DNA of 53,648 bases, taken from an uncultured Pseudomonadota bacterium. Its GTDB lineage: Bacteria; Pseudomonadota; Alphaproteobacteria; RF32; CAG-239. Within the stretch, counting starts at the first letter, position 1. The number at the start of each line of letters is the position of its first letter. The stretch covers positions 1-53,648 of the forward strand of contig CASFUZ010000008.1 in NCBI GenBank assembly GCA_949298065.1. Reading direction: 5' to 3'. The translations under genes and the position numbers were made by a program. This document shows, piece by piece, positions 1 through 53,648 of the stretch. The notes below the pieces were generated by a model, which saw only the letters and a program-made list of their open reading frames with translations, was not told the origin of the DNA and searched no databases.

Positions 1-58
1 GCTATGTGAACTCTCTACAAATTGCATACCTTTATTATATCGCCGACTTTTTATTCAT

Positions 59-80
59 CCACCACTAAAGTGGTGGTTTT
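59..80 (+). terminator. Rho-independent terminator of an upstream gene outside the window
   Basis: An 8-bp perfect stem (59-66 with 69-76, AGTGGTGG on the 3' arm) is followed by TTTT. No gene precedes it inside the window, so it probably ends a plus-strand gene lying left of the window. Confidence 0.6.
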
Positions 81-98
81 CTACAAGGCATTAATAAA

Positions 99-131
99 AA
101 AAATTCCCTCTTTTTCAGAGGGGATTTTTTT
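99..131. terminator. Bidirectional terminator after the flavodoxin-fold gene
   Basis: The stem CCCTC/GAGGG (106-110 with 118-122) is flanked by an A-run on the left and a T-run on the right, so it works in both directions. It lies directly after the stop codon (130-132) of the minus-strand reductase gene. Confidence 0.7.
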
Positions 132-672
132 AATGAATGCTTTTGCCCATTTCGTAAGCCTGCTGTATGGCCGGAGATGTGTTAATATCGCCTATCTGCC
201 AAGCTCCCGTACCATAAATCACGCCTTTTTCTTTGGCTCCGGGTAAGCAATCCTCCGTAAATCCTCTGAAGCCCTCCAAAGTGCGGCGCATATTGTCCTT
301 GTTATCATCTGCTGCCGCCACAATGAAGTAAAAGTCCTTACCGGCTATTTCTTCATAACGCGGAACCGTGCGGTCTATCAGGGTTTTCATTTGTCCGTTC
401 ATAGAATAAAAGTAAACCGGCGTTGACATAACAATTACATCTGCCTTAATCATCTTGTCCAGAATCTCAGACATATCATCTTTTTGGACGCATTTATGCG
501 TATTGTTGCAAACACCGCAACCCCGACAATAATTTATCTGCTTGTCATTAATATAAATCTTCTCAACTTCGTTACCTGCTTCTTTGGCTCCTTCCATAAA
601 CTTGTCGCAAAGTGTGTCTGAATTGCCGTGTTTGCGAAAGCTGGCTGACAAGATTAAAACTTTTTTGCTCAT
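130..672 (-). CDS. Flavodoxin-fold NADPH-dependent FMN reductase family protein
   Basis: 180 aa. The N-terminus (KKVLILSASFRKHGNSDTL) is the beta1-loop of the flavodoxin fold that holds FMN phosphate. A Cys cluster of the form CxxCxxCxxxxxC at about residues 49-62, followed by KDDM, is typical of the iron-sulfur-flavoprotein/NADPH-FMN-reductase branch, and TPVYFYSMNGQMKTLIDR is the conserved second flavin-binding segment. Such proteins reduce flavin, quinones or small electrophiles in the cytoplasm; the substrate cannot be read here. It is the second gene of an operon, 12 nt after the secreted cupin gene, under the MerR-type promoter at 1200-1230, which suggests a stress-induced redox function. 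Confidence 0.85.
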   Translation of the reverse strand: MSKKVLILSASFRKHGNSDTLCDKFMEGAKEAGNEVEKIYINDKQINYCRGCGVCNNTHKCVQKDDMSEILDKMIKADVIVMSTPVYFYSMNGQMKTLIDRTVPRYEEIAGKDFYFIVAAADDNKDNMRRTLEGFRGFTEDCLPGAKEKGVIYGTGAWQIGDINTSPAIQQAYEMGKSIH

Positions 673-684
673 CTCTTTTCCTTT

Positions 685-1158
685 CTATTTATATTCGCTA
701 TCCGTAACCGGATTAAGCCATGTGGTTTGATTGTTCGGCAGATTGGTTTCTATGGAAATATGCGTAAACCAAACGTTCGGGGCTGCACCGTGCCAATGTT
801 CAACATTGAGCGGAATGCGGACGACATCGCCTTTATGCAAAACCTGTACCTCTTTGCCTTTTTCCTGATATCTTCCCTCGCCGTCCAAGACCAAAAGGAT
901 TTGTCCGCCACTGTGCTTGTGCCAGTTTGTTCTCGCGCCGGGCTCAAAAGTTACGTTCGCGATTGAGGAATTCCAGATTTCATCATTTGCGCTCAAACGC
1001 TGCAAATAAGTTTGTCCGGTGAAAAATTCGCCATAAGGATTTTTCTCGCCTTGTCCGAATACGGTATTAAGCGGTGCTGTTTTCATTTCTGTTGCTCCTG
1101 TTATGCTTGAAAAAGTTAAGATGACGGCACTTAGCCCCAAGATTATGCTTTTGCGCAT
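685..1158 (-). CDS. Secreted cupin-domain protein
   Basis: 157 aa from the ATG at 1158, which has an AAAGGAGG Shine-Dalgarno 4 nt upstream; an in-frame extension to 1209 would begin inside the promoter. The N-terminus is a signal peptide (MRKSIILGLSAVILTFSSITGA). The rest is a single cupin barrel: motif 1 contains NWHKHSGGQ (metal ligands His, His) and motif 2 contains RIPLNVEHWHG. Small cupins of this kind are often paired with quinone or flavin reductases; the reaction is unknown. It is first in the operon with the reductase at 130-672. A periplasmic place is inferred from the signal peptide. Confidence 0.85.
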   Translation of the reverse strand: MRKSIILGLSAVILTFSSITGATEMKTAPLNTVFGQGEKNPYGEFFTGQTYLQRLSANDEIWNSSIANVTFEPGARTNWHKHSGGQILLVLDGEGRYQEKGKEVQVLHKGDVVRIPLNVEHWHGAAPNVWFTHISIETNLPNNQTTWLNPVTDSEYK

Positions 1159-1199
1159 TATGCCTCCTTTTTGATGATTAAACGAATCTGTTTTATTGA

Positions 1200-1230
1200 A
1201 GCGTAGCACTTAGAGGTTACTCTAGGTCAA
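1200..1230 (-). promoter_or_regulatory. MerR-family-type promoter with 19-bp spacer
   Basis: On the minus strand a -35 TTGACC (1225-1230) and a -10 TACGCT (1200-1205) are separated by exactly 19 bp. The spacer holds a near-perfect inverted repeat, CTTAGAG/CTCTAGG on the plus strand. The over-long 19-bp spacer with a central dyad is the hallmark of promoters untwisted by MerR-family activators such as SoxR, CueR or AdhR. No merR-type gene is in the window. Confidence 0.75.
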
Positions 1231-1293
1231 GAGCTTATTTGCAACTTGCAAAAAAAAATTTTTGTTCTACAAAGTTAATATAGAGGTTTGATG

Positions 1294-1644
1294 ATGATTG
1301 ACAGTATATTAAATAAACTTGAAAAATCAAAATTCCGGAGTTCGTTTAAGCTTGGCAAAAAGTATAAGGCTTATGTGTTGGACAAAGGCTATGACACCAT
1401 TCGCCGCCACGCGGAAGATTTTATTGCCACTCGTCTTGCTCCGGCAAATATCCCAAACGACGGGCATCAAACGCCGATGAAAAATCATCCCGTATTTATT
1501 GCTCAACACGCTACGGCAACTTGTTGTCGGCATTGTTTTGAAAAATGGCACAAGGTTTCGCCGAATATTCAGCTCTCGGCTGAACAGCAAAAATATGCCG
1601 TGGATTTGATTATGGCTTGGATTGAAAAACAAATGCGCTCTTAG
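1294..1644 (+). CDS. DUF4186 family protein
   Basis: About 116 aa; the start is one of two adjacent ATGs (1291 or 1294), and AGAGG at 1282-1286 favours 1294. The sequence matches my memory of the DUF4186 family closely: an FRSSFKLG opening, a TIRRHAEDFIATRLAP block, then IPNDGHQTPMKNHPVF and QHATATCCRHCFEKWH with conserved Cys/His that could bind metal. The family is small, cytoplasmic and of unknown function. It is divergent from the cupin operon, and its last 4 bases overlap the 3' end of the ybaK-like gene on the other strand. Confidence 0.85.
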   Translation: MIDSILNKLEKSKFRSSFKLGKKYKAYVLDKGYDTIRRHAEDFIATRLAPANIPNDGHQTPMKNHPVFIAQHATATCCRHCFEKWHKVSPNIQLSAEQQKYAVDLIMAWIEKQMRS

Positions 1645-2117
1645 GGCATTATGATATCTGCCGTGGCGCAATTTATGACCTTTTGCAAATCGGCCAAAGA
1701 AGTTTCTACCTGATAGCCAACTTTCCCTGCACTGTAAATTATTGTTTCATAGTCTTGAGCCGAGGCGTGAACCACCGTCGGAAATTGTTTTTTCATACCT
1801 ATCGGCGAGCAACCGCCGTGAATATATCCCGTGAGCGGCAAAAGCTCCTTTTGTTTGAGCATTTCAACGTCTTTTTCCTTTACTGCCGCAGCGGCTTTTT
1901 TCAAATTCAGCTCCTCAGCAACGGGAATCATAAAAACATAGTAGTGTCTGGACTTGCTTACCGTTACTAAGGTCTTGAAAACTCGGTTGGCATCTTCGTT
2001 TAAGGCGGCGGCAACCTCAACACCGTTTACGGCACCGGTTCCCTCATAGCAATAATGCTTATAGGGAATTTTTTGTTTTTCTAAAATGCGCATAACATTA
2101 GTTTTTACTTCGCTCAT
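1641..2117 (-). CDS. ybaK: Cys-tRNA(Pro)/Cys-tRNA(Cys) deacylase, YbaK/EbsC family
   Basis: 158 aa, the usual length for YbaK. It trans-edits mischarged Cys-tRNA(Pro) in the cytoplasm. Seen: the N-terminal MRILEKQKIPYKHYCYE, the VFKTLVT segment with the invariant Lys of the active site, the ELNLKKAAAA helix, and the glycine loop GYIHGGCSPIGMKKQFPTV characteristic of YbaK rather than of ProX or the ProRS INS domain. It lies 8 nt downstream of the ABC-F gene and is probably cotranscribed with it, giving a translation-quality pair. Substrate specificity is from family knowledge. Confidence 0.9.
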   Translation of the reverse strand: MSEVKTNVMRILEKQKIPYKHYCYEGTGAVNGVEVAAALNEDANRVFKTLVTVSKSRHYYVFMIPVAEELNLKKAAAAVKEKDVEMLKQKELLPLTGYIHGGCSPIGMKKQFPTVVHASAQDYETIIYSAGKVGYQVETSLADLQKVINCATADIIMP

Positions 2118-2125
2118 TTTCTTCC

Positions 2126-3967
2126 TTATTTCTCCAATTTTTCAAGCTGTTCGCTTAAGCCCAGCCACTCTTCCTCATATTCGCCCAAAGTTGCGGCAAT
2201 CCATGCCAGCTCTTTTTGGTTTTTGATGATTTCTTCCGTGGTCAGCGGGTTTTGAAAAGCATCTTCCAAAGTTTTTTTATCAGCATTGAGCTTTTCCATC
2301 TCACGCTCTATGCGGCGCAAGCGTGCATTGATATTTTTCTTTTCTTCTCTTATATTTACCTTCGGCTCTTCAAGTTTTGGTTTAGGTTTTTGCTCTTTTT
2401 CTTTTGGCTGAATTTTATTCAAAAGAAGATTTTTATAATCCTCCAAATCGCCATCATAGGGTTTGCAAGTTCCGTCTTTTACCAGCCACAGATTATCAGC
2501 AATAAGCTCTATTAAATGAATGTCGTGGGTGATGAGAATGACCGAACCGTTATATTCGTTTAAGGCGGTTATCAATGCCTCACGGCCATCAATATCCAAG
2601 TGGTTGGTCGGCTCGTCCAAAATCAGGAGCTGTGGCGCATTATAAGTCATGGCGGCAAACAAAAGTCTGGCTTTTTCGCCTCCTGAAAGCAAGCTTATTT
2701 TGGTCTGTGCTTTTTCCTGCCCCAAGCCAAATCTTGCCAAATGCGCACGCAATTTCGGCTCCGGCAAATCCGGCAGCAGATGAGACATAAAAGCGCAAGG
2801 TGTTTCATCCATCGGCAGTTCTTCTGCCTGATGTTGGGCAAAATAACCTACTTTGAGCTTGGAAGAGCGAATGTCCCTACCCTCCATTAAGGGTAATCGC
2901 TTGGAGATGAGTTTGGCTAAGGTTGACTTACCGTTGCCGTTGGCGCCGAGCAAAGCAATACGGTCATTGTCTACAATTTGCAAATTGAGTTTTCTTAAAA
3001 CCGGTTTACCATCATAACCGACAACACCGTTTTCTATGGTCAGCATTGGCGGCGGTAGCTCTTCCGCCTCGGGAAAACTGAAATGCGTTGAAGCATCATC
3101 TTCCATCAAGGTTACGGTTTGAAGCTTTTCCAGCATCTTGATACGGCTTTGCGCCTGTTTGGCCTTGCTTGCCTTATATCTGAAACGGTCAACGAAAGAC
3201 TGCAAGTGTCGGCGTCTTTGTTCCTGTTTTTCTGCCTGCTTTTGCAAGACCTCTTTTTGCTGAGCCCTCGTAGCCTGAAAAGTGTCATAATTGCCGGAAT
3301 AGGTTATGAGCTTCTGATGGTCAAAATGCACGATATAATTGCACAGAGAGTTCAAAATATTGCGGTCATGGCTGATGATGACCAAAGTTCCGCGATATTT
3401 TTGTAGATGGTTTTCCAGCCACATTCCGGCTTCCAAATCCAAGTGGTTGGTCGGCTCATCCAAAAGCAGGACTTCAGACGGGCGAAACAAAGCTGCGGCC
3501 AAAGCCAAACGCATTCGCCAGCCACCGGAAAACTCTCTTATCGGGCGCGTGAAATCTTCATTCTTAAAACCTAAGCCGTGCAAAATCTCTGCCGCACGCG
3601 CCGGAGCCGAGGCTGCTTTTATTATCTTCAAACGCTCATGTATTTCGCCTAATTCACTTTCTGATGCTGTTTCAAGCTTTTGCAAAAGCTCGGCTCGTTC
3701 AACATCTGAGGCCAGCAAAAAATCCATTATCGGAATATTGATATCGTGCATTTCTTGCTCAACAAAAACTACACGATAGCCCTTGGGAAAGTAAATTGAG
3801 CCGGTTTCGGTCTCAAGCTCACCTTTCAATGCTCTAAACAGCGTGGATTTTCCGCAACCGTTTGCACCGACCAAGCCAACCTTTTGCCCATCTGATATAT
3901 GTGCGGAAGCGTGTTCCAAAAGAACTTTGGAACCGATGCGCAGCGTTATGTCGTTTATATCTATCAT
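2126..3967 (-). CDS. ABC-F family ATPase (YheS/Uup-like)
   Basis: 613 aa with two fused ABC ATPase domains and no membrane segments, the layout of ABC-F translation factors. Domain 1: Walker A GANGCGKST (34-42), signature FSGGWRM, Walker B LLLDEPTNHLDLEAG. A linker rich in Lys, Arg and Gln between the domains fits the P-site tRNA interaction motif region. Domain 2: GANGNGKST, LSGGEKARL, LILDEPTNHLD. A charged coiled-coil C-terminus (about 530-613) is as in YheS/Uup. These proteins bind the ribosomal E site and relieve stalled translation; assignment to a particular subfamily is uncertain. It is upstream of ybaK in one operon. Confidence 0.9.
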   Translation of the reverse strand: MIDINDITLRIGSKVLLEHASAHISDGQKVGLVGANGCGKSTLFRALKGELETETGSIYFPKGYRVVFVEQEMHDINIPIMDFLLASDVERAELLQKLETASESELGEIHERLKIIKAASAPARAAEILHGLGFKNEDFTRPIREFSGGWRMRLALAAALFRPSEVLLLDEPTNHLDLEAGMWLENHLQKYRGTLVIISHDRNILNSLCNYIVHFDHQKLITYSGNYDTFQATRAQQKEVLQKQAEKQEQRRRHLQSFVDRFRYKASKAKQAQSRIKMLEKLQTVTLMEDDASTHFSFPEAEELPPPMLTIENGVVGYDGKPVLRKLNLQIVDNDRIALLGANGNGKSTLAKLISKRLPLMEGRDIRSSKLKVGYFAQHQAEELPMDETPCAFMSHLLPDLPEPKLRAHLARFGLGQEKAQTKISLLSGGEKARLLFAAMTYNAPQLLILDEPTNHLDIDGREALITALNEYNGSVILITHDIHLIELIADNLWLVKDGTCKPYDGDLEDYKNLLLNKIQPKEKEQKPKPKLEEPKVNIREEKKNINARLRRIEREMEKLNADKKTLEDAFQNPLTTEEIIKNQKELAWIAATLGEYEEEWLGLSEQLEKLEK

Positions 3968-4026
3968 AATGAAAAAGTTGATAGCATAGACTATCGCCTA
4001 GTGCAACACAAATTTAAGCAAACGAA

Positions 4027-4197
4027 TCAGCAAATTGTTGTATGTGTTTGAAAAACTTGACTTACGGAGGTTGAGCTTATGTCATCGTAAGAATAAATGC
4101 GGTTGGAATAGATTGTATATAATATGGACACGACGATAAAAAAGCCGATTATTCCCAGCTTGAAGTAATCCAACAAAAACAGCAATGTTTTGAACAT
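4027..4197 (-). CDS. Candidate small membrane protein (56 aa)
   Basis: An open frame starts at the ATG at 4197 (AAGGGCGAAGAG upstream) and ends with TGA at 4027. The product begins MFKTLLFLLDYFKLGIIGFF and continues IVVSILYT, giving one strong transmembrane helix near residues 12-28 and a polar Ser/Thr/Gln-rich tail. I recognise no family. It is the only coding-like content in the 405-base space between the ABC-F gene and flgI. No clear promoter or terminator belongs to it, so it could be a chance frame. Confidence 0.35.
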   Translation of the reverse strand: MFKTLLFLLDYFKLGIIGFFIVVSILYTIYSNRIYSYDDISSTSVSQVFQTHTTIC

Positions 4198-4310
4198 TTG
4201 CTCTTCGCCCTTACAAATCTTATTCCGTTTTTAGAACTTTAGTATATTAATTTTTGATTTTACAACAAGTTTTGTTTGAAATTAAACACAGTTTTTTATC
4301 TTTGAAATAA

Positions 4311-4328
4311 TTGGCACAGAAATTGCAT
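4311..4328 (+). promoter_or_regulatory. Sigma-54 (RpoN) promoter of the flagellar operon
   Basis: TGGCACAGAAATTGCA matches the -24/-12 consensus TGGCACG-N4-TTGCA at all positions but one, with exactly 10 nt between the GG and GC doublets (4313-4314 and 4325-4326). Predicted transcription starts near 4338, about 35 nt before flgI. Flagellar middle and late genes under sigma-54 with a FlbD/FleQ-like activator are known in alphaproteobacteria. The rest of 3968-4372 holds only the candidate small gene at 4027-4197. Confidence 0.8.
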
Positions 4329-4372
4329 ATAACAACGTGAGTTTAATGTGATTTTTGCGGAGTTTCTGCGTT

Positions 4373-5497
4373 ATGAATGCCAATTTTGTTAAGAAAACAG
4401 CCAGTTTTGCCCTTGTTGCGCTTGTCTCTTTGATGATGAGCGGAACGGCTTTTTCGGCATCGCGTATAAAAGATATTGCCGACTTTGAAGGCGTGCGCGA
4501 CAACCAATTGGTCGGTTATGGTATGGTTGTGGGCTTGAACGGAACGGGCGATAACATCAAATCAATCAACTTTGCCAAAGAAAGTTTGGTTTCTTTGTTA
4601 GACAGTGTCGGCATTAATTCTCGCGACGGACAAGTTAAGTCTAAAAATATTGCCTCGGTTATGGTTACGGCTAATCTGCCGGCTTTTGCCCGCCAGGGTA
4701 GCCGCATTGATGTTATGGTATCTGCCTTGGGTGATGCAACAAACCTGCAAGGCGGTACTTTGATTGCTACGCCTTTGGTTGGCGCAAACGGCGAGGTTTA
4801 TGCCGTGGCACAAGGACAAGTTGCCGTCGGCGGTGTTTCGGCTCGTGGGGCAAATGCTTCCGTTACCAAAGGTGTTCCGACCTCGGGACGTATTGCTAAT
4901 GGTGCAATCATTGAAAACGAGATTCCCTTCTCTTTGGAAAGTTTGGACACAATCCGCATTGCTCTCAGAAACCCTGACTTTACGACAGCCAGACGTGTTT
5001 CTGATGCCATCAATGCTTTTTTGGGCGAGCAAACAGCCAAAGCAACCGACCCGGCAACAATTGAGCTTGATGTTCCGGAAGCTTATAAAGACAAAATCGT
5101 TGACCTGATGACCAAGATTGAACAGCTCCAAGTTCAACCTGACCAGACAGCAAAAGTGGTTATTGATGAGAGTTCAGGCATTGTGGTTATCGGTAAAGAT
5201 GTCAAAATCAATCGTCTTGCCATCGCTCAGGGCAACTTAACAATCAAAATTACGGATGTGCCTCTCGTTTCTCAGCCTTTGCCTTTCTCTGACGGAACAA
5301 CGGTTGTAGATACCTTAACAGCCATTGATATTGATGAAAGCGTTGATTCTAAGCTCAGCGTTTTGGACACGGGCGTTAATCTGCAAGAACTGGTAGATGG
5401 CTTGAATGCATTGGGGGTTAGCCCGCGTGACCTCATCAGCATTTTACAAGCTATCAAAGCCAGCGGAGCTTTGCAGGCAGACATTGAGGTGATTTAA
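4373..5497 (+). CDS. flgI: Flagellar P-ring protein FlgI
   Basis: 374 aa from the ATG at 4373 (GGAG at 4359-4362). The signal peptide runs to about residue 30 (KKTASFALVALVSLMMSGTA, cleavage near AFS-A), as needed for a periplasmic ring subunit. The mature start SRIKDIADFEGVRDNQLVGYG and the following VGLNGTGD are diagnostic of FlgI, as is the end NLQELVDGLNALGVSPRDLI. FlgI polymerises around the rod in the peptidoglycan layer as the P ring. It is the first gene of the operon, read from the sigma-54 promoter just upstream; flgJ starts 1 nt after its stop. Confidence 0.97.
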   Translation: MNANFVKKTASFALVALVSLMMSGTAFSASRIKDIADFEGVRDNQLVGYGMVVGLNGTGDNIKSINFAKESLVSLLDSVGINSRDGQVKSKNIASVMVTANLPAFARQGSRIDVMVSALGDATNLQGGTLIATPLVGANGEVYAVAQGQVAVGGVSARGANASVTKGVPTSGRIANGAIIENEIPFSLESLDTIRIALRNPDFTTARRVSDAINAFLGEQTAKATDPATIELDVPEAYKDKIVDLMTKIEQLQVQPDQTAKVVIDESSGIVVIGKDVKINRLAIAQGNLTIKITDVPLVSQPLPFSDGTTVVDTLTAIDIDESVDSKLSVLDTGVNLQELVDGLNALGVSPRDLISILQAIKASGALQADIEVI

Positions 5498-5498
5498 G

Positions 5499-5858
5499 AT
5501 GATGACGGCGGCTTTACATACGGATTACAGCGGTTTGGCCATAGAACGCCAAAAGAACCTGATGTCTAATGCCAAAAACCAGAATATGGATGAGATTAAG
5601 CAGACGGCTCAAGACTTTGAGGCATTCTTTTTGAGCCGTATGGTTGAAACGATGTTTGAGGGAATTTCTACCGACGGAATGTTTGGCGGCGGAAACGGCG
5701 AAAAGGTATTTCGTTCCCTCTTGATTAACGAATATGGCAAAGCTATGGCCAAAACAGGCACGGTCGGCGTGGCTGACTATGTTATGAAATCAATCTTGGA
5801 GATGCAGGAAGTGCAGTCTCAGGGTTTTATTGACGGAACAAAAACGAAAGAGGTGTAA
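5499..5858 (+). CDS. flgJ: FlgJ/CheL-type rod-binding protein (no muramidase domain)
   Basis: 119 aa. The core is the rod-binding domain of FlgJ: IKQTAQDFEAFFLSRMVETM, then a Gly-rich GMFGGGNGEKVFRSLLINEYG and an amphipathic C-terminal helix. The peptidoglycan hydrolase domain of enterobacterial FlgJ is absent, as is usual in alphaproteobacteria (CheL form), so a separate lytic enzyme must open the wall. It acts in the periplasm as a rod cap or scaffold. It is coupled to flgI (1 nt gap) and followed after 1 nt by the FlgN-like gene. Confidence 0.88.
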   Translation: MMTAALHTDYSGLAIERQKNLMSNAKNQNMDEIKQTAQDFEAFFLSRMVETMFEGISTDGMFGGGNGEKVFRSLLINEYGKAMAKTGTVGVADYVMKSILEMQEVQSQGFIDGTKTKEV

Positions 5859-5859
5859 G

Positions 5860-6315
5860 ATGGATACTTTATCTCACAAAGAAGAAATCCGAGAAAAAGT
5901 TTCGGACTATTTGGAAATCGTTCGCAACTTTGCCGATTTGCTCCGTGAAGAAAACGAGGCTTTGGAACAGTTTGACACAGAAAAAGTGGCCGCGCTCTAT
6001 GAGCAAAAGGTTAAATTGGTTACGGCTTATCGGGCTTTTGTGGCTTTCTTCATCAAAAACCAAGAAGGGTTGAAGCTCTTGGAGCAAGATGAAAAGCTCC
6101 TCTTGCGTGAAGAATCTTTGAAGTTGGACGAACTGCAACACCAAAACCACACCTTGCTGCAAACGAGAATGCAGGTTAGCCAAACGATTATGGATTCAAT
6201 CGTTAATTTGGCAAAAAAACGTACGCAGGACTTTTCTACCTCGTATGGTGCTCAAGGCAAGTATTCGCCTTTGGATAACAGTAAAAACGCAATTGCGATA
6301 AACAGAACTTTATAG
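5860..6315 (+). CDS. FlgN-like flagellar export chaperone
   Basis: 151 aa from the ATG at 5860, immediately after the flgJ stop. Almost entirely helical, with heptad-like charged and Leu-rich segments from residue 10 to 120 (SDYLEIVRNFADLLREENEA) and a disordered Asn/Ser-rich tail. Sequence identity to known FlgN is weak, but size, helical fold and position directly before flgK match FlgN, the cytoplasmic chaperone that delivers FlgK and FlgL to the export gate. The name rests on context, so no symbol is given. Confidence 0.7.
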   Translation: MDTLSHKEEIREKVSDYLEIVRNFADLLREENEALEQFDTEKVAALYEQKVKLVTAYRAFVAFFIKNQEGLKLLEQDEKLLLREESLKLDELQHQNHTLLQTRMQVSQTIMDSIVNLAKKRTQDFSTSYGAQGKYSPLDNSKNAIAINRTL

Positions 6316-6326
6316 GAGTTTTTACC

Positions 6327-8510
6327 ATGGCATTATTATCTGGATTACAAACTTCCCTCTCCGGAATGAAAGTGGCACAGAGCCAGCTGGAGCTTATCGG
6401 CCGCAATGTTGCCAATGTGGACACGGAAGGGTATACGCGCAAAACGATGGCGCAGAAAAACGTCGTTTTGGCCGGACAAAATGCCGGTGTGGCTTTGGGC
6501 AACATTACGCGTACGGTTGACGAAGGTTTGCTCAGAAGCTTTTTGTCGGCAAATAATGCCTATGGTACGGCAAACGGCAAAAGTCAATACCTCAACAAAA
6601 CAGAAACCTTGCTCGGCACGCCTGAAGGTGATGACTCTATCTCTGCCAGTGTTGCCGATCTGCAAGCTGCTTTTAATACCTTCTCAACAGATGTTACTTC
6701 GGCTACGGGACGTTATAATCTGCTTAACGCCGCTAATACGGTTACTTCTCGTCTTAACTATCTGTCTCAAGAAATTCAGAAGCTCCGCGGCGATGCCGAT
6801 ATGAGCATTAAGGAAGATGTTGACCAGATTAACAACCTCTTGGACGAGCTGAAAACCTTAAATGATAAAATCGTCAAATATCAGGTTTTGGGCTATGATG
6901 GTGTTGCTGACCTCCAAGACCAAAGAGATTCTGCTCTGCGCGATTTGAGCGGTTTGATTGACATTAACTATTTTACACGTGAAAACGGCGAAATGGTTAT
7001 TCAGACCAAAAACGGCGTTACGCTTTTGGACAGAGATGCACATCATTTGAGCCACAGTTCCATTGCTCAAGCCAGTGCAACATCTTCTTATGCAGGCGGC
7101 GGAATTACGGGTATTTATGTTGACGGCGTGGACATCACGAACCAGATTGCCGGTGGTGAGATTCAGGGACTTATTGAAATCCGCGATGTTACCCTACCCT
7201 CCCTGCAATCACAGCTTGATGAGTTGGCCGGTGTTTTGAAAACACAGATAAACAACATCCACAACCAAGGTACGGCCTACCCGAACACGCCGTCCAACCT
7301 TACGGGTACACGCAGCTTTATTGACCCGAACGCGCAAAATATCAGAATTGAAAACGGTGATGTTCGTTTCATTATCTTTGACTCGGAAGGCAACCAAGTT
7401 GCTACAACCAACCTTAACGGCGGTCTAGGCTTTACCGAAGGAAGTATTGCCGATATGACCCAGCGTATTAACGACTGGCTGCAATCTCCCAATGGCGCAA
7501 ACTTGCCTCAAGCCTCCGCCAGTTTTGATGATGATGGACATTTGGTTATTGACACCGGCGACAGCGAATACAGCGTTGCCATTATGGACGAAGTCAGCTC
7601 TACAATCGGCAGCGAACAGGGTTCTGTCAGCATCTCATTTGATGCTAACGGCGATGGAACTTATGACCGTTCTGCCGAAGGTTTCTCTAGCTTCTTTGGC
7701 TTAAATGACTTCTTTGTCAGCAACACGAACGAGGCTATTTATGACTCAAAGGTTGTCAGCAAAGGTATGAACCTTGGGCTCAAAAATGTGGTTACACTTA
7801 ACTTTTCGGATACTTCACATGGTTTGAACTATGGGGCTATCAATATTTATCCGAACGATAGTTTGCAAACGATTGTTGACAAAATCAACAATGACCCTGT
7901 CTTAAACGAAAATCTGCAAGCAGCATTAGTGCCCAATGGAAATGGTTATGTCTTGCGCATTGTCAACTCCTCCGGTGAACAGCTTGAAATTACGGAAAGC
8001 GTTGCTCCGGGCGGGCAAGGCGGCGTTATTGAAAAACTTGGTTTGGCTCCTTCAAATGCTGCCGTTTCCTCTTCAATCTCCGTCAGAGAAGAGTTGCAAA
8101 CGACACCGGCTTTGATTGCCAATGGTTCACCGCAATATGATGTGGCAAGCAGCGAATATAAGCTTAACCAAGCATCCAACACTATTGCAAACGAGATGGT
8201 TAAGGTCTTTACGGAAACACAATCTTTCGGACAATCCGGAACTTTGTCTGCTATGTCAACGACCTTATCAAACTATGCTTCAACCTTTGTCGGAAATATT
8301 GCTACAGAAACAAATGAGGCATCAAAGGCGCTTGCCTACCAGCAAGAGCTGACCAGTTCAATTTCTACTAAAGAAGCACAAATCAGCGGTGTGGATATGG
8401 ACGAAGAACTTAGCCAATTGATTGTATATCAGCAAAGCTACGCTGCTTGTGCACAAATGTTTACCGCGTCCAAAGAGATTTTGGATATGCTTTTAGGTAT
8501 GGTTAAATAG
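6327..8510 (+). CDS. flgK: Flagellar hook-associated protein 1, FlgK
   Basis: 727 aa, on the long side for FlgK. The N-terminus ALLSGLQTSLSGMKVAQSQL with NVANVDTEGYTRK is the flagellar rod/hook signature, and the C-terminus has the matching helix VDMDEELSQLIVYQQSYAA with TASKEILDMLLGMV; these two helices pair to form the D0/D1 core. The middle (about 290-600) is variable and surface-exposed. FlgK is exported through the flagellar type III system and forms the first junction ring between hook and filament. GGAG upstream; 11 nt after the FlgN-like gene. Confidence 0.96.
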   Translation: MALLSGLQTSLSGMKVAQSQLELIGRNVANVDTEGYTRKTMAQKNVVLAGQNAGVALGNITRTVDEGLLRSFLSANNAYGTANGKSQYLNKTETLLGTPEGDDSISASVADLQAAFNTFSTDVTSATGRYNLLNAANTVTSRLNYLSQEIQKLRGDADMSIKEDVDQINNLLDELKTLNDKIVKYQVLGYDGVADLQDQRDSALRDLSGLIDINYFTRENGEMVIQTKNGVTLLDRDAHHLSHSSIAQASATSSYAGGGITGIYVDGVDITNQIAGGEIQGLIEIRDVTLPSLQSQLDELAGVLKTQINNIHNQGTAYPNTPSNLTGTRSFIDPNAQNIRIENGDVRFIIFDSEGNQVATTNLNGGLGFTEGSIADMTQRINDWLQSPNGANLPQASASFDDDGHLVIDTGDSEYSVAIMDEVSSTIGSEQGSVSISFDANGDGTYDRSAEGFSSFFGLNDFFVSNTNEAIYDSKVVSKGMNLGLKNVVTLNFSDTSHGLNYGAINIYPNDSLQTIVDKINNDPVLNENLQAALVPNGNGYVLRIVNSSGEQLEITESVAPGGQGGVIEKLGLAPSNAAVSSSISVREELQTTPALIANGSPQYDVASSEYKLNQASNTIANEMVKVFTETQSFGQSGTLSAMSTTLSNYASTFVGNIATETNEASKALAYQQELTSSISTKEAQISGVDMDEELSQLIVYQQSYAACAQMFTASKEILDMLLGMVK

Positions 8511-8521
8511 GAGATACGGCC

Positions 8522-10765
8522 ATGGTTAGAGTTCCTACTTATTCAACTTATATGAGTTTGATGAGCGGCGCGCTTAAGAATAAGCAGCTCGTGGATCAAT
8601 ATAGTTTTCAATCTATTACGGGCTTGAAATCTCAGACTTATTCCGGCTACGGAATGAGCGCCTATAGCATTGTGAGCCTTGAAGCTGCATTGACGGTTAA
8701 CAATAACTATATGGACAACAACAGCATTTTGCAGGTTGAGCTGAATACTCTCAGCAACTCGCTTGAATCCGTACAATCTACCATTAACGACTTTAAGAGT
8801 ATGCTTACTTCTTTCAGCGGTTCGGTTAGCGATACATCCACCCAAAAAGACCCTGACAAAACCGGCGGTGAAATTACTTTCTCAAGTGATGATAAGGCGG
8901 ATTATCTCGGAAAATCCATTACGGTTAACGGCACGACCTACACCTTTGCCGAAGACGGAATCGGCAACAATATAGACATTAGCGGCGCAGCTTCTGCGCA
9001 GGATGTGATGGATGCCTTGGAAGCAAAACTTCCTGCCAACCCTGATTTTTCATTCAACGGCACAACATTTTCTTATCCTTTATATACGGTTGACAACACC
9101 TCATCTATTTTGGATGCCAATGGAGTTACGACCGGAACTCCTAAAACAGAAAGTGTGGCTTTGGTCGGAAATCTTACTCCGGATTATACCGGTGGTGAAA
9201 TCAACTTCTCAAGCGATAATATTAATGACTACTTGGGCAAAACTCTCACCGTTAACGGTGTTACCTACACTTTTGCTGACAACGGTGACGGTAACAATAT
9301 TGACATCAGCGGCTTAACTTCCGCCGAAGAGATTATGACAGCTCTGCAAAACAAGCTGCCTTCCAACCCCGATTTTAAGTTTGAGGGAACAAAGTTTTCC
9401 TTCCCGCTTTATACGATTAATGGCTCTTCTACCGTACTTAAAGCAAACGGCGTTACGACCGGTGAACCGCACACGATGAGCAATGACCAGTACCAAGAGA
9501 TGAAACAGCTCCAGACAAACGCGTTTTCTTCTCTTAAGCTCCTTGTGGACAGCTTAAACACCTTTGTTAACGGTAAGTATTTGTTTGGCGGCGGAAATAC
9601 CTCTACCGCGCCGATTAACTTTCCGTTCAGCTCATTAGAAGACTTCCAAAGCTACTATGACGGTATTAACATCAAGTTTCCGAGCAGCGCCGCCGCAAAC
9701 CTGACTAATATGACTATGGACGGCGACAAAATCGGTGATTTGACCATTGCTTCAACCGGCGGAAATACGGCAACGCTCACCGCCGGAAATGCCGGAGGCT
9801 TCTTAAAAGAAGGTATTACCGCAAATGACCGCACTACCGGTGATTTAACCTTTGACAAAGAAAAAGGAACTATCAAAGCAACACAACACGGTGCTTTTGC
9901 CTCTCTTAAGGCTGGTGATACTATCGTTATCGGCGGAGACGGTGCAGGAACAAACGCTAAAGCCTACACCGTAAAATCTGTTTCCTCTGACGGCAAAACC
10001 ATTACCGTTGATGAAAGCACACCGATTATGGAAAGTATGACCGTGTCTCCGACAGACAATGTTACTTTCTCAACTTCTTTCCCGGTCGGCTCGGTTATCA
10101 ATATGGAAGGCTTTAGCAGCAATACTGCTCCGCGCGTTCAGGTTACCGGAATTAGTGATGACGGATCTACACTTTATGTTACGGCTGACCCAAGTTACCT
10201 ACCGGAAGAAGGAAATCCGCAAGTCGTTGCAGCATCCGATAAATGGAAGCTTGAAACACAATCTTATTATCAAGGCGGTACGCTCTCTTCCAACAAGATG
10301 ATTTCAGACAACCAGAGCCTGACCTTTAACATAAACGGTCAAGATGCCGTATTTGAGCAAATGTTCCGTGCGCTCGGACAAATCGCTCAGGGTAACCTGG
10401 TTGATATGCGTAATCCCGCTGACGGTATTGAAAGCACAATCAATGCTGACCAAGCTATGGAAAGAGTTATGGGTTCGTTAGACTTGATTCAAAATGCCTT
10501 GTTTAACTCTTCAGCCGGAACAACATCTAATCCGGATATGTATTCGGTATTGGCTAAAGTTAACTCCGACACGGTTTTGCTTAACAGTGTTACGGAAAAC
10601 CAAACAATGGTTAAAAACAATTTGGAGAATAATATATCCTCCTTAAAAGATGTTGACAAGACAGAGGCAGCCGTTAAGTTGCTCCTTGCGGCAGAAAACC
10701 TGCAGGCTTCTTATTCGGTTATGCAAACTACTCTGAGCTTGTCAATTTTGGATTACCTCAAGTAG
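8522..10765 (+). CDS. flgL: Flagellar hook-associated protein 3, FlgL (enlarged)
   Basis: 747 aa against roughly 300 for typical FlgL. Residues 1-100 form the flagellin-like N-terminal helix pair, and the last 110 residues (from MERVMGSLDLIQNALFNS to the end) the flagellin C-terminal domain with the amphipathic end LQASYSVMQTTLSLSILDYL. Between them are two copies of a domain of about 95 residues (114-208 and 223-317, both opening TGGEI and closing with ANGVTTG), then the FVNGKYLFGGGNT motif common to FlgL, then further beta-rich inserts. It forms the second hook-filament junction ring. Followed by a strong terminator that ends the operon. Confidence 0.9.
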   Translation: MVRVPTYSTYMSLMSGALKNKQLVDQYSFQSITGLKSQTYSGYGMSAYSIVSLEAALTVNNNYMDNNSILQVELNTLSNSLESVQSTINDFKSMLTSFSGSVSDTSTQKDPDKTGGEITFSSDDKADYLGKSITVNGTTYTFAEDGIGNNIDISGAASAQDVMDALEAKLPANPDFSFNGTTFSYPLYTVDNTSSILDANGVTTGTPKTESVALVGNLTPDYTGGEINFSSDNINDYLGKTLTVNGVTYTFADNGDGNNIDISGLTSAEEIMTALQNKLPSNPDFKFEGTKFSFPLYTINGSSTVLKANGVTTGEPHTMSNDQYQEMKQLQTNAFSSLKLLVDSLNTFVNGKYLFGGGNTSTAPINFPFSSLEDFQSYYDGINIKFPSSAAANLTNMTMDGDKIGDLTIASTGGNTATLTAGNAGGFLKEGITANDRTTGDLTFDKEKGTIKATQHGAFASLKAGDTIVIGGDGAGTNAKAYTVKSVSSDGKTITVDESTPIMESMTVSPTDNVTFSTSFPVGSVINMEGFSSNTAPRVQVTGISDDGSTLYVTADPSYLPEEGNPQVVAASDKWKLETQSYYQGGTLSSNKMISDNQSLTFNINGQDAVFEQMFRALGQIAQGNLVDMRNPADGIESTINADQAMERVMGSLDLIQNALFNSSAGTTSNPDMYSVLAKVNSDTVLLNSVTENQTMVKNNLENNISSLKDVDKTEAAVKLLLAAENLQASYSVMQTTLSLSILDYLK
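8861..9472 (+). repeat. Tandem in-frame duplication of a domain inside flgL
   Basis: Copy 1 covers 8861-9145 and copy 2 9188-9472, a period of 327 nt (109 codons). At protein level they share TGGEI-FSSD, DYLGK, TVNG-TYTFA, NNIDISG, KLP-NPDF and PLYT in the same order. DNA identity is lower than protein similarity, so the duplication is not recent. Confidence 0.85.
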
Positions 10766-10791
10766 AAGACGAAAGGTAATCGGGGCAGAAG

Positions 10792-10827
10792 AAAGGCCTT
10801 TCCAGAACGGAAAGGCCTTTTTGTTTT
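10792..10827 (+). terminator. Terminator of the flagellar operon
   Basis: A 12-bp perfect stem (10792-10803 with 10809-10820) with loop AGAAC is followed by TTGTTTT. It ends 27 nt after flgL and abuts the 3' end of the convergent malQ gene. Confidence 0.9.
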
Positions 10828-12985
10828 ATCTCTCTCGCCTTATGGCTTTGATATTTCTAATAAATGCAATATCCTCTTCAAACTTTTCTAAATTTACCGG
10901 AAGTTTGCGCCGCCAGTTCGGATGTTTGTCTCTATCAACACCCGGTAAGTTTTGCATTTTTTCTACATGAAATATATCTTCCGGCTGCGCCAGAAAGACT
11001 TTGGAAACCGTCCTTGCGCCAAAACGGTGTACTGCCTCCTCAATGCCTTCAGGATAAGCTTCACCAAAAAGATAGTCCGCTTTTCTGAAATTATCCTCCG
11101 GCCAAACACCGTTGATATCCAAAACGTGCAACAGCTTCCACCTGTCTGCTTCTCTTTTTTGATAAGCTTGTGCCTGAACTTCATCATTATCTATGATATC
11201 CAAGCTACGCATCAAAGCAATATCATAGCCAAACCACCACATCCGAAGCGGTGCCATATCATGCGTGCCGATAGACGTGAAAGCATATTCGGGGTATTGC
11301 TGCGGGCTGCGAAAATCTCCCCAGCCGGCATCAAATCTTTCCGCCCACAAAACACCTAAAGAATAGACATTTCTGGCTCTTAACGTATCCATAAAACCTT
11401 CCGGAACATTACCGATACTCTCGCCTACTATCATACACTGATTCAAATGGCTTTCCAAAGCAACAATGTTAAGCATATCCCTAAAATTAAAATACAGATA
11501 TGTTCCGGCTGTGCCGTCATCCGGAATAATATACAGCCGCATCAATCCCATAACGTGGTCTATACGCAAAGCGCCTGCCGAGCGCATATTGGCTCTTAAA
11601 ATTTTGATAAAAGGCTGATAGCATTTATCTTTGAGCACAAAAGGGTTAAATGTTCCCAAGCACCATTTTTGACCTGCCGGAAAGAATGCATCCGGCGGCG
11701 CACCTGCACCAACCCCCGGAATAAACAACTCCGGATTGCTCCAAACTTCCGTACTGTCCGCGCTCACGCCTACCGGTAAATCACGATAAAAGCCTAGTCT
11801 TAATCCGCATTCAACTGCCGTCTGATAGGCTAAGTCAAACTGCCTCTCCGCCTCAAACTGCATAAATTTGAAAAACTCTATCTTATCCTTATGCGCGGCT
11901 ATGTATTTTTGCATTCCTTCACTATTGAAGTCCTGAAAATCTTTTTCCCATGCGCGCCAGCCACCGCCCCAATTAAATGAGCATTTTTCATCATATAAGC
12001 ATTGGAAAGTTGCCATCTTTTCCAAATCCACACCTTTGCTTTCGCAATAGCGCTGATAATCTGTTTGGCGGTTTTGGTCTTTGCCGAATTTGAACCTTTT
12101 ATAAAACTCTTCCAGAAGCTTTACTTTCAACTGATAAACTTCCGTATATCTGATTAATTCGCTCTCTCTTAATTCTTTTATCTGTTCTAAGTGTTCTTCT
12201 CTGTCTGACGGATTAAACTCCGGTACATTCTCAATATCAATATACATCGGATTCATAAACAAGCGGCTCAATGAGCTATACGGGCTGGCATCTTCGGGAT
12301 AAGTATGATTCAAAACATTTAACGGATTTAAACCTATTATGTTTGCACCGTTGCGGGCTGCTATCTTTACCAACTCCGCTAAATCCGTAAAATCGCCGAT
12401 ACCCCAGTTATGCTCACTCTTTAATGAATATAACTGGATATTTAAGCCCCATATCTTACCGCTTGCCAAAGCCGCATTCTCATAGCACCTTCTTGGGGCA
12501 ACGGCTAAAGTTGCATAATAAATATCTTCATCCACCTTGAATGATAAATTATAATAACCGAAGCTCAAAGTTGTATTGATGCGTATTTCTATACGCGCCA
12601 ACTCAACCTCATTTAATACATATCTTTCACCGGTATCATTCACGCGAAAAGAAAGCTGGCCAAACATACCGGGGCCGGAGTTTTCCGGTGCGGCAATTAT
12701 ATCAAACGCTGCATCCAAACGTGATGAGGGAATGACTGCCGTAAACTCAACATTACCTTCTTCTACGACATAAATCGGCTCTAATGTTCGGCTCCATTTG
12801 CGGCGTTCAAATTCGGCTAAAGAATTATTTACATCCTCACTTGTCCAAGCATTGTAGCCTAAAGCAGAGGCTATGCGGCGGATGATATCTTCGCTGACTT
12901 CATAATCTTTTCTTATCAAACCCGCATCCGTAAAACGAACGGAAAGACCTAATTTCTCCGCCAGCTCTCTCAGATTATCATCCAT
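10826..12985 (-). CDS. malQ: 4-alpha-glucanotransferase (GH77)
   Basis: 719 aa. Disproportionating enzyme that moves maltodextrin segments between alpha-1,4-glucans in the cytoplasm. Residues 1-165 are an N-terminal extension with a beta-rich part, and GH77 starts near 178 (GLNIQLYSLKSEHNWGIGDF). Catalytic residues: nucleophile D476 in LRIDHVMG, acid/base E522 in VGESIGNVP, transition-state Asp D576 in IGTHDMAPLR. A GAGAPPDAFFPAGQKW loop is typical of bacterial MalQ. Third gene of the glgB-glgX-malQ operon, 17 nt after glgX, with AAAGGGG as ribosome-binding site. Expected job: recycling short chains left by glycogen debranching. Confidence 0.94.
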   Translation of the reverse strand: MDDNLRELAEKLGLSVRFTDAGLIRKDYEVSEDIIRRIASALGYNAWTSEDVNNSLAEFERRKWSRTLEPIYVVEEGNVEFTAVIPSSRLDAAFDIIAAPENSGPGMFGQLSFRVNDTGERYVLNEVELARIEIRINTTLSFGYYNLSFKVDEDIYYATLAVAPRRCYENAALASGKIWGLNIQLYSLKSEHNWGIGDFTDLAELVKIAARNGANIIGLNPLNVLNHTYPEDASPYSSLSRLFMNPMYIDIENVPEFNPSDREEHLEQIKELRESELIRYTEVYQLKVKLLEEFYKRFKFGKDQNRQTDYQRYCESKGVDLEKMATFQCLYDEKCSFNWGGGWRAWEKDFQDFNSEGMQKYIAAHKDKIEFFKFMQFEAERQFDLAYQTAVECGLRLGFYRDLPVGVSADSTEVWSNPELFIPGVGAGAPPDAFFPAGQKWCLGTFNPFVLKDKCYQPFIKILRANMRSAGALRIDHVMGLMRLYIIPDDGTAGTYLYFNFRDMLNIVALESHLNQCMIVGESIGNVPEGFMDTLRARNVYSLGVLWAERFDAGWGDFRSPQQYPEYAFTSIGTHDMAPLRMWWFGYDIALMRSLDIIDNDEVQAQAYQKREADRWKLLHVLDINGVWPEDNFRKADYLFGEAYPEGIEEAVHRFGARTVSKVFLAQPEDIFHVEKMQNLPGVDRDKHPNWRRKLPVNLEKFEEDIAFIRNIKAIRRER

Positions 12986-13002
12986 CTTTTATTTCCCCTT
13001 TA

Positions 13003-15075
13003 TTATTTTTTTATTTCAAATACCAATACGCTCCAGCCCGGAACTTTTATCGTTTTACCCGATGCCGGCGTGCCGCTAAACTTCTCTGAGCTATCCACCA
13101 AAAGTGTCCAGCTTAATTTTTCATCAAATTCTGGAAGTTTCCAATTTTGCTCATTAAAATCAGCATTAAAAATACACATTACATAATGCCCGCCGGAATA
13201 AACACTATAGGCGATATTTTTACGCTGCGGATTATGCCAATCCGCTTCCGTAAATTCGTCGCCTCTTTCGGTATACCATGTTATATCTTTAATACCGTTT
13301 CTGCCTTGCGGATGACCGGTGAAAAATTTGCGGCGGTCAAAAATTTTGAGCTTTTTTCTTAAACCTATCAACTTCTTTACAAAACGCGCATAGGTTCTAT
13401 TTTCGTTTGTTATGGCCTCCCAAGCAAGCCATGTCAAAATATTATCCTGACAATAGGGATTGTTATTGCCAAACTGTGTCCGTGCCAGTTCATCACCTGA
13501 CAATATCATCGGTGTTCCGAAAGACATCAGTAAAGTTGTCATCAAAGCACGGGCTCTGGCATAGCGGTTATTCTTTACGGTCTTGTTATCACTTTCACCT
13601 TCGGCTCCGGAGTTCCAGCTCCAGTTGCTATCACTTCCATCCCTATTTTCTTCGCCGTTGGAGTTATTGTGTTTACCGTTATAGCTAACCAAATCTCTCA
13701 AGCAAAAACCATCATGCGCCGTGACAAAATTGATACTCGCCCAGATATCTCTGTTGTTGTAATTAAAGACATCTGACGAACCGGTTATTCGGCTCGCTAA
13801 TTCTGCCGTTTGTCCTAAATCACCCTTCCAAAAACGGCGGACAACATCCCTGAACTTGTCGTTCCACTCGGCCCAACCTGCAGGAAAAGCTCCAACCTGA
13901 TAACCTCCAAAGCCCACATCCCATGGTTCGGCAATCAGCTTGGTTTCTCGTAACAGAGGGTCTTGGCCTGCAGCATATAAAAAACCGCTTTGCTGACTAA
14001 ACTCCTTATTTTGCCTGCTGACCGTGGTGGCTAAATCAAAACGAAATCCATCAACATGCATTTCCTTAACCCAATAGCGCAAAGAATCCATCACCAAAGT
14101 CAAAACATTCGGGTTTTGCACATTAAACGAAGCACCGCAACCGGTCGTGTCAAAGTAATAACGCTTATTCTCCGGATTCAAAATATAATAAGATTCATTA
14201 TCAATGCCACGATAACACAAAGTTGGTCCTAATTGGTTGCCCTCACCTGTATGGTTATAAACCACATCCAAAATAACCTCCAGATTATTCTGATGAAGCT
14301 TTTTGACCATATCCTTAAATTCTTTTATCTCTCCGTGTTCCAGATATGACTGTTCGGGCGCGAAAAATGAAAAGCTCTCATAGCCCCAATAGTTATCAAC
14401 CACATAGCCTTTCTTATGCCTATTGCCAAAAAAAGCGTGTATCGGTAGCAATTCCACCGCAGTTACGCCCAACCATTTTAGATAACCGACTACTGACTTA
14501 TGACTCATGCCTAAAAATGTTCCGCGCTGGACATCCGGAACTTTGGGGTGCAGACGCGTAAATCCCCTTGTATGGGTTTCATAAATAATGGTTTCTTCAA
14601 ACGGGCGTTTTAAGGGCTCATCTCCTTCCCAGTCGTAATCATCTTCAACGACAACAGACTTCGGAACATAAGGCGCGCTGTCCAGCTCCGAAAAAGACAA
14701 ATCCTTATCCGGACTATCCCAATCGTAACCAAATATGGCCTTATGCCAAATGAGCTTGCCGACAAGCTGTTTGCCATAGGGATCTATCAATAATTTATTC
14801 GGATTAAACCTTTTACCTTCTTCCGGCTTATACGGTCCGTAAACACGATAGCCATAAACTTGCCCTGGCTCCAGTCCCGGAATATAAATATGCCAGATAC
14901 TGTTATCATTCTCGGTTATAACATAACGCTTTAGCTCTTGCGAACCTGTTTTATCAAACAAGCAGAGTTCGACCTTTTCGGCATGTGCCGAAAACAAGGC
15001 AAAGTTTACACCCTTCCCGTCGTAAACCGAACCTAGTGGATAAGGTTTACCGCTTGAGGGTTTGTTGCTTGCCAT
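13003..15075 (-). CDS. glgX: Glycogen debranching enzyme GlgX (GH13)
   Basis: 690 aa, normal GlgX length. Cleaves alpha-1,6 branches of phosphorylase-limit glycogen in the cytoplasm. N-terminal CBM48 (about 10-110, PLGSVYDGKGVNFALFSAHA), then a GH13 barrel with conserved DVVYNHTGEG, nucleophile D347 in GFRFDLAT, acid/base E383 in IAEPWDVG and D455 in VTAHDGF. CYRGIDNESYY is typical of the GlgX/isoamylase group. It sits between glgB (31 nt upstream) and malQ, all on the minus strand. Confidence 0.95.
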   Translation of the reverse strand: MASNKPSSGKPYPLGSVYDGKGVNFALFSAHAEKVELCLFDKTGSQELKRYVITENDNSIWHIYIPGLEPGQVYGYRVYGPYKPEEGKRFNPNKLLIDPYGKQLVGKLIWHKAIFGYDWDSPDKDLSFSELDSAPYVPKSVVVEDDYDWEGDEPLKRPFEETIIYETHTRGFTRLHPKVPDVQRGTFLGMSHKSVVGYLKWLGVTAVELLPIHAFFGNRHKKGYVVDNYWGYESFSFFAPEQSYLEHGEIKEFKDMVKKLHQNNLEVILDVVYNHTGEGNQLGPTLCYRGIDNESYYILNPENKRYYFDTTGCGASFNVQNPNVLTLVMDSLRYWVKEMHVDGFRFDLATTVSRQNKEFSQQSGFLYAAGQDPLLRETKLIAEPWDVGFGGYQVGAFPAGWAEWNDKFRDVVRRFWKGDLGQTAELASRITGSSDVFNYNNRDIWASINFVTAHDGFCLRDLVSYNGKHNNSNGEENRDGSDSNWSWNSGAEGESDNKTVKNNRYARARALMTTLLMSFGTPMILSGDELARTQFGNNNPYCQDNILTWLAWEAITNENRTYARFVKKLIGLRKKLKIFDRRKFFTGHPQGRNGIKDITWYTERGDEFTEADWHNPQRKNIAYSVYSGGHYVMCIFNADFNEQNWKLPEFDEKLSWTLLVDSSEKFSGTPASGKTIKVPGWSVLVFEIKK

Positions 15076-15106
15076 AATCGTTCTCCGCTTGTTTTAAAAA
15101 CTCTTC

Positions 15107-17305
15107 CTAGCGTATCGGCTTAATTACGATGGTTGATAAAGGTGGAAGCGTTATGCGAATAGAATATGGTTTCATATTCCATTCCTGTTCTTCAGCTTCC
15201 ATAAGACCTTCGTTCTTAACGCCGCTACCCCAGTAGTTTACATCATCACTATTAAAAATTTCTTGATAACGACATTTTTCAAAGACACCTACGCGATAAT
15301 CTCTTCTGACAACAGGTGTAAAGTTACAAATCGTAATCAGATAATCTCCGGGCTGATTGCCTTTGCGGATATATGAAATAACACTATCATCCGCATTAGA
15401 GTGCTCTATCCACTCAAAACCACGATAATCAAAGTCAACTTCATATAGCGCCGAGTTGCCCTTATACATCAGGTTCAAATCACGAACGCAGTTTTGCATA
15501 CCCTTATACATCGGGTATTGCAACAAGTGCCAACGCAAACTCTCTTCCGCATTCCACTCCCAATCTTGTCCAAACTCGTTGCCCATAAACAAAAGCTTCT
15601 TTCCGGGATGCGTGTACATAAAGCCGTAATAAGCTCTTAGGTTGGCAAATTTTTGCCACTCATCTCCCGGCATCTTAGCTAACATTGAACCCTTGCCATG
15701 CACAACTTCATCATGCGAAATCGGCAAAATAAAGTTTTCATTAAACGCATAGAGCAAGCCAAAGGTCAGCATACCATGGTGATATTTGCGGTGAACTGGA
15801 TCTTTGCTGATATAACGCAAAGTATCGTTCATCCAGCCCATATTCCACTTATAACCAAAACCCAAGCCGCCCATTGAGGTCGGACGAGAAACCATCGGCC
15901 ATGCCGTAGACTCTTCCGCACAAGTAAATGCGCCTTTGTTATGTCCGTAAACAAGCTCGTTCATCTTACGCAAAAATGATATTGCTTCCAAGTTCTCATT
16001 GCCGCCATAAATGTTTGGAATCCACTCGCCATTCTTGCGCGAATAATCCAGATACAACATAGAAGCAACCGCATCCACACGCAACCCGTCAATATGATAT
16101 TCCTTCAACCAATATAAGGCACTTGCACACAAGAAGTTGCATACTTCGGTGCGACCATAGTTATAAATCTTTGTTCCCCAATCCGTATGCTCTCCTTTGC
16201 GAGGATCGGCATGCTCATATAAATGCGTGCCGTCAAATTCTACCAGACCATGTCCGTCTTTCGGGAAGTGTGCCGGAACCCAATCCATAATCACACCGAT
16301 ACCGGCTTGGTGGAATTTATCAATCATATAACGAAAATCATCCGGATTACCGAAACGAGATGTGGGGGCAAACATACCGGTTACCTGATAACCCCAAGAT
16401 GCATCCAACGGGTGCTCCGCCAAAGGTAAAAATTCAACATGCGTAAAGCCCATATTGCTGACATAGGGGACTAAATAATCAGCAAATTCGCGATAGGTCA
16501 GATATTCTTCTCCGTGTTCGCCTTTACGCCGCCATGAACCCAAATGAACCTCATAAACAGACATCGGACGGTCAAAGCTGTTGGCTTGTTCACGATAGTT
16601 CATCCAGCCTTCATCTTCCCAATGATAGTTGTCAATGTTATAAACAATGGAGGCTGTGTTTGGTCTCATTTCCGAATAAAAAGCAACAGGATCTGATTTG
16701 ACCAAAATATAATCTTGTTGGGTCTTTATCTCATATTTATAAAGCTCACCCTGTCCGATACCGGGGATAAAAATATCCCACACGCCGCAAGTCGGGTGCT
16801 TGCGCATCACATTGACACGACCATCCCAATTGTTGAAATTTCCGACAACCGAAACTCTTTTGGCATTCGGAGCCCAAACGGCAAAACTTACACCGGCAAC
16901 ACCATCCATCATTAAAGGATGCGCACCGAGTTTTTTATACATATCCAGATGTGTTCCTTCGGCTAAAAGGTATGCGTCAATATCACCGATGTTGGACTGA
17001 AAACGATAGACATCTTCAGCCATATAAACATTGCCTAAGTCATTCTCAATTTTGAAACGATATGCAAAATTTTCACCAACTCCGAGGTTGATTTGATAAA
17101 AACCACGCTCATCCAATTTGGTCATTTTTCCAAGTGATGTTCCGTCATTTTTTATGACCTCAATTGAGCGCGTGTTGGGTTGATATGCTCTGATATAAAC
17201 TTCCTTGCTACCCTTATCTCTATGTATGCCCAAAACGGCAAAAACATTGCCATGATTGCCGTCAATTACCGCCTGCATTTCTTCTTTTGATAACAGATAT
17301 TCCAT
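15107..17305 (-). CDS. glgB: 1,4-alpha-glucan branching enzyme GlgB (GH13)
   Basis: 732 aa from the ATG at 17305, which has GGGGG 4 nt upstream; upstream in-frame starts to 17353 lack a ribosome-binding site. Makes alpha-1,6 branches in glycogen. Domain N (about 10-105), CBM48 (about 125-220), GH13 catalytic barrel with nucleophile D411 in DGLRVDAVASMLYLDY, acid/base E464 in CAEESTAWP, D532 in ISHDEVVHGK, and an all-beta C-terminal domain. Length matches the roughly 730-aa E. coli type. First gene of the operon; glgC, glgA and glgP are not in this window. Confidence 0.96.
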   Translation of the reverse strand: MEYLLSKEEMQAVIDGNHGNVFAVLGIHRDKGSKEVYIRAYQPNTRSIEVIKNDGTSLGKMTKLDERGFYQINLGVGENFAYRFKIENDLGNVYMAEDVYRFQSNIGDIDAYLLAEGTHLDMYKKLGAHPLMMDGVAGVSFAVWAPNAKRVSVVGNFNNWDGRVNVMRKHPTCGVWDIFIPGIGQGELYKYEIKTQQDYILVKSDPVAFYSEMRPNTASIVYNIDNYHWEDEGWMNYREQANSFDRPMSVYEVHLGSWRRKGEHGEEYLTYREFADYLVPYVSNMGFTHVEFLPLAEHPLDASWGYQVTGMFAPTSRFGNPDDFRYMIDKFHQAGIGVIMDWVPAHFPKDGHGLVEFDGTHLYEHADPRKGEHTDWGTKIYNYGRTEVCNFLCASALYWLKEYHIDGLRVDAVASMLYLDYSRKNGEWIPNIYGGNENLEAISFLRKMNELVYGHNKGAFTCAEESTAWPMVSRPTSMGGLGFGYKWNMGWMNDTLRYISKDPVHRKYHHGMLTFGLLYAFNENFILPISHDEVVHGKGSMLAKMPGDEWQKFANLRAYYGFMYTHPGKKLLFMGNEFGQDWEWNAEESLRWHLLQYPMYKGMQNCVRDLNLMYKGNSALYEVDFDYRGFEWIEHSNADDSVISYIRKGNQPGDYLITICNFTPVVRRDYRVGVFEKCRYQEIFNSDDVNYWGSGVKNEGLMEAEEQEWNMKPYSIRITLPPLSTIVIKPIR

Positions 17306-17365
17306 ATAGCCCCCTATAGACTTAGACATAATTAATTTTGATAATAAATTCACCCTTCAAAACTA

Positions 17366-17394
17366 GATATAAATTCTTATCATTTTAATTGCAA
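17366..17394 (-). promoter_or_regulatory. Possible sigma-70 promoter of the glycogen operon
   Basis: Minus strand TTGCAA (17389-17394), a 17-bp spacer and TATATC (17366-17371), giving a leader of about 55 nt before glgB. The area is AT-rich, so chance matches are likely. Confidence 0.4.
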
Positions 17395-17456
17395 GGCAAA
17401 TTCATAACCTGTTTATCTTTTATTTTGCAAAATCAATATTATCTCAAGATTTGTTA

Positions 17457-17484
17457 TTGACGTATAAAATTTTGAATGTATATT
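17457..17484 (+). promoter_or_regulatory. Sigma-70 promoter of the DUF2934 gene
   Basis: TTGACG (17457-17462), a 16-bp spacer and TATATT (17479-17484). Predicted start near 17491, about 38 nt before the ATG. Confidence 0.55.
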
Positions 17485-17528
17485 AGAACGTGTTAGCAAA
17501 CATTTTTTATTTTTATTTGGAGTTAGTT

Positions 17529-17777
17529 ATGGTTAAATATAATGAAAATGCAATCAAAGAAGCTGCTTACTATTTGTGGGAAAATGCTGGTCGCCCGATG
17601 GGTCAGGACGAGTATTTTTGGTCTTTGGCAATAGCTCAGTTTTCTAACAACAGCAAATCTTCTTGCAAGTCTAACACTTCTTGCAACTCAAAGAAGACCT
17701 CTGCTTCTTCTAAGAAAACTTGCACCAAAACTTCTTCTTGCAAGAGCGCTTCTTCTGCTAAAAAATCTGCAAAATAA
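17529..17777 (+). CDS. DUF2934-domain protein with Ser/Lys/Cys-rich tail
   Basis: 82 aa from the ATG at 17529 (GGAG at 17519-17522). Residues 6-37 (IKEAAYYLWENAGRP then GQDEYFWSLAIAQF) fit the short DUF2934 motif, a small helical unit of unknown function common in alphaproteobacteria. Residues 43-82 are low complexity, made almost only of Ser, Lys, Thr and Cys, with five Cys in a repeating SC-K/N pattern. The tail is strongly basic, so nucleic-acid or polyanion binding is possible, and the Cys could bind metal; both are inference. Monocistronic, with its own promoter and a bidirectional terminator. Confidence 0.8.
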   Translation: MVKYNENAIKEAAYYLWENAGRPMGQDEYFWSLAIAQFSNNSKSSCKSNTSCNSKKTSASSKKTCTKTSSCKSASSAKKSAK

Positions 17778-17803
17778 TCGCACTTTTTTAGAGTTGAAAA
17801 ATT

Positions 17804-17835
17804 AAAAAAACCTCTCAAATTTGAGAGGTTTTTTT
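17804..17835. terminator. Bidirectional terminator between the DUF2934 and methyltransferase genes
   Basis: Perfect palindrome CCTCTCAAATTTGAGAGG (17811-17828) with seven A on the left and seven T on the right. It serves the convergent genes on both sides. Confidence 0.9.
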
Positions 17836-19345
17836 AATGCTTTTTTTGTGCCGAAATTACATAGCCAAAAACTTCGGAATCACCCTCATTCCTTAGCTTT
17901 TCGCGACTGATTTTTTCTTGTAAAAATCCATTTTTCTCAAGCAAGTTTTGAACATATTTTAAGCTATGCAGGAAGCGTCCAGATGCGTGCAAAAACCATT
18001 CAGAATCGTTTATGAAATTTTCCGAAACGGTGAAGATTACACGACCATTTTTTTTAAGCGAATCATAGAGGGCGGAAAAAAGTTTTTCCATATCCCCGAT
18101 ATAGGTAAAAACATCTGCTGCAACAATCAAATCATAAGATGATTTTTTGCACTCCAAATGAGTAATAATATCTTGGCAAATCAACTTGTTATATATCTTT
18201 TTTGCCTCTGCTTCCTTGAGCATTCCGGAAGATAAATCTACCCCTGTCAGACCTCTAATTGAGGCATATTTTTTCAAGAATTTTCCACATAATCCGGTAC
18301 CGCAACCGGCATCCAGAATCCGTAAACCGAAGTATTTTTTTGCCCCATAAATTTCTTGTAAGAATCTATAAATTAAATCCGGCGCGCGATATTCAAGTCC
18401 ATGCAAAACTTGTTCAAAATCGGGCGCAAAAACATCAAAAATACGGCGTACATATTCCGCAGGTGCAATAGCCTCCGAAGCCCCTTCAGACAAGGCTTTG
18501 CACATATGCAAAACTATCTGATTTTGACCATATTTTTCCTGCCAAATTTTTACATATTCTACGCAGAGAGAATCTTGTTTTTCTAATTTTGCTTCATATA
18601 AAAGATAACCGAAATTTATGTGATGCGACTCTTCTCCGCCACTTTTTTCCACAGCCTGCCATCCATTTTCAAGGGCATTTTTCCACAGCGATTTTTTCTG
18701 ATATGCTTGTGATAAATAATTGTGAATCCATGGGTCTGCAGAATCGATTTTTTCAGCACTTAAAAACGCTGATAATGCCTCGTCATAATCACCTGTTTCA
18801 AGCGCTGAATTTCCAACCAATGTCCAAGCCTGCAATGCTTTAGAATCCAACTTTGTTGCTTGTTTGGCATAGTGCAAAGATGCTGCATAATCTTTAAGGT
18901 CAAAATAGGTATTGGCAAGATTGATGACGGCAACAAAATAGTCTTTGTTTATCTCAACCGCTTTTTTATAATATTCCAATGCTTCGGCATATTTTTTTTG
19001 ACGATAAAAAACATTGCCCAAATTTATTAATGCAGAAAGATTTTCAGAATCATATTTTAAGGCCAAGCAAGAATATTTTTTTGCCTCTTCCAAATTTTCC
19101 AATTCATAATATGCCGTTGCCAAATTACTTATGGCCGGAAGAGATTTTTTATTTTGCTTATATGCTTTGAGATAACACTTAACTGCCGACTCTTTATTAC
19201 CCAGAGCATCAAAACAATTTCCCGCACAAATATAGTAATCTTCTTTTTCGGGGTTGCTTTGCGCAAGCTCCAACCAAGCGGAAAGCGCCAAAGGAAACTC
19301 GCCTTTTTGATAATATTCTTGCGCCATATTTTCCAGATTTGACAA
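17834..19345 (-). CDS. TPR-repeat protein fused to a class I SAM methyltransferase
   Basis: 503 aa from a TTG at 19345 preceded by AAAGGGG at 8 nt spacing; an ATG at 19327 is the alternative. Residues 1-240 hold about six TPR units (for example ALINLGNVFYRQKKYAEALE). Residues 300-500 are a Rossmann methyltransferase: motif I ILDAGCGTGLCG (343-354), acidic residue in LTGVDLSSGM, motif IV DLIVAADVFTYIGD, and SALYDSLKKNGRVIFTVSEN after it. The domain order resembles TPR-methyltransferases acting on small molecules or proteins; the substrate is unknown. No signal peptide. Monocistronic. Confidence 0.85.
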   Translation of the reverse strand: MSNLENMAQEYYQKGEFPLALSAWLELAQSNPEKEDYYICAGNCFDALGNKESAVKCYLKAYKQNKKSLPAISNLATAYYELENLEEAKKYSCLALKYDSENLSALINLGNVFYRQKKYAEALEYYKKAVEINKDYFVAVINLANTYFDLKDYAASLHYAKQATKLDSKALQAWTLVGNSALETGDYDEALSAFLSAEKIDSADPWIHNYLSQAYQKKSLWKNALENGWQAVEKSGGEESHHINFGYLLYEAKLEKQDSLCVEYVKIWQEKYGQNQIVLHMCKALSEGASEAIAPAEYVRRIFDVFAPDFEQVLHGLEYRAPDLIYRFLQEIYGAKKYFGLRILDAGCGTGLCGKFLKKYASIRGLTGVDLSSGMLKEAEAKKIYNKLICQDIITHLECKKSSYDLIVAADVFTYIGDMEKLFSALYDSLKKNGRVIFTVSENFINDSEWFLHASGRFLHSLKYVQNLLEKNGFLQEKISREKLRNEGDSEVFGYVISAQKKH

Positions 19346-19406
19346 TGTCTTAACCCCTTTCTTGCAAATTTATTGATATTTTTAATGATTTTTAGTAAAA
19401 AAACTA

Positions 19407-19435
19407 TTGACGACTGGAAATAAATATTATATCTA
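19407..19435 (+). promoter_or_regulatory. Promoter of tRNA-Leu
   Basis: TTGACG (19407-19412), a 17-bp spacer and TATCTA (19430-19435), ending 17 nt before the mature tRNA 5' end. Confidence 0.5.
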
Positions 19436-19452
19436 TTCTTCTCGTAAACGAT

Positions 19453-19538
19453 GGGGGTATGGCGGAACTGGTAGACGCGCTAGACTCAAAATCTTGTGGC
19501 CTCAGGCCGTGTCAGTTCAAGTCTGACTACCCCTACCA
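19453..19538 (+). tRNA. tRNA-Leu (anticodon CAA)
   Basis: 86 nt including an encoded CCA. Acceptor GGGGGTA (19453-19459) pairs with TACCCCT (19528-19534), with one G-U at the first pair. The D-arm has TGGTAGACGC, the anticodon loop CTCAAAA carries CAA, a long variable arm follows (class II, as expected for Leu), and the T-arm is GTCAG-TTCAAGT-CTGAC. The anticodon stem has one T-T mismatch. Confidence 0.95.
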
Positions 19539-19540
19539 AT

Positions 19541-19575
19541 CAAAAAAAGACCTGTTTCTAACAGGTCTTTTTTTT
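19541..19575. terminator. Terminator of tRNA-Leu, shared with yoeB
   Basis: Stem AGACCTGT/ACAGGTCT (19548-19555 with 19561-19568) with an A-run before and T-run after, so bidirectional. It is nearly identical to the terminator at 20161-20194 on the other side of the toxin-antitoxin module. Confidence 0.9.
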
Positions 19576-19587
19576 ATTCTATTACTC

Positions 19588-19857
19588 TCACTTATAGTGA
19601 TATCGGCAAGAGATAATCAAAATTTCATTATCTGCAACACGATACACTAGGCGATGTTGTTGATTTATGCGTCTTGACCAACATCCGCTTAGGTCAAATT
19701 TAAGAGCTTCCGGTTTACCTAAACCTTCAAAAGGTGTTTCCATAATATTGATAATCAACTCCTTGATTTTTGCCGCCAACCTCGGTTCTTGCTGTTTCAT
19801 CAGCAAATAGTCCTTATACGCAGTTTTGGTAAACTTAAAGCTCGTCAATTTTGACAT
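19588..19857 (-). CDS. yoeB: YoeB-family toxin (ribosome-dependent mRNA interferase)
   Basis: 89 aa. Close to E. coli YoeB along its length: TPFEGLGKPEALK, LSGCWSRRI, QQHRLVYRV and the C-terminal CRYHY. The catalytic set aligns as E50, R69, H87 and Y88 (E46, R65, H83, Y84 in E. coli), all present, so the toxin should be active. YoeB cleaves mRNA in the ribosomal A site. It overlaps the 3' end of the antitoxin gene by 23 nt, as is usual for yefM-yoeB. Confidence 0.95.
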   Translation of the reverse strand: MSKLTSFKFTKTAYKDYLLMKQQEPRLAAKIKELIINIMETPFEGLGKPEALKFDLSGCWSRRINQQHRLVYRVADNEILIISCRYHYK

Positions 19858-20089
19858 CTATGACTTCTCCGTTATCTGCCTGTTCAAGGCTTTTTCTTAA
19901 ATGCTCTGCATTGTACGGATTGGACAATAAGTAACAAGTTTCCATCCACGAATTGTAATCATCCAAACTCATCATTACTGCTGACGGCTTATTGGTTCTG
20001 GTGATGATTTTAACCTCACTGTTGTTGCAAACTTCATCCAATAACCTTGCCATATTTTGCCGAGCACTTGTATAAGTTACAGCTTCCAT
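19835..20089 (-). CDS. yefM: YefM-family antitoxin (Phd/YefM fold)
   Basis: 84 aa from the ATG at 20089 (GGGGG upstream); an in-frame extension to 20149 would run through the operator and is rejected. The N-terminal MEAVTYTSARQNMARLLDEV is the DNA-binding Phd/YefM domain, ITRTNKPSAVMMSLDDYNSW the conserved dimer core, and the acidic C-terminal helix wraps the toxin. With YoeB it represses its own promoter at the TGTACA boxes at 20120-20137. Confidence 0.95.
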   Translation of the reverse strand: MEAVTYTSARQNMARLLDEVCNNSEVKIITRTNKPSAVMMSLDDYNSWMETCYLLSNPYNAEHLRKSLEQADNGEVIDVKIDEL

Positions 20090-20117
20090 AATCGAATCCC
20101 CCACCGTTGTTTTAAAT

Positions 20118-20146
20118 ATTGTACAACATTCTGTACAATAATGCAA
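20118..20146 (-). promoter_or_regulatory. yefM-yoeB promoter and operator
   Basis: Minus strand -35 TTGCAT (20141-20146), 17-bp spacer, -10 TACAAT (20118-20123). Two TGTACA hexamers (20120-20125 and 20132-20137) lie 12 bp centre to centre, the same core and spacing reported for YefM-YoeB operators in E. coli. One box overlaps the -10. Confidence 0.85.
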
Positions 20147-20160
20147 CAAATTTTAACGCA

Positions 20161-20194
20161 TAAAAAAGACCTGTTTCTCACAGGTCTTTTTTTT
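20161..20194. terminator. Bidirectional terminator upstream of yefM, duplicate of 19541-19575
   Basis: Stem AGACCTGT/ACAGGTCT (20167-20174 with 20180-20187) and eight T. It serves the minus-strand gene ending at 20193. Confidence 0.85.
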
Positions 20195-20537
20195 ATTCCA
20201 TTACCTCAATAAAGTTTGAATATCGCCCGACCGATTCATTAGACTGCTTGATGGCGACATCGCTCATTATCTTATTCTCATACAGTTCCTTAAAATAATC
20301 TGTCGGTTCCACGCTTAAAATTGAAGATGCTTCATCATAGCTCAACTCCAGCCCTATCAACGGTGCCGTTACATCAAAGTTTATCATCTTCTCATAATAT
20401 TCTTTGGCTATCTTAAACTTGGTGGTCAAAGGTGCATCCGTCCCCTCATCTCTGATTTGTACATAGCGTTTGGCCGTTTCAAAACGGATATAATTTTCTA
20501 TCAGAATCGGAAAAAATTCTTCCAATGCTTCAGCCAT
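20193..20537 (-). CDS. Hypothetical protein, 114 aa
   Basis: I do not recognise a family. The start has a good AGAGGAA ribosome-binding site. The product is acidic and mostly helical by composition (MAEALEEFFPILIENYIRFE at the N-terminus), without signal peptide, membrane segment, Cys cluster or known motif. It is flanked by its own terminator at 20161-20194 and is transcribed away from the MBL-fold gene. It is adjacent to the toxin-antitoxin module but separated from it by that terminator. Confidence 0.7.
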   Translation of the reverse strand: MAEALEEFFPILIENYIRFETAKRYVQIRDEGTDAPLTTKFKIAKEYYEKMINFDVTAPLIGLELSYDEASSILSVEPTDYFKELYENKIMSDVAIKQSNESVGRYSNFIEVME

Positions 20538-20689
20538 AATTTCCTCTCTTTTACATTTTACTTTTATTTTTTCTACCGCCTGTTACAACATCTGTCAATC
20601 ACTAATAAAATTGCCCAAAAAGTTTATATACAAGCTATAAAAAATCTTGTACCATCTTCTTAATCTTAAATCTTTTCGGAGAAGTAAAT

Positions 20690-21376
20690 ATGTCTGACAT
20701 CTTGCAATATGAGGACTTGCGAATCAGCTTTCTCGGGCACAGCGGTTTTGTGCTCAACAAGGGCGAATCTTCCGTGGTGATTGACCCCTTTTTGACCAAC
20801 GCACCTATGGCAACCCAAAAACCGGAATCCATTAAAGCTACGGATATTTTGCTCACCCATGGCCACGCCGACCATTTGGGTGATGCCGTTGCCATTTCCA
20901 AAGCCAACAAAGCCCCGATTACCGCTGTTATGGAGCTTGCCGAATATTGCGCCGAGCAAGGTGCGGAAATCATCCGCCTTCCCATCGGCGGCACTTGGAA
21001 ATATCCTTGGGGAACGGCACAATTTCGTTATGCCATGCACAGCGGATTTTTGCCCAACGGAAAGCCCTTCGGTCAAGCTGCCAGCATCTTTTTGAACTTT
21101 GGCAAAGTCAAAGTCTATGCCTTAGGCGACACGGCTCTCCAGCAAGATTTTAAGCTGGTCGGCGAAGTTTATAAACCTGACATCGCTTTTATTCCCATCG
21201 GCGGGCGCGCGAATATGAATATTGATGAAGCCGTCATTGCCGCCGGTTGGCTTAATCCCAAAATCGTCGTGCCCATCCACTATGACCTCTTCACGGAAGG
21301 GAAAGTTGACCCGCTTGACTTTAAAACCAAGCTGGAATCCGCAACCAACATTCAATGCAAAATTATGCTCCCCTGA
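20690..21376 (+). CDS. UPF0173-type metal-dependent hydrolase (MBL fold)
   Basis: 228 aa, the usual UPF0173 length. Metallo-beta-lactamase fold: LRISFLGHSGFVL at the start, DPFLTNAPMA, the zinc-binding LTHGHADHLGDA (His, His, Asp, His), the AMHSG His, ALGDTAL with the bridging Asp, and VPIHYDLF with the last His. Cytoplasmic; the physiological substrate of the family is not known. Its TGA stop (21374-21376) coincides with the first bases of the dispersed repeat block that follows. Confidence 0.93.
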   Translation: MSDILQYEDLRISFLGHSGFVLNKGESSVVIDPFLTNAPMATQKPESIKATDILLTHGHADHLGDAVAISKANKAPITAVMELAEYCAEQGAEIIRLPIGGTWKYPWGTAQFRYAMHSGFLPNGKPFGQAASIFLNFGKVKVYALGDTALQQDFKLVGEVYKPDIAFIPIGGRANMNIDEAVIAAGWLNPKIVVPIHYDLFTEGKVDPLDFKTKLESATNIQCKIMLP

Positions 21377-21741
21377 CAAGCTGTTGCCAGCTTGACAAGT
21401 GGACGCCCTTGAGCGCAAACTGTAGCCAGTTTGACCGCATCAATGGCTGTGGTGCTAACCTTTGTTGAACCGCGCAAGCTGTTGCCAGCTTGACCGCATC
21501 AATGGCTGTGGCGCGAATCTTTACTGAACCGCGATGCTTCCTAAGTGCATATCTATCTTTTGTGCCCTATGTCGTTATGGATTCTTCGGAGCAAAGCTCC
21601 TCTGAATGACAAGCTGTAGCCAGCTTGACCGCATCAATGGCTGCGGTGCGAACCTTTGTTGAACCGCGATGCTTCCTAAGTGCATATCTTGTTTATGTGC
21701 CTTGTATCCTTATGGCTTCTTCGGAGCAAAGCTCCTCTGAA
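21374..21741. repeat. Block of hairpin-forming dispersed repeats, locus 1
   Basis: Four imperfect units start at about 21377, 21417, 21475 and 21610, each opening with a hairpin of the form CAAGCTG-TTGC-CAGCTTG. The last two units are about 135 bp tandem copies that also contain GACCGCATCAATGGCTG, a TTGAACCGCG box, GTGCATATC and a terminal hairpin GGAGC-AAA-GCTCC. A further copy lies at 53419-53599. The final unit overlaps the 3' coding end of the HTH gene. Confidence 0.85.
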
Positions 21742-21995
21742 CGGGCGTGTATTTTTTCCATTTCAAAGCTAAAATCTTTGCCATAGAAATTTATCAGAAT
21801 CAAAAAATCGCTCCATTGCACATTGCCTTTGCCCAACTCTATGCGGTCAATGATTGTGGGGGTAAGCCCCGTTCGGCGGGAAACGCTTTGTATGCTATAA
21901 TTCTTATGATAACGACATCTAAAAAGCACAAAACCCAATTGTCGGCGCAATTTGCGTTTGCGATTTATATTTTGCAGATTAAAACCCAAATTCAT
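21693..21995 (-). CDS. Small XRE/Cro-type helix-turn-helix protein with repeat-derived C-terminus
   Basis: 100 aa from the ATG at 21995 (GAGGAG at 22005-22010); a GTG at 22037 would start in the loop of a terminator and is rejected. Residues 20-80 form a lambda-repressor-like HTH (LGFVLFRCRYHKNYSIQSVS, then RTGLTPTIIDRIELGKGNV). The last 15-16 residues (from RSEELCSEEA) are encoded by the dispersed repeat and match no HTH domain. It is preceded by a structured RNA with promoter and terminator (22021-22225), so its expression may depend on readthrough. Regulatory target unknown. Confidence 0.75.
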   Translation of the reverse strand: MNLGFNLQNINRKRKLRRQLGFVLFRCRYHKNYSIQSVSRRTGLTPTIIDRIELGKGNVQWSDFLILINFYGKDFSFEMEKIHARSEELCSEEAIRIQGT

Positions 21996-22020
21996 ACTGT
22001 TCAACTCCTCTTTTGTATAA

Positions 22021-22047
22021 AACAAAACCGCTCTCACTTGAGAGCGG
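22021..22047 (-). terminator. Intrinsic terminator upstream of the HTH gene
   Basis: Stem CCGCTCTCA/TGAGAGCGG (9 bp perfect, 2-nt loop) followed on the minus strand by TTTTGTTTT. It lies about 10 nt before the ribosome-binding site of the HTH gene. Confidence 0.8.
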
Positions 22048-22191
22048 AGGAGTTGGAAACTGTACAGAAACAGTGTGCTTATTCGCCCGCAAAAAACGGC
22101 TTATATCGCACCATCCTCCACAATGGGAGGTTAATTATTTTCTGTAAGGAGTTTCCACACTCCGACACCAGCTTAACCATTGCTGATGACG
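22021..22191 (-). ncRNA. Candidate structured RNA: sRNA or regulatory leader of the HTH gene
   Basis: A minus-strand transcript from about 22191 to the terminator at 22021 would be about 170 nt. Predicted pairings by eye: P1 is TGGAAACT with AGTTTCCA (22150-22157 with 22054-22061), extended by GGAGT with ACTCC beyond a bulged G; P2 is ACAGAAA with TTTCTGT; inside are a CCTCC-CATTGT-GGAGG hairpin and a GTGC/GCAC stem capped by GCCG/CGGGC. This makes a rod with a three-way junction. CAACTCCTC on the 3' side of P1 can instead pair with the HTH gene's GAGGAGTTG ribosome-binding site. No known RNA family is recognised. Confidence 0.6.
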
Positions 22192-22197
22192 GATGTG

Positions 22198-22225
22198 ATT
22201 ATAAAGGTTTCATTCTATTTTGCAA
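22198..22225 (-). promoter_or_regulatory. Strong sigma-70 promoter of the structured RNA
   Basis: Minus strand TTGCAA (22220-22225), 16-bp spacer, perfect TATAAT (22198-22203). Confidence 0.7.
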
Positions 22226-22228
22226 CAC

Positions 22229-22258
22229 ATAAAAAAAGCACCTTGCGGTGCTTCTTTT
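22229..22258 (-). terminator. Terminator of the gltX-cysS unit
   Basis: Stem AAGCACC/GGTGCTT (22236-22242 with 22247-22253), followed on the minus strand by a T-run. Directly after the cysS stop. Confidence 0.85.
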
Positions 22259-23644
22259 TTATGCTCTTTTCCAGCTTGTGCCGGAAGGCGTGTCTTCCAA
22301 GATAATGCCGGCTTCTTTCAGCTCATTGCGAATCTGGTCTGCCAAGGCATAATCTTTGTTCTTTTTGGCTGCCAAACGCTCCGCAATCTTTGCCTCAATA
22401 TCAGCCTCGCTCATTCCGCCTTCTTCATCGGTTCCGCCCTTAAACCAGACTTCCGGTTCTTGGTACAACAAGCCCAAAACATCTGCCGAAGCCAAAAGCT
22501 CAGACTTATACTTAGCCTTGTCTTCCATTGTTTCGGCTTTGTTCAGATTATTGACAATCTCGTGCAGAACAGACAATGCCAAAGGTGTGTTGATGTCATC
22601 AGCCAGAGCTTCCATCAACTTAGCGTTCGGAGCTGTTTTTTCAGCCTTAACATCGGCATTCTGACGCAAAGCATTATAGAACTTATCCAACGCCGCTTTT
22701 GCCTGATTCAGCCCCTCAAAAGTGAAGTTAAACGGCTGATGATAATGTGTGGTCAAGAACAACAGACGCAGAGCCTCTGCCGGATATTTGGATATAATCT
22801 CATCCACATTATAGAAGTTGCCCAAAGACTTGGACATCTTAACACCATCTACCATCAACATTCCGGCATGCACCCAATATTTGGCAAAACTTGAGCCGGG
22901 ATGTGCACAGCAAGACTGAGCGCATTCGTTCTCGTGGTGCGGGAAAATCAGGTCTGAACCGCCGCCGTGAATGTCAAAAGAATCGCCCAACAACTTGGAG
23001 CTCATCGCCGAGCATTCCAAGTGCCAGCCGGGGCGGCCATAGCCCCAAGGGCTGTCCCATCCGGGTTGGTCGGGGTCTGAGGGTTTCCACAAAATGAAGT
23101 CTGCCGGATTTTTCTTATAATCCGCAACCTCAATGCGCGCGCCGGCTAACATCTCCTTCATGGAGCGGCCGGAAAGAAAACCATAATTCGGCATAGAATC
23201 TACGCTGAACAAAACGTGCCCCTCTGCCTCATAAGCATGACCGTTTTGCAACAGCAACTTAACCAGCTCTATCATCTCCTGAATATATTCAGTCGCACGC
23301 GGGCGATAATTCGGGTTCAGAACATTTAACTTTTTCATATCGTCCAGATACCACTGAAAAGTCTGTTCCGTAATCTCACGAATGGATTTTCCGGTTTCTT
23401 TGTGCTTGTTTAATATCTTATCATCAACATCCGTAATATTAGATACGTAAGTTACGTGCTCTTTGCCATATACCTGACACAGAAAACGATATAACACATC
23501 AAAAACGACCGAGGTTTTGGCATTGCCCAGATGCGCGCGGTCATAAACTGTCGGACCACAGACATACATACGCACATTGTTTGCATCAATCGGGGTGAAC
23601 TCCTGTTTGCGGCGCAACAGCGTATTATGCAGGCTGATTTTCAT
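22259..23644 (-). CDS. cysS: Cysteinyl-tRNA synthetase
   Basis: 461 aa from the ATG at 23644 (AGGAG 7 nt upstream). Class I synthetase charging tRNA(Cys). Seen: MYVCGPTVYD with a zinc-binding Cys, the HLGNAKT (HIGH-type) signature, ITDVDDKILNK, the zinc ligands in GWHLECSAM and HHENECAQS, and the KMSKS signature in GVKMSKSLGNF. A helical C-terminal domain with KNKDYALADQIRNEL completes the usual length. It follows gltX by 10 nt, in one operon. Confidence 0.97.
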   Translation of the reverse strand: MKISLHNTLLRRKQEFTPIDANNVRMYVCGPTVYDRAHLGNAKTSVVFDVLYRFLCQVYGKEHVTYVSNITDVDDKILNKHKETGKSIREITEQTFQWYLDDMKKLNVLNPNYRPRATEYIQEMIELVKLLLQNGHAYEAEGHVLFSVDSMPNYGFLSGRSMKEMLAGARIEVADYKKNPADFILWKPSDPDQPGWDSPWGYGRPGWHLECSAMSSKLLGDSFDIHGGGSDLIFPHHENECAQSCCAHPGSSFAKYWVHAGMLMVDGVKMSKSLGNFYNVDEIISKYPAEALRLLFLTTHYHQPFNFTFEGLNQAKAALDKFYNALRQNADVKAEKTAPNAKLMEALADDINTPLALSVLHEIVNNLNKAETMEDKAKYKSELLASADVLGLLYQEPEVWFKGGTDEEGGMSEADIEAKIAERLAAKKNKDYALADQIRNELKEAGIILEDTPSGTSWKRA

Positions 23645-23654
23645 TTTCTGTCTC

Positions 23655-24971
23655 CTAATCACTTATTCCCATAAGGCGTTTTTGAGCCTTTTCTTTGCCG
23701 ATGAACGGCAAGAGATGTTTCAGTTCCGGACCATCCGGCAAACCGGTTAAGGCCAGACGTAGCGGATGGAACAAATCTTTTCCTTTTTTGCCGGTTTGTT
23801 GCTTAATGGAATCGGTCCAAGTTTTCCAGGTTTCGTCATTCCACGGCTCTTGCGGCAAAAGCTCGGCCGCAGCCTTAGTTACAACTTCATCTTCAAGCAC
23901 AGGTTTAATATTCTTAAAGCAAACATCAGCCCAAATCTGAACATCATCAACCTTGCTTAAATTACCGCGGACGGCATTCCAAAATTCTTCACTGACGTTA
24001 ACTCTATCCTTAACATTTTCATAAGGCAGAGCATGCAGATAAACCGTATTGAAACGGCGCAAATCTTCGGCATCAAACTTTGGCTGAGAACGTCCCAAAC
24101 GACCAAAATCCAAAGAAGCTGCTAAATCTTCCAGAGCATAAAAAGGCTCAATACTTTCAGAGGTGCCGAGCTTTGCCAAGAAAGAGCAAATTGCCATAGG
24201 CTCAACGCCTTCGGCTCTCAACTCGCGAACGCCCAAAGACCCTAGACGTTTGGATAACTTGCCTTCCTTACCCGTGAGCAAAGGCAAGTGTGCAAACTCA
24301 GGCACTCTGCCGCCGATAGCATTAAACATCTCTATCTGAACCGCTGTATTGGTTACATGGTCCTCACCGCGGACAATATGCGTAATACCAAAATCAACAT
24401 CATCAATAACCGATGGCAGATGATACAAGAAAGTTCCATCCTCACGGATGACAATCGGGTCGCTCAACTTAGAGGCATCATACTTAACTTCGCCGCGAAT
24501 CAGGTCATTCCACTTAATCTCACCGGAAACAAGTTTGAAACGATAATGCGGATGACGGCCGTCTTTCTTGCGCTGAGCGATTTCTTCATCGCTCAATCTG
24601 CGTACATAAATCGGAGGTTGTCCTTTAGCCATAAGTTGCTTGCGCATCAGCTCCAATTCTTCGGGAGTTTCCCAGCAAGCGTAAATACGGCCTTGTTGTT
24701 TGAGTTGTTCCACAACAGCGTTATAACGCTCCATTCTGGCGGACTGGCGGGCTTCCTCCGTCCAGTTCAGCCCGAGCCAAACCAAAGACTCTCTCAAGGA
24801 ATCTTCATATTCTTTTTTAGAACGTTCTCTGTCCGTGTCATCAATACGGAGCATAAAACGACCACCTAATTTTTTGGCCAAAAGCCAGTTAAACAATGCT
24901 GTGCGCGTATTGCCGATGTGCATATAGCCGGTCGGGCTCGGCGCAAATCTAACTTTGATATTATTACTCAT
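23655..24971 (-). CDS. gltX: Glutamyl-tRNA synthetase
   Basis: 438 aa from the ATG at 24971; a GTG at 24983 is possible. Class I synthetase: VRFAPSPTGYMHIGNTRTAL with the HIGH-type motif, FMLRIDDTDRERS, YHLPSVIDDVDFGITHIVRGEDH and the KMSKS-type loop in GKLSKRLGSLG. Many alphaproteobacteria carry two GltX paralogs, one of them acting on tRNA(Gln) ahead of the amidotransferase; which one this is cannot be told from the window. Followed by cysS. Confidence 0.95.
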   Translation of the reverse strand: MSNNIKVRFAPSPTGYMHIGNTRTALFNWLLAKKLGGRFMLRIDDTDRERSKKEYEDSLRESLVWLGLNWTEEARQSARMERYNAVVEQLKQQGRIYACWETPEELELMRKQLMAKGQPPIYVRRLSDEEIAQRKKDGRHPHYRFKLVSGEIKWNDLIRGEVKYDASKLSDPIVIREDGTFLYHLPSVIDDVDFGITHIVRGEDHVTNTAVQIEMFNAIGGRVPEFAHLPLLTGKEGKLSKRLGSLGVRELRAEGVEPMAICSFLAKLGTSESIEPFYALEDLAASLDFGRLGRSQPKFDAEDLRRFNTVYLHALPYENVKDRVNVSEEFWNAVRGNLSKVDDVQIWADVCFKNIKPVLEDEVVTKAAAELLPQEPWNDETWKTWTDSIKQQTGKKGKDLFHPLRLALTGLPDGPELKHLLPFIGKEKAQKRLMGISD

Positions 24972-25043
24972 AAAAAAATCCACTAAAGTTTTGCAAAACT
25001 ATAGCGGATAATATAAGTTTGTTACAATAAATTCAACTGATTT

Positions 25044-25709
25044 TTAGAAATTTTGTTGTTCCAACTTCATTTGGTTTTGTTGCTCGGCTGATACGGTGAT
25101 GTTTTCTAAATCTTCCAAGAACCACTCCATCTCATCATCAAGCTCTCTTATCATCTCATAAAAACGTCCTCTGTATGAGAGAATCAAGCTACTTTCAGCC
25201 AACTTCAGGTCTATGATTTTTAGCTTACCATCAACTTTGTGAACACGAAAACTTACTAAAAAGCTGTTTTGGTTTTGTGTGTTCTGCGGCTCTCCGTCCA
25301 AAGTAATTAACGTGTTGATATCCGTATAATTTTTTTCTGTTTTAACGTTGGTTACTTTAAAATCTATGTCAAAATCAAAGTTTAGCGGAAAACCTTTATA
25401 TAAACTCAAGGAATAGCGCTTGAACAGAGGGATATAGCGCGCCTGTTGTTCCTTGCTCATTTGCCGCCAATATTTGCCGACAACAAACTTGCCGATATAA
25501 TCTAAGTCAACATCATTTAGAAACATCTCATCTAACTTGGCATATTTGCTTTTGAGGTCTTGAAGCGAAAAAGCATCAAGCAAAGCTCGTCCCTTTTGGT
25601 TTGCCCAAGCTTCTGCTTCCTTAGGGTTGATTTTTTCCGCAGCTGAAGCAAGCCCGACAAAACAAGCAAAACAAAATATGATAAGTTGCAAAAAAATCTT
25701 ACTTTTCAT
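25044..25709 (-). CDS. MlaC/Ttg2D-family phospholipid-binding periplasmic protein
   Basis: 221 aa with a signal peptide (MKSKIFLQLIIFCFACFVGL, cleavage after ASA). The mature part shows the MlaC pattern: DLDYIGKFVVGKYWRQMSKE, QQARYIPLFKRYSLSLYKGF, and a beta-sheet half with the INTLITLDG and KIIDLKLAESSLILSYRGRF strands. MlaC carries phospholipid between the outer-membrane MlaA complex and the inner-membrane MlaFEDB ABC transporter. No other mla gene is nearby, so it is a lone copy here. It precedes gltX by 72 nt. Confidence 0.85.
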   Translation of the reverse strand: MKSKIFLQLIIFCFACFVGLASAAEKINPKEAEAWANQKGRALLDAFSLQDLKSKYAKLDEMFLNDVDLDYIGKFVVGKYWRQMSKEQQARYIPLFKRYSLSLYKGFPLNFDFDIDFKVTNVKTEKNYTDINTLITLDGEPQNTQNQNSFLVSFRVHKVDGKLKIIDLKLAESSLILSYRGRFYEMIRELDDEMEWFLEDLENITVSAEQQNQMKLEQQNF

Positions 25710-25769
25710 AAAAAATCTCTTATTATTGTCCTATCTTTTGTATAAGTATAACATCATTTGGTTAATAAA

Positions 25770-26795
25770 ATGAAACTTAAATTCGTTTTTTGTTGTTTTT
25801 TGTCTTTAACTTTTGCTTCAGAGGCTTTAGCTGCAGCTGATGCCGGTTTGCGTTATATGCAGACCAGAGGCGTGGTTCGTTGCGGAACGGATTTGTCTGC
25901 GCAAACCTATGCTTACAAAGATGAAAACGGTTATTGGCGCGGAATTGATGCGGATTTGTGCCGCGTGTTGGCTTTGGCCGTGCTCGGCGACAAAGAACGT
26001 ATTGAAATGGTTAATGTTCCAAACAACTTGGTTTCAAAATATCTGGCAACCAACAAAATTGACATTATGCTCGGCGGGGCTTCTTACTCTGCTAGCAATG
26101 AAATTAAATCTCAAGCTGTCCCTGTTGATATTGTTTATTATGACAAACAGTCGTTCCTTGCAAAAAATGCTGACCAAGCAACCTCTATGGAAGACTACAA
26201 AGGACAGAAGGTTTGTGTCGTTACTGATTCTGATGATTTTTATAATTTGGAAGAATATAATGCAAAATATAATCTTAATCTTAAAATTCTTCCTTTTGCC
26301 AGCACTCAACGCGCTAAAGAAGCTTTTTTACTTAATCGCTGCCCGCTATTGACCGGAAATGTTTTATTCTTGCAAAACATCTTAAAATCAGCAGGCGTTA
26401 AAGATACTACAACTCAGGTCTTACCTGAAATTATTAGCGTTAAACCCGTTTATGCCTTTACGCATAAAGAAAATAATTCTTGGCGTATCTCCGTAAAATG
26501 GATTTTTAATGCTCTCAAACTTGCCGAGAATCTGGGAATCAACTCAATAAATAGTGATATCTTTATTGGCGCTCAGGATGTTTCTACAAAAAATCTGCTC
26601 GGCGTTAACCCTGATTTGTGGAACAAGTTTAAGGTTCATAATCCGCAATGGCTTCGTCAAGAGCTTAAAGAGCTCGGAAATTATGGCGAAATCTATGAAA
26701 GAAACTTGGGAAAAGAATCTGTCTTCAAACTTGAAAGAGAGCAAAATAAACTTATAAACGATGGCGGCTTGATTATTCCGCAGCCATTTTTATAA
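25770..26795 (+). CDS. Periplasmic amino-acid ABC transporter binding protein (AapJ-like)
   Basis: 341 aa from the ATG at 25770, with a signal peptide ending near EALAAA. Type II solute-binding fold of the SBP_bac_3 family: the VVRCGTD opening after the signal, GYWRGIDADLCRVLALAVLG, and YKGQKVCVVTDSD marking the second lobe. The length and the WRISVKWIFNAL segment resemble the general L-amino-acid binding protein AapJ. No permease or ATPase gene adjoins it. The last 23 nt overlap the convergent esterase gene. Confidence 0.85.
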   Translation: MKLKFVFCCFLSLTFASEALAAADAGLRYMQTRGVVRCGTDLSAQTYAYKDENGYWRGIDADLCRVLALAVLGDKERIEMVNVPNNLVSKYLATNKIDIMLGGASYSASNEIKSQAVPVDIVYYDKQSFLAKNADQATSMEDYKGQKVCVVTDSDDFYNLEEYNAKYNLNLKILPFASTQRAKEAFLLNRCPLLTGNVLFLQNILKSAGVKDTTTQVLPEIISVKPVYAFTHKENNSWRISVKWIFNALKLAENLGINSINSDIFIGAQDVSTKNLLGVNPDLWNKFKVHNPQWLRQELKELGNYGEIYERNLGKESVFKLEREQNKLINDGGLIIPQPFL

Positions 26796-27486
26796 ACTTT
26801 GCTTTCAGATATTTTGCTGCCGTATCCAACGCATCTTCCGTGACACGATGACGACCGCCTTTTATGACATAAGTTTCTACCGCACAACCCATTTTTTGCA
26901 AATTTTGTTTGGAGAAATCCAGCGCCTCAAAGCGTACCAAATTATCTTCATCCCCATGTATGAGCAACATATCCGGTGAACTTTGGGCATGCTTTAGCAA
27001 AAATTTTGCCGGCGCGACAATACCGCTGAAGCTTATACAGCCACCGATTTTGTTCGCCCTCATCAAAGAGATATAAATTGCCAACATTGCGCCTTGCGAA
27101 AAACCGCAAAGGTATAAATCCTTATCATCCAACTGATATTCGTTCAGGCAGTTATCAATATATGGATTAACATACTCAAAAGCTTCCCTAAAACCCGGGG
27201 CCATCTTTTCATAAAAAGCAACGCATTCTTTCAATGTCGGAACGGTCTTTCGGTCATCATTGGGGTCAAAGCGGTGCATGGAATACCACTGCCTTTTGTT
27301 GGGGTGTATCTCGCACAAAAAAGGCGACTGCGGCACATGTACGGCAACATCGTCTAGCTTATCTATCAACGGTGTTATGGTTTTATCTATGACCTCTGAC
27401 GAATCTATATAGCCATGCAAAAACACGACCAACCGCTTGGGATGACCCTTAACGTGTACGATTTCCTCTGTGATTAAATCCGGCAA
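26773..27486 (-). CDS. Alpha/beta hydrolase, phospholipase/carboxylesterase family
   Basis: 237 aa from a TTG with AAGG upstream; no better start is visible. Predicted cytoplasmic serine esterase of the YpfH type: VVFLHGYIDSSE (oxyanion loop), nucleophile Ser in CGFSQGAMLA, Asp in LLIHGDEDNLV and His in GGRHRVTEDA complete the triad. It is convergent with the binding-protein gene and the two coding ends overlap. Substrate unknown. Confidence 0.88.
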   Translation of the reverse strand: MPDLITEEIVHVKGHPKRLVVFLHGYIDSSEVIDKTITPLIDKLDDVAVHVPQSPFLCEIHPNKRQWYSMHRFDPNDDRKTVPTLKECVAFYEKMAPGFREAFEYVNPYIDNCLNEYQLDDKDLYLCGFSQGAMLAIYISLMRANKIGGCISFSGIVAPAKFLLKHAQSSPDMLLIHGDEDNLVRFEALDFSKQNLQKMGCAVETYVIKGGRHRVTEDALDTAAKYLKAKFIKMAAE

Positions 27487-27552
27487 TGGTTTTACCTTCC
27501 CTATTTATCCTTAAAATTCTTTACAAAAAAAATGTTAACATATAATAAACAC

Positions 27553-27593
27553 AAAAAAAATTATATCCCCCGAAGTTTGACTTCGGGGGATAT
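27553..27593 (-). terminator. Terminator of the podovirus-type cluster
   Basis: 13-bp perfect stem (27563-27575 with 27581-27593) with loop TTTGA, followed on the minus strand by AATTTTTTTTT. It lies 3 nt after the last phage-type gene. Confidence 0.9.
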
Positions 27594-27596
27594 TTA

Positions 27597-27791
27597 TCAG
27601 AACTTGGGATATTTTTCTTTAATATCTTGCCATCTTTCAATAACATCTATCAACTCGTAAGGTAAATCGCCGCCTTCTTGCAAAACCATATCAAAAGCTT
27701 TCAAAATTGCATCCAATTGGTCTCCAAACGGCAAAGCTTTTTCATAAGCTCTGCAACGCTTTTCCTGATAGCTGAGCTTTCTTCTTGGCAT
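27597..27791 (-). CDS. Small phage-type hypothetical protein, 64 aa
   Basis: Last gene of the phage-type operon. Basic start (MPRRKLSYQEKRCRAYEK), then PFGDQLDAILKAFDMVLQ and ELIDVIERWQDIKEKYP. Short proteins with a P-GDQLDA-LKA core and a W-IK-KYP end are common near tail genes of alphaproteobacterial phages, where some are called tail assembly or hypothetical proteins. Function not known. It follows the Ala/Gly-rich protein by 10 nt and precedes the terminator. Confidence 0.7.
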   Translation of the reverse strand: MPRRKLSYQEKRCRAYEKALPFGDQLDAILKAFDMVLQEGGDLPYELIDVIERWQDIKEKYPKF

Positions 27792-27801
27792 TTCCTCCTC
27801 C

Positions 27802-28320
27802 TTACTTTAATACTTTATTGGCAATGGATAAACCTTTATCCAAAAGATTTTTACGATATTGGTTTTGGGTATTGTTGTATTCTTCTTGCTGAGACATGAA
27901 TGCGACGTTATCTCTCTCAATATCATCAAAAGCTTCATCAATAAGCCGATTATTGGCTGCATCTGCCGAAGCGGAAGATGATATACCCATACTGGACATG
28001 CGCGCGTGTCTTGTGGCAAGTTGTTGTTCTAATATATTCTTCTTTCTCTGCATATTTAAATACTGCAACAGAAATGCGTTTTTTTCTTGCCTTTTGGCCG
28101 AACTTTTAGAATCAAAAATGCTTTTTATATCACTTGCCATACCAAGTGAACCTAATAATGATTTTAATGATAATCCTCCTCCTGCTTGAGATGCTACTTT
28201 TGATGCTGCTAATCCGGCTCCGGCACTTGCTAGTCCTGCCCCTGCTGAACCTGCTCCTGCTCCGGCTGCTCCCGCAGAACCTGCTGCCCCTGCTGCTGCC
28301 GCTGCTGATAATCCTCCCAT
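27802..28320 (-). CDS. Putative virion-internal protein with Ala/Gly-rich N-terminus
   Basis: 172 aa. Residues 1-48 consist almost only of Ala, Gly and Ser (MGGLSAAAAAGAAGSAG and onward), the rest is polar and helical (RQEKNAFLLQYLNMQRKKN, LIDEAFDDIERDNVAF). Size, position after the gp12-like gene and a small-residue apolar segment followed by helices resemble T7 gp14-type ejection proteins that enter the host envelope. No sequence identity to gp14 is claimed. The larger T7 internal proteins gp15 and gp16 have no counterpart here. Confidence 0.6.
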   Translation of the reverse strand: MGGLSAAAAAGAAGSAGAAGAGAGSAGAGLASAGAGLAASKVASQAGGGLSLKSLLGSLGMASDIKSIFDSKSSAKRQEKNAFLLQYLNMQRKKNILEQQLATRHARMSSMGISSSASADAANNRLIDEAFDDIERDNVAFMSQQEEYNNTQNQYRKNLLDKGLSIANKVLK

Positions 28321-28337
28321 ATTTTTTCTCCTTTCAT

Positions 28338-30239
28338 TTATCCTTTTATTTTTACCTCTAATACCGCTGACAATAGGGTAAATGCCAACGGTTCATCTGA
28401 CTTGATACTCCAAAGTGGTTTGTCCATCTCTCTTATCCAACCTAATGCTCTTAAATGGACATCTCCGCTGTATAAACTTGGTGGTGCATCCAATATCTCA
28501 TCTTTGAATAGTCTTTTTAACGGTACTTGAAGATAACCGCTTCCCATATCTATACAAAAACTTCGCGAGTTTATGATTCGGAAAAGTCCACTAATAACCC
28601 TTAAGGCTTGCGGTGAATATGGTCTGACAGCATCCGCAACATAGGGCAACGGCTCTATGATGTGTTCATAAGACAAGCCAACAACCAAATCTGAAGCTTC
28701 CTCCAATAAATCTATGCTGCCATCTTCAACCTTGTATTTTCCGACACTAAAGTCATCTGCCAGAACAGAAATTTCACATCCGTCCAAATCTTCCAGACCT
28801 GACCACAACTTTTTCGGCATTTCCGAATGAAGTTTGATGGCGCAATCGGCATAAAATTCATCGCTCATCTTTTCAATGAAATATCCATTCTTTCTTGATG
28901 TACAAAAATAAACCTCATTACCCATTACGGCTACTGATAAAAATTTTCCTTCCGTCTTCAGTTTGCTCCACGCTGTCACTTCTTCCGTGCGATAACTGGT
29001 TAAACATGATACTGTCCCATCTGCCAATACAATATATAAAACACTCTCATCCCGACTAAAATCATTGTCTACAGGCATATTTAATATATCTCCTGACATT
29101 AAGGTTAGATCTTTTGACTGGTAGGCCTGTTCCGTATCCGTATATAAAAACTCTCGTAATTGCCTTCCACTTTGTGATACAAATACCGTAGCTCCATCAA
29201 TCTGTTGCGGATATATACTGCACTTGTCATAACTTCCCGTACTGGTTTGACGACTGAGCTGAATACTGGTCGGAGTCAACGGATTGCCGCTAACCATCCA
29301 CTCCGCTCCGGTCGTAAAAACTAATAAATGTCTGGCTGATACCAGCGCTTTTATGGTGTTTACCTGATCTGATAATATGCCAAACTCTATCGCTTCATCA
29401 TCCAAACCTGTTCCAATATCAAAATTAAATAAATCTCCAGATTTGGAAAACCATAAGCGGTTCGGTAAGCTTTTAGAGCCGCCAAAGACTAGCCGATTTT
29501 GATGAAATGTTACAGAATTGGGCCAACCTCGCTGTGGCGAAAAGGCGGATTCCTCCCAATCATTCGTTGAACCTGTGGATGATAAACCTTTAGTTACGTT
29601 AGCTTGTACACTTGTGGCACTAACATATTTACTTATTTTTGCTTGACCTCCACGAACATTAATCAAACTTCCGACCGAAGCTGCGGTAAATATTTCTGAA
29701 GGTGATGATATGGTAATCGTTCCACTCATTCCACTTGGAGATATATATACCTTATGATTATAATAATTATAAAATGGACAATAAATTCGGCCGTCTTTTG
29801 TATAATATTCCATCTTTGAGATTTGCCAATCTTCATTATTACCGCGCGTGATTTGTTGCGGCGCGACATCCGGATGGACGACCAATAAGGTATCCGCACT
29901 TTGCGTATAATTTAATGAATTCAGCTGTTCCTCTGTCCAAGGAGAACTTAACGTCTTGATGCAAACACCATCACTGTAAATACGAATTTCTCCTTCGCTT
30001 ATGGCTACTAAGTAAGTTTGCTCTGTATTAAACTCAAACGGAATTAGTCTTGCAGGTTTGCTCAGTTTATCTACTTTTGCCAAGCCTTTGCGTCTTGATA
30101 CACCCCCGGTTGGGTGGATAATGACATTTTCTAACGTCCGAGCACCATTTTCAAATATGCTCAAATCACCTCGTCCATATAAATTTCGCCCGATATATCC
30201 GGCTGTGAAATTTGTTTTGACCTGAAGCATATTACTCAT
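28338..30239 (-). CDS. Tail tubular protein B-like (T7 gp12-like)
   Basis: 633 aa. The start KTNFTAGYIGRNLYGRGDLS followed by ARTLENVIIHPTGGVSRRKG is the typical opening of podovirus gp12-type tail nozzle proteins. The body is beta-rich with propeller-like repeats: SVTFHQNRLVFGG, LWFSKSGDLFNFDIG, LLVFTTGAEWMVSG and VFVSQSGRQLREF. It would form the distal nozzle of a short tail. It overlaps the gp11-like gene by 4 nt (translational coupling). The frame is intact over 1.9 kb, which argues against decay. Confidence 0.85.
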   Translation of the reverse strand: MSNMLQVKTNFTAGYIGRNLYGRGDLSIFENGARTLENVIIHPTGGVSRRKGLAKVDKLSKPARLIPFEFNTEQTYLVAISEGEIRIYSDGVCIKTLSSPWTEEQLNSLNYTQSADTLLVVHPDVAPQQITRGNNEDWQISKMEYYTKDGRIYCPFYNYYNHKVYISPSGMSGTITISSPSEIFTAASVGSLINVRGGQAKISKYVSATSVQANVTKGLSSTGSTNDWEESAFSPQRGWPNSVTFHQNRLVFGGSKSLPNRLWFSKSGDLFNFDIGTGLDDEAIEFGILSDQVNTIKALVSARHLLVFTTGAEWMVSGNPLTPTSIQLSRQTSTGSYDKCSIYPQQIDGATVFVSQSGRQLREFLYTDTEQAYQSKDLTLMSGDILNMPVDNDFSRDESVLYIVLADGTVSCLTSYRTEEVTAWSKLKTEGKFLSVAVMGNEVYFCTSRKNGYFIEKMSDEFYADCAIKLHSEMPKKLWSGLEDLDGCEISVLADDFSVGKYKVEDGSIDLLEEASDLVVGLSYEHIIEPLPYVADAVRPYSPQALRVISGLFRIINSRSFCIDMGSGYLQVPLKRLFKDEILDAPPSLYSGDVHLRALGWIREMDKPLWSIKSDEPLAFTLLSAVLEVKIKG

Positions 30240-30805
30240 TGTCTGGCCTCCACAAGCGTGAAGTCTTCAAATCGTTTGGGCGTTGATTGTTGCGCATCAA
30301 TCAATCGTGTTCTTTTTTCCAGCTCCTCAAAGGTTTTTTGCAGATATTCCGAACGTGTCGTACTTTCGGTTAACGGTAGGCAAAATTCTGAAGCCAATCT
30401 TGCTATCAACAACTCACAAAAATATGCCGGAAACAAGCTCTCATGCGGCCGAAAAATATATGTCAGATTAACTTCCGGAACATTTGTATGCAGGCGGTTT
30501 TCAACTATACGATATTCTATGCCTCTGCCGTTTCTTCCGCTTCCTGCCGATAAAACCCGCAAGAAATCATTCGGCAACTGATATGCATAACTATAATCCG
30601 CCAAAGGAACTCCGGCCAAACGCGGCAAAGACTTTTGCCCAACTGCAAAACTCCAAGGATATGAGGCTAATAAACCATCTCTTATCATCGGGTATAAATT
30701 TGCGGCAACTTCCGCCTCCGCTGTTCCGTCCAGAAAAGATGTTATGCTTTCTGCGCCGATTTTTAATAAAGCATTTGAACAAATGCTGATGTCGGTATAA
30801 GCCAT
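30236..30805 (-). CDS. Tail tubular protein A-like (T7 gp11-like)
   Basis: 189 aa from the ATG at 30805 (GGAG 7 nt upstream). The N-terminus AYTDISICSNALLKIGAESI and the helix-rich first 60 residues with YPWSFAV are characteristic of gp11-type gatekeeper proteins that dock a podovirus tail to the portal. YQLPNDFLRVL and the C-terminal helices (ELLIARLASEFCLPLTES) also fit. Between the 88-aa protein gene and the gp12-like gene. Confidence 0.85.
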   Translation of the reverse strand: MAYTDISICSNALLKIGAESITSFLDGTAEAEVAANLYPMIRDGLLASYPWSFAVGQKSLPRLAGVPLADYSYAYQLPNDFLRVLSAGSGRNGRGIEYRIVENRLHTNVPEVNLTYIFRPHESLFPAYFCELLIARLASEFCLPLTESTTRSEYLQKTFEELEKRTRLIDAQQSTPKRFEDFTLVEARQ

Positions 30806-30891
30806 TTTGTTTCTCCATTTAAAATGGGAAGCCGCTTTCACGCGACTTCCCGGTTATCATTTGCTAATAATGCGCTTGTTTTTTTATAAAC

Positions 30892-31158
30892 CTAAGCTGC
30901 TGCCTGAGGTTGAGATATTGTGTCTGCAACCGTTACAGAACCTGCGGCAATATCCGTTACACTTAAAATTGCCGGCGCAACAGCTGCCGCATTATTGGCT
31001 ACGACCAAAATCATATCTCCCTTGCGCGCAAAAGCCGAAACATCATTAAAATAGCCCTCTCCTTTGACGCTTTCCAAAGTATCGGGGGTTTGATAGTTCC
31101 AAAGTGTAAAACCGTTTGCATAGGCCATTACGCTAAAGTTTTTTGAATTAAATGCCAT
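30892..31158 (-). CDS. Phage-type structural hypothetical protein, 88 aa
   Basis: MAFNSKNFSVMAYANGFTLW followed by a GYFNDVSAFARKGDMILVVA core and an Ala/Val-rich beta-type end. Short proteins with this MA-YANGFTLW opening are found next to capsid genes in podovirus-like prophages and are likely minor capsid or decoration proteins. AAAGGAATAAAACA precedes the ATG. It is directly after the capsid gene. Confidence 0.7.
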   Translation of the reverse strand: MAFNSKNFSVMAYANGFTLWNYQTPDTLESVKGEGYFNDVSAFARKGDMILVVANNAAAVAPAILSVTDIAAGSVTVADTISQPQAAA

Positions 31159-31181
31159 TGTTTTATTCCTTTCTTATTCTA

Positions 31182-32012
31182 CTAAATTGAAGCTTCTTTG
31201 CATTTGATGCGGATGACACCCGTGCCATCAATCAGGCAAGCACCTTGGCTCATCATATTATTAACGAAGTGTGCCGCATGGTCGCCATGCCAGCTGATGT
31301 CTGACTTTACTTCCTGACCGCAAGCATGGCCAACTGCCGTTTTGTGGAAAATGAAGCAATCGCGATTAGTGCCATTAAGCGGCAAACCTGTGTGCATAAT
31401 CCAGTTAATGCCCAACCATTTGCGGCTTTCCGTACCCTTCAAGAACGGCAAGTTATCTCCGGCATAATCCGAATTTGAAAATTCCTGAATATTGAGCAAA
31501 GCATTCCACTGATACGGACCAACCAAGCCAAAACGCTGACCATCATCCGGAACATCATTTTCATTCAGCTTGGCAAAAGCATCCAAAATTTCTTTTTTGG
31601 TCATGACCTCGGCATAATCACCGACATCATTTTCCGGACCAACCTGAGCCAAAGCATTGATAATCAGTTCATCTGTCTTGCGGCCCAAGGCATAAGCACC
31701 GGAGTTGGCAATAACTCGGCGCTCATCAATGCTCAATTTGAGCTCGTCCAAAGCATCTACCCAATCGCCTGCATAGTAATCCTGCAACTCGCATTCAACG
31801 GGAGAATGATCCAAGCTCATTACCGGAACCAAACCATGGCGCGCTTTTTGAGAAGCAATACCCTTACCAACCTTCTGGAATACGGTTGAAGAGCCCTTAA
31901 CACCATTTTTATAACGAACGGTGTTTCTCAGCTTAGAACCGTTTTGCTGATAACAAAGGTGAACATCTGCTTCAAATTGTTTGATAAAAGATTCACTTAC
32001 TTGTGTTGACAT
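31182..32012 (-). CDS. Putative major capsid protein
   Basis: 276 aa. Position (after a scaffold-like gene, before tail tube genes), length and features fit a podovirus HK97-fold capsid of the BPP-1-like type: an N-terminal FIKQFEADVHLCYQQ segment, RHGLVPVMSLDHSPVECELQ, DYYAGDWVDALDELKL, ERRVIANSGAYALGRKTDEL, and a sheet-rich end with NWIMHTGLPL and CFIFHKTAVGHACG. GGAGAAAAAATA gives a strong ribosome-binding site, as expected for the most abundant structural protein. Confidence 0.82.
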   Translation of the reverse strand: MSTQVSESFIKQFEADVHLCYQQNGSKLRNTVRYKNGVKGSSTVFQKVGKGIASQKARHGLVPVMSLDHSPVECELQDYYAGDWVDALDELKLSIDERRVIANSGAYALGRKTDELIINALAQVGPENDVGDYAEVMTKKEILDAFAKLNENDVPDDGQRFGLVGPYQWNALLNIQEFSNSDYAGDNLPFLKGTESRKWLGINWIMHTGLPLNGTNRDCFIFHKTAVGHACGQEVKSDISWHGDHAAHFVNNMMSQGACLIDGTGVIRIKCKEASI

Positions 32013-32072
32013 TATTTTTTCTCCATAAAATTAAAAAAAAGATTTTGTTTTGATTAAAAAAATCCTGAGGTT

Positions 32073-32768
32073 TTATTTCTCAGGATAAAGTTTTTCAAAG
32101 CCTTTGGTGATTTTGGCGATATAAGCTTTGTCTTTGTCTCGCCAATAGCGCGGGTCTTCCATCATCTTACGCAAATTTTCCTCGCTTAAGTCCTCTCCAA
32201 AATCTCTGTCTTTGCCCAAAGACGGCTCATTTGAAGACATCATCTTATACAAGGCAATAACGCCATCCGCGGTTGAGCCCAAAGCCTCATAAACATCGGT
32301 TTGCAAGTTTCTTTTTGCCCAAACGGAAATCTGACGGCAGACTTCGCTAAATTTTTCCTCAGAGCCGAAATAGCGTTTGAGCCTGTCTATCTGTCTTTCC
32401 GCTTCATAATCGGAGGCTAGACTATCCAACACGGGAATAACACGCTCATTGGCTAAATCATAAACCAACTGTGCCTGCTCGTTCGTAAAGCCTTTTTCAT
32501 AAAAACGCTTGAAAATTTCATCATCTCTGTCAAGCAACGGATGTGGAAAATTAACCTCATATTTATCATAACTTTCCGGCATATTGCGATTATGAATCTC
32601 AACCAGATTATCATCGCGCGAAGCCATATAATTATAGTCTTCAATCAATGCCTCAAGGTTTACCTGACCGGTTTCTTCATTCCAGAATTTGTCTGGAAGT
32701 CCGGCCGGTTTGCCTGTCTGGGCGGAAGGTGATTTTTCAATCAGATTTCCTTCAAATTTTTTGTTCAT
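32073..32768 (-). CDS. Putative capsid scaffolding protein
   Basis: 231 aa from the ATG at 32768 (AAAGGA upstream). Charged, helical and acidic, with a disordered N-terminus and KGFTNEQAQLVYDLANERVI in the middle, a pattern common to phage capsid-assembly/scaffold proteins encoded just before the major capsid gene. No catalytic motif is visible. A long 5' space (60 nt) separates it from the capsid gene. Function is from position and composition. Confidence 0.7.
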   Translation of the reverse strand: MNKKFEGNLIEKSPSAQTGKPAGLPDKFWNEETGQVNLEALIEDYNYMASRDDNLVEIHNRNMPESYDKYEVNFPHPLLDRDDEIFKRFYEKGFTNEQAQLVYDLANERVIPVLDSLASDYEAERQIDRLKRYFGSEEKFSEVCRQISVWAKRNLQTDVYEALGSTADGVIALYKMMSSNEPSLGKDRDFGEDLSEENLRKMMEDPRYWRDKDKAYIAKITKGFEKLYPEK

Positions 32769-32795
32769 TATTTTTCCTTTCAAAAAAAGAAGTTG

Positions 32796-33020
32796 TTAAA
32801 ATTTATTACACGAAAACGCCAAAATGCAACTTACTAAATGCCGCTGACCTTCCAGATGTCTTAGTTCATCGGAAGAACTGTCCGGCCCGAGATAGCGCTC
32901 TAGGGTAATTTTTCTTAAATGAGAGAGAACTATCTTTCCCTCTCTGCTTGCAAAACACCTGACATAAGCGTTTCGGATTTCCTCCTCACTCATATCCTTG
33001 GTATCATAAAACTCCGGCAT
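32796..33020 (-). CDS. Bbp19-like phage protein
   Basis: 74 aa. The pattern NAYVRCFASREGKIVLSHLR, TLERYLGP and LEGQRHLVSCILAF resembles the small Bbp19 family named from Bordetella podophage BPP-1, encoded beside portal and terminase genes. Molecular role unknown. Its start overlaps the 3' end of the portal gene by 17 nt, so the two are translationally coupled. Confidence 0.6.
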   Translation of the reverse strand: MPEFYDTKDMSEEEIRNAYVRCFASREGKIVLSHLRKITLERYLGPDSSSDELRHLEGQRHLVSCILAFSCNKF

Positions 33021-34563
33021 CTTGTGTTGCCTCCCCCGTTATGGCTGACGCAAGCTCTGCCAAACCTGTATCAGTCGCCGGTTTTTCCTCAACAATCAAA
33101 GAGGCCGGAACATTCAGGGTATGTCCGAGCCACTTGGCGGCTTCAAACATATTTACGGCGGCTTGACCATCTGCGCCAAGCATTGCCGCCTGAGTTATCC
33201 ATTCGGTTACGTTGCTGACATCTTTTCTGGCTTGAGACATTGCCAAAGGAGATTTGTATTGTAAGTCAACAATTTTGCCGTCTAAATCAAAGTTCATAAC
33301 ATCGCCGCGTCTTCTCAAAATGCAAAAAGCTCTTTTAAGCAGCGGCGTTAGAAGTTCTGACTGTAAACGTCCGAAGCTTGCACCCAAGATGCGGGCTATC
33401 TCTGCCGAACGCTCCAAGACTTCGGTGGCGGTCATAGACGGCGTGTTAATCTCTGCCAGTCTGTCTGCCAACAAAGCATGGTTGATCCTTTTGCGCAAAT
33501 CTTCCAGCACGAGCTGCGAAACATCAAACTTTCCGGGGGCTTCCAATGCCGTTAAGCCCTTTGAACCAACAGCTTTCGGAATAATGGCTCCCGGAACCAA
33601 TTTGATGTTGGCCGGATTGAGAACGCCATCATCATCTGCCTGCCAAATGCCCGTTACAGAAATAGAAGCATTTTTCAAAATGAGCTCTACCACTTTGTTT
33701 GCGGTCTTGATATCCGGCAAAGCTTTCATCACCGGCGAACGCCCATAAATCTCTCCGGGGGCTTTCAACCAACGAAAATTGATAAAAGGTGATGTCTCAA
33801 AGACACCCTCCCTTAAGATAAAGCCGGAATTAAAACCAACATCGCTATCCCAGATAAATGCCGTATAATCATAACCGCAAGCGCCGCAATTGCCGTTACG
33901 CGGTGTTACAGCCTCTATCAAGCGAACTTTATAATCCGGCTCATCCTCGCTTTTCTTTAAGAAATCCGCGGGGACTTCGCTTTCCGGAAAACGCTCTCGG
34001 ATACCGCCCAAATTGATGCGTGAGCATCTGAATGTTGTGTCAATTTTTCCGGACGCACTTTCTTCAATGGCTATTTCTCTCAAGGGTACGGCATAAAACC
34101 GAAACGCAGAAGCCTCGCCCAAAGGCGCTTCCTCAAACATTAAGCAAGCCGTGCCTGCCGTTACCAAATCCAGATAGCATTGGTGAATTTCTACCGCGAA
34201 ATTTGAGTGCTCAAAATTTTGGAGCATAATATCCGTGGTTTTTTCCAAAACAGGCGCTACTTGTGTTTTTTCCGTTTCCGTCAATTCGCTGCCGGATTTC
34301 AGACCAAACCATTTTGCCCAGGCCGGCGTAAGTTCCGCCAGCAAAGATGAAGCCAACTGGTCCACCGCGTCCGGTGCCGTGCCGTCATATAAGTGCAAAT
34401 TGTTTTTGGCACCATAATTTTCAGACAAGCCTTCCGAGCTGACATTTTCTCGCTGCGGAAAAGCATATTCATAGCACTCTCGCCAATGTTCTTCCCAGTT
34501 GCTTTTTTTCTCAGAGGCTTTTTGGTAACGAGCCACCAATTTTTCTAGTTTGTCGTTTTCCAT
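33004..34563 (-). CDS. Portal (head-to-tail connecting) protein, podovirus type
   Basis: 519 aa, the size of T7 gp8-type portals. Typical opening LVARYQKASEKKSNWEEHWR with YAFPQRENV, then LYDGTAPDAVDQLASSLLAE and LTPAWAKWFGL, and the later GEIYGRSPVMKALPDIKTAN and TATEVLERSAEIARILGASF. All are landmarks of the head-tail connector family. It forms the dodecameric gate for DNA packaging and ejection. Flanked by a 63-aa gene upstream and the Bbp19-like gene downstream. Confidence 0.92.
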   Translation of the reverse strand: MENDKLEKLVARYQKASEKKSNWEEHWRECYEYAFPQRENVSSEGLSENYGAKNNLHLYDGTAPDAVDQLASSLLAELTPAWAKWFGLKSGSELTETEKTQVAPVLEKTTDIMLQNFEHSNFAVEIHQCYLDLVTAGTACLMFEEAPLGEASAFRFYAVPLREIAIEESASGKIDTTFRCSRINLGGIRERFPESEVPADFLKKSEDEPDYKVRLIEAVTPRNGNCGACGYDYTAFIWDSDVGFNSGFILREGVFETSPFINFRWLKAPGEIYGRSPVMKALPDIKTANKVVELILKNASISVTGIWQADDDGVLNPANIKLVPGAIIPKAVGSKGLTALEAPGKFDVSQLVLEDLRKRINHALLADRLAEINTPSMTATEVLERSAEIARILGASFGRLQSELLTPLLKRAFCILRRRGDVMNFDLDGKIVDLQYKSPLAMSQARKDVSNVTEWITQAAMLGADGQAAVNMFEAAKWLGHTLNVPASLIVEEKPATDTGLAELASAITGEATQDAGVL

Positions 34564-34565
34564 TT

Positions 34566-34757
34566 TTATTCTCCAAGAAGTTTTTTGCGTTCTGTCGGTT
34601 TTTTCTCATTATTTTCTTCTTCCTTGATGCCGGTATAAGAAGTTTTGACTAAGCTGTCATAACCGCGATGTTTGCGCGCAAGCTCTTCTTTCCTTTTGCG
34701 GTCTTGCTCTATCATTTGCAAAATAAGAAGTTTACGAGACGGTTTAAATCCTCCCAT
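34566..34757 (-). CDS. Small phage-type hypothetical protein, 63 aa
   Basis: Highly charged, Lys/Glu-rich helix (LILQMIEQDRKRKEELARKH) with a disordered Lys-rich tail. No family recognised. Located 2 nt before the portal gene with a good ribosome-binding site (AAAGGAACA), so it is probably translated. Confidence 0.6.
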   Translation of the reverse strand: MGGFKPSRKLLILQMIEQDRKRKEELARKHRGYDSLVKTSYTGIKEEENNEKKPTERKKLLGE

Positions 34758-34783
34758 TTTTTGTTCCTTTCATAAAGTTTGAG

Positions 34784-35101
34784 TTATTTTTTTGTTTGCT
34801 TTTTCGGTCTTGCCGAAGATGGTGAATTATCGCTTTTAACAAAAGCAATACCCAAAACACCTAATGCTACGCCCCATAAAGGCGAAGTTTCCACCATAGC
34901 CATAATAATTTCGGAGGCATCAGGATTGCCGCTGATTACCGCCCAACAGATTGTGCTCATAACCATAAACCAAGCTATGGATACCGACCAACCAAAAGCC
35001 GATTGCCAAAGCGGTTTGTTTTTTCTTCCGCTAAAGCTCTTATGGCTTAATCCCCCTATGAGCTTGAACGGAAAAGAAATGCCATTTATCAGTTTGTTCA
35101 T
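34784..35101 (-). CDS. Holin-like membrane protein
   Basis: 105 aa with a basic N-terminus, two predicted membrane helices (GWSVSIAWFMVMSTICWAVI and PLWGVALGVLGIAFV) and a basic tail. RKNKPLWQSAFGW resembles the R-RP-W opening of small holins found next to endolysins in alphaproteobacterial phages and gene transfer agents. It would open the inner membrane for lysin release. It directly follows the cell-wall hydrolase gene (2 nt). Confidence 0.75.
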   Translation of the reverse strand: MNKLINGISFPFKLIGGLSHKSFSGRKNKPLWQSAFGWSVSIAWFMVMSTICWAVISGNPDASEIIMAMVETSPLWGVALGVLGIAFVKSDNSPSSARPKKQTKK

Positions 35102-35103
35102 GG

Positions 35104-35520
35104 TTATGCCTCAATATCGTTATAAAAAATATGACTGCCGATTTCCGCACAAGGAATTTTGCCGACCGACCATTTTGGGCGCAAATTTCTGGTGTGATAA
35201 TGCGTGGCTCCGCCTGTTTGATCTTCAAGCAAACCGGAAACTGCCCGCAAAGCTATTCTTTTGCAAATGCAAAAGCCAATGTCTGAATCATCAACTTTCT
35301 TTATGATTTTTCTGTTTGGGTCATCTGCGTTCCAGCAAGAAAACTGCTTGGGTGCCAGACATACATCAGCTATGCTATTGCCCCACCAATAACGCCCCTT
35401 CTTTTTGGCAAATGCAACGCGGTTTAAAACAACAGAGGCGATTGCCTCCTGTCCGGAAATGCTCTCGCCTCTTGCTTCGCCGTAAATGGTTCGGGCTAAA
35501 ATATCTGCCTCCTTATTCAT
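35104..35520 (-). CDS. Cell wall hydrolase, SleB family (endolysin)
   Basis: 138 aa. ILARTIYGEARGESISGQEA carries the catalytic Glu (E15) of the SleB/Hydrolase_2 fold; IASVVLNRV, VCLAPKQFSCWN and the TGGATHYHTRNLRPKW end complete the family. It cleaves peptidoglycan, probably as a lytic transglycosylase, and needs the neighbouring holin-like protein since no signal peptide is present. Its start overlaps the upstream gene by 4 nt. Confidence 0.92.
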   Translation of the reverse strand: MNKEADILARTIYGEARGESISGQEAIASVVLNRVAFAKKKGRYWWGNSIADVCLAPKQFSCWNADDPNRKIIKKVDDSDIGFCICKRIALRAVSGLLEDQTGGATHYHTRNLRPKWSVGKIPCAEIGSHIFYNDIEA

Positions 35521-35774
35521 CTTTTGCTTCTCCCCACATTATCCAGTTTCTTTTCTATGCGCAGGAGATGGTCAGTAATGCGGTTTTCAACATCTTTGAG
35601 ATAATTTACCGATACATAATTGCGGGCAACATGCAGCTTGAACTCTGCCAAAGCATCCTTGCAAAAGCTGATTGAGTTTTCACAATCCTTCTTTTGCTTG
35701 AAGATGATTTTGAATAAGGCTGCCAACAGCGGAATCTCAATCATCGTTACCCAATTAAAGGTATCTAAAAACAT
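35517..35774 (-). CDS. Small membrane-anchored coiled-coil phage protein
   Basis: 85 aa: an N-terminal apolar helix (TMIEIPLLAALFKIIF) followed by a charged helix ending with the coiled coil VNYLKDVENRITDHLLRIEKKLD. This form is common in phage lysis cassettes. A spanin-like role is possible but unproven, as there is no lipobox. Overlaps the hydrolase gene by 4 nt and follows the large terminase gene by 12 nt. Confidence 0.65.
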   Translation of the reverse strand: MFLDTFNWVTMIEIPLLAALFKIIFKQKKDCENSISFCKDALAEFKLHVARNYVSVNYLKDVENRITDHLLRIEKKLDNVGRSKR

Positions 35775-35786
35775 GGTTGTTTCTCC

Positions 35787-37274
35787 TTATAAAGTAAAAT
35801 TCGTTTCTGCCGAAAATTGTTTTGAGTTTCCTTGCCACTTGGCTGCTGACAAAGGTGTGTTGGCAATGGTTGAACCTATGCGTATGGGCTCTGAAGCCAA
35901 GCAACCAGCCACCGCATCCAAGGCATCATCATGCGAGGTTCCGTCAACACTCCATTCGCGCATTTCCTCAATAAACGGCGTTTGCCAAATTTTGCGATGA
36001 ACATGGAGCGCGCGTTCCGCCAATAAAACCTCAAAGGCCTCTAAAATTCGTTGCTGTTTGTTGTCTTTAGAGTATGCCTCCAGAACAGCCGCGCGAATCC
36101 TCCGTTCTTTCAAAACTTGCTTTAAAATCCCCGGCAAAAATCTGCCGATGCCGTTTACCTCAACCCGAACAGATGATAAGTGATTGCGCACCAAAAAATC
36201 CGCAACTTTGCTGCATTGTAACGTGGCCGCATTATCCGCATTCTCTGAAGGGACGCGTATATACTCCATATCATGCAGCCAAAACTTGCCGTCTTCATCG
36301 CTAAAGACACAAGCAATGACGCTATTGTCCCCCTTCTCTTTTGCCGCAAAGGACGGGTCCCACCAGCAAGAGGCTGAAAGCATCCTTTTACCGCCGATTT
36401 TTAATATCTCACGTTCGTTGGCAAAAGTTATCTCTATCTCTCCGTCATAAACACAAAGTCTTTCCGGAGATAATGTGCTGTCCCTGAAGTTTACGGGTTG
36501 CAACATCATCTGCGAAAGAAATTTATTTTCGCCGGAACGAATCCTTATGGCGGCAATTTTTTCTTCCGAAAATCTTTCCGGCCAAGCGCTTTTTCCTTCT
36601 GCATTGAGAATCGGCAACAACAGCTTGGTGAACCCTTGCAAAAAAGGCTCTGTATCCGGCTTCTTGGGGTCTGCTTCCGTCTGATAAATCGTATAATAAG
36701 TATGTGGTGTTCCGATATAAAGCTGCATGCCGTTCGGCGTTAGAATATAATCAAGTTCGTTTAACTTCTCTCTTAGTTCCTGACGCTTGAGTGGCGTATC
36801 GCAATTTTTGGGAACCTCCACATCATCACAAATTATCAAGTCTGCACGCAAACCCGTAATGTTCGCCCCCAAGCCTTTTGCCAACATTGACGGATCGCGA
36901 AGCTCCAAAGCGCGGCAAACCGTAAATTGGTCTGATGCCCATTGGTCCAAACGCGGCGGTTTAAGCCCCTTGGTCAGCGGATGTTGCTCTATAATTCTTT
37001 TCACGTTTCGCACCATTTTTTTTGCTAAAGCATGATCTGCCGCCATAACCAAAATTCTGATTGACGGATTGGTGTATAAAACCCAAGCGCAAAATAGACC
37101 GACAATGGTTGACTTGCCGGAGTTTCTGAACGCCATCAGCAATGCTTGACGGTCACCCTCTTTGTGCCACAAAGAAGACAACCACTTAGACATCTTCTTT
37201 TGATGTTTGGGAACTCTTAGACCCTGCAATCTGAACCAGACATACACAAACTCAAAAAAATTAATCTTCATCAT
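35787..37274 (-). CDS. Phage terminase large subunit
   Basis: 495 aa. ATPase half: Walker A-like MAFRNSGKSTIVG, Walker B LRADLIICDDVEVP, and a LYIGTPHTYYTIY motif after it. Nuclease half: first acidic residue in SCWWDPSFAAKEKGDNSVIA and a terminal acidic pair in SHDDALDAVAG, giving an RNase H-type metal site. The complete set of motifs argues for an active packaging motor. It resembles the T7 gp19/BPP-1 branch by layout. Overlaps the small-terminase candidate by 14 nt. Confidence 0.93.
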   Translation of the reverse strand: MMKINFFEFVYVWFRLQGLRVPKHQKKMSKWLSSLWHKEGDRQALLMAFRNSGKSTIVGLFCAWVLYTNPSIRILVMAADHALAKKMVRNVKRIIEQHPLTKGLKPPRLDQWASDQFTVCRALELRDPSMLAKGLGANITGLRADLIICDDVEVPKNCDTPLKRQELREKLNELDYILTPNGMQLYIGTPHTYYTIYQTEADPKKPDTEPFLQGFTKLLLPILNAEGKSAWPERFSEEKIAAIRIRSGENKFLSQMMLQPVNFRDSTLSPERLCVYDGEIEITFANEREILKIGGKRMLSASCWWDPSFAAKEKGDNSVIACVFSDEDGKFWLHDMEYIRVPSENADNAATLQCSKVADFLVRNHLSSVRVEVNGIGRFLPGILKQVLKERRIRAAVLEAYSKDNKQQRILEAFEVLLAERALHVHRKIWQTPFIEEMREWSVDGTSHDDALDAVAGCLASEPIRIGSTIANTPLSAAKWQGNSKQFSAETNFTL

Positions 37275-37572
37275 CTGAACTCAGTTCGTTTTGCGCTTCC
37301 TGCAAAAACGACATTAGTTGTTTGTTTTCGTTTTGAGGCTCCGAATCGGTATCTTTGCTATCCGTCCACTCGGCAAGTTTGAGGAGAGTTTCGGCATGTA
37401 CAACTGCCGACTTGCAAGCGGAATGATGTGCGCTGAAACCTTTGGCATCTTCCGGAACGGGTTGCTCCGAAAAATTTTCATAGCTGTCTATGACCTCAGA
37501 AATTTTTTCGGGCAGCGTTTTGCGAAGTCTGCTTTTCAGAGCCTTTAGCGTTTTTATTTTTTTTGTTGTCAT
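37261..37572 (-). CDS. Putative terminase small subunit
   Basis: 103 aa, basic N-terminal half (TLKALKSRLRKTLPEKI) and acidic C-terminal tail (NELSSDDED). The central GFSAHHSACKSAVVHAETLL helix pair is the best conserved-looking part. Identified mainly by position immediately before, and overlapping, the large terminase. The small subunit would choose packaging start sites, so it is the key gene for asking whether packaging is sequence-specific or random. First gene after the leader terminator at 37590-37616. Confidence 0.6.
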   Translation of the reverse strand: MTTKKIKTLKALKSRLRKTLPEKISEVIDSYENFSEQPVPEDAKGFSAHHSACKSAVVHAETLLKLAEWTDSKDTDSEPQNENKQLMSFLQEAQNELSSDDED

Positions 37573-37589
37573 TCTGATTAAACCCCATA

Positions 37590-37616
37590 AAAAAAAGACC
37601 TCGCATCAGGAGGTCT
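37590..37616 (-). terminator. Leader terminator in front of the packaging/structural operon
   Basis: Stem AGACCTC/GAGGTCT (37596-37602 with 37610-37616), followed on the minus strand by an uninterrupted T-run. It ends only about 18 nt before the ATG of the small-terminase candidate, leaving no room for a promoter downstream of it. Confidence 0.8.
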
Positions 37617-37668
37617 GTTTTTCATTGCTCAGTTTATTTTAGATACACTACTAGCAAGTGATGTTTAG

Positions 37669-37697
37669 GGTGTAACATAAAAAAAATCATTTGTCAA
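37669..37697 (-). promoter_or_regulatory. Possible promoter of the packaging operon leader
   Basis: Minus strand perfect -35 TTGACA (37692-37697, overlapping the stop codon of the gene at 37694), 17-bp spacer, weak -10 TACACC. An inverted repeat CACT-ACTAGCA-AGTG (37646-37660) lies just downstream. Confidence 0.4.
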
Positions 37698-38083
37698 GAG
37701 TTTTTTCCTACAACTTTTAATTTTTTATACAACTGATACGGCGTGATGATGCTTGCCGAATGAATCCCTAAAACTCTCTTTACCAGCTCCACACAAGTAA
37801 AAAAGCCCAAAGGGGCACATTTTTGCGGTGCATTTTTTATTTTTACACAACAAGCCAAATTCTCTCCCCTAATCCGCAATATATCTTCTATGCTTTGTGC
37901 CTTAGAGAATCTATGCAAGCTTATAACTACTTGATTGGAATAAGGGTTTATCTCTAACCACTTGCGCCCGTTTTGCATTGAAAACAAAAGATAACAATGC
38001 CTAAAACCTGATTTTAGAAACCTTAGCCACCATAAACCTGTTGTATTTGTAAAAACAACATAAGCCTTTGTATTTTCGTTCAT
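37694..38083 (-). CDS. Hypothetical protein with conserved-looking His and Cys, 129 aa
   Basis: From the ATG at 38083 (AAGGA upstream); an in-frame extension to 38176 overlaps the previous gene and is rejected. NENTKAYVVFTNTTGLWWLR, then GFRHCYLLFSMQNGRKWLEI and APLGFFTCVELVKRVLGIHS. The order His (in GFRHC) before Cys (in FTCVE) is reminiscent of permuted NlpC/P60-type papain folds, but this is only a suggestion. Function unknown. It lies between the divergent repressor region and the leader terminator and is probably the second gene of the early leftward transcript. Confidence 0.7.
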   Translation of the reverse strand: MNENTKAYVVFTNTTGLWWLRFLKSGFRHCYLLFSMQNGRKWLEINPYSNQVVISLHRFSKAQSIEDILRIRGENLACCVKIKNAPQKCAPLGFFTCVELVKRVLGIHSASIITPYQLYKKLKVVGKNS

Positions 38084-38084
38084 T

Positions 38085-38414
38085 CTATATAATTCCTTTT
38101 GCCTGCAGGTAGAGACCAAAAATATAAATTCCGTTTTCCCAAAGTCTGGTTTCGCTTGGTTTGGCGCGCTTGTCATAATAAGGCGGCGTGCCTATTCGCC
38201 CCCAACGAAACATCACGCGCAGACAGCGATTGTTAACTTCACTTTTGGCGCGCATTCTTTTCAATATCCTCTCAACATCACCTATCTCCAAGCATCTTAT
38301 TTTTCCGGAATAATCACATCTTGAGCGCAGGCCTTCCCCTCTGGCCTCTAAAGACTGACAAAACCAAAACCATACTTCTTCGGCATTATCAAACGGCTCA
38401 TAATCTTCCCTCAT
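38085..38414 (-). CDS. Hypothetical protein, 109 aa
   Basis: DNAEEVWFWFCQSLEARGEG at the start, basic centre (VERILKRMRAKSEVNNRCLR), RWGRIGTPPYYDKR and a Trp-containing end. No family named. The basic centre could bind nucleic acid. Ribosome-binding site GGGGAGAG. First gene of the leftward transcript from the promoter at 38464-38491, 1 nt before the gene at 37694. Confidence 0.7.
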   Translation of the reverse strand: MREDYEPFDNAEEVWFWFCQSLEARGEGLRSRCDYSGKIRCLEIGDVERILKRMRAKSEVNNRCLRVMFRWGRIGTPPYYDKRAKPSETRLWENGIYIFGLYLQAKGII

Positions 38415-38434
38415 ATTTTAGTCTCTCCCCAATT

Positions 38435-38491
38435 ACAACTTAACTAAATGTTAACTTTTAAAAGTTATATATAAAGTTGTAGGAATTTCAA
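38435..38491. promoter_or_regulatory. Leftward promoter with palindromic operator
   Basis: Minus strand TTGAAA (38486-38491), 16-bp spacer, TATAAC (38464-38469). A perfect 16-bp palindrome TAACTTTTAAAAGTTA (38452-38467) covers the -10, and an outer inverted pair ACAACTT/AAGTTGT (38435-38441 and 38474-38480) brackets it. Likely repressor site for the divergent gene. Confidence 0.6.
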
Positions 38492-38504
38492 CATAAAAAA
38501 AGAT

Positions 38505-38533
38505 TTGATTCCTAACATAAAATGTCTTATAAT
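38505..38533 (+). promoter_or_regulatory. Rightward promoter of the repressor-like gene
   Basis: TTGATT (38505-38510), 17-bp spacer, perfect TATAAT (38528-38533), about 40 nt before the ATG at 38573. Confidence 0.7.
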
Positions 38534-38572
38534 CTATTTATGTGCTGAAATCTTTAGATTTTGAGGTGAAAT

Positions 38573-39193
38573 ATGAAATATGAACAAGTTTGGGAAGCTG
38601 TTGATAAGTTAGCCAAAATTAACGGACTTTCTCCATCCGGACTGGCCAAAAAAGCCGGACTTGATTCTACAACCTTTAATAAAAGCAAACGCACGCGTCC
38701 GGATGGTAAAAAAAGATGGCCATCGCTTGATAGCCTAAACAAAATCATTGATGTCTGCAATATCAGCTTTGATGAGTTTTTTGCCCTTGTCTCAGATGAT
38801 GAGGAGGACAAACTCACACACTCCATTCCCTATGTTTCCTATTCTGACCTTTGTGATGGACGTATCTCTATCTCAGCTGATTTTTCAAATAATAACTGGC
38901 AAAAAATCCAGTTTCCGGATGGCAAAGATAATTTATATGCACTTGATTTGAACACTGATAATTTTGCTCCCGTTTATCGTGAGAGAACTCTTTTAATCTT
39001 ATCTCAGGCATCCGAAATCAGAGGCGGAGATCGCGTTGTCGTCTTTATGAAAAATAATGAGATTGTTGTTGCCGAATTTATCCGCCGTACTGCCACAACC
39101 CTTGAAACAAAAGAGATTATCGGCAAAGAAAAACTTTCAATCAATATTGATGATGTTCACCTTGTTCATCGGATTGTTTGGGCCAGCCAATAA
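38573..39193 (+). CDS. HTH regulator with S24/LexA-like C-terminal domain lacking the catalytic dyad
   Basis: 206 aa. Residues 1-70 form an HTH (KINGLSPSGLAKKAGLDSTT, then FNKSKRTRPDGKKRWPSLDS) very like the HTH of chromosomal S24 regulators of alphaproteobacteria. Residues 115-200 align with the S24 peptidase fold (YALDLN, APVYRERTLLILS, RGGDRVVVFMKNNEIVVAEF). The GDSM Ser box reads TDNF (Asn130) and the Lys position is Ala167, so autocleavage should be lost. It is divergent from the phage-type leftward genes and sits next to the palindromic operator, so it is the likely repressor of the cluster. Followed after 12 nt by a 76-aa gene. Confidence 0.85.
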   Translation: MKYEQVWEAVDKLAKINGLSPSGLAKKAGLDSTTFNKSKRTRPDGKKRWPSLDSLNKIIDVCNISFDEFFALVSDDEEDKLTHSIPYVSYSDLCDGRISISADFSNNNWQKIQFPDGKDNLYALDLNTDNFAPVYRERTLLILSQASEIRGGDRVVVFMKNNEIVVAEFIRRTATTLETKEIIGKEKLSINIDDVHLVHRIVWASQ

Positions 39194-39205
39194 AGGATAT
39201 TTCTT

Positions 39206-39436
39206 ATGAATCTGCATAAATTTTATTTACAACAAAATTCTAGTACACTTGATGAAACCGAAAAGAAATTTGATTTTATCCCTGATGTGACTAATCAGGC
39301 GGTAGCCAAGTCTTTGGATAAAATCTGCCGGATTAAAATGGAAGAAATTTCTGATTTGCGCAATGCAAAAACTGATACTTCTCTTTCCGAAAAAAGGCTT
39401 AGAGAATACAGAGATTATGCCATAAAAAATTTATAG
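39206..39436 (+). CDS. Hypothetical protein, 76 aa
   Basis: Polar and helical with mixed charge (FIPDVTNQAVAKSLDKICRI); no motif recognised. It has an AAAGGA ribosome-binding site and is cotranscribed with the regulator. Its 3' end meets the convergent HAD gene with a 1-base gap and no visible terminator. Confidence 0.65.
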   Translation: MNLHKFYLQQNSSTLDETEKKFDFIPDVTNQAVAKSLDKICRIKMEEISDLRNAKTDTSLSEKRLREYRDYAIKNL

Positions 39437-39437
39437 C

Positions 39438-39929
39438 CTATTTTTCTCTTTGTTCTTTGATAAATGCTTCAATATTGTTTAAGGTTTGCTCAGGCGAATG
39501 TTTGAAGTTTATATGCCAACGGTCCTCTATCTGACATTGTTTGTTTTCTCCGTCATAATAGCAAAAAGGCGTGCTGAAGCCTTCGCTGTAAGATAAAGAA
39601 TCGTCTATGTGCAAATCTATATGATGTTCCGTGCAATAGGTTGCTTTGGCGGAATTCCACAGCTCATCGTCAACCTTAAATTCGCCATTGTCAAAAAACT
39701 CTACACAGCCTTTGGCATCATAATAATCTAAAATGGCAAAAATCGTTGTGTAAGGAATTTGCCATTTTTTGAGATATTCTTCTATCGTAGCCTTAGGTCC
39801 GCCGCTGATAATATATATCTCCATTCCTCTTTTTAAGGCTTCCGCGGCAAAATCTTTGAAATATGACGGATTATCGGTTATAACTCCGTGAAAATCCAAT
39901 CCTATTCTTATTTTAGCGGATTCTGACAT
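39438..39929 (-). CDS. HAD-superfamily hydrolase
   Basis: 163 aa from the third of three clustered ATGs (39929), 8 nt after GGAG. Motif I IGLDFHGVITDNP with the Asp nucleophile, motif II IYIISGGP, and the later acidic LHIDDSLSYSEG. The short cap and length resemble small phosphatases of the deoxy-5'-nucleotidase/NIF type; substrate unknown. It overlaps the end of the giant AsmA-like gene by 17 nt, in an operon running from prfB through the hydrolase and AsmA-like genes. Confidence 0.8.
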   Translation of the reverse strand: MSESAKIRIGLDFHGVITDNPSYFKDFAAEALKRGMEIYIISGGPKATIEEYLKKWQIPYTTIFAILDYYDAKGCVEFFDNGEFKVDDELWNSAKATYCTEHHIDLHIDDSLSYSEGFSTPFCYYDGENKQCQIEDRWHINFKHSPEQTLNNIEAFIKEQREK

Positions 39930-42900
39930 TGTCATCATCTCCGAATAAATTTGAAAATAAGTCTTTCAGTGAACTTGGGCTAAGCGCTGATAGTGGATTG
40001 ATACTGATTTTCGGATCTGATATATCTCCGGCTATAGTATAGTTTGCAGCAAATACCGTACCGTCTTTTCCCGCCAACAAACTGCCAACTACAGGAATTT
40101 TTCCAATGAATGTATTGATACTATAGGCCGGAGCAATAACACCTTTAACATCCAAAACCTCGGTTGCGCGGTTATATGCGCCGCTTCCGGTTATGCCCAT
40201 CACATTTCCAAATGCCTTACCATTCGTTACAAACAAGGTTTTGTTCTTATACTCAAAAGGTGCGTCAAAATGAGAAAATGCCATTCCCTCTCCGGTTAAT
40301 AAATTAACCATTCCCGTAAATGAGGCCATCGTCAACAATTTGGCTATAATTGGCGTATTATAAATATTGAAATCTCTGATTGAGGCATGACCTATAAACT
40401 GCTTATTTTTATCTCTTCTTGCTTCTATTTTCAGATTTCCGCCACGCATATTCTCATAGACACGCAATACCTTCAATGTACTTCCGGCGTTATTAGAATC
40501 AATAGAGAGGAAATATTCACCATTGGGTTTGGGAACATAGTCCGCTTTGATACGCGCTTTACTGCTTGTTCCGAAATTGCCGACCAAATGTACCTCTGAA
40601 AAACCTATGCCATTGCGTAATTCTGCCGAACCGGCAAAATTGGTTATCGGGACATCGGGGTTTGTCCATAAGTTGTTTACGGCAATAAATACATCCGTAT
40701 CCGTTACTTTTTCAAGCTCATCTTCATCTTCTTCTGACTTGCTTAGCTCCATCTTCTTTATGCGGGCTTTGCTCTTCATTGTTTCTTCATCCCGCTTGAA
40801 AAGCTCAGTTAAATCATAGCTGTTGCCGGAAATGTTAATTTTGATTTTCTTAGTCGGTTGTTCCAAAAATTCTATTTTGGCTTTGGCTGAAGTTTTTGGT
40901 CCTTCAATTCTTGTAATGTCAACAACCTTTAATTCCCCATTATTATCCAACTTGATATTGCCGTTGACCTTAAAGTCTTCCTTAGACAAACCAAAACTCG
41001 GAATATCTGCCAATTTATCATTTACAAAAGAAAGCTTTGCTTTAATAGCGGCTTGTTGATTGAGCGGCTTTCTAAAACCTAAAAATGAATAATCTATAAC
41101 AGCATCCGTCAAAGAAGCCAAAATATCTATATCAAATTTTTTATCATTATATTTGGTTATCTCGGCATCTACATCTGCATAGCCCTCAATATAAGGAGGA
41201 TTGAGCATTCCGACATTTATGCCTAACTTTTGCTTTACGCTATCATCAAACTTAAACGAAATTCTATATTTGCTCTTATAGTCTTTGTTCTGAAAATTCT
41301 CATCCCAGACCAAGCGCAACGGAATATCATCAAGCAAAGCATCGCCTATAACCGACATCCCGTTATTATCTACAACCAAGTTAAGCGTTTCGGCTTTAAC
41401 CATTTTTTCTTGAACAATGTTGGGAATAGTTACGTTTGTTAAAACAGACTTAACATTTACTTTTACCTCGTTGGGTTCCAAGTCATTCTTGAGCTCAAAT
41501 TTTAAGGATAAATCCGTCTCAGCATCGCCTTGAATGGCGTTGGCATCTATCCCCATCTCTGTTGTATATCCTAAAGGCGGATTGTCTATCAACTTCAAAG
41601 CATCCGTTATGCTGGAGGTGGTTTGCAAATTAATATCGGCAAAGTTATCATACTTATCCAAATCATACAGCAAAACGCTGCCGCCGGTCAAAATAACGCC
41701 GTTAGAAACACCTTTGTCTACATCTATCTTAATGCTGTCTCCGGTAAAATATGCCGTACCGTACATATTTTTAATATCCGGCATCCCTTTCAAATAATTT
41801 AAATTTGAATCTATTATCGTTCCCTTACCGTCCAAATCGGCAAATTTTAATTTGCCCGATTTTTTATCATAATCAAACTCAAACTTAAAGGTCGCATTTT
41901 CTATATCTCCGCCATAGATACTGTCTTTTACCCAAAGCCATGCGTCTTCTCCGACATATCTCGGCCAATATTTGCTCAAATCATCAAAAGCCAATTTTTT
42001 GACATCTGCCGTGGCCATAATCTGCAAATCAGCCAAAGAGTTCTCAAAGAAAAACTTTTTCATACCGCTTATTTGCAGTCCCAGCTTGGTCTTTTGCCCG
42101 CCAAGGTCAAAATCCGCATCTTTGACTTCTATCTTATCCACCCCGCCGTTGATATTTCCTTCCAGCAAAAACGAAGCTATATTGTATCTGGAGTTTTCGT
42201 CTTCCGAAAACATTATGTCGCCCTGCCCGCCTTCAAACTGGAAGTTTATGTTTTCAACCGCCGTGTCCAAGCTTTTTATCAAATCATCTTTGTGTTGCAA
42301 AACATCGGCAAAGTCTATCAGGGCTTCTATCTTTCCGCTCATCGGCAGATTAACGGAATATAAGTTTTCGCTTAACTGCTTTTCTAAAAATGTGTCAACG
42401 ACATCTGCCGGAACCAAATCCGAAAAATAAAAACGTAAGCCTAACTTACTGCTGCCGGGACGATATTCGGCATCAATCCCCACGGTTGAAATGCGATCCT
42501 TGATTTTAAGCAAAGCATTAAAGTCTGTTTCCATATTGGTGAAATTACGCTCAAAAGTATAGTTCAAGTCCGAGAAAACCCATTTGCGCCCCAAGTCCAC
42601 CTCGTGAAACTCAAGCTCTGCATTCTTTATGGCAATATCATTAATATAACTCTCCGGATAAGCCTTATCTTCCGAATTAAATCTTTCTACAAAGTCCTCA
42701 AAAGAGGCAAAATAATATTCCAGCTTTTTCTTATTTATCTCGTTTTTGTTATCCTTGTTAACACCATAAGTCGTGAACAAATAAACCGAAGGCGAATTGA
42801 CCTCTACCGAGCTCGGCGCAATCACACCTCTTAACAAGGCTCTGATACTAAACGATACAGAAGTCTTGGGTGCATTGATAATAAATGTTCCGTCATTTTT

Positions 42901-43158
42901 CTTATAAACCACATTATTGGCAATAATCTTAATCGGCTGAATGGAGCGTACAAGCTCCAAGTTTACGGCTTCTACCGTTACCTGATATTCGGTATCATCA
43001 TGATTGAGCGCCTTAATGATGTAAGGCTTCAAAAAAGGTACGGCAATAGGACCACGATAAAGCTGCCACAAAAACAACAGCAGCAAGACCAGAAGGACTA
43101 CGCCTGTATAGTCCATAATTTTACGGGCTTTATAGATTTTATTTGAGACCTTTTTCAT
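39913..43158 (-). CDS. AsmA/YhdP-like giant envelope protein (DUF3971 type)
   Basis: 1081 aa. One N-terminal membrane anchor (about 15-36, DYTGVVLLVLLLLFLWQLYR), then a long periplasmic beta-rich body. SFSIRALLRGVIAPSSVEVN, the repeated strand pattern, and the C-terminal IIAKLLTMASFTGMVNLLTG with GSLLAGKDGTVFAANYTIAG match YhdP/AsmA-like proteins. This group forms hydrophobic bridges thought to move phospholipid between inner and outer membrane, which fits the MlaC-like gene elsewhere in the window. Start is supported by GGAGG. Overlaps both neighbours. Confidence 0.88.
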   Translation of the reverse strand: MKKVSNKIYKARKIMDYTGVVLLVLLLLFLWQLYRGPIAVPFLKPYIIKALNHDDTEYQVTVEAVNLELVRSIQPIKIIANNVVYKKNDGTFIINAPKTSVSFSIRALLRGVIAPSSVEVNSPSVYLFTTYGVNKDNKNEINKKKLEYYFASFEDFVERFNSEDKAYPESYINDIAIKNAELEFHEVDLGRKWVFSDLNYTFERNFTNMETDFNALLKIKDRISTVGIDAEYRPGSSKLGLRFYFSDLVPADVVDTFLEKQLSENLYSVNLPMSGKIEALIDFADVLQHKDDLIKSLDTAVENINFQFEGGQGDIMFSEDENSRYNIASFLLEGNINGGVDKIEVKDADFDLGGQKTKLGLQISGMKKFFFENSLADLQIMATADVKKLAFDDLSKYWPRYVGEDAWLWVKDSIYGGDIENATFKFEFDYDKKSGKLKFADLDGKGTIIDSNLNYLKGMPDIKNMYGTAYFTGDSIKIDVDKGVSNGVILTGGSVLLYDLDKYDNFADINLQTTSSITDALKLIDNPPLGYTTEMGIDANAIQGDAETDLSLKFELKNDLEPNEVKVNVKSVLTNVTIPNIVQEKMVKAETLNLVVDNNGMSVIGDALLDDIPLRLVWDENFQNKDYKSKYRISFKFDDSVKQKLGINVGMLNPPYIEGYADVDAEITKYNDKKFDIDILASLTDAVIDYSFLGFRKPLNQQAAIKAKLSFVNDKLADIPSFGLSKEDFKVNGNIKLDNNGELKVVDITRIEGPKTSAKAKIEFLEQPTKKIKINISGNSYDLTELFKRDEETMKSKARIKKMELSKSEEDEDELEKVTDTDVFIAVNNLWTNPDVPITNFAGSAELRNGIGFSEVHLVGNFGTSSKARIKADYVPKPNGEYFLSIDSNNAGSTLKVLRVYENMRGGNLKIEARRDKNKQFIGHASIRDFNIYNTPIIAKLLTMASFTGMVNLLTGEGMAFSHFDAPFEYKNKTLFVTNGKAFGNVMGITGSGAYNRATEVLDVKGVIAPAYSINTFIGKIPVVGSLLAGKDGTVFAANYTIAGDISDPKISINPLSALSPSSLKDLFSNLFGDDDNVRIR

Positions 43159-43984
43159 TTTCCTCCAGCCACGAAATTATGTCATTATAATTGCGAAAAC
43201 GGTATAAATCATTATGTCCGGCATAAGGATATATAATCATTTTTTTCGGTTCTTGCGCAAATTGATATAAATTTTTTGCAAGCTTTACGGGAACCAACTC
43301 ATCCTTATTGCCGCCCATTATCATAATAGGACTTTTTATTTGCGAAATGAGCTCCATATTGTCGTAATAATGCTCTTTCATTAAAAACTTCAAAGGCATC
43401 GGCACTTTGACTTTGTCCTGAACGACATTAGCCAAGCTGTCAAACGGAACCTCTAACACCACCGCCGCAACCGGATCTTCTTTTTGCAAGACATAAGCCG
43501 TATGAACCGCTGTATGAGAGCCCAAAGACATTCCGTAGATTATGATATCTTTATTTTTATATCCTAACTTTTGCAGCTCTGTTGTCGCAGCCAAAGCATC
43601 TGCTTCCAAATTTTTCTGATTTATCTCGCCGTCAAGCCCGCCAAAACCTCTATACTCAGGCAAAAAGATGCCGTATCCCTTGCGTGCAAAAGGCACTAGC
43701 TTATGAAAAAAGCCCTCAATATTATGCGCATTGCCATGCATGAACACGATAACTTTGTCATTGCCGTTGCTCGGCTTTACATACCACGCCCAAAGCTTGG
43801 TACCATCCTCTGACTTATATTCTATTTGTTCAACATTCAAACCGCTTTCTTTTGCCGTCTTAATATCTGAAACAATGCTTGATGGGGCATAAAACAGCAT
43901 TTGCGGCACAAATAGGACCAAACCGCAAAGTACGGCGTAAACCGCCGCGCCAATTCCAACAATATAGGCTAAAAGCTTTTTCAT
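43139..43984 (-). CDS. Membrane-anchored alpha/beta hydrolase (BEM46-like)
   Basis: 281 aa. N-terminal membrane helix ([20 protein letters not shown]), then an alpha/beta hydrolase: [14 protein letters not shown] oxyanion loop, [10 protein letters not shown], nucleophile Ser in [11 protein letters not shown], Asp in [10 protein letters not shown], His in [10 protein letters not shown]. Substrate unknown. Its start overlaps the prfB stop by 4 nt (ATGA type), and its end overlaps the AsmA-like gene by 20 nt, so all are tightly coupled. Confidence 0.88.
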
Positions 43985-45085
43985 GCCGCGCCTACCTTAC
44001 CAGCCAAGGCCGCAGACAAGAACAAATCAATATCGCCGTCCAACACCGCCTTGGTATCCGTGGTTTCGGCTTCGGTTCGCAAATCTTTGACCATTTTGTA
44101 GGGTTGCAAGACATAAGAGCGAATCTGATAACCCCAACCATTATCTCCTTGAGAATCGCGTATGCCCTGAGCTTCCGCCTCGCGTTTCTTGAGCTCAATC
44201 TCATATAAGCGCGCTTTTAGCATATTCCATGCACTCTCGCGGTTTTGGAACTGTGAACGTTGGCTCTGGCACTGTACGACAATACCTGTTGGAATATGGG
44301 TTATACGCACTGCAGAATCGGTCTTGTTAATATGTTGCCCGCCCGCACCGGAGGCTCTATAAGTATCTACCCGACAATCTGCCTCGTTAATTGCAATCTC
44401 TATCTTATCATCAATAACCGGATATACGCCGACTGAAGCAAAACTCGTATGGCGGCGGCCCGCGCTGTCAAAAGGCGAAATTCTGACCAAACGGTGCACG
44501 CCTGTTTCAGACTTCAACCAGCCATAAGCATTATGCCCGCTGATTTTGACGGTTACGGATTTTATGCCGGCAACATCGCCTTCCGTTTCCTCCACATATT
44601 CAACTTTATATTTATGCGCTTCCGCCCAGCGCGTATACATTCTAAGCAACATTTCCGCCCAATCCTGAGCCTCTGTACCACCGCTTCCGGCATGGACTTC
44701 CAAATAAGCATCATTGGCATCTACCTCGCCTGAAAGCAAGGCCTCCAGTTCTCCTCTTTGCGCCCGATGCGCCAAATCTTCCATTTGTTGCTGAATGTCC
44801 GCAACTAAAGCCTCATCCCCTTCTTCTTCCGCCATCTCGGCTAAATCTGTCAGGTCTTTTAATGAGCGCTCCATCTCCTGATAATTATTGATGGCCTCTT
44901 CCAGATTGTTTTTTTCAGACATTAGGCGTTGCGCTTTGTCCGCATCGTCCCATAACTTCGGGTCTTCGGAAAGCGTGTTTAATTCATCCAAGCGGAGCAA
45001 CGCATTGTCGTAGTCAAAGAGACCTCCTCAGCAACTCCAACGAGTGCTCAATTTTTGCGGCTATTTCGCTTAATTCGGCTCGCAT
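43981..45085 (-). CDS. prfB: Peptide chain release factor 2, with programmed +1 frameshift
   Basis: Frame 1 starts with the ATG at 45085 and encodes 23 residues ([20 protein letters not shown] and on) ending at a UGA (45014-45016). A +1 shift at CTT TGA C continues in the main frame with [12 protein letters not shown], for 367 aa in all (E. coli RF2 365). RF2 reads UGA and UAA: the SPF stop-recognition motif is present in [14 protein letters not shown], and the catalytic GGQ in [13 protein letters not shown]. The frameshift senses RF2 shortage. Position upstream of the hydrolase, overlapping by 4 nt. Confidence 0.95.
45013..45028 (-). promoter_or_regulatory. RF2 programmed frameshift signal
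   Basis: Minus strand AGG AGG TCT CTT TGA C: an internal Shine-Dalgarno three bases before the CTT slippery codon and a UGA C stop context. This is the canonical prfB arrangement and here has an even stronger SD-like element than the E. coli AGGGGG. Confidence 0.95.
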
Positions 45086-45100
45086 TTTCTTTTGTTCTCC

Positions 45101-47569
45101 TTAATATTCCGCGCCTAACTGAAAATCACTGTTAGATGAGTTTTCAAAGACGGCTCCGCCTTCGGCATTGTTATCATTCTCGGCTTCCGTATTGCTGCCG
45201 ATAACACGTTGGCGTACTTTATCAAAATCAAAATCAGGTTTCAAGGCTTCAACAATAACGGATTTATCCGTCGGAACTGCCGGTTTGCCCGTGTCATGAT
45301 TGATTCTGACAAGCTTAATTCCTTGCGGAATACGGAACGGGATATCCGGCTGATTAGCCAAAGCCTCTTTCATAAAACCATAGAATATCGGCAAAGCTGC
45401 GGCGGCACCCGTTTCTCTTCTGCCCAGCGTTCTCGGTTCATCAAAACCAACATATACACCAACGACCAAATCCGGCGAAAAGCCCATAAACCAAGCATCT
45501 TTGTTCTGGTTTGATGTTCCGGTTTTACCTGCCAAATGCTTACCGATAGAGCGCAGTCTTGCACCTGTGCCCCGTAAAGCAACACCTTCCAGAATGCTGG
45601 TCATTTGGTAAGCTGACAAAGGATCAACAATTTGCTCTCTTGCATCTGCTAAAAGCGGAATATCCTGATTTTCAAACTTATCGGCATTGCAATTTTCACA
45701 AGCCCTTTTATCTTGCTTCAAAATCGTTTTTCCTTCGCGGTTTTGAATACGCTCTATAAAATATGGCTCAACCTTTTTACCACCATTGACAATCACGGCA
45801 TAGGCGCTTGCCATATCTATCAGTCTTGTATCTCCGGCCCCGAGCGACATTGACAACAGCTCCGGCAAGTTCGGATTTACGCCTATGCGCTTGGATAACT
45901 CCGAAACCTTATCCATACCGACATCTTGTGCCAAACGAACCGTCATTAGGTTGCGCGATTTTTCAATACCCTGCCGCAAAGTCATTAAGCCATAAAACTT
46001 TTTGGAATAGTTTACCGGTTTCCATTTCGGTAAGCCTGCGCCTTGGTCCAAAACAAAGGGAGCATCCAAAATTAAATCTGTCGGGGAATAACCGTTTTCC
46101 AAAGCAGTCAGATATACAAAAGGCTTGAAAGCCGAACCGGTTTGACGGCGCGCCTGCGTAGCTCGGTTAAACTGCGACTTCTTAAAAGAATAACCGCCGA
46201 CGACAGCCAAAACTTTTCCCGTATGCGGATCCATTGCTATCAACGCGCCTTCCGCATTCGGAACCTGGCGAAGTTCGTAAGAATCTTCCGGTAATTTTTT
46301 CTTTTCTGCCGTTTTCTTCTCAATTCTTTCTACAAAGACAACATCGCCCTTATGCAAAACATCAGAAACAGCTTTCGGCGCACCGCCGACATCTTGCGTC
46401 TTGGGCAGATTTTTCCTTGCCCAGCTCAGTAAACTTAAAGGTATCTCACCCTTTTCATTCTCAGCCGTTTCTATCAAAGCCTTATCTGCTTTTACATCCA
46501 AAACAATGGCTTTTTGCCAATCTGCATCCGCACCTTTGGGCATTTCAACCTTATCAAAATTTTCTTTATATTTTTCATCTAAAGCAATATTGGCAACCGG
46601 ACCGCGCCAGCCATGTCTGCGGTCATAGTTCATTATCTCATCATGAAAGACTTTGGTCGCAATATCTTGAAGTTTCGGGTCCAAAGTTGTTCTTACAATC
46701 AGACCGCCTTCATACAAAGCTTCATCGCCGAAATCACCGCTTATTTCACGTCTAACCTCTTCGCTAAAATATTCGGCATTTTTTAAGAATCCGCTGCTGC
46801 GCTCTACCGTCAGCAAGGGTTTCTCTTTGGCTTCATCTGCCTCTTCCTGCGTAATGTATCCCTCTTCCGCCATACGGTCTAAGACCCAGTTGCGGCGACC
46901 GACAGCCGCTTCATATTTGCGTTTGGGGTGATAATTGTTCGGACCTTTGGGCAAAGCTGCCAGATATGCCATTTCATCAATGCTTAATTCGTTCAAAGAC
47001 TTGCCAAAATAATTTAAGGCAGCGGCGGCAACACCATAAGAGCGATTGCCCAAATAAATCTCATTTAAATAGAGTTCAAGAATATGGTCCTTGCTGAAAG
47101 CATTCTCAATTCGGGTAGCTAAAATGGCTTCTTTAATCTTACGCGTATAAGAAAGCTCTGAAGACAACAGCATATTTTTAGCAACTTGCTGCGTAATGGT
47201 TGATGCACCTGCCGGACGGCGACCCGTTCCGATATTTTTAATATTGCCAAGAATTGCGCGAATAATGCCTAAGTAATCAATTCCACCATGGGTATAAAAA
47301 TTTTTATCTTCCGCGGCAATAAAGGCGTTTTTGACTTGGTCAGGAATCTTGTCTATCGGCACGAAGAAACGTTTTTCAGCCGCATATTCCATCAAGAGTT
47401 GACCATCACCGGCATAGAGGCGCGTGGTTACCGGCGGCTCATATTTTTCCAGCTGATGATAGTCCGGTAATTCTCCTGCGTATTTCCACAAGCTACTAAT
47501 GATAATGACAAAACCAATAACCGCGAAAAAGAAAAATGTACTTAACAATGACGATAGTGTTTTAAACAT
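45101..47569 (-). CDS. mrcA: Penicillin-binding protein 1A (bifunctional)
   Basis: 822 aa from the ATG at 47569; a TTG at 47614 is possible. Short cytoplasmic end and one membrane helix (about 8-28), then a GT51 glycosyltransferase with E87 in AAEDKNFYTHGG and ASTITQQVAKNMLL, an OB-like insert, and a transpeptidase with SxxK in TGSAFKPF, SRN in EKSRNLMTV and KTGT in LAGKTGTSNQNKDAW. Polymerises and cross-links peptidoglycan. The order amidase-PBP1A-prfB is a familiar alphaproteobacterial neighbourhood. A disordered acidic C-terminal tail follows. Confidence 0.95.
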   Translation of the reverse strand: MFKTLSSLLSTFFFFAVIGFVIIISSLWKYAGELPDYHQLEKYEPPVTTRLYAGDGQLLMEYAAEKRFFVPIDKIPDQVKNAFIAAEDKNFYTHGGIDYLGIIRAILGNIKNIGTGRRPAGASTITQQVAKNMLLSSELSYTRKIKEAILATRIENAFSKDHILELYLNEIYLGNRSYGVAAAALNYFGKSLNELSIDEMAYLAALPKGPNNYHPKRKYEAAVGRRNWVLDRMAEEGYITQEEADEAKEKPLLTVERSSGFLKNAEYFSEEVRREISGDFGDEALYEGGLIVRTTLDPKLQDIATKVFHDEIMNYDRRHGWRGPVANIALDEKYKENFDKVEMPKGADADWQKAIVLDVKADKALIETAENEKGEIPLSLLSWARKNLPKTQDVGGAPKAVSDVLHKGDVVFVERIEKKTAEKKKLPEDSYELRQVPNAEGALIAMDPHTGKVLAVVGGYSFKKSQFNRATQARRQTGSAFKPFVYLTALENGYSPTDLILDAPFVLDQGAGLPKWKPVNYSKKFYGLMTLRQGIEKSRNLMTVRLAQDVGMDKVSELSKRIGVNPNLPELLSMSLGAGDTRLIDMASAYAVIVNGGKKVEPYFIERIQNREGKTILKQDKRACENCNADKFENQDIPLLADAREQIVDPLSAYQMTSILEGVALRGTGARLRSIGKHLAGKTGTSNQNKDAWFMGFSPDLVVGVYVGFDEPRTLGRRETGAAAALPIFYGFMKEALANQPDIPFRIPQGIKLVRINHDTGKPAVPTDKSVIVEALKPDFDFDKVRQRVIGSNTEAENDNNAEGGAVFENSSNSDFQLGAEY

Positions 47570-47673
47570 AAAAAAGCATCCGAAAAATTGATTAATTTTT
47601 TGCGTTACTTGCAATCTATTACAATTTATTTCATTAGAACAGCAAAATTTTATGTATGTTGAATAATTTTTGG

Positions 47674-48915
47674 TCAGAAGATTGAGGCATGCTGCATATT
47701 ATCAAAAAACTTGTTAACCGCCTTTGTTGTTGATACGGCAAGTTTTTTGCGGTAAGAAGCTTGTTTGAGCAAGCGCTCTTCCGTACGGTTGGATAAATAG
47801 CCCATCTCAAGCAAAGCGGACGGAATATCCGGCGCTTTCAGAACAGCAAAACCGGCAAAGCGGTGCGTATTATCTACCAACTGAACGGATTTGCGCATTT
47901 CCTGAACCATAAAGGTTGCAAACTCAGAAGAACGGTTCATACTCTCCCTTTGTGCTAAATTGATTAAGATATCCGAAACTTCTTTGGAATGCTCCACAAG
48001 ATTGAGCCCGCCAATGACATCTGCCTTATTCTCTCTTTCAGCCAAAGCTTCGGCTTCTTTGTCTGATGCAGTTTCTGAAAGCGTATAAACAGACAAGCCC
48101 TTCGCACTGCGGTTGACAGCGCTGTCCGCATGAATAGACAAGAACAAATCTGCCTTATAGCGGCGCGCAATCCGCACGCGCTCACGCAGTGGAATAAAGA
48201 TATCCGTACTGCGCGTCAAATAAACTTTATAACCTTCTTTTTCCAGAATCTTTTTCAGTTCTTTTCCCATAGCCAAAGTAATGTTTTTTTCATACACTCC
48301 GGAATAGCCGATGGCTCCGGGGTCGCGTCCGCCATGTCCCGGGTCTAAGACAATAATTTTTTTAGAATCCTTTTTAACCGTTTTCACCGGATTGGACCGA
48401 GATTTTGAGGCAACTTTTGTCGGAGAAGAATCGCTTGAGAAAATATGGTCAGAACCTACTTTTGAGGCAAACTCACGCTCTGATGCCACGGATACATCAA
48501 CAACAAAACGCCAGCCGAAAGTTGACTGCGGCGGCAACATAAAGGCTTTTTTGATAATGGCAGGTTTCTTTAGGTCAAAAACAATTCGGGTGCCATCCGT
48601 CCCTACCGTTCCCAAGCGGGTTTGGCTTACCAGATTGTTTTTATCATCATAGTCTTCCAGTTTTTTACTGACATTAATGTCAAAAGTATCTACAACCAGA
48701 CGCTTGGGATTATTCAGCAAAAAGACTTTATAGTCAAACTTCTTATCAGCGTCAAAAACGATACGAACGGTGCCGACTCCTTGACCTATACGCATAGATT
48801 TAATGCCGTCAGCAGCTTCCGCCGACCAAGAAACAAACAAAGCGCACAAAAGCAACAGACTGCAAAGCAATCTGCATCCGAAAAATTGTGAAAGATTTTT
48901 CAACGCTTTCTTCAT
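47674..48915 (-). CDS. amiC: N-acetylmuramoyl-L-alanine amidase with AMIN domain
   Basis: 413 aa with a signal peptide (LLCSLLLLCALFVSWSAEA). AMIN domain at about 35-150 (peptidoglycan/septal targeting), a Ser/Lys-rich linker, then Amidase_3: zinc ligands in VLDPGHGGRDPGAIG, GVYEKNITL and LFLSIHADSAVN, catalytic Glu in ALLEMGYLSN. The long insertion after IHADS resembles the autoinhibitory helix of AmiA/B/C that needs EnvC-like activation. Splits daughter-cell wall in the periplasm. It lies about 100 nt before the PBP1A gene. Confidence 0.93.
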   Translation of the reverse strand: MKKALKNLSQFFGCRLLCSLLLLCALFVSWSAEAADGIKSMRIGQGVGTVRIVFDADKKFDYKVFLLNNPKRLVVDTFDINVSKKLEDYDDKNNLVSQTRLGTVGTDGTRIVFDLKKPAIIKKAFMLPPQSTFGWRFVVDVSVASEREFASKVGSDHIFSSDSSPTKVASKSRSNPVKTVKKDSKKIIVLDPGHGGRDPGAIGYSGVYEKNITLAMGKELKKILEKEGYKVYLTRSTDIFIPLRERVRIARRYKADLFLSIHADSAVNRSAKGLSVYTLSETASDKEAEALAERENKADVIGGLNLVEHSKEVSDILINLAQRESMNRSSEFATFMVQEMRKSVQLVDNTHRFAGFAVLKAPDIPSALLEMGYLSNRTEERLLKQASYRKKLAVSTTKAVNKFFDNMQHASIF

Positions 48916-49059
48916 CTCTTACCCAAAAATTAAACTTATATATTTTGATTATAAGGAATACTTATTACCAATCTGTTAAAACCACAAATAAAAAACTTAA
49001 TCTTCCGCATAAATTTGCTGTTGTGTTTTAAATCAAATCGTATATTCTAAAGCGGAATT

Positions 49060-49431
49060 ATATGTATTTTTATGTATCGGCTTTAGGTCTTCTTACAGAA
49101 TTTATAACATTTTTTCAAGGCCTAAATTTCGGTACCGCCGTTTTTCATGGCGAAAAGCGTGCTTTGCATATAATGATGAGGAAAAGATTTTTGCCGGATT
49201 AAGGTCCGGGTCTCGGGCACAGATAATAAACAAGCAATAAAGATGCCCGAGGCCAAAGAGAGAGTTTTTATATACGAGGCTTCCCCTATGCGGTTGAAGC
49301 TTTGACAGTCTGTTGATTGAGCCCGTTTGTCTACGGGTGTTTGGTTTAGTTTAAATGCTCCCTCGGCCTGCCGGCTGGTGAAATTTCTTGCAATATGGTT
49401 TTAATGTTGCAAGCTATTATGGAGTTTATTT
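49060..49431 (+). promoter_or_regulatory. Long structured 5' leader of the RNase E gene
   Basis: The 516-base space 48916-49431 has no gene. Its right part shows a strong hairpin (49209-49219 with 49244-49254, core CTCGGGCA/TGCCCGAG), a CCCGT/ACGGG hairpin near 49340, and a CTTGCAA/TTGCAAG hairpin (49387-49393 with 49407-49413) just before GGAG at 49421. Autoregulation of rne through its own leader is known in E. coli; the hairpins here suggest the same principle. The left part (48916-49050) is AT-rich with possible promoters only. Confidence 0.55.
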
Positions 49432-52074
49432 ATGACTAAAAGAATGTTGATTGATGACACGCATCCCGAAGAAACTCGTGTCGTTGTCGTAAACGGAAAT
49501 AAAGTTGAGGATGTTGAGTTTGAATCCAGCAACCGCAAGCAAATCAAAGGAAATATTTACTTAGCCAAAGTTATGAGAATTGAGCCTTCTTTGCAGGCCG
49601 CATTCGTTGATTATGGCGGGAACAAACACGGCTTTTTGGCCTTTGGCGAAATTCACCCCGATTATTATAATATCTCTGATGAAGAGATGGCCGAGGTTGA
49701 TAAAGAAGTTGACGCTATTATTGAGGCTAAAAAACAAGCCCTTAAAGAACGCGAAGAACAGCGTGAAAAACAACGTATTGAACGTGCCGAACGCCGTGCG
49801 CAATATGAGGCCAGAAAAGCTCAGGAAGAAGCTGAAAAAGCCGCTGCTTTGGCTGTTCAAGAATCCTCACAGGAAGAGCAAAACACAAATGATGCCGCTT
49901 TAGAAAGCCAAAATTCTGAAGAAGTTGTTGCGCCCGAAAATGTGGAAGAAGTTACTGCTGTAGAAAATACGGAAGCAGTTTCAGCAACTGAAAGTTCTGA
50001 CCAACAAGCTTTAGAAAAATCCGAAGAGCAAACGGTTGAGGATGCTCATGCTGCCGAAGAAAAAGGCATTGAGGAAGAAGCCAATGCAGATAAGAAACCG
50101 CGCAAAAGAAGAATACTCAAAAAACGCTATAAGAAAAAACTTGCCGAAGAACAAGAAAAAGCTGAGCTCAAGGTTTTAAGCGAATCTACAGGTACGGAAG
50201 AGGAATCCGTTTCGGAAGAGGTTTGCGAAAATAATGAAGATTCTGATATTCAAGAAACAGTTAAAACAGAAAAATCATCTTCTTATATGAATGATGACGA
50301 TGCCGTTGATGACGATGATGAAGATGAAGAATATGACTTTGAGTTGCAGAGAAAACTCATTAAGGTCAGAAAGCTGTTTCATCGCAGCAATATTCAGGAT
50401 GTGATTAAAGAAGGACAGATTTTAGTTGTTCAGGTTGTTAAGGAAGAGCGCGGAAACAAAGGCGCAGCAATGACAACTTATTTGTCTTTGGCCGGGCGTT
50501 ATTGCGTTTTGATGCCTAACCGGATTAAAAGCGGCGGTGTTTCTCGCAAGATTACAAATGCCACAGACCGCAAACGCCTTAAAACCATTATGCGCGAGCT
50601 GCCTTTGACTAGTGATATGTCCATGATTATACGCACCGCAGGTGAAGACAAAACCAAAGCAGACATTGTTCGCGACTATAATTACCTTATTCGCTCTTGG
50701 AACCAAATCCGCTTAGATGCCTTGAAAAACAAAGCTCCGGCTCTTATTCATGAAGAAGGGAATCTGATTAAGCGTGCTTTGCGCGATATGTATACCAAAG
50801 ATATTTCCGAAATTATCGTTGATGGCGACAAAGCTTATCAGATGGCCAGAGATTTTGTTAAAATTCTCTCTCCGCACAACTTGAAAAAAATCAAATCTTG
50901 CAAAAAGAATGATATTCCGCTGTTTCAGCGTTTTCAAGTGGAGAGCCAGCTTGACAAGCTTCATGACTGCAATGTTCAGCTGGAATCGGGCGGATATTTG
51001 GTTATTAACCCAACAGAGGCTCTGGTTTCTATTGACGTAAACTCCGGTCGCGCTACCAAAGAAAAAGATTTGGAAGAGACCGCTCTTAAAACCAATCTGG
51101 AAGCTGCCGATGAGATTGCAAAGCAACTCCGTATGCGTAACCTTGCCGGCTTGATTGTGGTTGACTTTATTGATATGGAAGACCCGCAAAACAACCACGC
51201 CGTTGAAAAACGTATGAAAGAGGCCATGAAGCAAGACCGCGCTCGTGTGCAGATTGCAAAAATGAGTTGTTTCGGCTTGCTGGAAATTTCTCGTCAGAGA
51301 ATGCACTCTTCCTTTATGGAAAGCAATTATCAGGTTTGTCCGCATTGCCATGGTTTGGGTGTGGTCAGGACTACGGAATCCGGTGCTGTTCTGATTATGC
51401 GTGCTATTGAAGAAGAAGGCATTAAAAATCGCTCGGCTAAGATTAGTATCGCCGTTCCGACAGATATTGCCATCTATCTCTTGAACCAAAAACGCCAAAC
51501 CCTTTGCTCTTTGGAACAACGCTATAATATGGAAATTGTTATTTGTGCCGATGACAGCATTAAAAATGTTTCCGAATATAAGCTTGAGCGCATTAAAAGC
51601 CAGAAAGAAGCTTTAGAAGAAAAGAAAGCTGCCGAAGAGGAAGCCGCTACAACTGAGGAGCCGGTTAAGGAAGAAAATAATCGTCGTTCCAACGGCAGAA
51701 GAGGAAACAGGCGCAACCAACTGCCTCAACCGGCTGAAGAAGTTGCTCAGACCGAGGCTGAAGAAATTAAAGAATCTCCTGCTGAAGAAACTTCCGAAGA
51801 AACTTCTTCAGAGGAAGACCGAGAGGCTAATGGTTATAATAATGATCGCAGGGGTCGCCGCAGAGACAGACGCAGAGACAGACGCGGACGCGACCGCCGC
51901 AGAGACAGAAGAAACCGCGACAACCACAATAATGATGAAAATGCTCAAAACCACGAGCAGCACAAAGAAAAATCAGAAACCATCATTTTGTATAACTCGC
52001 ATGAGGATATTAAACCTCAAAATGATGCTGATAAACAGGAGAAAACAAACTGGTGGCGCAAACTCATCGGATAA
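49432..52074 (+). CDS. rne: Ribonuclease E/G family endonuclease (RNase E)
   Basis: 880 aa. The S1 RNA-binding domain begins at 36-75 (KGNIYLAKVMRIEPSLQAAF) and resumes near 318-360, split by about 240 residues of acidic, basic and Gln-rich low complexity. DNase I-like catalytic Asp D535 (VSIDVNSG) and D578 (VVDFIDME); Zn-link C636 and C639 in CPHCHGLG, needed for tetramer formation. The C-terminal 150 residues are disordered with an Arg/Asp-rich box (RRGRRRDRRRDRRGRDR) likely binding RNA or helicase. Main enzyme of mRNA decay and rRNA/tRNA processing. Good GGAG at 7 nt; followed by an overlapping M48 gene. Confidence 0.95.
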   Translation: MTKRMLIDDTHPEETRVVVVNGNKVEDVEFESSNRKQIKGNIYLAKVMRIEPSLQAAFVDYGGNKHGFLAFGEIHPDYYNISDEEMAEVDKEVDAIIEAKKQALKEREEQREKQRIERAERRAQYEARKAQEEAEKAAALAVQESSQEEQNTNDAALESQNSEEVVAPENVEEVTAVENTEAVSATESSDQQALEKSEEQTVEDAHAAEEKGIEEEANADKKPRKRRILKKRYKKKLAEEQEKAELKVLSESTGTEEESVSEEVCENNEDSDIQETVKTEKSSSYMNDDDAVDDDDEDEEYDFELQRKLIKVRKLFHRSNIQDVIKEGQILVVQVVKEERGNKGAAMTTYLSLAGRYCVLMPNRIKSGGVSRKITNATDRKRLKTIMRELPLTSDMSMIIRTAGEDKTKADIVRDYNYLIRSWNQIRLDALKNKAPALIHEEGNLIKRALRDMYTKDISEIIVDGDKAYQMARDFVKILSPHNLKKIKSCKKNDIPLFQRFQVESQLDKLHDCNVQLESGGYLVINPTEALVSIDVNSGRATKEKDLEETALKTNLEAADEIAKQLRMRNLAGLIVVDFIDMEDPQNNHAVEKRMKEAMKQDRARVQIAKMSCFGLLEISRQRMHSSFMESNYQVCPHCHGLGVVRTTESGAVLIMRAIEEEGIKNRSAKISIAVPTDIAIYLLNQKRQTLCSLEQRYNMEIVICADDSIKNVSEYKLERIKSQKEALEEKKAAEEEAATTEEPVKEENNRRSNGRRGNRRNQLPQPAEEVAQTEAEEIKESPAEETSEETSSEEDREANGYNNDRRGRRRDRRRDRRGRDRRRDRRNRDNHNNDENAQNHEQHKEKSETIILYNSHEDIKPQNDADKQEKTNWWRKLIG

Positions 52075-53429
52075 GCTCTTTGTGGCATAAATTTCTTTTA
52101 GGGCTGATTTGCAGTATCTTGCTGCAATCAGCTCTTTTGTCCTATGCTAAAGCAGATTCCATTAGCCTTATTTCGGACGAGGAAACCGAAGATTTTTTAG
52201 CCAAGCAACTCAAACCTGTTTTCAATGCCGCAGGCATCCCTTTCAACCGCAACAATATTTATATTGTTAATGACAATTCTCTTAACGCTTTTGTCAGTGA
52301 CGGAAATAATATGTTTGTTAACACCGGAACCATAATGCGCGCCGATAATGAAAATGAGATTGTCGGGGTTTTGGCACACGAAACCGGACATATTATGGGG
52401 GGACATATCTTGCGCCAAAAGCTCAAACTGCAAGATATGCAGCAAGTTAGTCTGGCTTCTTTATTAGCCGCCGGAGCTGCTGCCGCTGCAACGGGGCGGG
52501 CTGATGCGGCTATGGCGATTATGGCGGGAACACAAAGTTCCGTCTTAAATGCGATGATGGCTTATCAAGTTGAGGAAGAGCGAAGTGCCGATGAATCCGC
52601 CGTAAAACTTTTAAACGCTACCAAGCAAAGTCCTGTCGGAATGCGTAATTTTATGAAAAAAATTGAGCATCAAAATCGTTTGAGCGGGATCAGTGAGAAC
52701 CCATATTTCCGTACTCACCCGGTTACATCAGAAAGAATCTCTTTTTTGAATTATGCCGCGCAAAATTCACCTTTTCCGCAAAGCAAACGCCCCAGCGAAG
52801 AGTTTTTGCGCATTAAGGCCAAACTCTCAGCTTTTTTGGAAGAACCGAATAAAGTTTTGCAAAAATATCCGCTTTCGGACAAATCTGTTGCCGCGCGCTA
52901 TGCACAGTCTATTGCCTTTTTCAGAATGCTTAAGCTTAATCAATCTCTTAAGCTGCTAAACGAGTTGATTTCAGAGGAGCCTGACAACCCTTATTTTCAT
53001 GAGCTTAAAGGCCAAATTTTTATGGAAACCGGAAAAATTAAACCGGCTCGGGCCGAATATCAAAAAGCCTTAGCTTTGCTTCCTAACTCGGCTCTGTTTC
53101 AAATCAATTTGGCGCATGCCATATTAGAAGATAATCCGTCCCAAGCAGAGCTTAAACAAATCGCGACTTTGCTCAATAAATCTCTTGTGCAAAAGCCTGA
53201 TACTTATGGTTGGTTGTTGTTGGCACGAGCTTACGGTGGCTTAAATGACCTGGCGAACTCAAATTATGCTTCGGCAGAATATAGCTTGCGTATCGGCGCT
53301 TATGATATTGCAAAAAAACAAGCTAATCAGGCTCTTAAATCATCACCTTCCCCGCAACTCCGTCTTAAAATTGACGATTTGCTTAATCGTCTTGAAGAAC
53401 TTTCCCCTTCAAAAAAACGCAAACTGTAG
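52053..53429 (+). CDS. M48 family metalloprotease with TPR domain (BepA-like)
   Basis: 458 aa from a GTG overlapping the rne 3' end by 22 nt (GGAG 11 nt before); a TTG at 52080 is the alternative. Signal peptide (LLGLICSILLQSALLSYAKA), zinc motif in LAHETGHIMGGH (HExxH), third ligand in EEERSADESA, RTHPVTSERI after it, and C-terminal TPRs from about 290 (FHELKGQIFMETGKIKPARA). This is the layout of periplasmic BepA/YfgC, a protease-chaperone for outer-membrane proteins. Its last codons (CGC AAA CTG TAG) are shared with the dispersed repeat that follows. Confidence 0.92.
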   Translation: MAQTHRISSLWHKFLLGLICSILLQSALLSYAKADSISLISDEETEDFLAKQLKPVFNAAGIPFNRNNIYIVNDNSLNAFVSDGNNMFVNTGTIMRADNENEIVGVLAHETGHIMGGHILRQKLKLQDMQQVSLASLLAAGAAAAATGRADAAMAIMAGTQSSVLNAMMAYQVEEERSADESAVKLLNATKQSPVGMRNFMKKIEHQNRLSGISENPYFRTHPVTSERISFLNYAAQNSPFPQSKRPSEEFLRIKAKLSAFLEEPNKVLQKYPLSDKSVAARYAQSIAFFRMLKLNQSLKLLNELISEEPDNPYFHELKGQIFMETGKIKPARAEYQKALALLPNSALFQINLAHAILEDNPSQAELKQIATLLNKSLVQKPDTYGWLLLARAYGGLNDLANSNYASAEYSLRIGAYDIAKKQANQALKSSPSPQLRLKIDDLLNRLEELSPSKKRKL

Positions 53430-53599
53430 CCTACAAGCTGTTGCCACAAACTGGAGCCAGCTTGACAAGGGGCCGCCCTTGAGCGCTCACTGGCTGCTTT
53501 GAGAACCTTTGTTGAACCGCGATGCTCCCTTTGTGCATATCTCTCTTTTGTGCCCTGTATCTTTATGGATTCTTCGGAGCAAAGCCCCTCAGAATGACG
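53419..53599. repeat. Dispersed hairpin repeat, locus 2
   Basis: Matches the block at 21374-21741 in order: CGCAAACTGTAGCC, CAAGCTG...CAGCTTG, TTGACAAG-GG-CGCCCTTGAGCGC, GAACCTTTGTTGAACCGCGATGC, TGTGCATATCTCTC, and GGATTCTTCGGAGCAAAGC with CAGAATGAC. The 49 bases after it hold nothing I recognise. Confidence 0.85.
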
Positions 53600-53648
53600 G
53601 AAATAAATGGAGCTTCAATTATAGTTGACTCTTTCAATAAATTAGCGT

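Follow-up and report, generated by a model that had tools for sequence, protein, structure and literature searches.

Gene transfer agents (GTAs) carry random host DNA from cell to cell. The classified alphaproteobacterial families number two, the RcGTA type and the BaGTA type (PMC9662315). Production of RcGTA is described as dependent on CtrA (PMC3999984), and the survey of Kogay 2019 reports RcGTA-like clusters in 0 of 24 Rhodospirillales and 0 of 13 Azospirillales genomes (PMC6821227). The FpGTA of Faecalibacterium is described as having a 10.5-kb operon that encodes TerS, TerL, portal, scaffold and capsid, while the tail fibre is encoded at an unlinked second locus; its particles contain random host DNA in short pieces of 8.4-8.9 kb, and it is considered most likely podovirus-like (PMC12946183). 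Particles with random 10-kb host DNA were also reported in 2008 for Azospirillum lipoferum (PMC3899980).

The locus considered here lies in a 53,648-nucleotide stretch of DNA (the window) from an uncultured gut alphaproteobacterium of the CAG-239 family. It appears to be a T7-like podovirus operon working as a gene transfer agent filled with host DNA, a reading to which we assign a probability of roughly 0.7, because an open, conserved gene set is present in all seven searched genomes of the genus, no integration gene was found beside it, and its tree closely matches that of the hosts.

The operon and its boundaries

The window holds a complete T7-like head, packaging, tail and lysis operon on the minus strand (27,563-38,454), from which a repressor-like gene diverges. 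Every listed cluster gene is an open frame on that strand and most named functions are backed by profile matches, in agreement with the first-pass annotation of a compact, one-strand podovirus-type cluster. Of the unit originally drawn at 27597..38414, the gene set stands; the extent does not, since the promoter, the divergent HTH and S24 regulator (38573-39193, plus strand) and two intrinsic-terminator-like sites also belong to it. The features are as follows.

39438..39938, minus strand: HAD-like hydrolase, host flank, boundary outside the element (weak phrog_13623 match; no match in a Pfam search)
39206..39436, plus strand: ORF of 76 aa beside the regulator (similar-sized ORFs at the equivalent place in 13 related-family loci listed; no match in a Pfam search)
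38573..39193, plus strand: divergent HTH + S24 (LexA/cI-fold) regulator, autoprotease residues lost (PF13443 1.6e-4; PF00717 6e-5, falling just under the cut-off; phrog_4 repressor 1.8e-9)
38502..38514, minus strand: operator-like site TAGGAATCAAATC in the operon promoter, also in the unlinked tail-fibre promoter
38440..38454, palindromic, no strand assigned: TTAA-N7-TTAA, a CtrA-type box by its consensus (promoter position kept among relatives)
38085..38414, minus strand: predicted Q-like antiterminator, 109 aa, first gene of the operon
37694..38083, minus strand: predicted permuted NlpC/P60-type cysteine peptidase or amidase
37596..37616, minus strand: intrinsic terminator separating the two first genes from the late genes, possible Q target (hairpin prediction)
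37261..37572, minus strand: small terminase (TerS) candidate, 103 aa, overlapping TerL (by position; phrog_31793, a function-less family, 1.5e-46)
35787..37274, minus strand: large terminase TerL, T7 type (NCBIfam NF033889 1.8e-127; phrog_38; PDB terminases 8dgc, 4bij)
35517..35774, minus strand: membrane-anchored coiled-coil protein in a spanin/holin-like position (from sequence; phrog_29007, no assigned function, 2e-41)
35104..35520, minus strand: SleB-type cell-wall hydrolase, endolysin (Hydrolase_2 PF07486 1e-20, domain covered in full)
34784..35101, minus strand: holin-like membrane protein (from sequence; weak phrog_1544, no assigned function)
34566..34757, minus strand: conserved protein, 63 aa (17/20 related loci)
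33004..34563, minus strand: portal, head-tail connector (Head-tail_con PF12236 9.5e-133; PDB portals 8ck0, 6r21 and others)
32796..33020, minus strand: Bbp19-like protein (PF25181 8e-14)
32073..32783, minus strand: scaffold, T7 capsid assembly protein family (PF05396 1.6e-15)
31182..32012, minus strand: major capsid protein (Phage_capsid_2 PF19821 3e-75; PDB 9eg4 1e-28)
30892..31158, minus strand: conserved protein, 88 aa, after the capsid gene (phrog_18004 1e-26)
30236..30841, minus strand: gp11-like tail tube protein (phrog_394 1e-50)
28338..30239, minus strand: gp12-like nozzle (phrog_376 2.9e-153; PF25675; PDB nozzle 8ck1 6e-56)
27802..28320, minus strand: Ala/Gly-rich protein, 172 aa, at the place of T7 gp14 (by position; 18/20 related loci)
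27597..27791, minus strand: last gene, 64 aa (15/20 related loci)
27563..27593, minus strand: intrinsic terminator, operon end (14-bp stem, T8 tail)
26773..27486, minus strand: Abhydrolase_2 esterase, host flank, boundary outside the element

The profile matches bear out the earlier naming of the large terminase, the SleB lysin with its complete domain, and the portal, Bbp19-like, scaffold, capsid, gp11-like and gp12-like proteins, and they show that the head, packaging and tail genes descend from a tailed phage. The exception is the 109-aa first gene, previously called the small terminase. It is not recognisable as such, and a profile comparison of 40 members gave no convincing support for that assignment. 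Its predicted fold is nearest to the phage-21 Q antiterminator with a modest Z, while Foldseek alone returned nothing at E <3 for this gene; judging from the modelled fold, it is probably a Q-like antiterminator.

The GC content of the cluster (0.38-0.48) is similar to that of the adjoining genes. Chance origin of the gene set is excluded, because 20 related-family loci keep the set over the length that their contigs cover, and dN/dS is far below 1. A tailocin would be a tail without capsid and terminase, and here both capsid and TerL are present and conserved. A domesticated phage particle with another role, such as killing, protein delivery or lysis for population benefit, is an improbable alternative. 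Lysis genes and tail are retained, as such a particle would require, and transfer is a step that we infer for the GTA reading; however, purifying selection on terminase, portal, scaffold and capsid is as strong as that on the tail genes, and a DNA-free particle would have no need of TerL.

Distribution, selection and inheritance

The portal occurs as a single copy in 7/7 searched genomes of the source genus (gut Alphaproteobacteria), with 84-100% identity. In the CAG-239 family the capsid was found in 21/112 genomes, plus one marginal match, a share that counts against the GTA reading; the expected presence in relatives is therefore borne out in the genus and not in the family. The patchiness reads as loss, because one non-carrier (G021) has a clean empty site with a 78-bp junction and another has a leftover regulator and a deletion scar. 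Homologous clusters were found across Rhodospirillales-type bacteria, including a portal in 45/45 Azospirillum-genus genomes, and gene order is fully kept in related loci. Conservation of position, also anticipated, holds for most loci: among family loci reaching the flank, the HAD-like gene is the upstream neighbour in 15/16 and the esterase the downstream neighbour in 17/18. Both are present in 13 of the 20 named family loci, and also in G006; in most other family loci the contig ends before the flank is reached. The exceptions are L105, L116 and G018, the last of which retains just a YhdP neighbour.

No self-mobilisation module was recognised in or beside the cluster. A phmmer search with only four query integrases extends the reported lack of an integrase to 20 loci of the family and 60 of Rhodospirillales type, so that the integrase expected beside the structural genes of a temperate prophage was not seen in the family loci. 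Profile searches of the cluster genes likewise recognised no replication gene, in line with the missing DNA polymerase and primase noted earlier. The latter result argues against a BaGTA-like system, in which packaging of host DNA would strongly favour the surroundings of a local replication origin; this is the least improbable of the alternatives, though still unlikely. A helper-dependent satellite or very small phage still moving as a unit could package its own DNA. The site of the cluster is not the same in every locus, and the cluster of about 11 kb is smaller than the 14 kb described as held by BaGTA particles (PMC9662315). Nevertheless, the failure to find an integrase in these loci, the clean 78-bp empty site, a tree that follows the hosts and a fibre encoded elsewhere in the genome make it very unlikely.

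The absence of a tail fibre holds for the cluster itself but not for the genome, in which one is encoded on another contig (G000:C14:43443-44462). This unlinked fibre is present in 11/11 carriers versus 0/9 non-carriers (Fisher 6e-6), in a table that leaves out G009 and G010, whose distant portals are each also accompanied by a fibre-like match.

Purifying selection was anticipated for the capsid, portal and terminase genes, and their dN/dS is indeed far below 1. Across eight pairs, the cluster genes have values mostly ≤0.15, comparable to the host flanks, with 0.01-0.04 for the capsid gene and a maximum of 0.35 for the holin-like gene. The cluster has also evolved vertically with its hosts. 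In 30 genomes, the tree of nine cluster proteins, concatenated, has 22/27 splits in common with that of host RpoB, and the correlation of RpoB and cluster distances is high (Mantel 0.923, 0/2,000 permutations; 4/30 genomes dropped with RpoB absent or fragmentary), as it is for the 26 genomes outside the CAG-239 family (0.836, 0/2,000 permutations). The host tree in this test is that of one marker, RpoB. The deeper nodes of the family tree have no resolved order; a codon-position DNA tree unites G002, G003 and G006, and the protein trees differ. The congruence across orders is stronger support for the GTA reading than the first-pass annotation had.

Two capsid matches and several portal matches from Azospirillum were flagged by the genome searches as holding one stop. 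Reading such in-frame stops as decay was rejected for the four flagged copies, of capsid or portal, that were examined (G424, G446, G529 and G562): the flags are probably the terminal codon, because the aligned proteins contain no internal stop. These observations bear on the alternative of a decaying cryptic prophage from which the integrase and the replication module were recently lost. Every gene is phage-derived, presence in the family is patchy, and an element splits the portal in 5/45 Azospirillum-genus genomes, all of which would fit such a remnant. However, the low dN/dS, the intact gene order, the stop-free copies, the host-congruent tree across orders and the co-inherited unlinked fibre do not, and selection and congruence tests largely refute decay; of the alternatives, this one is the least probable. 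The podovirus-derived GTA proposed at the outset is supported by dN/dS, the integrase search and congruence and fares better than its rivals on gene-level evidence.

Control elements and proposed mechanism

The column of the regulator's catalytic serine contains S in 0/17 CAG-239 family loci versus 46/47 Rhodospirillales-type loci. The regulator was rejected as a GTA-only gene, with homologues in genomes bearing RcGTA-type markers (G025, G026, G031), and it is kept in two non-carriers, G014 and G020, the second of which is just 59% complete and possibly a missed carrier. The operator-like site TAGGAATCAAATC has its sole match in the window at 38502..38514 (≤1 mismatch allowed). It is exact in 15/17 related promoters and at 8/11 fibre loci, with no further exact match within 385 kb of related loci; these counts are descriptive, because the pattern was written after viewing the alignments. 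An earlier pattern with a 10-26-base gap was discarded, as it gave a fibre site in 1/11 loci only, via a different match.

The CtrA-type box occupies the identical position in 17/17 related-family promoters, against 0.86 expected from letter shuffles. It is no ancestral feature, being carried by 0/51 Rhodospirillales-type promoters, and it was found at 0/11 fibre promoters. In the related carrier L116, a gene about 1.9 kb past the cluster encodes a CtrA equivalog (NF045991, 1.8e-120). These patterns suggest a switch of control, with a LexA-type repressor capable of self-cleavage in Rhodospirillales giving way to a CtrA-type box in the CAG-239 family. A T-tailed hairpin lies at the gap before the late genes in 17/17 related loci, counted without a shuffle control.

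Particle assembly, random packaging of host DNA, lysis, transfer, antitermination and CtrA control are steps that we infer. The divergent HTH/S24 regulator and the CtrA-type box would act on the promoter, and a first transcript would encode the Q-like antiterminator and the peptidase before reaching the hairpin terminator. As Q builds up, polymerase would read through into the terminase, lysis, portal, scaffold, capsid and tail genes as far as the terminator at 27,563. The unlinked locus would supply the adsorption fibre, and we propose that both loci are switched on together, because the operator-like site is common to their promoters. The operon's own T7-type terminase would then fill the capsid with pieces of host DNA, and lysis would release particles carrying the bacterium's own DNA between cells. 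T7-type terminases are normally site-specific cutters, which counts against the GTA reading.

Comparison with described systems

As in RcGTA (Rhodogtaviriformidae), the locus is a vertically inherited head-tail cluster in Alphaproteobacteria (PMC9662315, PMC6821227, PMC7947584). Unlike RcGTA, it has a podovirus portal, gp11 and gp12, and its TerL is T7-type by the NF033889 match, whereas that of RcGTA belongs to the P22-like headful clade. The RcGTA marker GTA_TIM (PF13547) has no match in the source genome; it occurs in 40/387 genomes of the class and in 0 of the 46 with the portal of this cluster (at least 49% identity over 80% of portal length). The podovirus-type cluster occurs in Rhodospirillales and Azospirillales, the orders without RcGTA-like clusters in Kogay 2019 (PMC6821227). 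BaGTA (Bartogtaviriformidae) is likewise described as a set of phage genes that was domesticated and co-evolves with its alphaproteobacterial host; by its description it stands apart, since its 29 genes, known from Bartonella, span about 79 kb close to an origin that derives from a phage, and its capsid is of the HK97 type (PMC9662315).

Among the matches listed, the nearest complete phages are HTVC010P/Hodr-type podoviruses of Pelagibacter and phage MEP301, with 32-34% portal identity and, for Hodr, 43% capsid identity. These differ in being phage genomes of 34-35 kb. Their end branches are 1.22 (Hodr) and 0.86 (MEP301) versus 0-0.66 for the core cellular rows, in a tree without resolved branching order. 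A viral contig in a virus database (L023) carries the same portal as Caenispirillum; clusters of this kind may be filed as viral contigs, and surveys may consequently miscount them.

Taken jointly, the locus has about an even chance of representing a third alphaproteobacterial GTA family, podovirus-derived and ancestral to Rhodospirillales-type and gut RF32/CAG-239 bacteria, in orders without RcGTA; of being the machine behind the Azospirillum particles; and of having exchanged, in the gut lineage, a self-cleaving LexA-type (DNA-damage) trigger for the cell-cycle regulator CtrA, with the tail fibre relocated to another locus under common control. If so, Rhodospirillales and Azospirillales would have a gene-transfer machine of their own, T7-type terminases would be open to domestication, and the loss of protease residues together with the gain of a CtrA-type box would offer a natural experiment in regulatory rewiring. 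At the level of genes, the cluster would also be a candidate source of the Azospirillum particles of 2008, in a genus where every searched genome has the portal; the authors of that report point to another, RcGTA-like prophage region (PMC3899980).

A podovirus-type GTA was expected to be new. For Alphaproteobacteria, none was found in the literature searched; in general the expectation does not hold, given the likely podovirus-like nature of FpGTA (PMC12946183). FpGTA belongs to a Gram-positive host, its lysis genes are placed in the second locus instead of the main operon, and its particles and packaged DNA are demonstrated, whereas the present cluster is known from its genes (PMC12946183). 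The likeness is one of architecture and does not speak for descent: both systems combine a main head operon with an unlinked fibre locus (PMC12946183).

Gene content and genomic position

The source genome comprises 1.62 Mb in 36 contigs, the window being contig 8. The cluster consists of 17 open genes spanning 38,414 to 27,597, all of them on the minus strand. Profile searches identify a T7-type set, including large terminase (TerL), SleB lysin, portal, Bbp19, T7 scaffold, capsid, gp11-like and gp12/nozzle proteins, in agreement with the open-frame set proposed by the first-pass annotation; TerL, capsid, portal and nozzle each have a relative of solved structure. Two terminator-like sites were noted, in a scanned region containing 22 such sites where 13.7 are expected:

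27,593-27,563: terminator-like site with a 14-bp stem, operon end
37,616-37,596: second terminator-like site

The relatives of the window are metagenome-assembled Alphaproteobacteria, part of them labelled as gut samples. Among 80 retained relatives, the closest record bearing an organism name is 'Azospirillum sp. CAG:239' (L104; portal 85% identity), taken here to represent the gut RF32/CAG-239 group. The family loci compared were the best 20 of these 80 retained out of 484 encoding relatives, and gene order is kept in all 20 as far as each contig extends. On the upstream side, 15 of the 16 loci that extend far enough have a HAD-like gene, and on the downstream side 17 of 18 have an esterase, other ORFs occupying these places in L105 and L116, respectively. 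Both genes flank the cluster in 13 of the 20 loci; L103 and L111 have an additional ORF next to the HAD-like gene. Genome G006 has the cluster with both flanking genes, and in G018 it adjoins YhdP, with the esterase about 90 kb away. The conserved position sought by the earlier annotation is found at most loci, with L105, L116 and G018 departing from it. Its reported lack of an integrase also held near the cluster within the scope of four phmmer queries, namely integrase ORFs taken at three loci of the window's own genome plus a P4-type integrase: none of the 20 family or 60 Rhodospirillales-type loci gave a match, and 2 of 80 IMG/VR loci gave one.

Upstream of the portal, 12 of the 60 Rhodospirillales-type loci (L123, L134, L143, L150, L152, L154, L157, L159, L161, L164, L168 and L169) share one gene family of about 530 aa, identified as lysyl-tRNA synthetase in L161, a pattern that suggests an older shared position of the cluster. 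In Magnetospirillum molischianum (L139, 12527-14037), metallo-beta-lactamase-fold (ODP) and chemotaxis-signal-like genes lie between scaffold and capsid on the opposite strand.

Distribution, inheritance and selection

The first-pass annotation held that absence from most relatives would speak against its reading. Within the genus the opposite is observed, the portal being present in 7 of 7 genomes; across the family absence prevails, with the capsid in 22 of 112 genomes of at least 90% completeness, one of the 22 being marginal. Among 38 relatives searched, four further family genomes have the portal at 72-78% identity, and two have a distant portal (24-25%), perhaps belonging to unrelated podovirus prophages; each of these two genomes also has a T7 fibre-type match:

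G009, contig C25, 1650-3035: distant portal
G010, contig C3, 35859-37124: distant portal

Absence in family non-carriers reads as loss rather than recent gain, because the two flanking genes are only 78 bp apart in G021 and a regulator homologue (40%) still lies beside the esterase in G014.

Of 387 genomes sampled across the class, 109 show a portal match of some kind; in 46 of these it reaches at least 49% identity over at least 80% of the protein, and in three more it is in pieces. Genomes of about 0.9 Mb in this sample (G259, G386; loci L276, L279, L295; families f60, f138) have portals at 44-49%, and G259 has capsid, TerL, gp11, gp12, fibre-like and lysin genes within one 17-kb stretch. 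In the genus Azospirillum the portal occurs in 45 of 45 genomes, in two pieces in five. In the one split case examined, L272 (G564, contig C102, 26000-45500), an element of roughly 15.7 kb that begins with a P4-type integrase interrupts the gene near codon 305, and the matched halves overlap by about 9 codons; the domesticated portal gene may be an attachment site.

Domestication and vertical inheritance of the cluster are well supported, to the point of near certainty. The comparison of RpoB with nine concatenated cluster proteins covered 30 genomes: four of the window's family and the 26, out of 30 chosen Rhodospirillales-type loci, whose RpoB was usable. The two sets of distances correlate at 0.923, and at 0.836 without the window's family. 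None of 2,000 permutations attains either correlation (maxima 0.43 and 0.46). The two trees have 22 of 27 splits in common, and one starred cluster-tree split conflicts with a host split supported at 91/87. Protein trees within the genus are concordant apart from the four closest genomes, where the cluster tree pairs G000 with G001 and RpoB groups G001, G004 and G005. In the portal tree the nearest phages, Hodr and MEP301, may fall either within the cellular clade or next to it; their end branches are 1.22 and 0.86, versus 0-0.66 for core cellular and IMG/VR entries, in a tree subject to long-branch joins.

The low dN/dS anticipated for capsid, portal and terminase was obtained by the Nei-Gojobori method in eight related pairs, with many dS values saturated and some ratios not computable: 0.01-0.04 for capsid, 0.01-0.06 for portal and 0.02-0.09 for TerL. 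Most other cluster genes reach up to 0.15, Bbp19-like 0.24, the second gene 0.26 and the holin-like gene 0.35; host flank genes range over 0.00-0.18.

Two database records touch on this distribution. The unverified human faecal clone 'Bacteriophage sp.' (L180, MT838907.1, 5,084 bases; portal 74%, capsid 80%) may be a piece of a related bacterial genome. The portal of the IMG/VR 'viral contig' L023 is identical to the one in Caenispirillum salinarum (L127), so databases may list such cellular clusters as viruses.

Regulation and the unlinked tail fibre

The motif TTAA-N7-TTAA, which we take to be the CtrA consensus, occupies the same position in all 17 family promoters, where letter shuffles predict 0.86, and is absent from all 51 Rhodospirillales-type promoters. 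Rhodospirillales-type regulators retain the S24 Ser and Lys in 46 of 47 cases, and at the Ala-Gly site they have Ala in 46 cases and Gly in all 47; among 17 family regulators, Ser and this Ala are absent from all and Lys is present in seven. These patterns point to likely SOS-type induction in Rhodospirillales and CtrA-type control in the window's family. No ctrA lies within the window; a family carrier has one roughly 1.9 kb past the downstream end of the cluster:

L116, 18558-19247, minus strand: ctrA (NF045991 equivalog, 400.7 bits, cut-off 350)

Separately, locus L130 includes both the cluster and a CtrA homologue (77%; 1767-2441). In all 17 loci the second gene is followed by a T-tailed hairpin, a count made without a shuffle control, and the predicted Q-type antiterminator would act there.

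The tail fibre reported missing is indeed not in the cluster; a fibre-type N-terminus (phrog_1640) is encoded elsewhere in the genome, in 11 of 11 carriers versus 0 of 9 non-carriers. Three of these non-carriers are less than 90% complete, and G009 and G010, which have both this N-terminus and distant portals, were excluded from the 2x2 table. A fibre-type gene follows gp12 in the four Rhodospirillales-type clusters inspected. The operator-like motif TAGGAATMAAWTC, derived from the very alignments in which it was counted, has exact matches in 15 of 17 operon promoters (of the other two, one has a mismatch and one lacks it) and at 8 of 11 fibre loci; elsewhere in 385 kb of family loci there are eight one-mismatch matches and no exact one. 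Operon and unlinked fibre locus are likely, on motif evidence, to form one regulon of two loci.

Comparison with known gene transfer agents

On gene content, selection and congruence, we infer that function as a podovirus-derived gene transfer agent (GTA), the reading of the first-pass annotation, is the best mechanism for the cluster, with a probability of roughly 0.7. It differs from RcGTA in lacking two RcGTA membership features that were tested. The RcGTA marker GTA_TIM occurs in 40 of the 387 class genomes and in none of the 46 portal carriers (hypergeometric 0.005, ignoring phylogeny); a distant portal is present in two of the genomes with GTA_TIM, G165 and G285. Azospirillum lipoferum sheds particles that contain random host DNA of 10 kb, and their genes are only guessed at in PMC3899980; the cluster is a candidate source of these particles, the 45 portal carriers being known at genus level. 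In architecture FpGTA (PMC12946183) is closest to the cluster.
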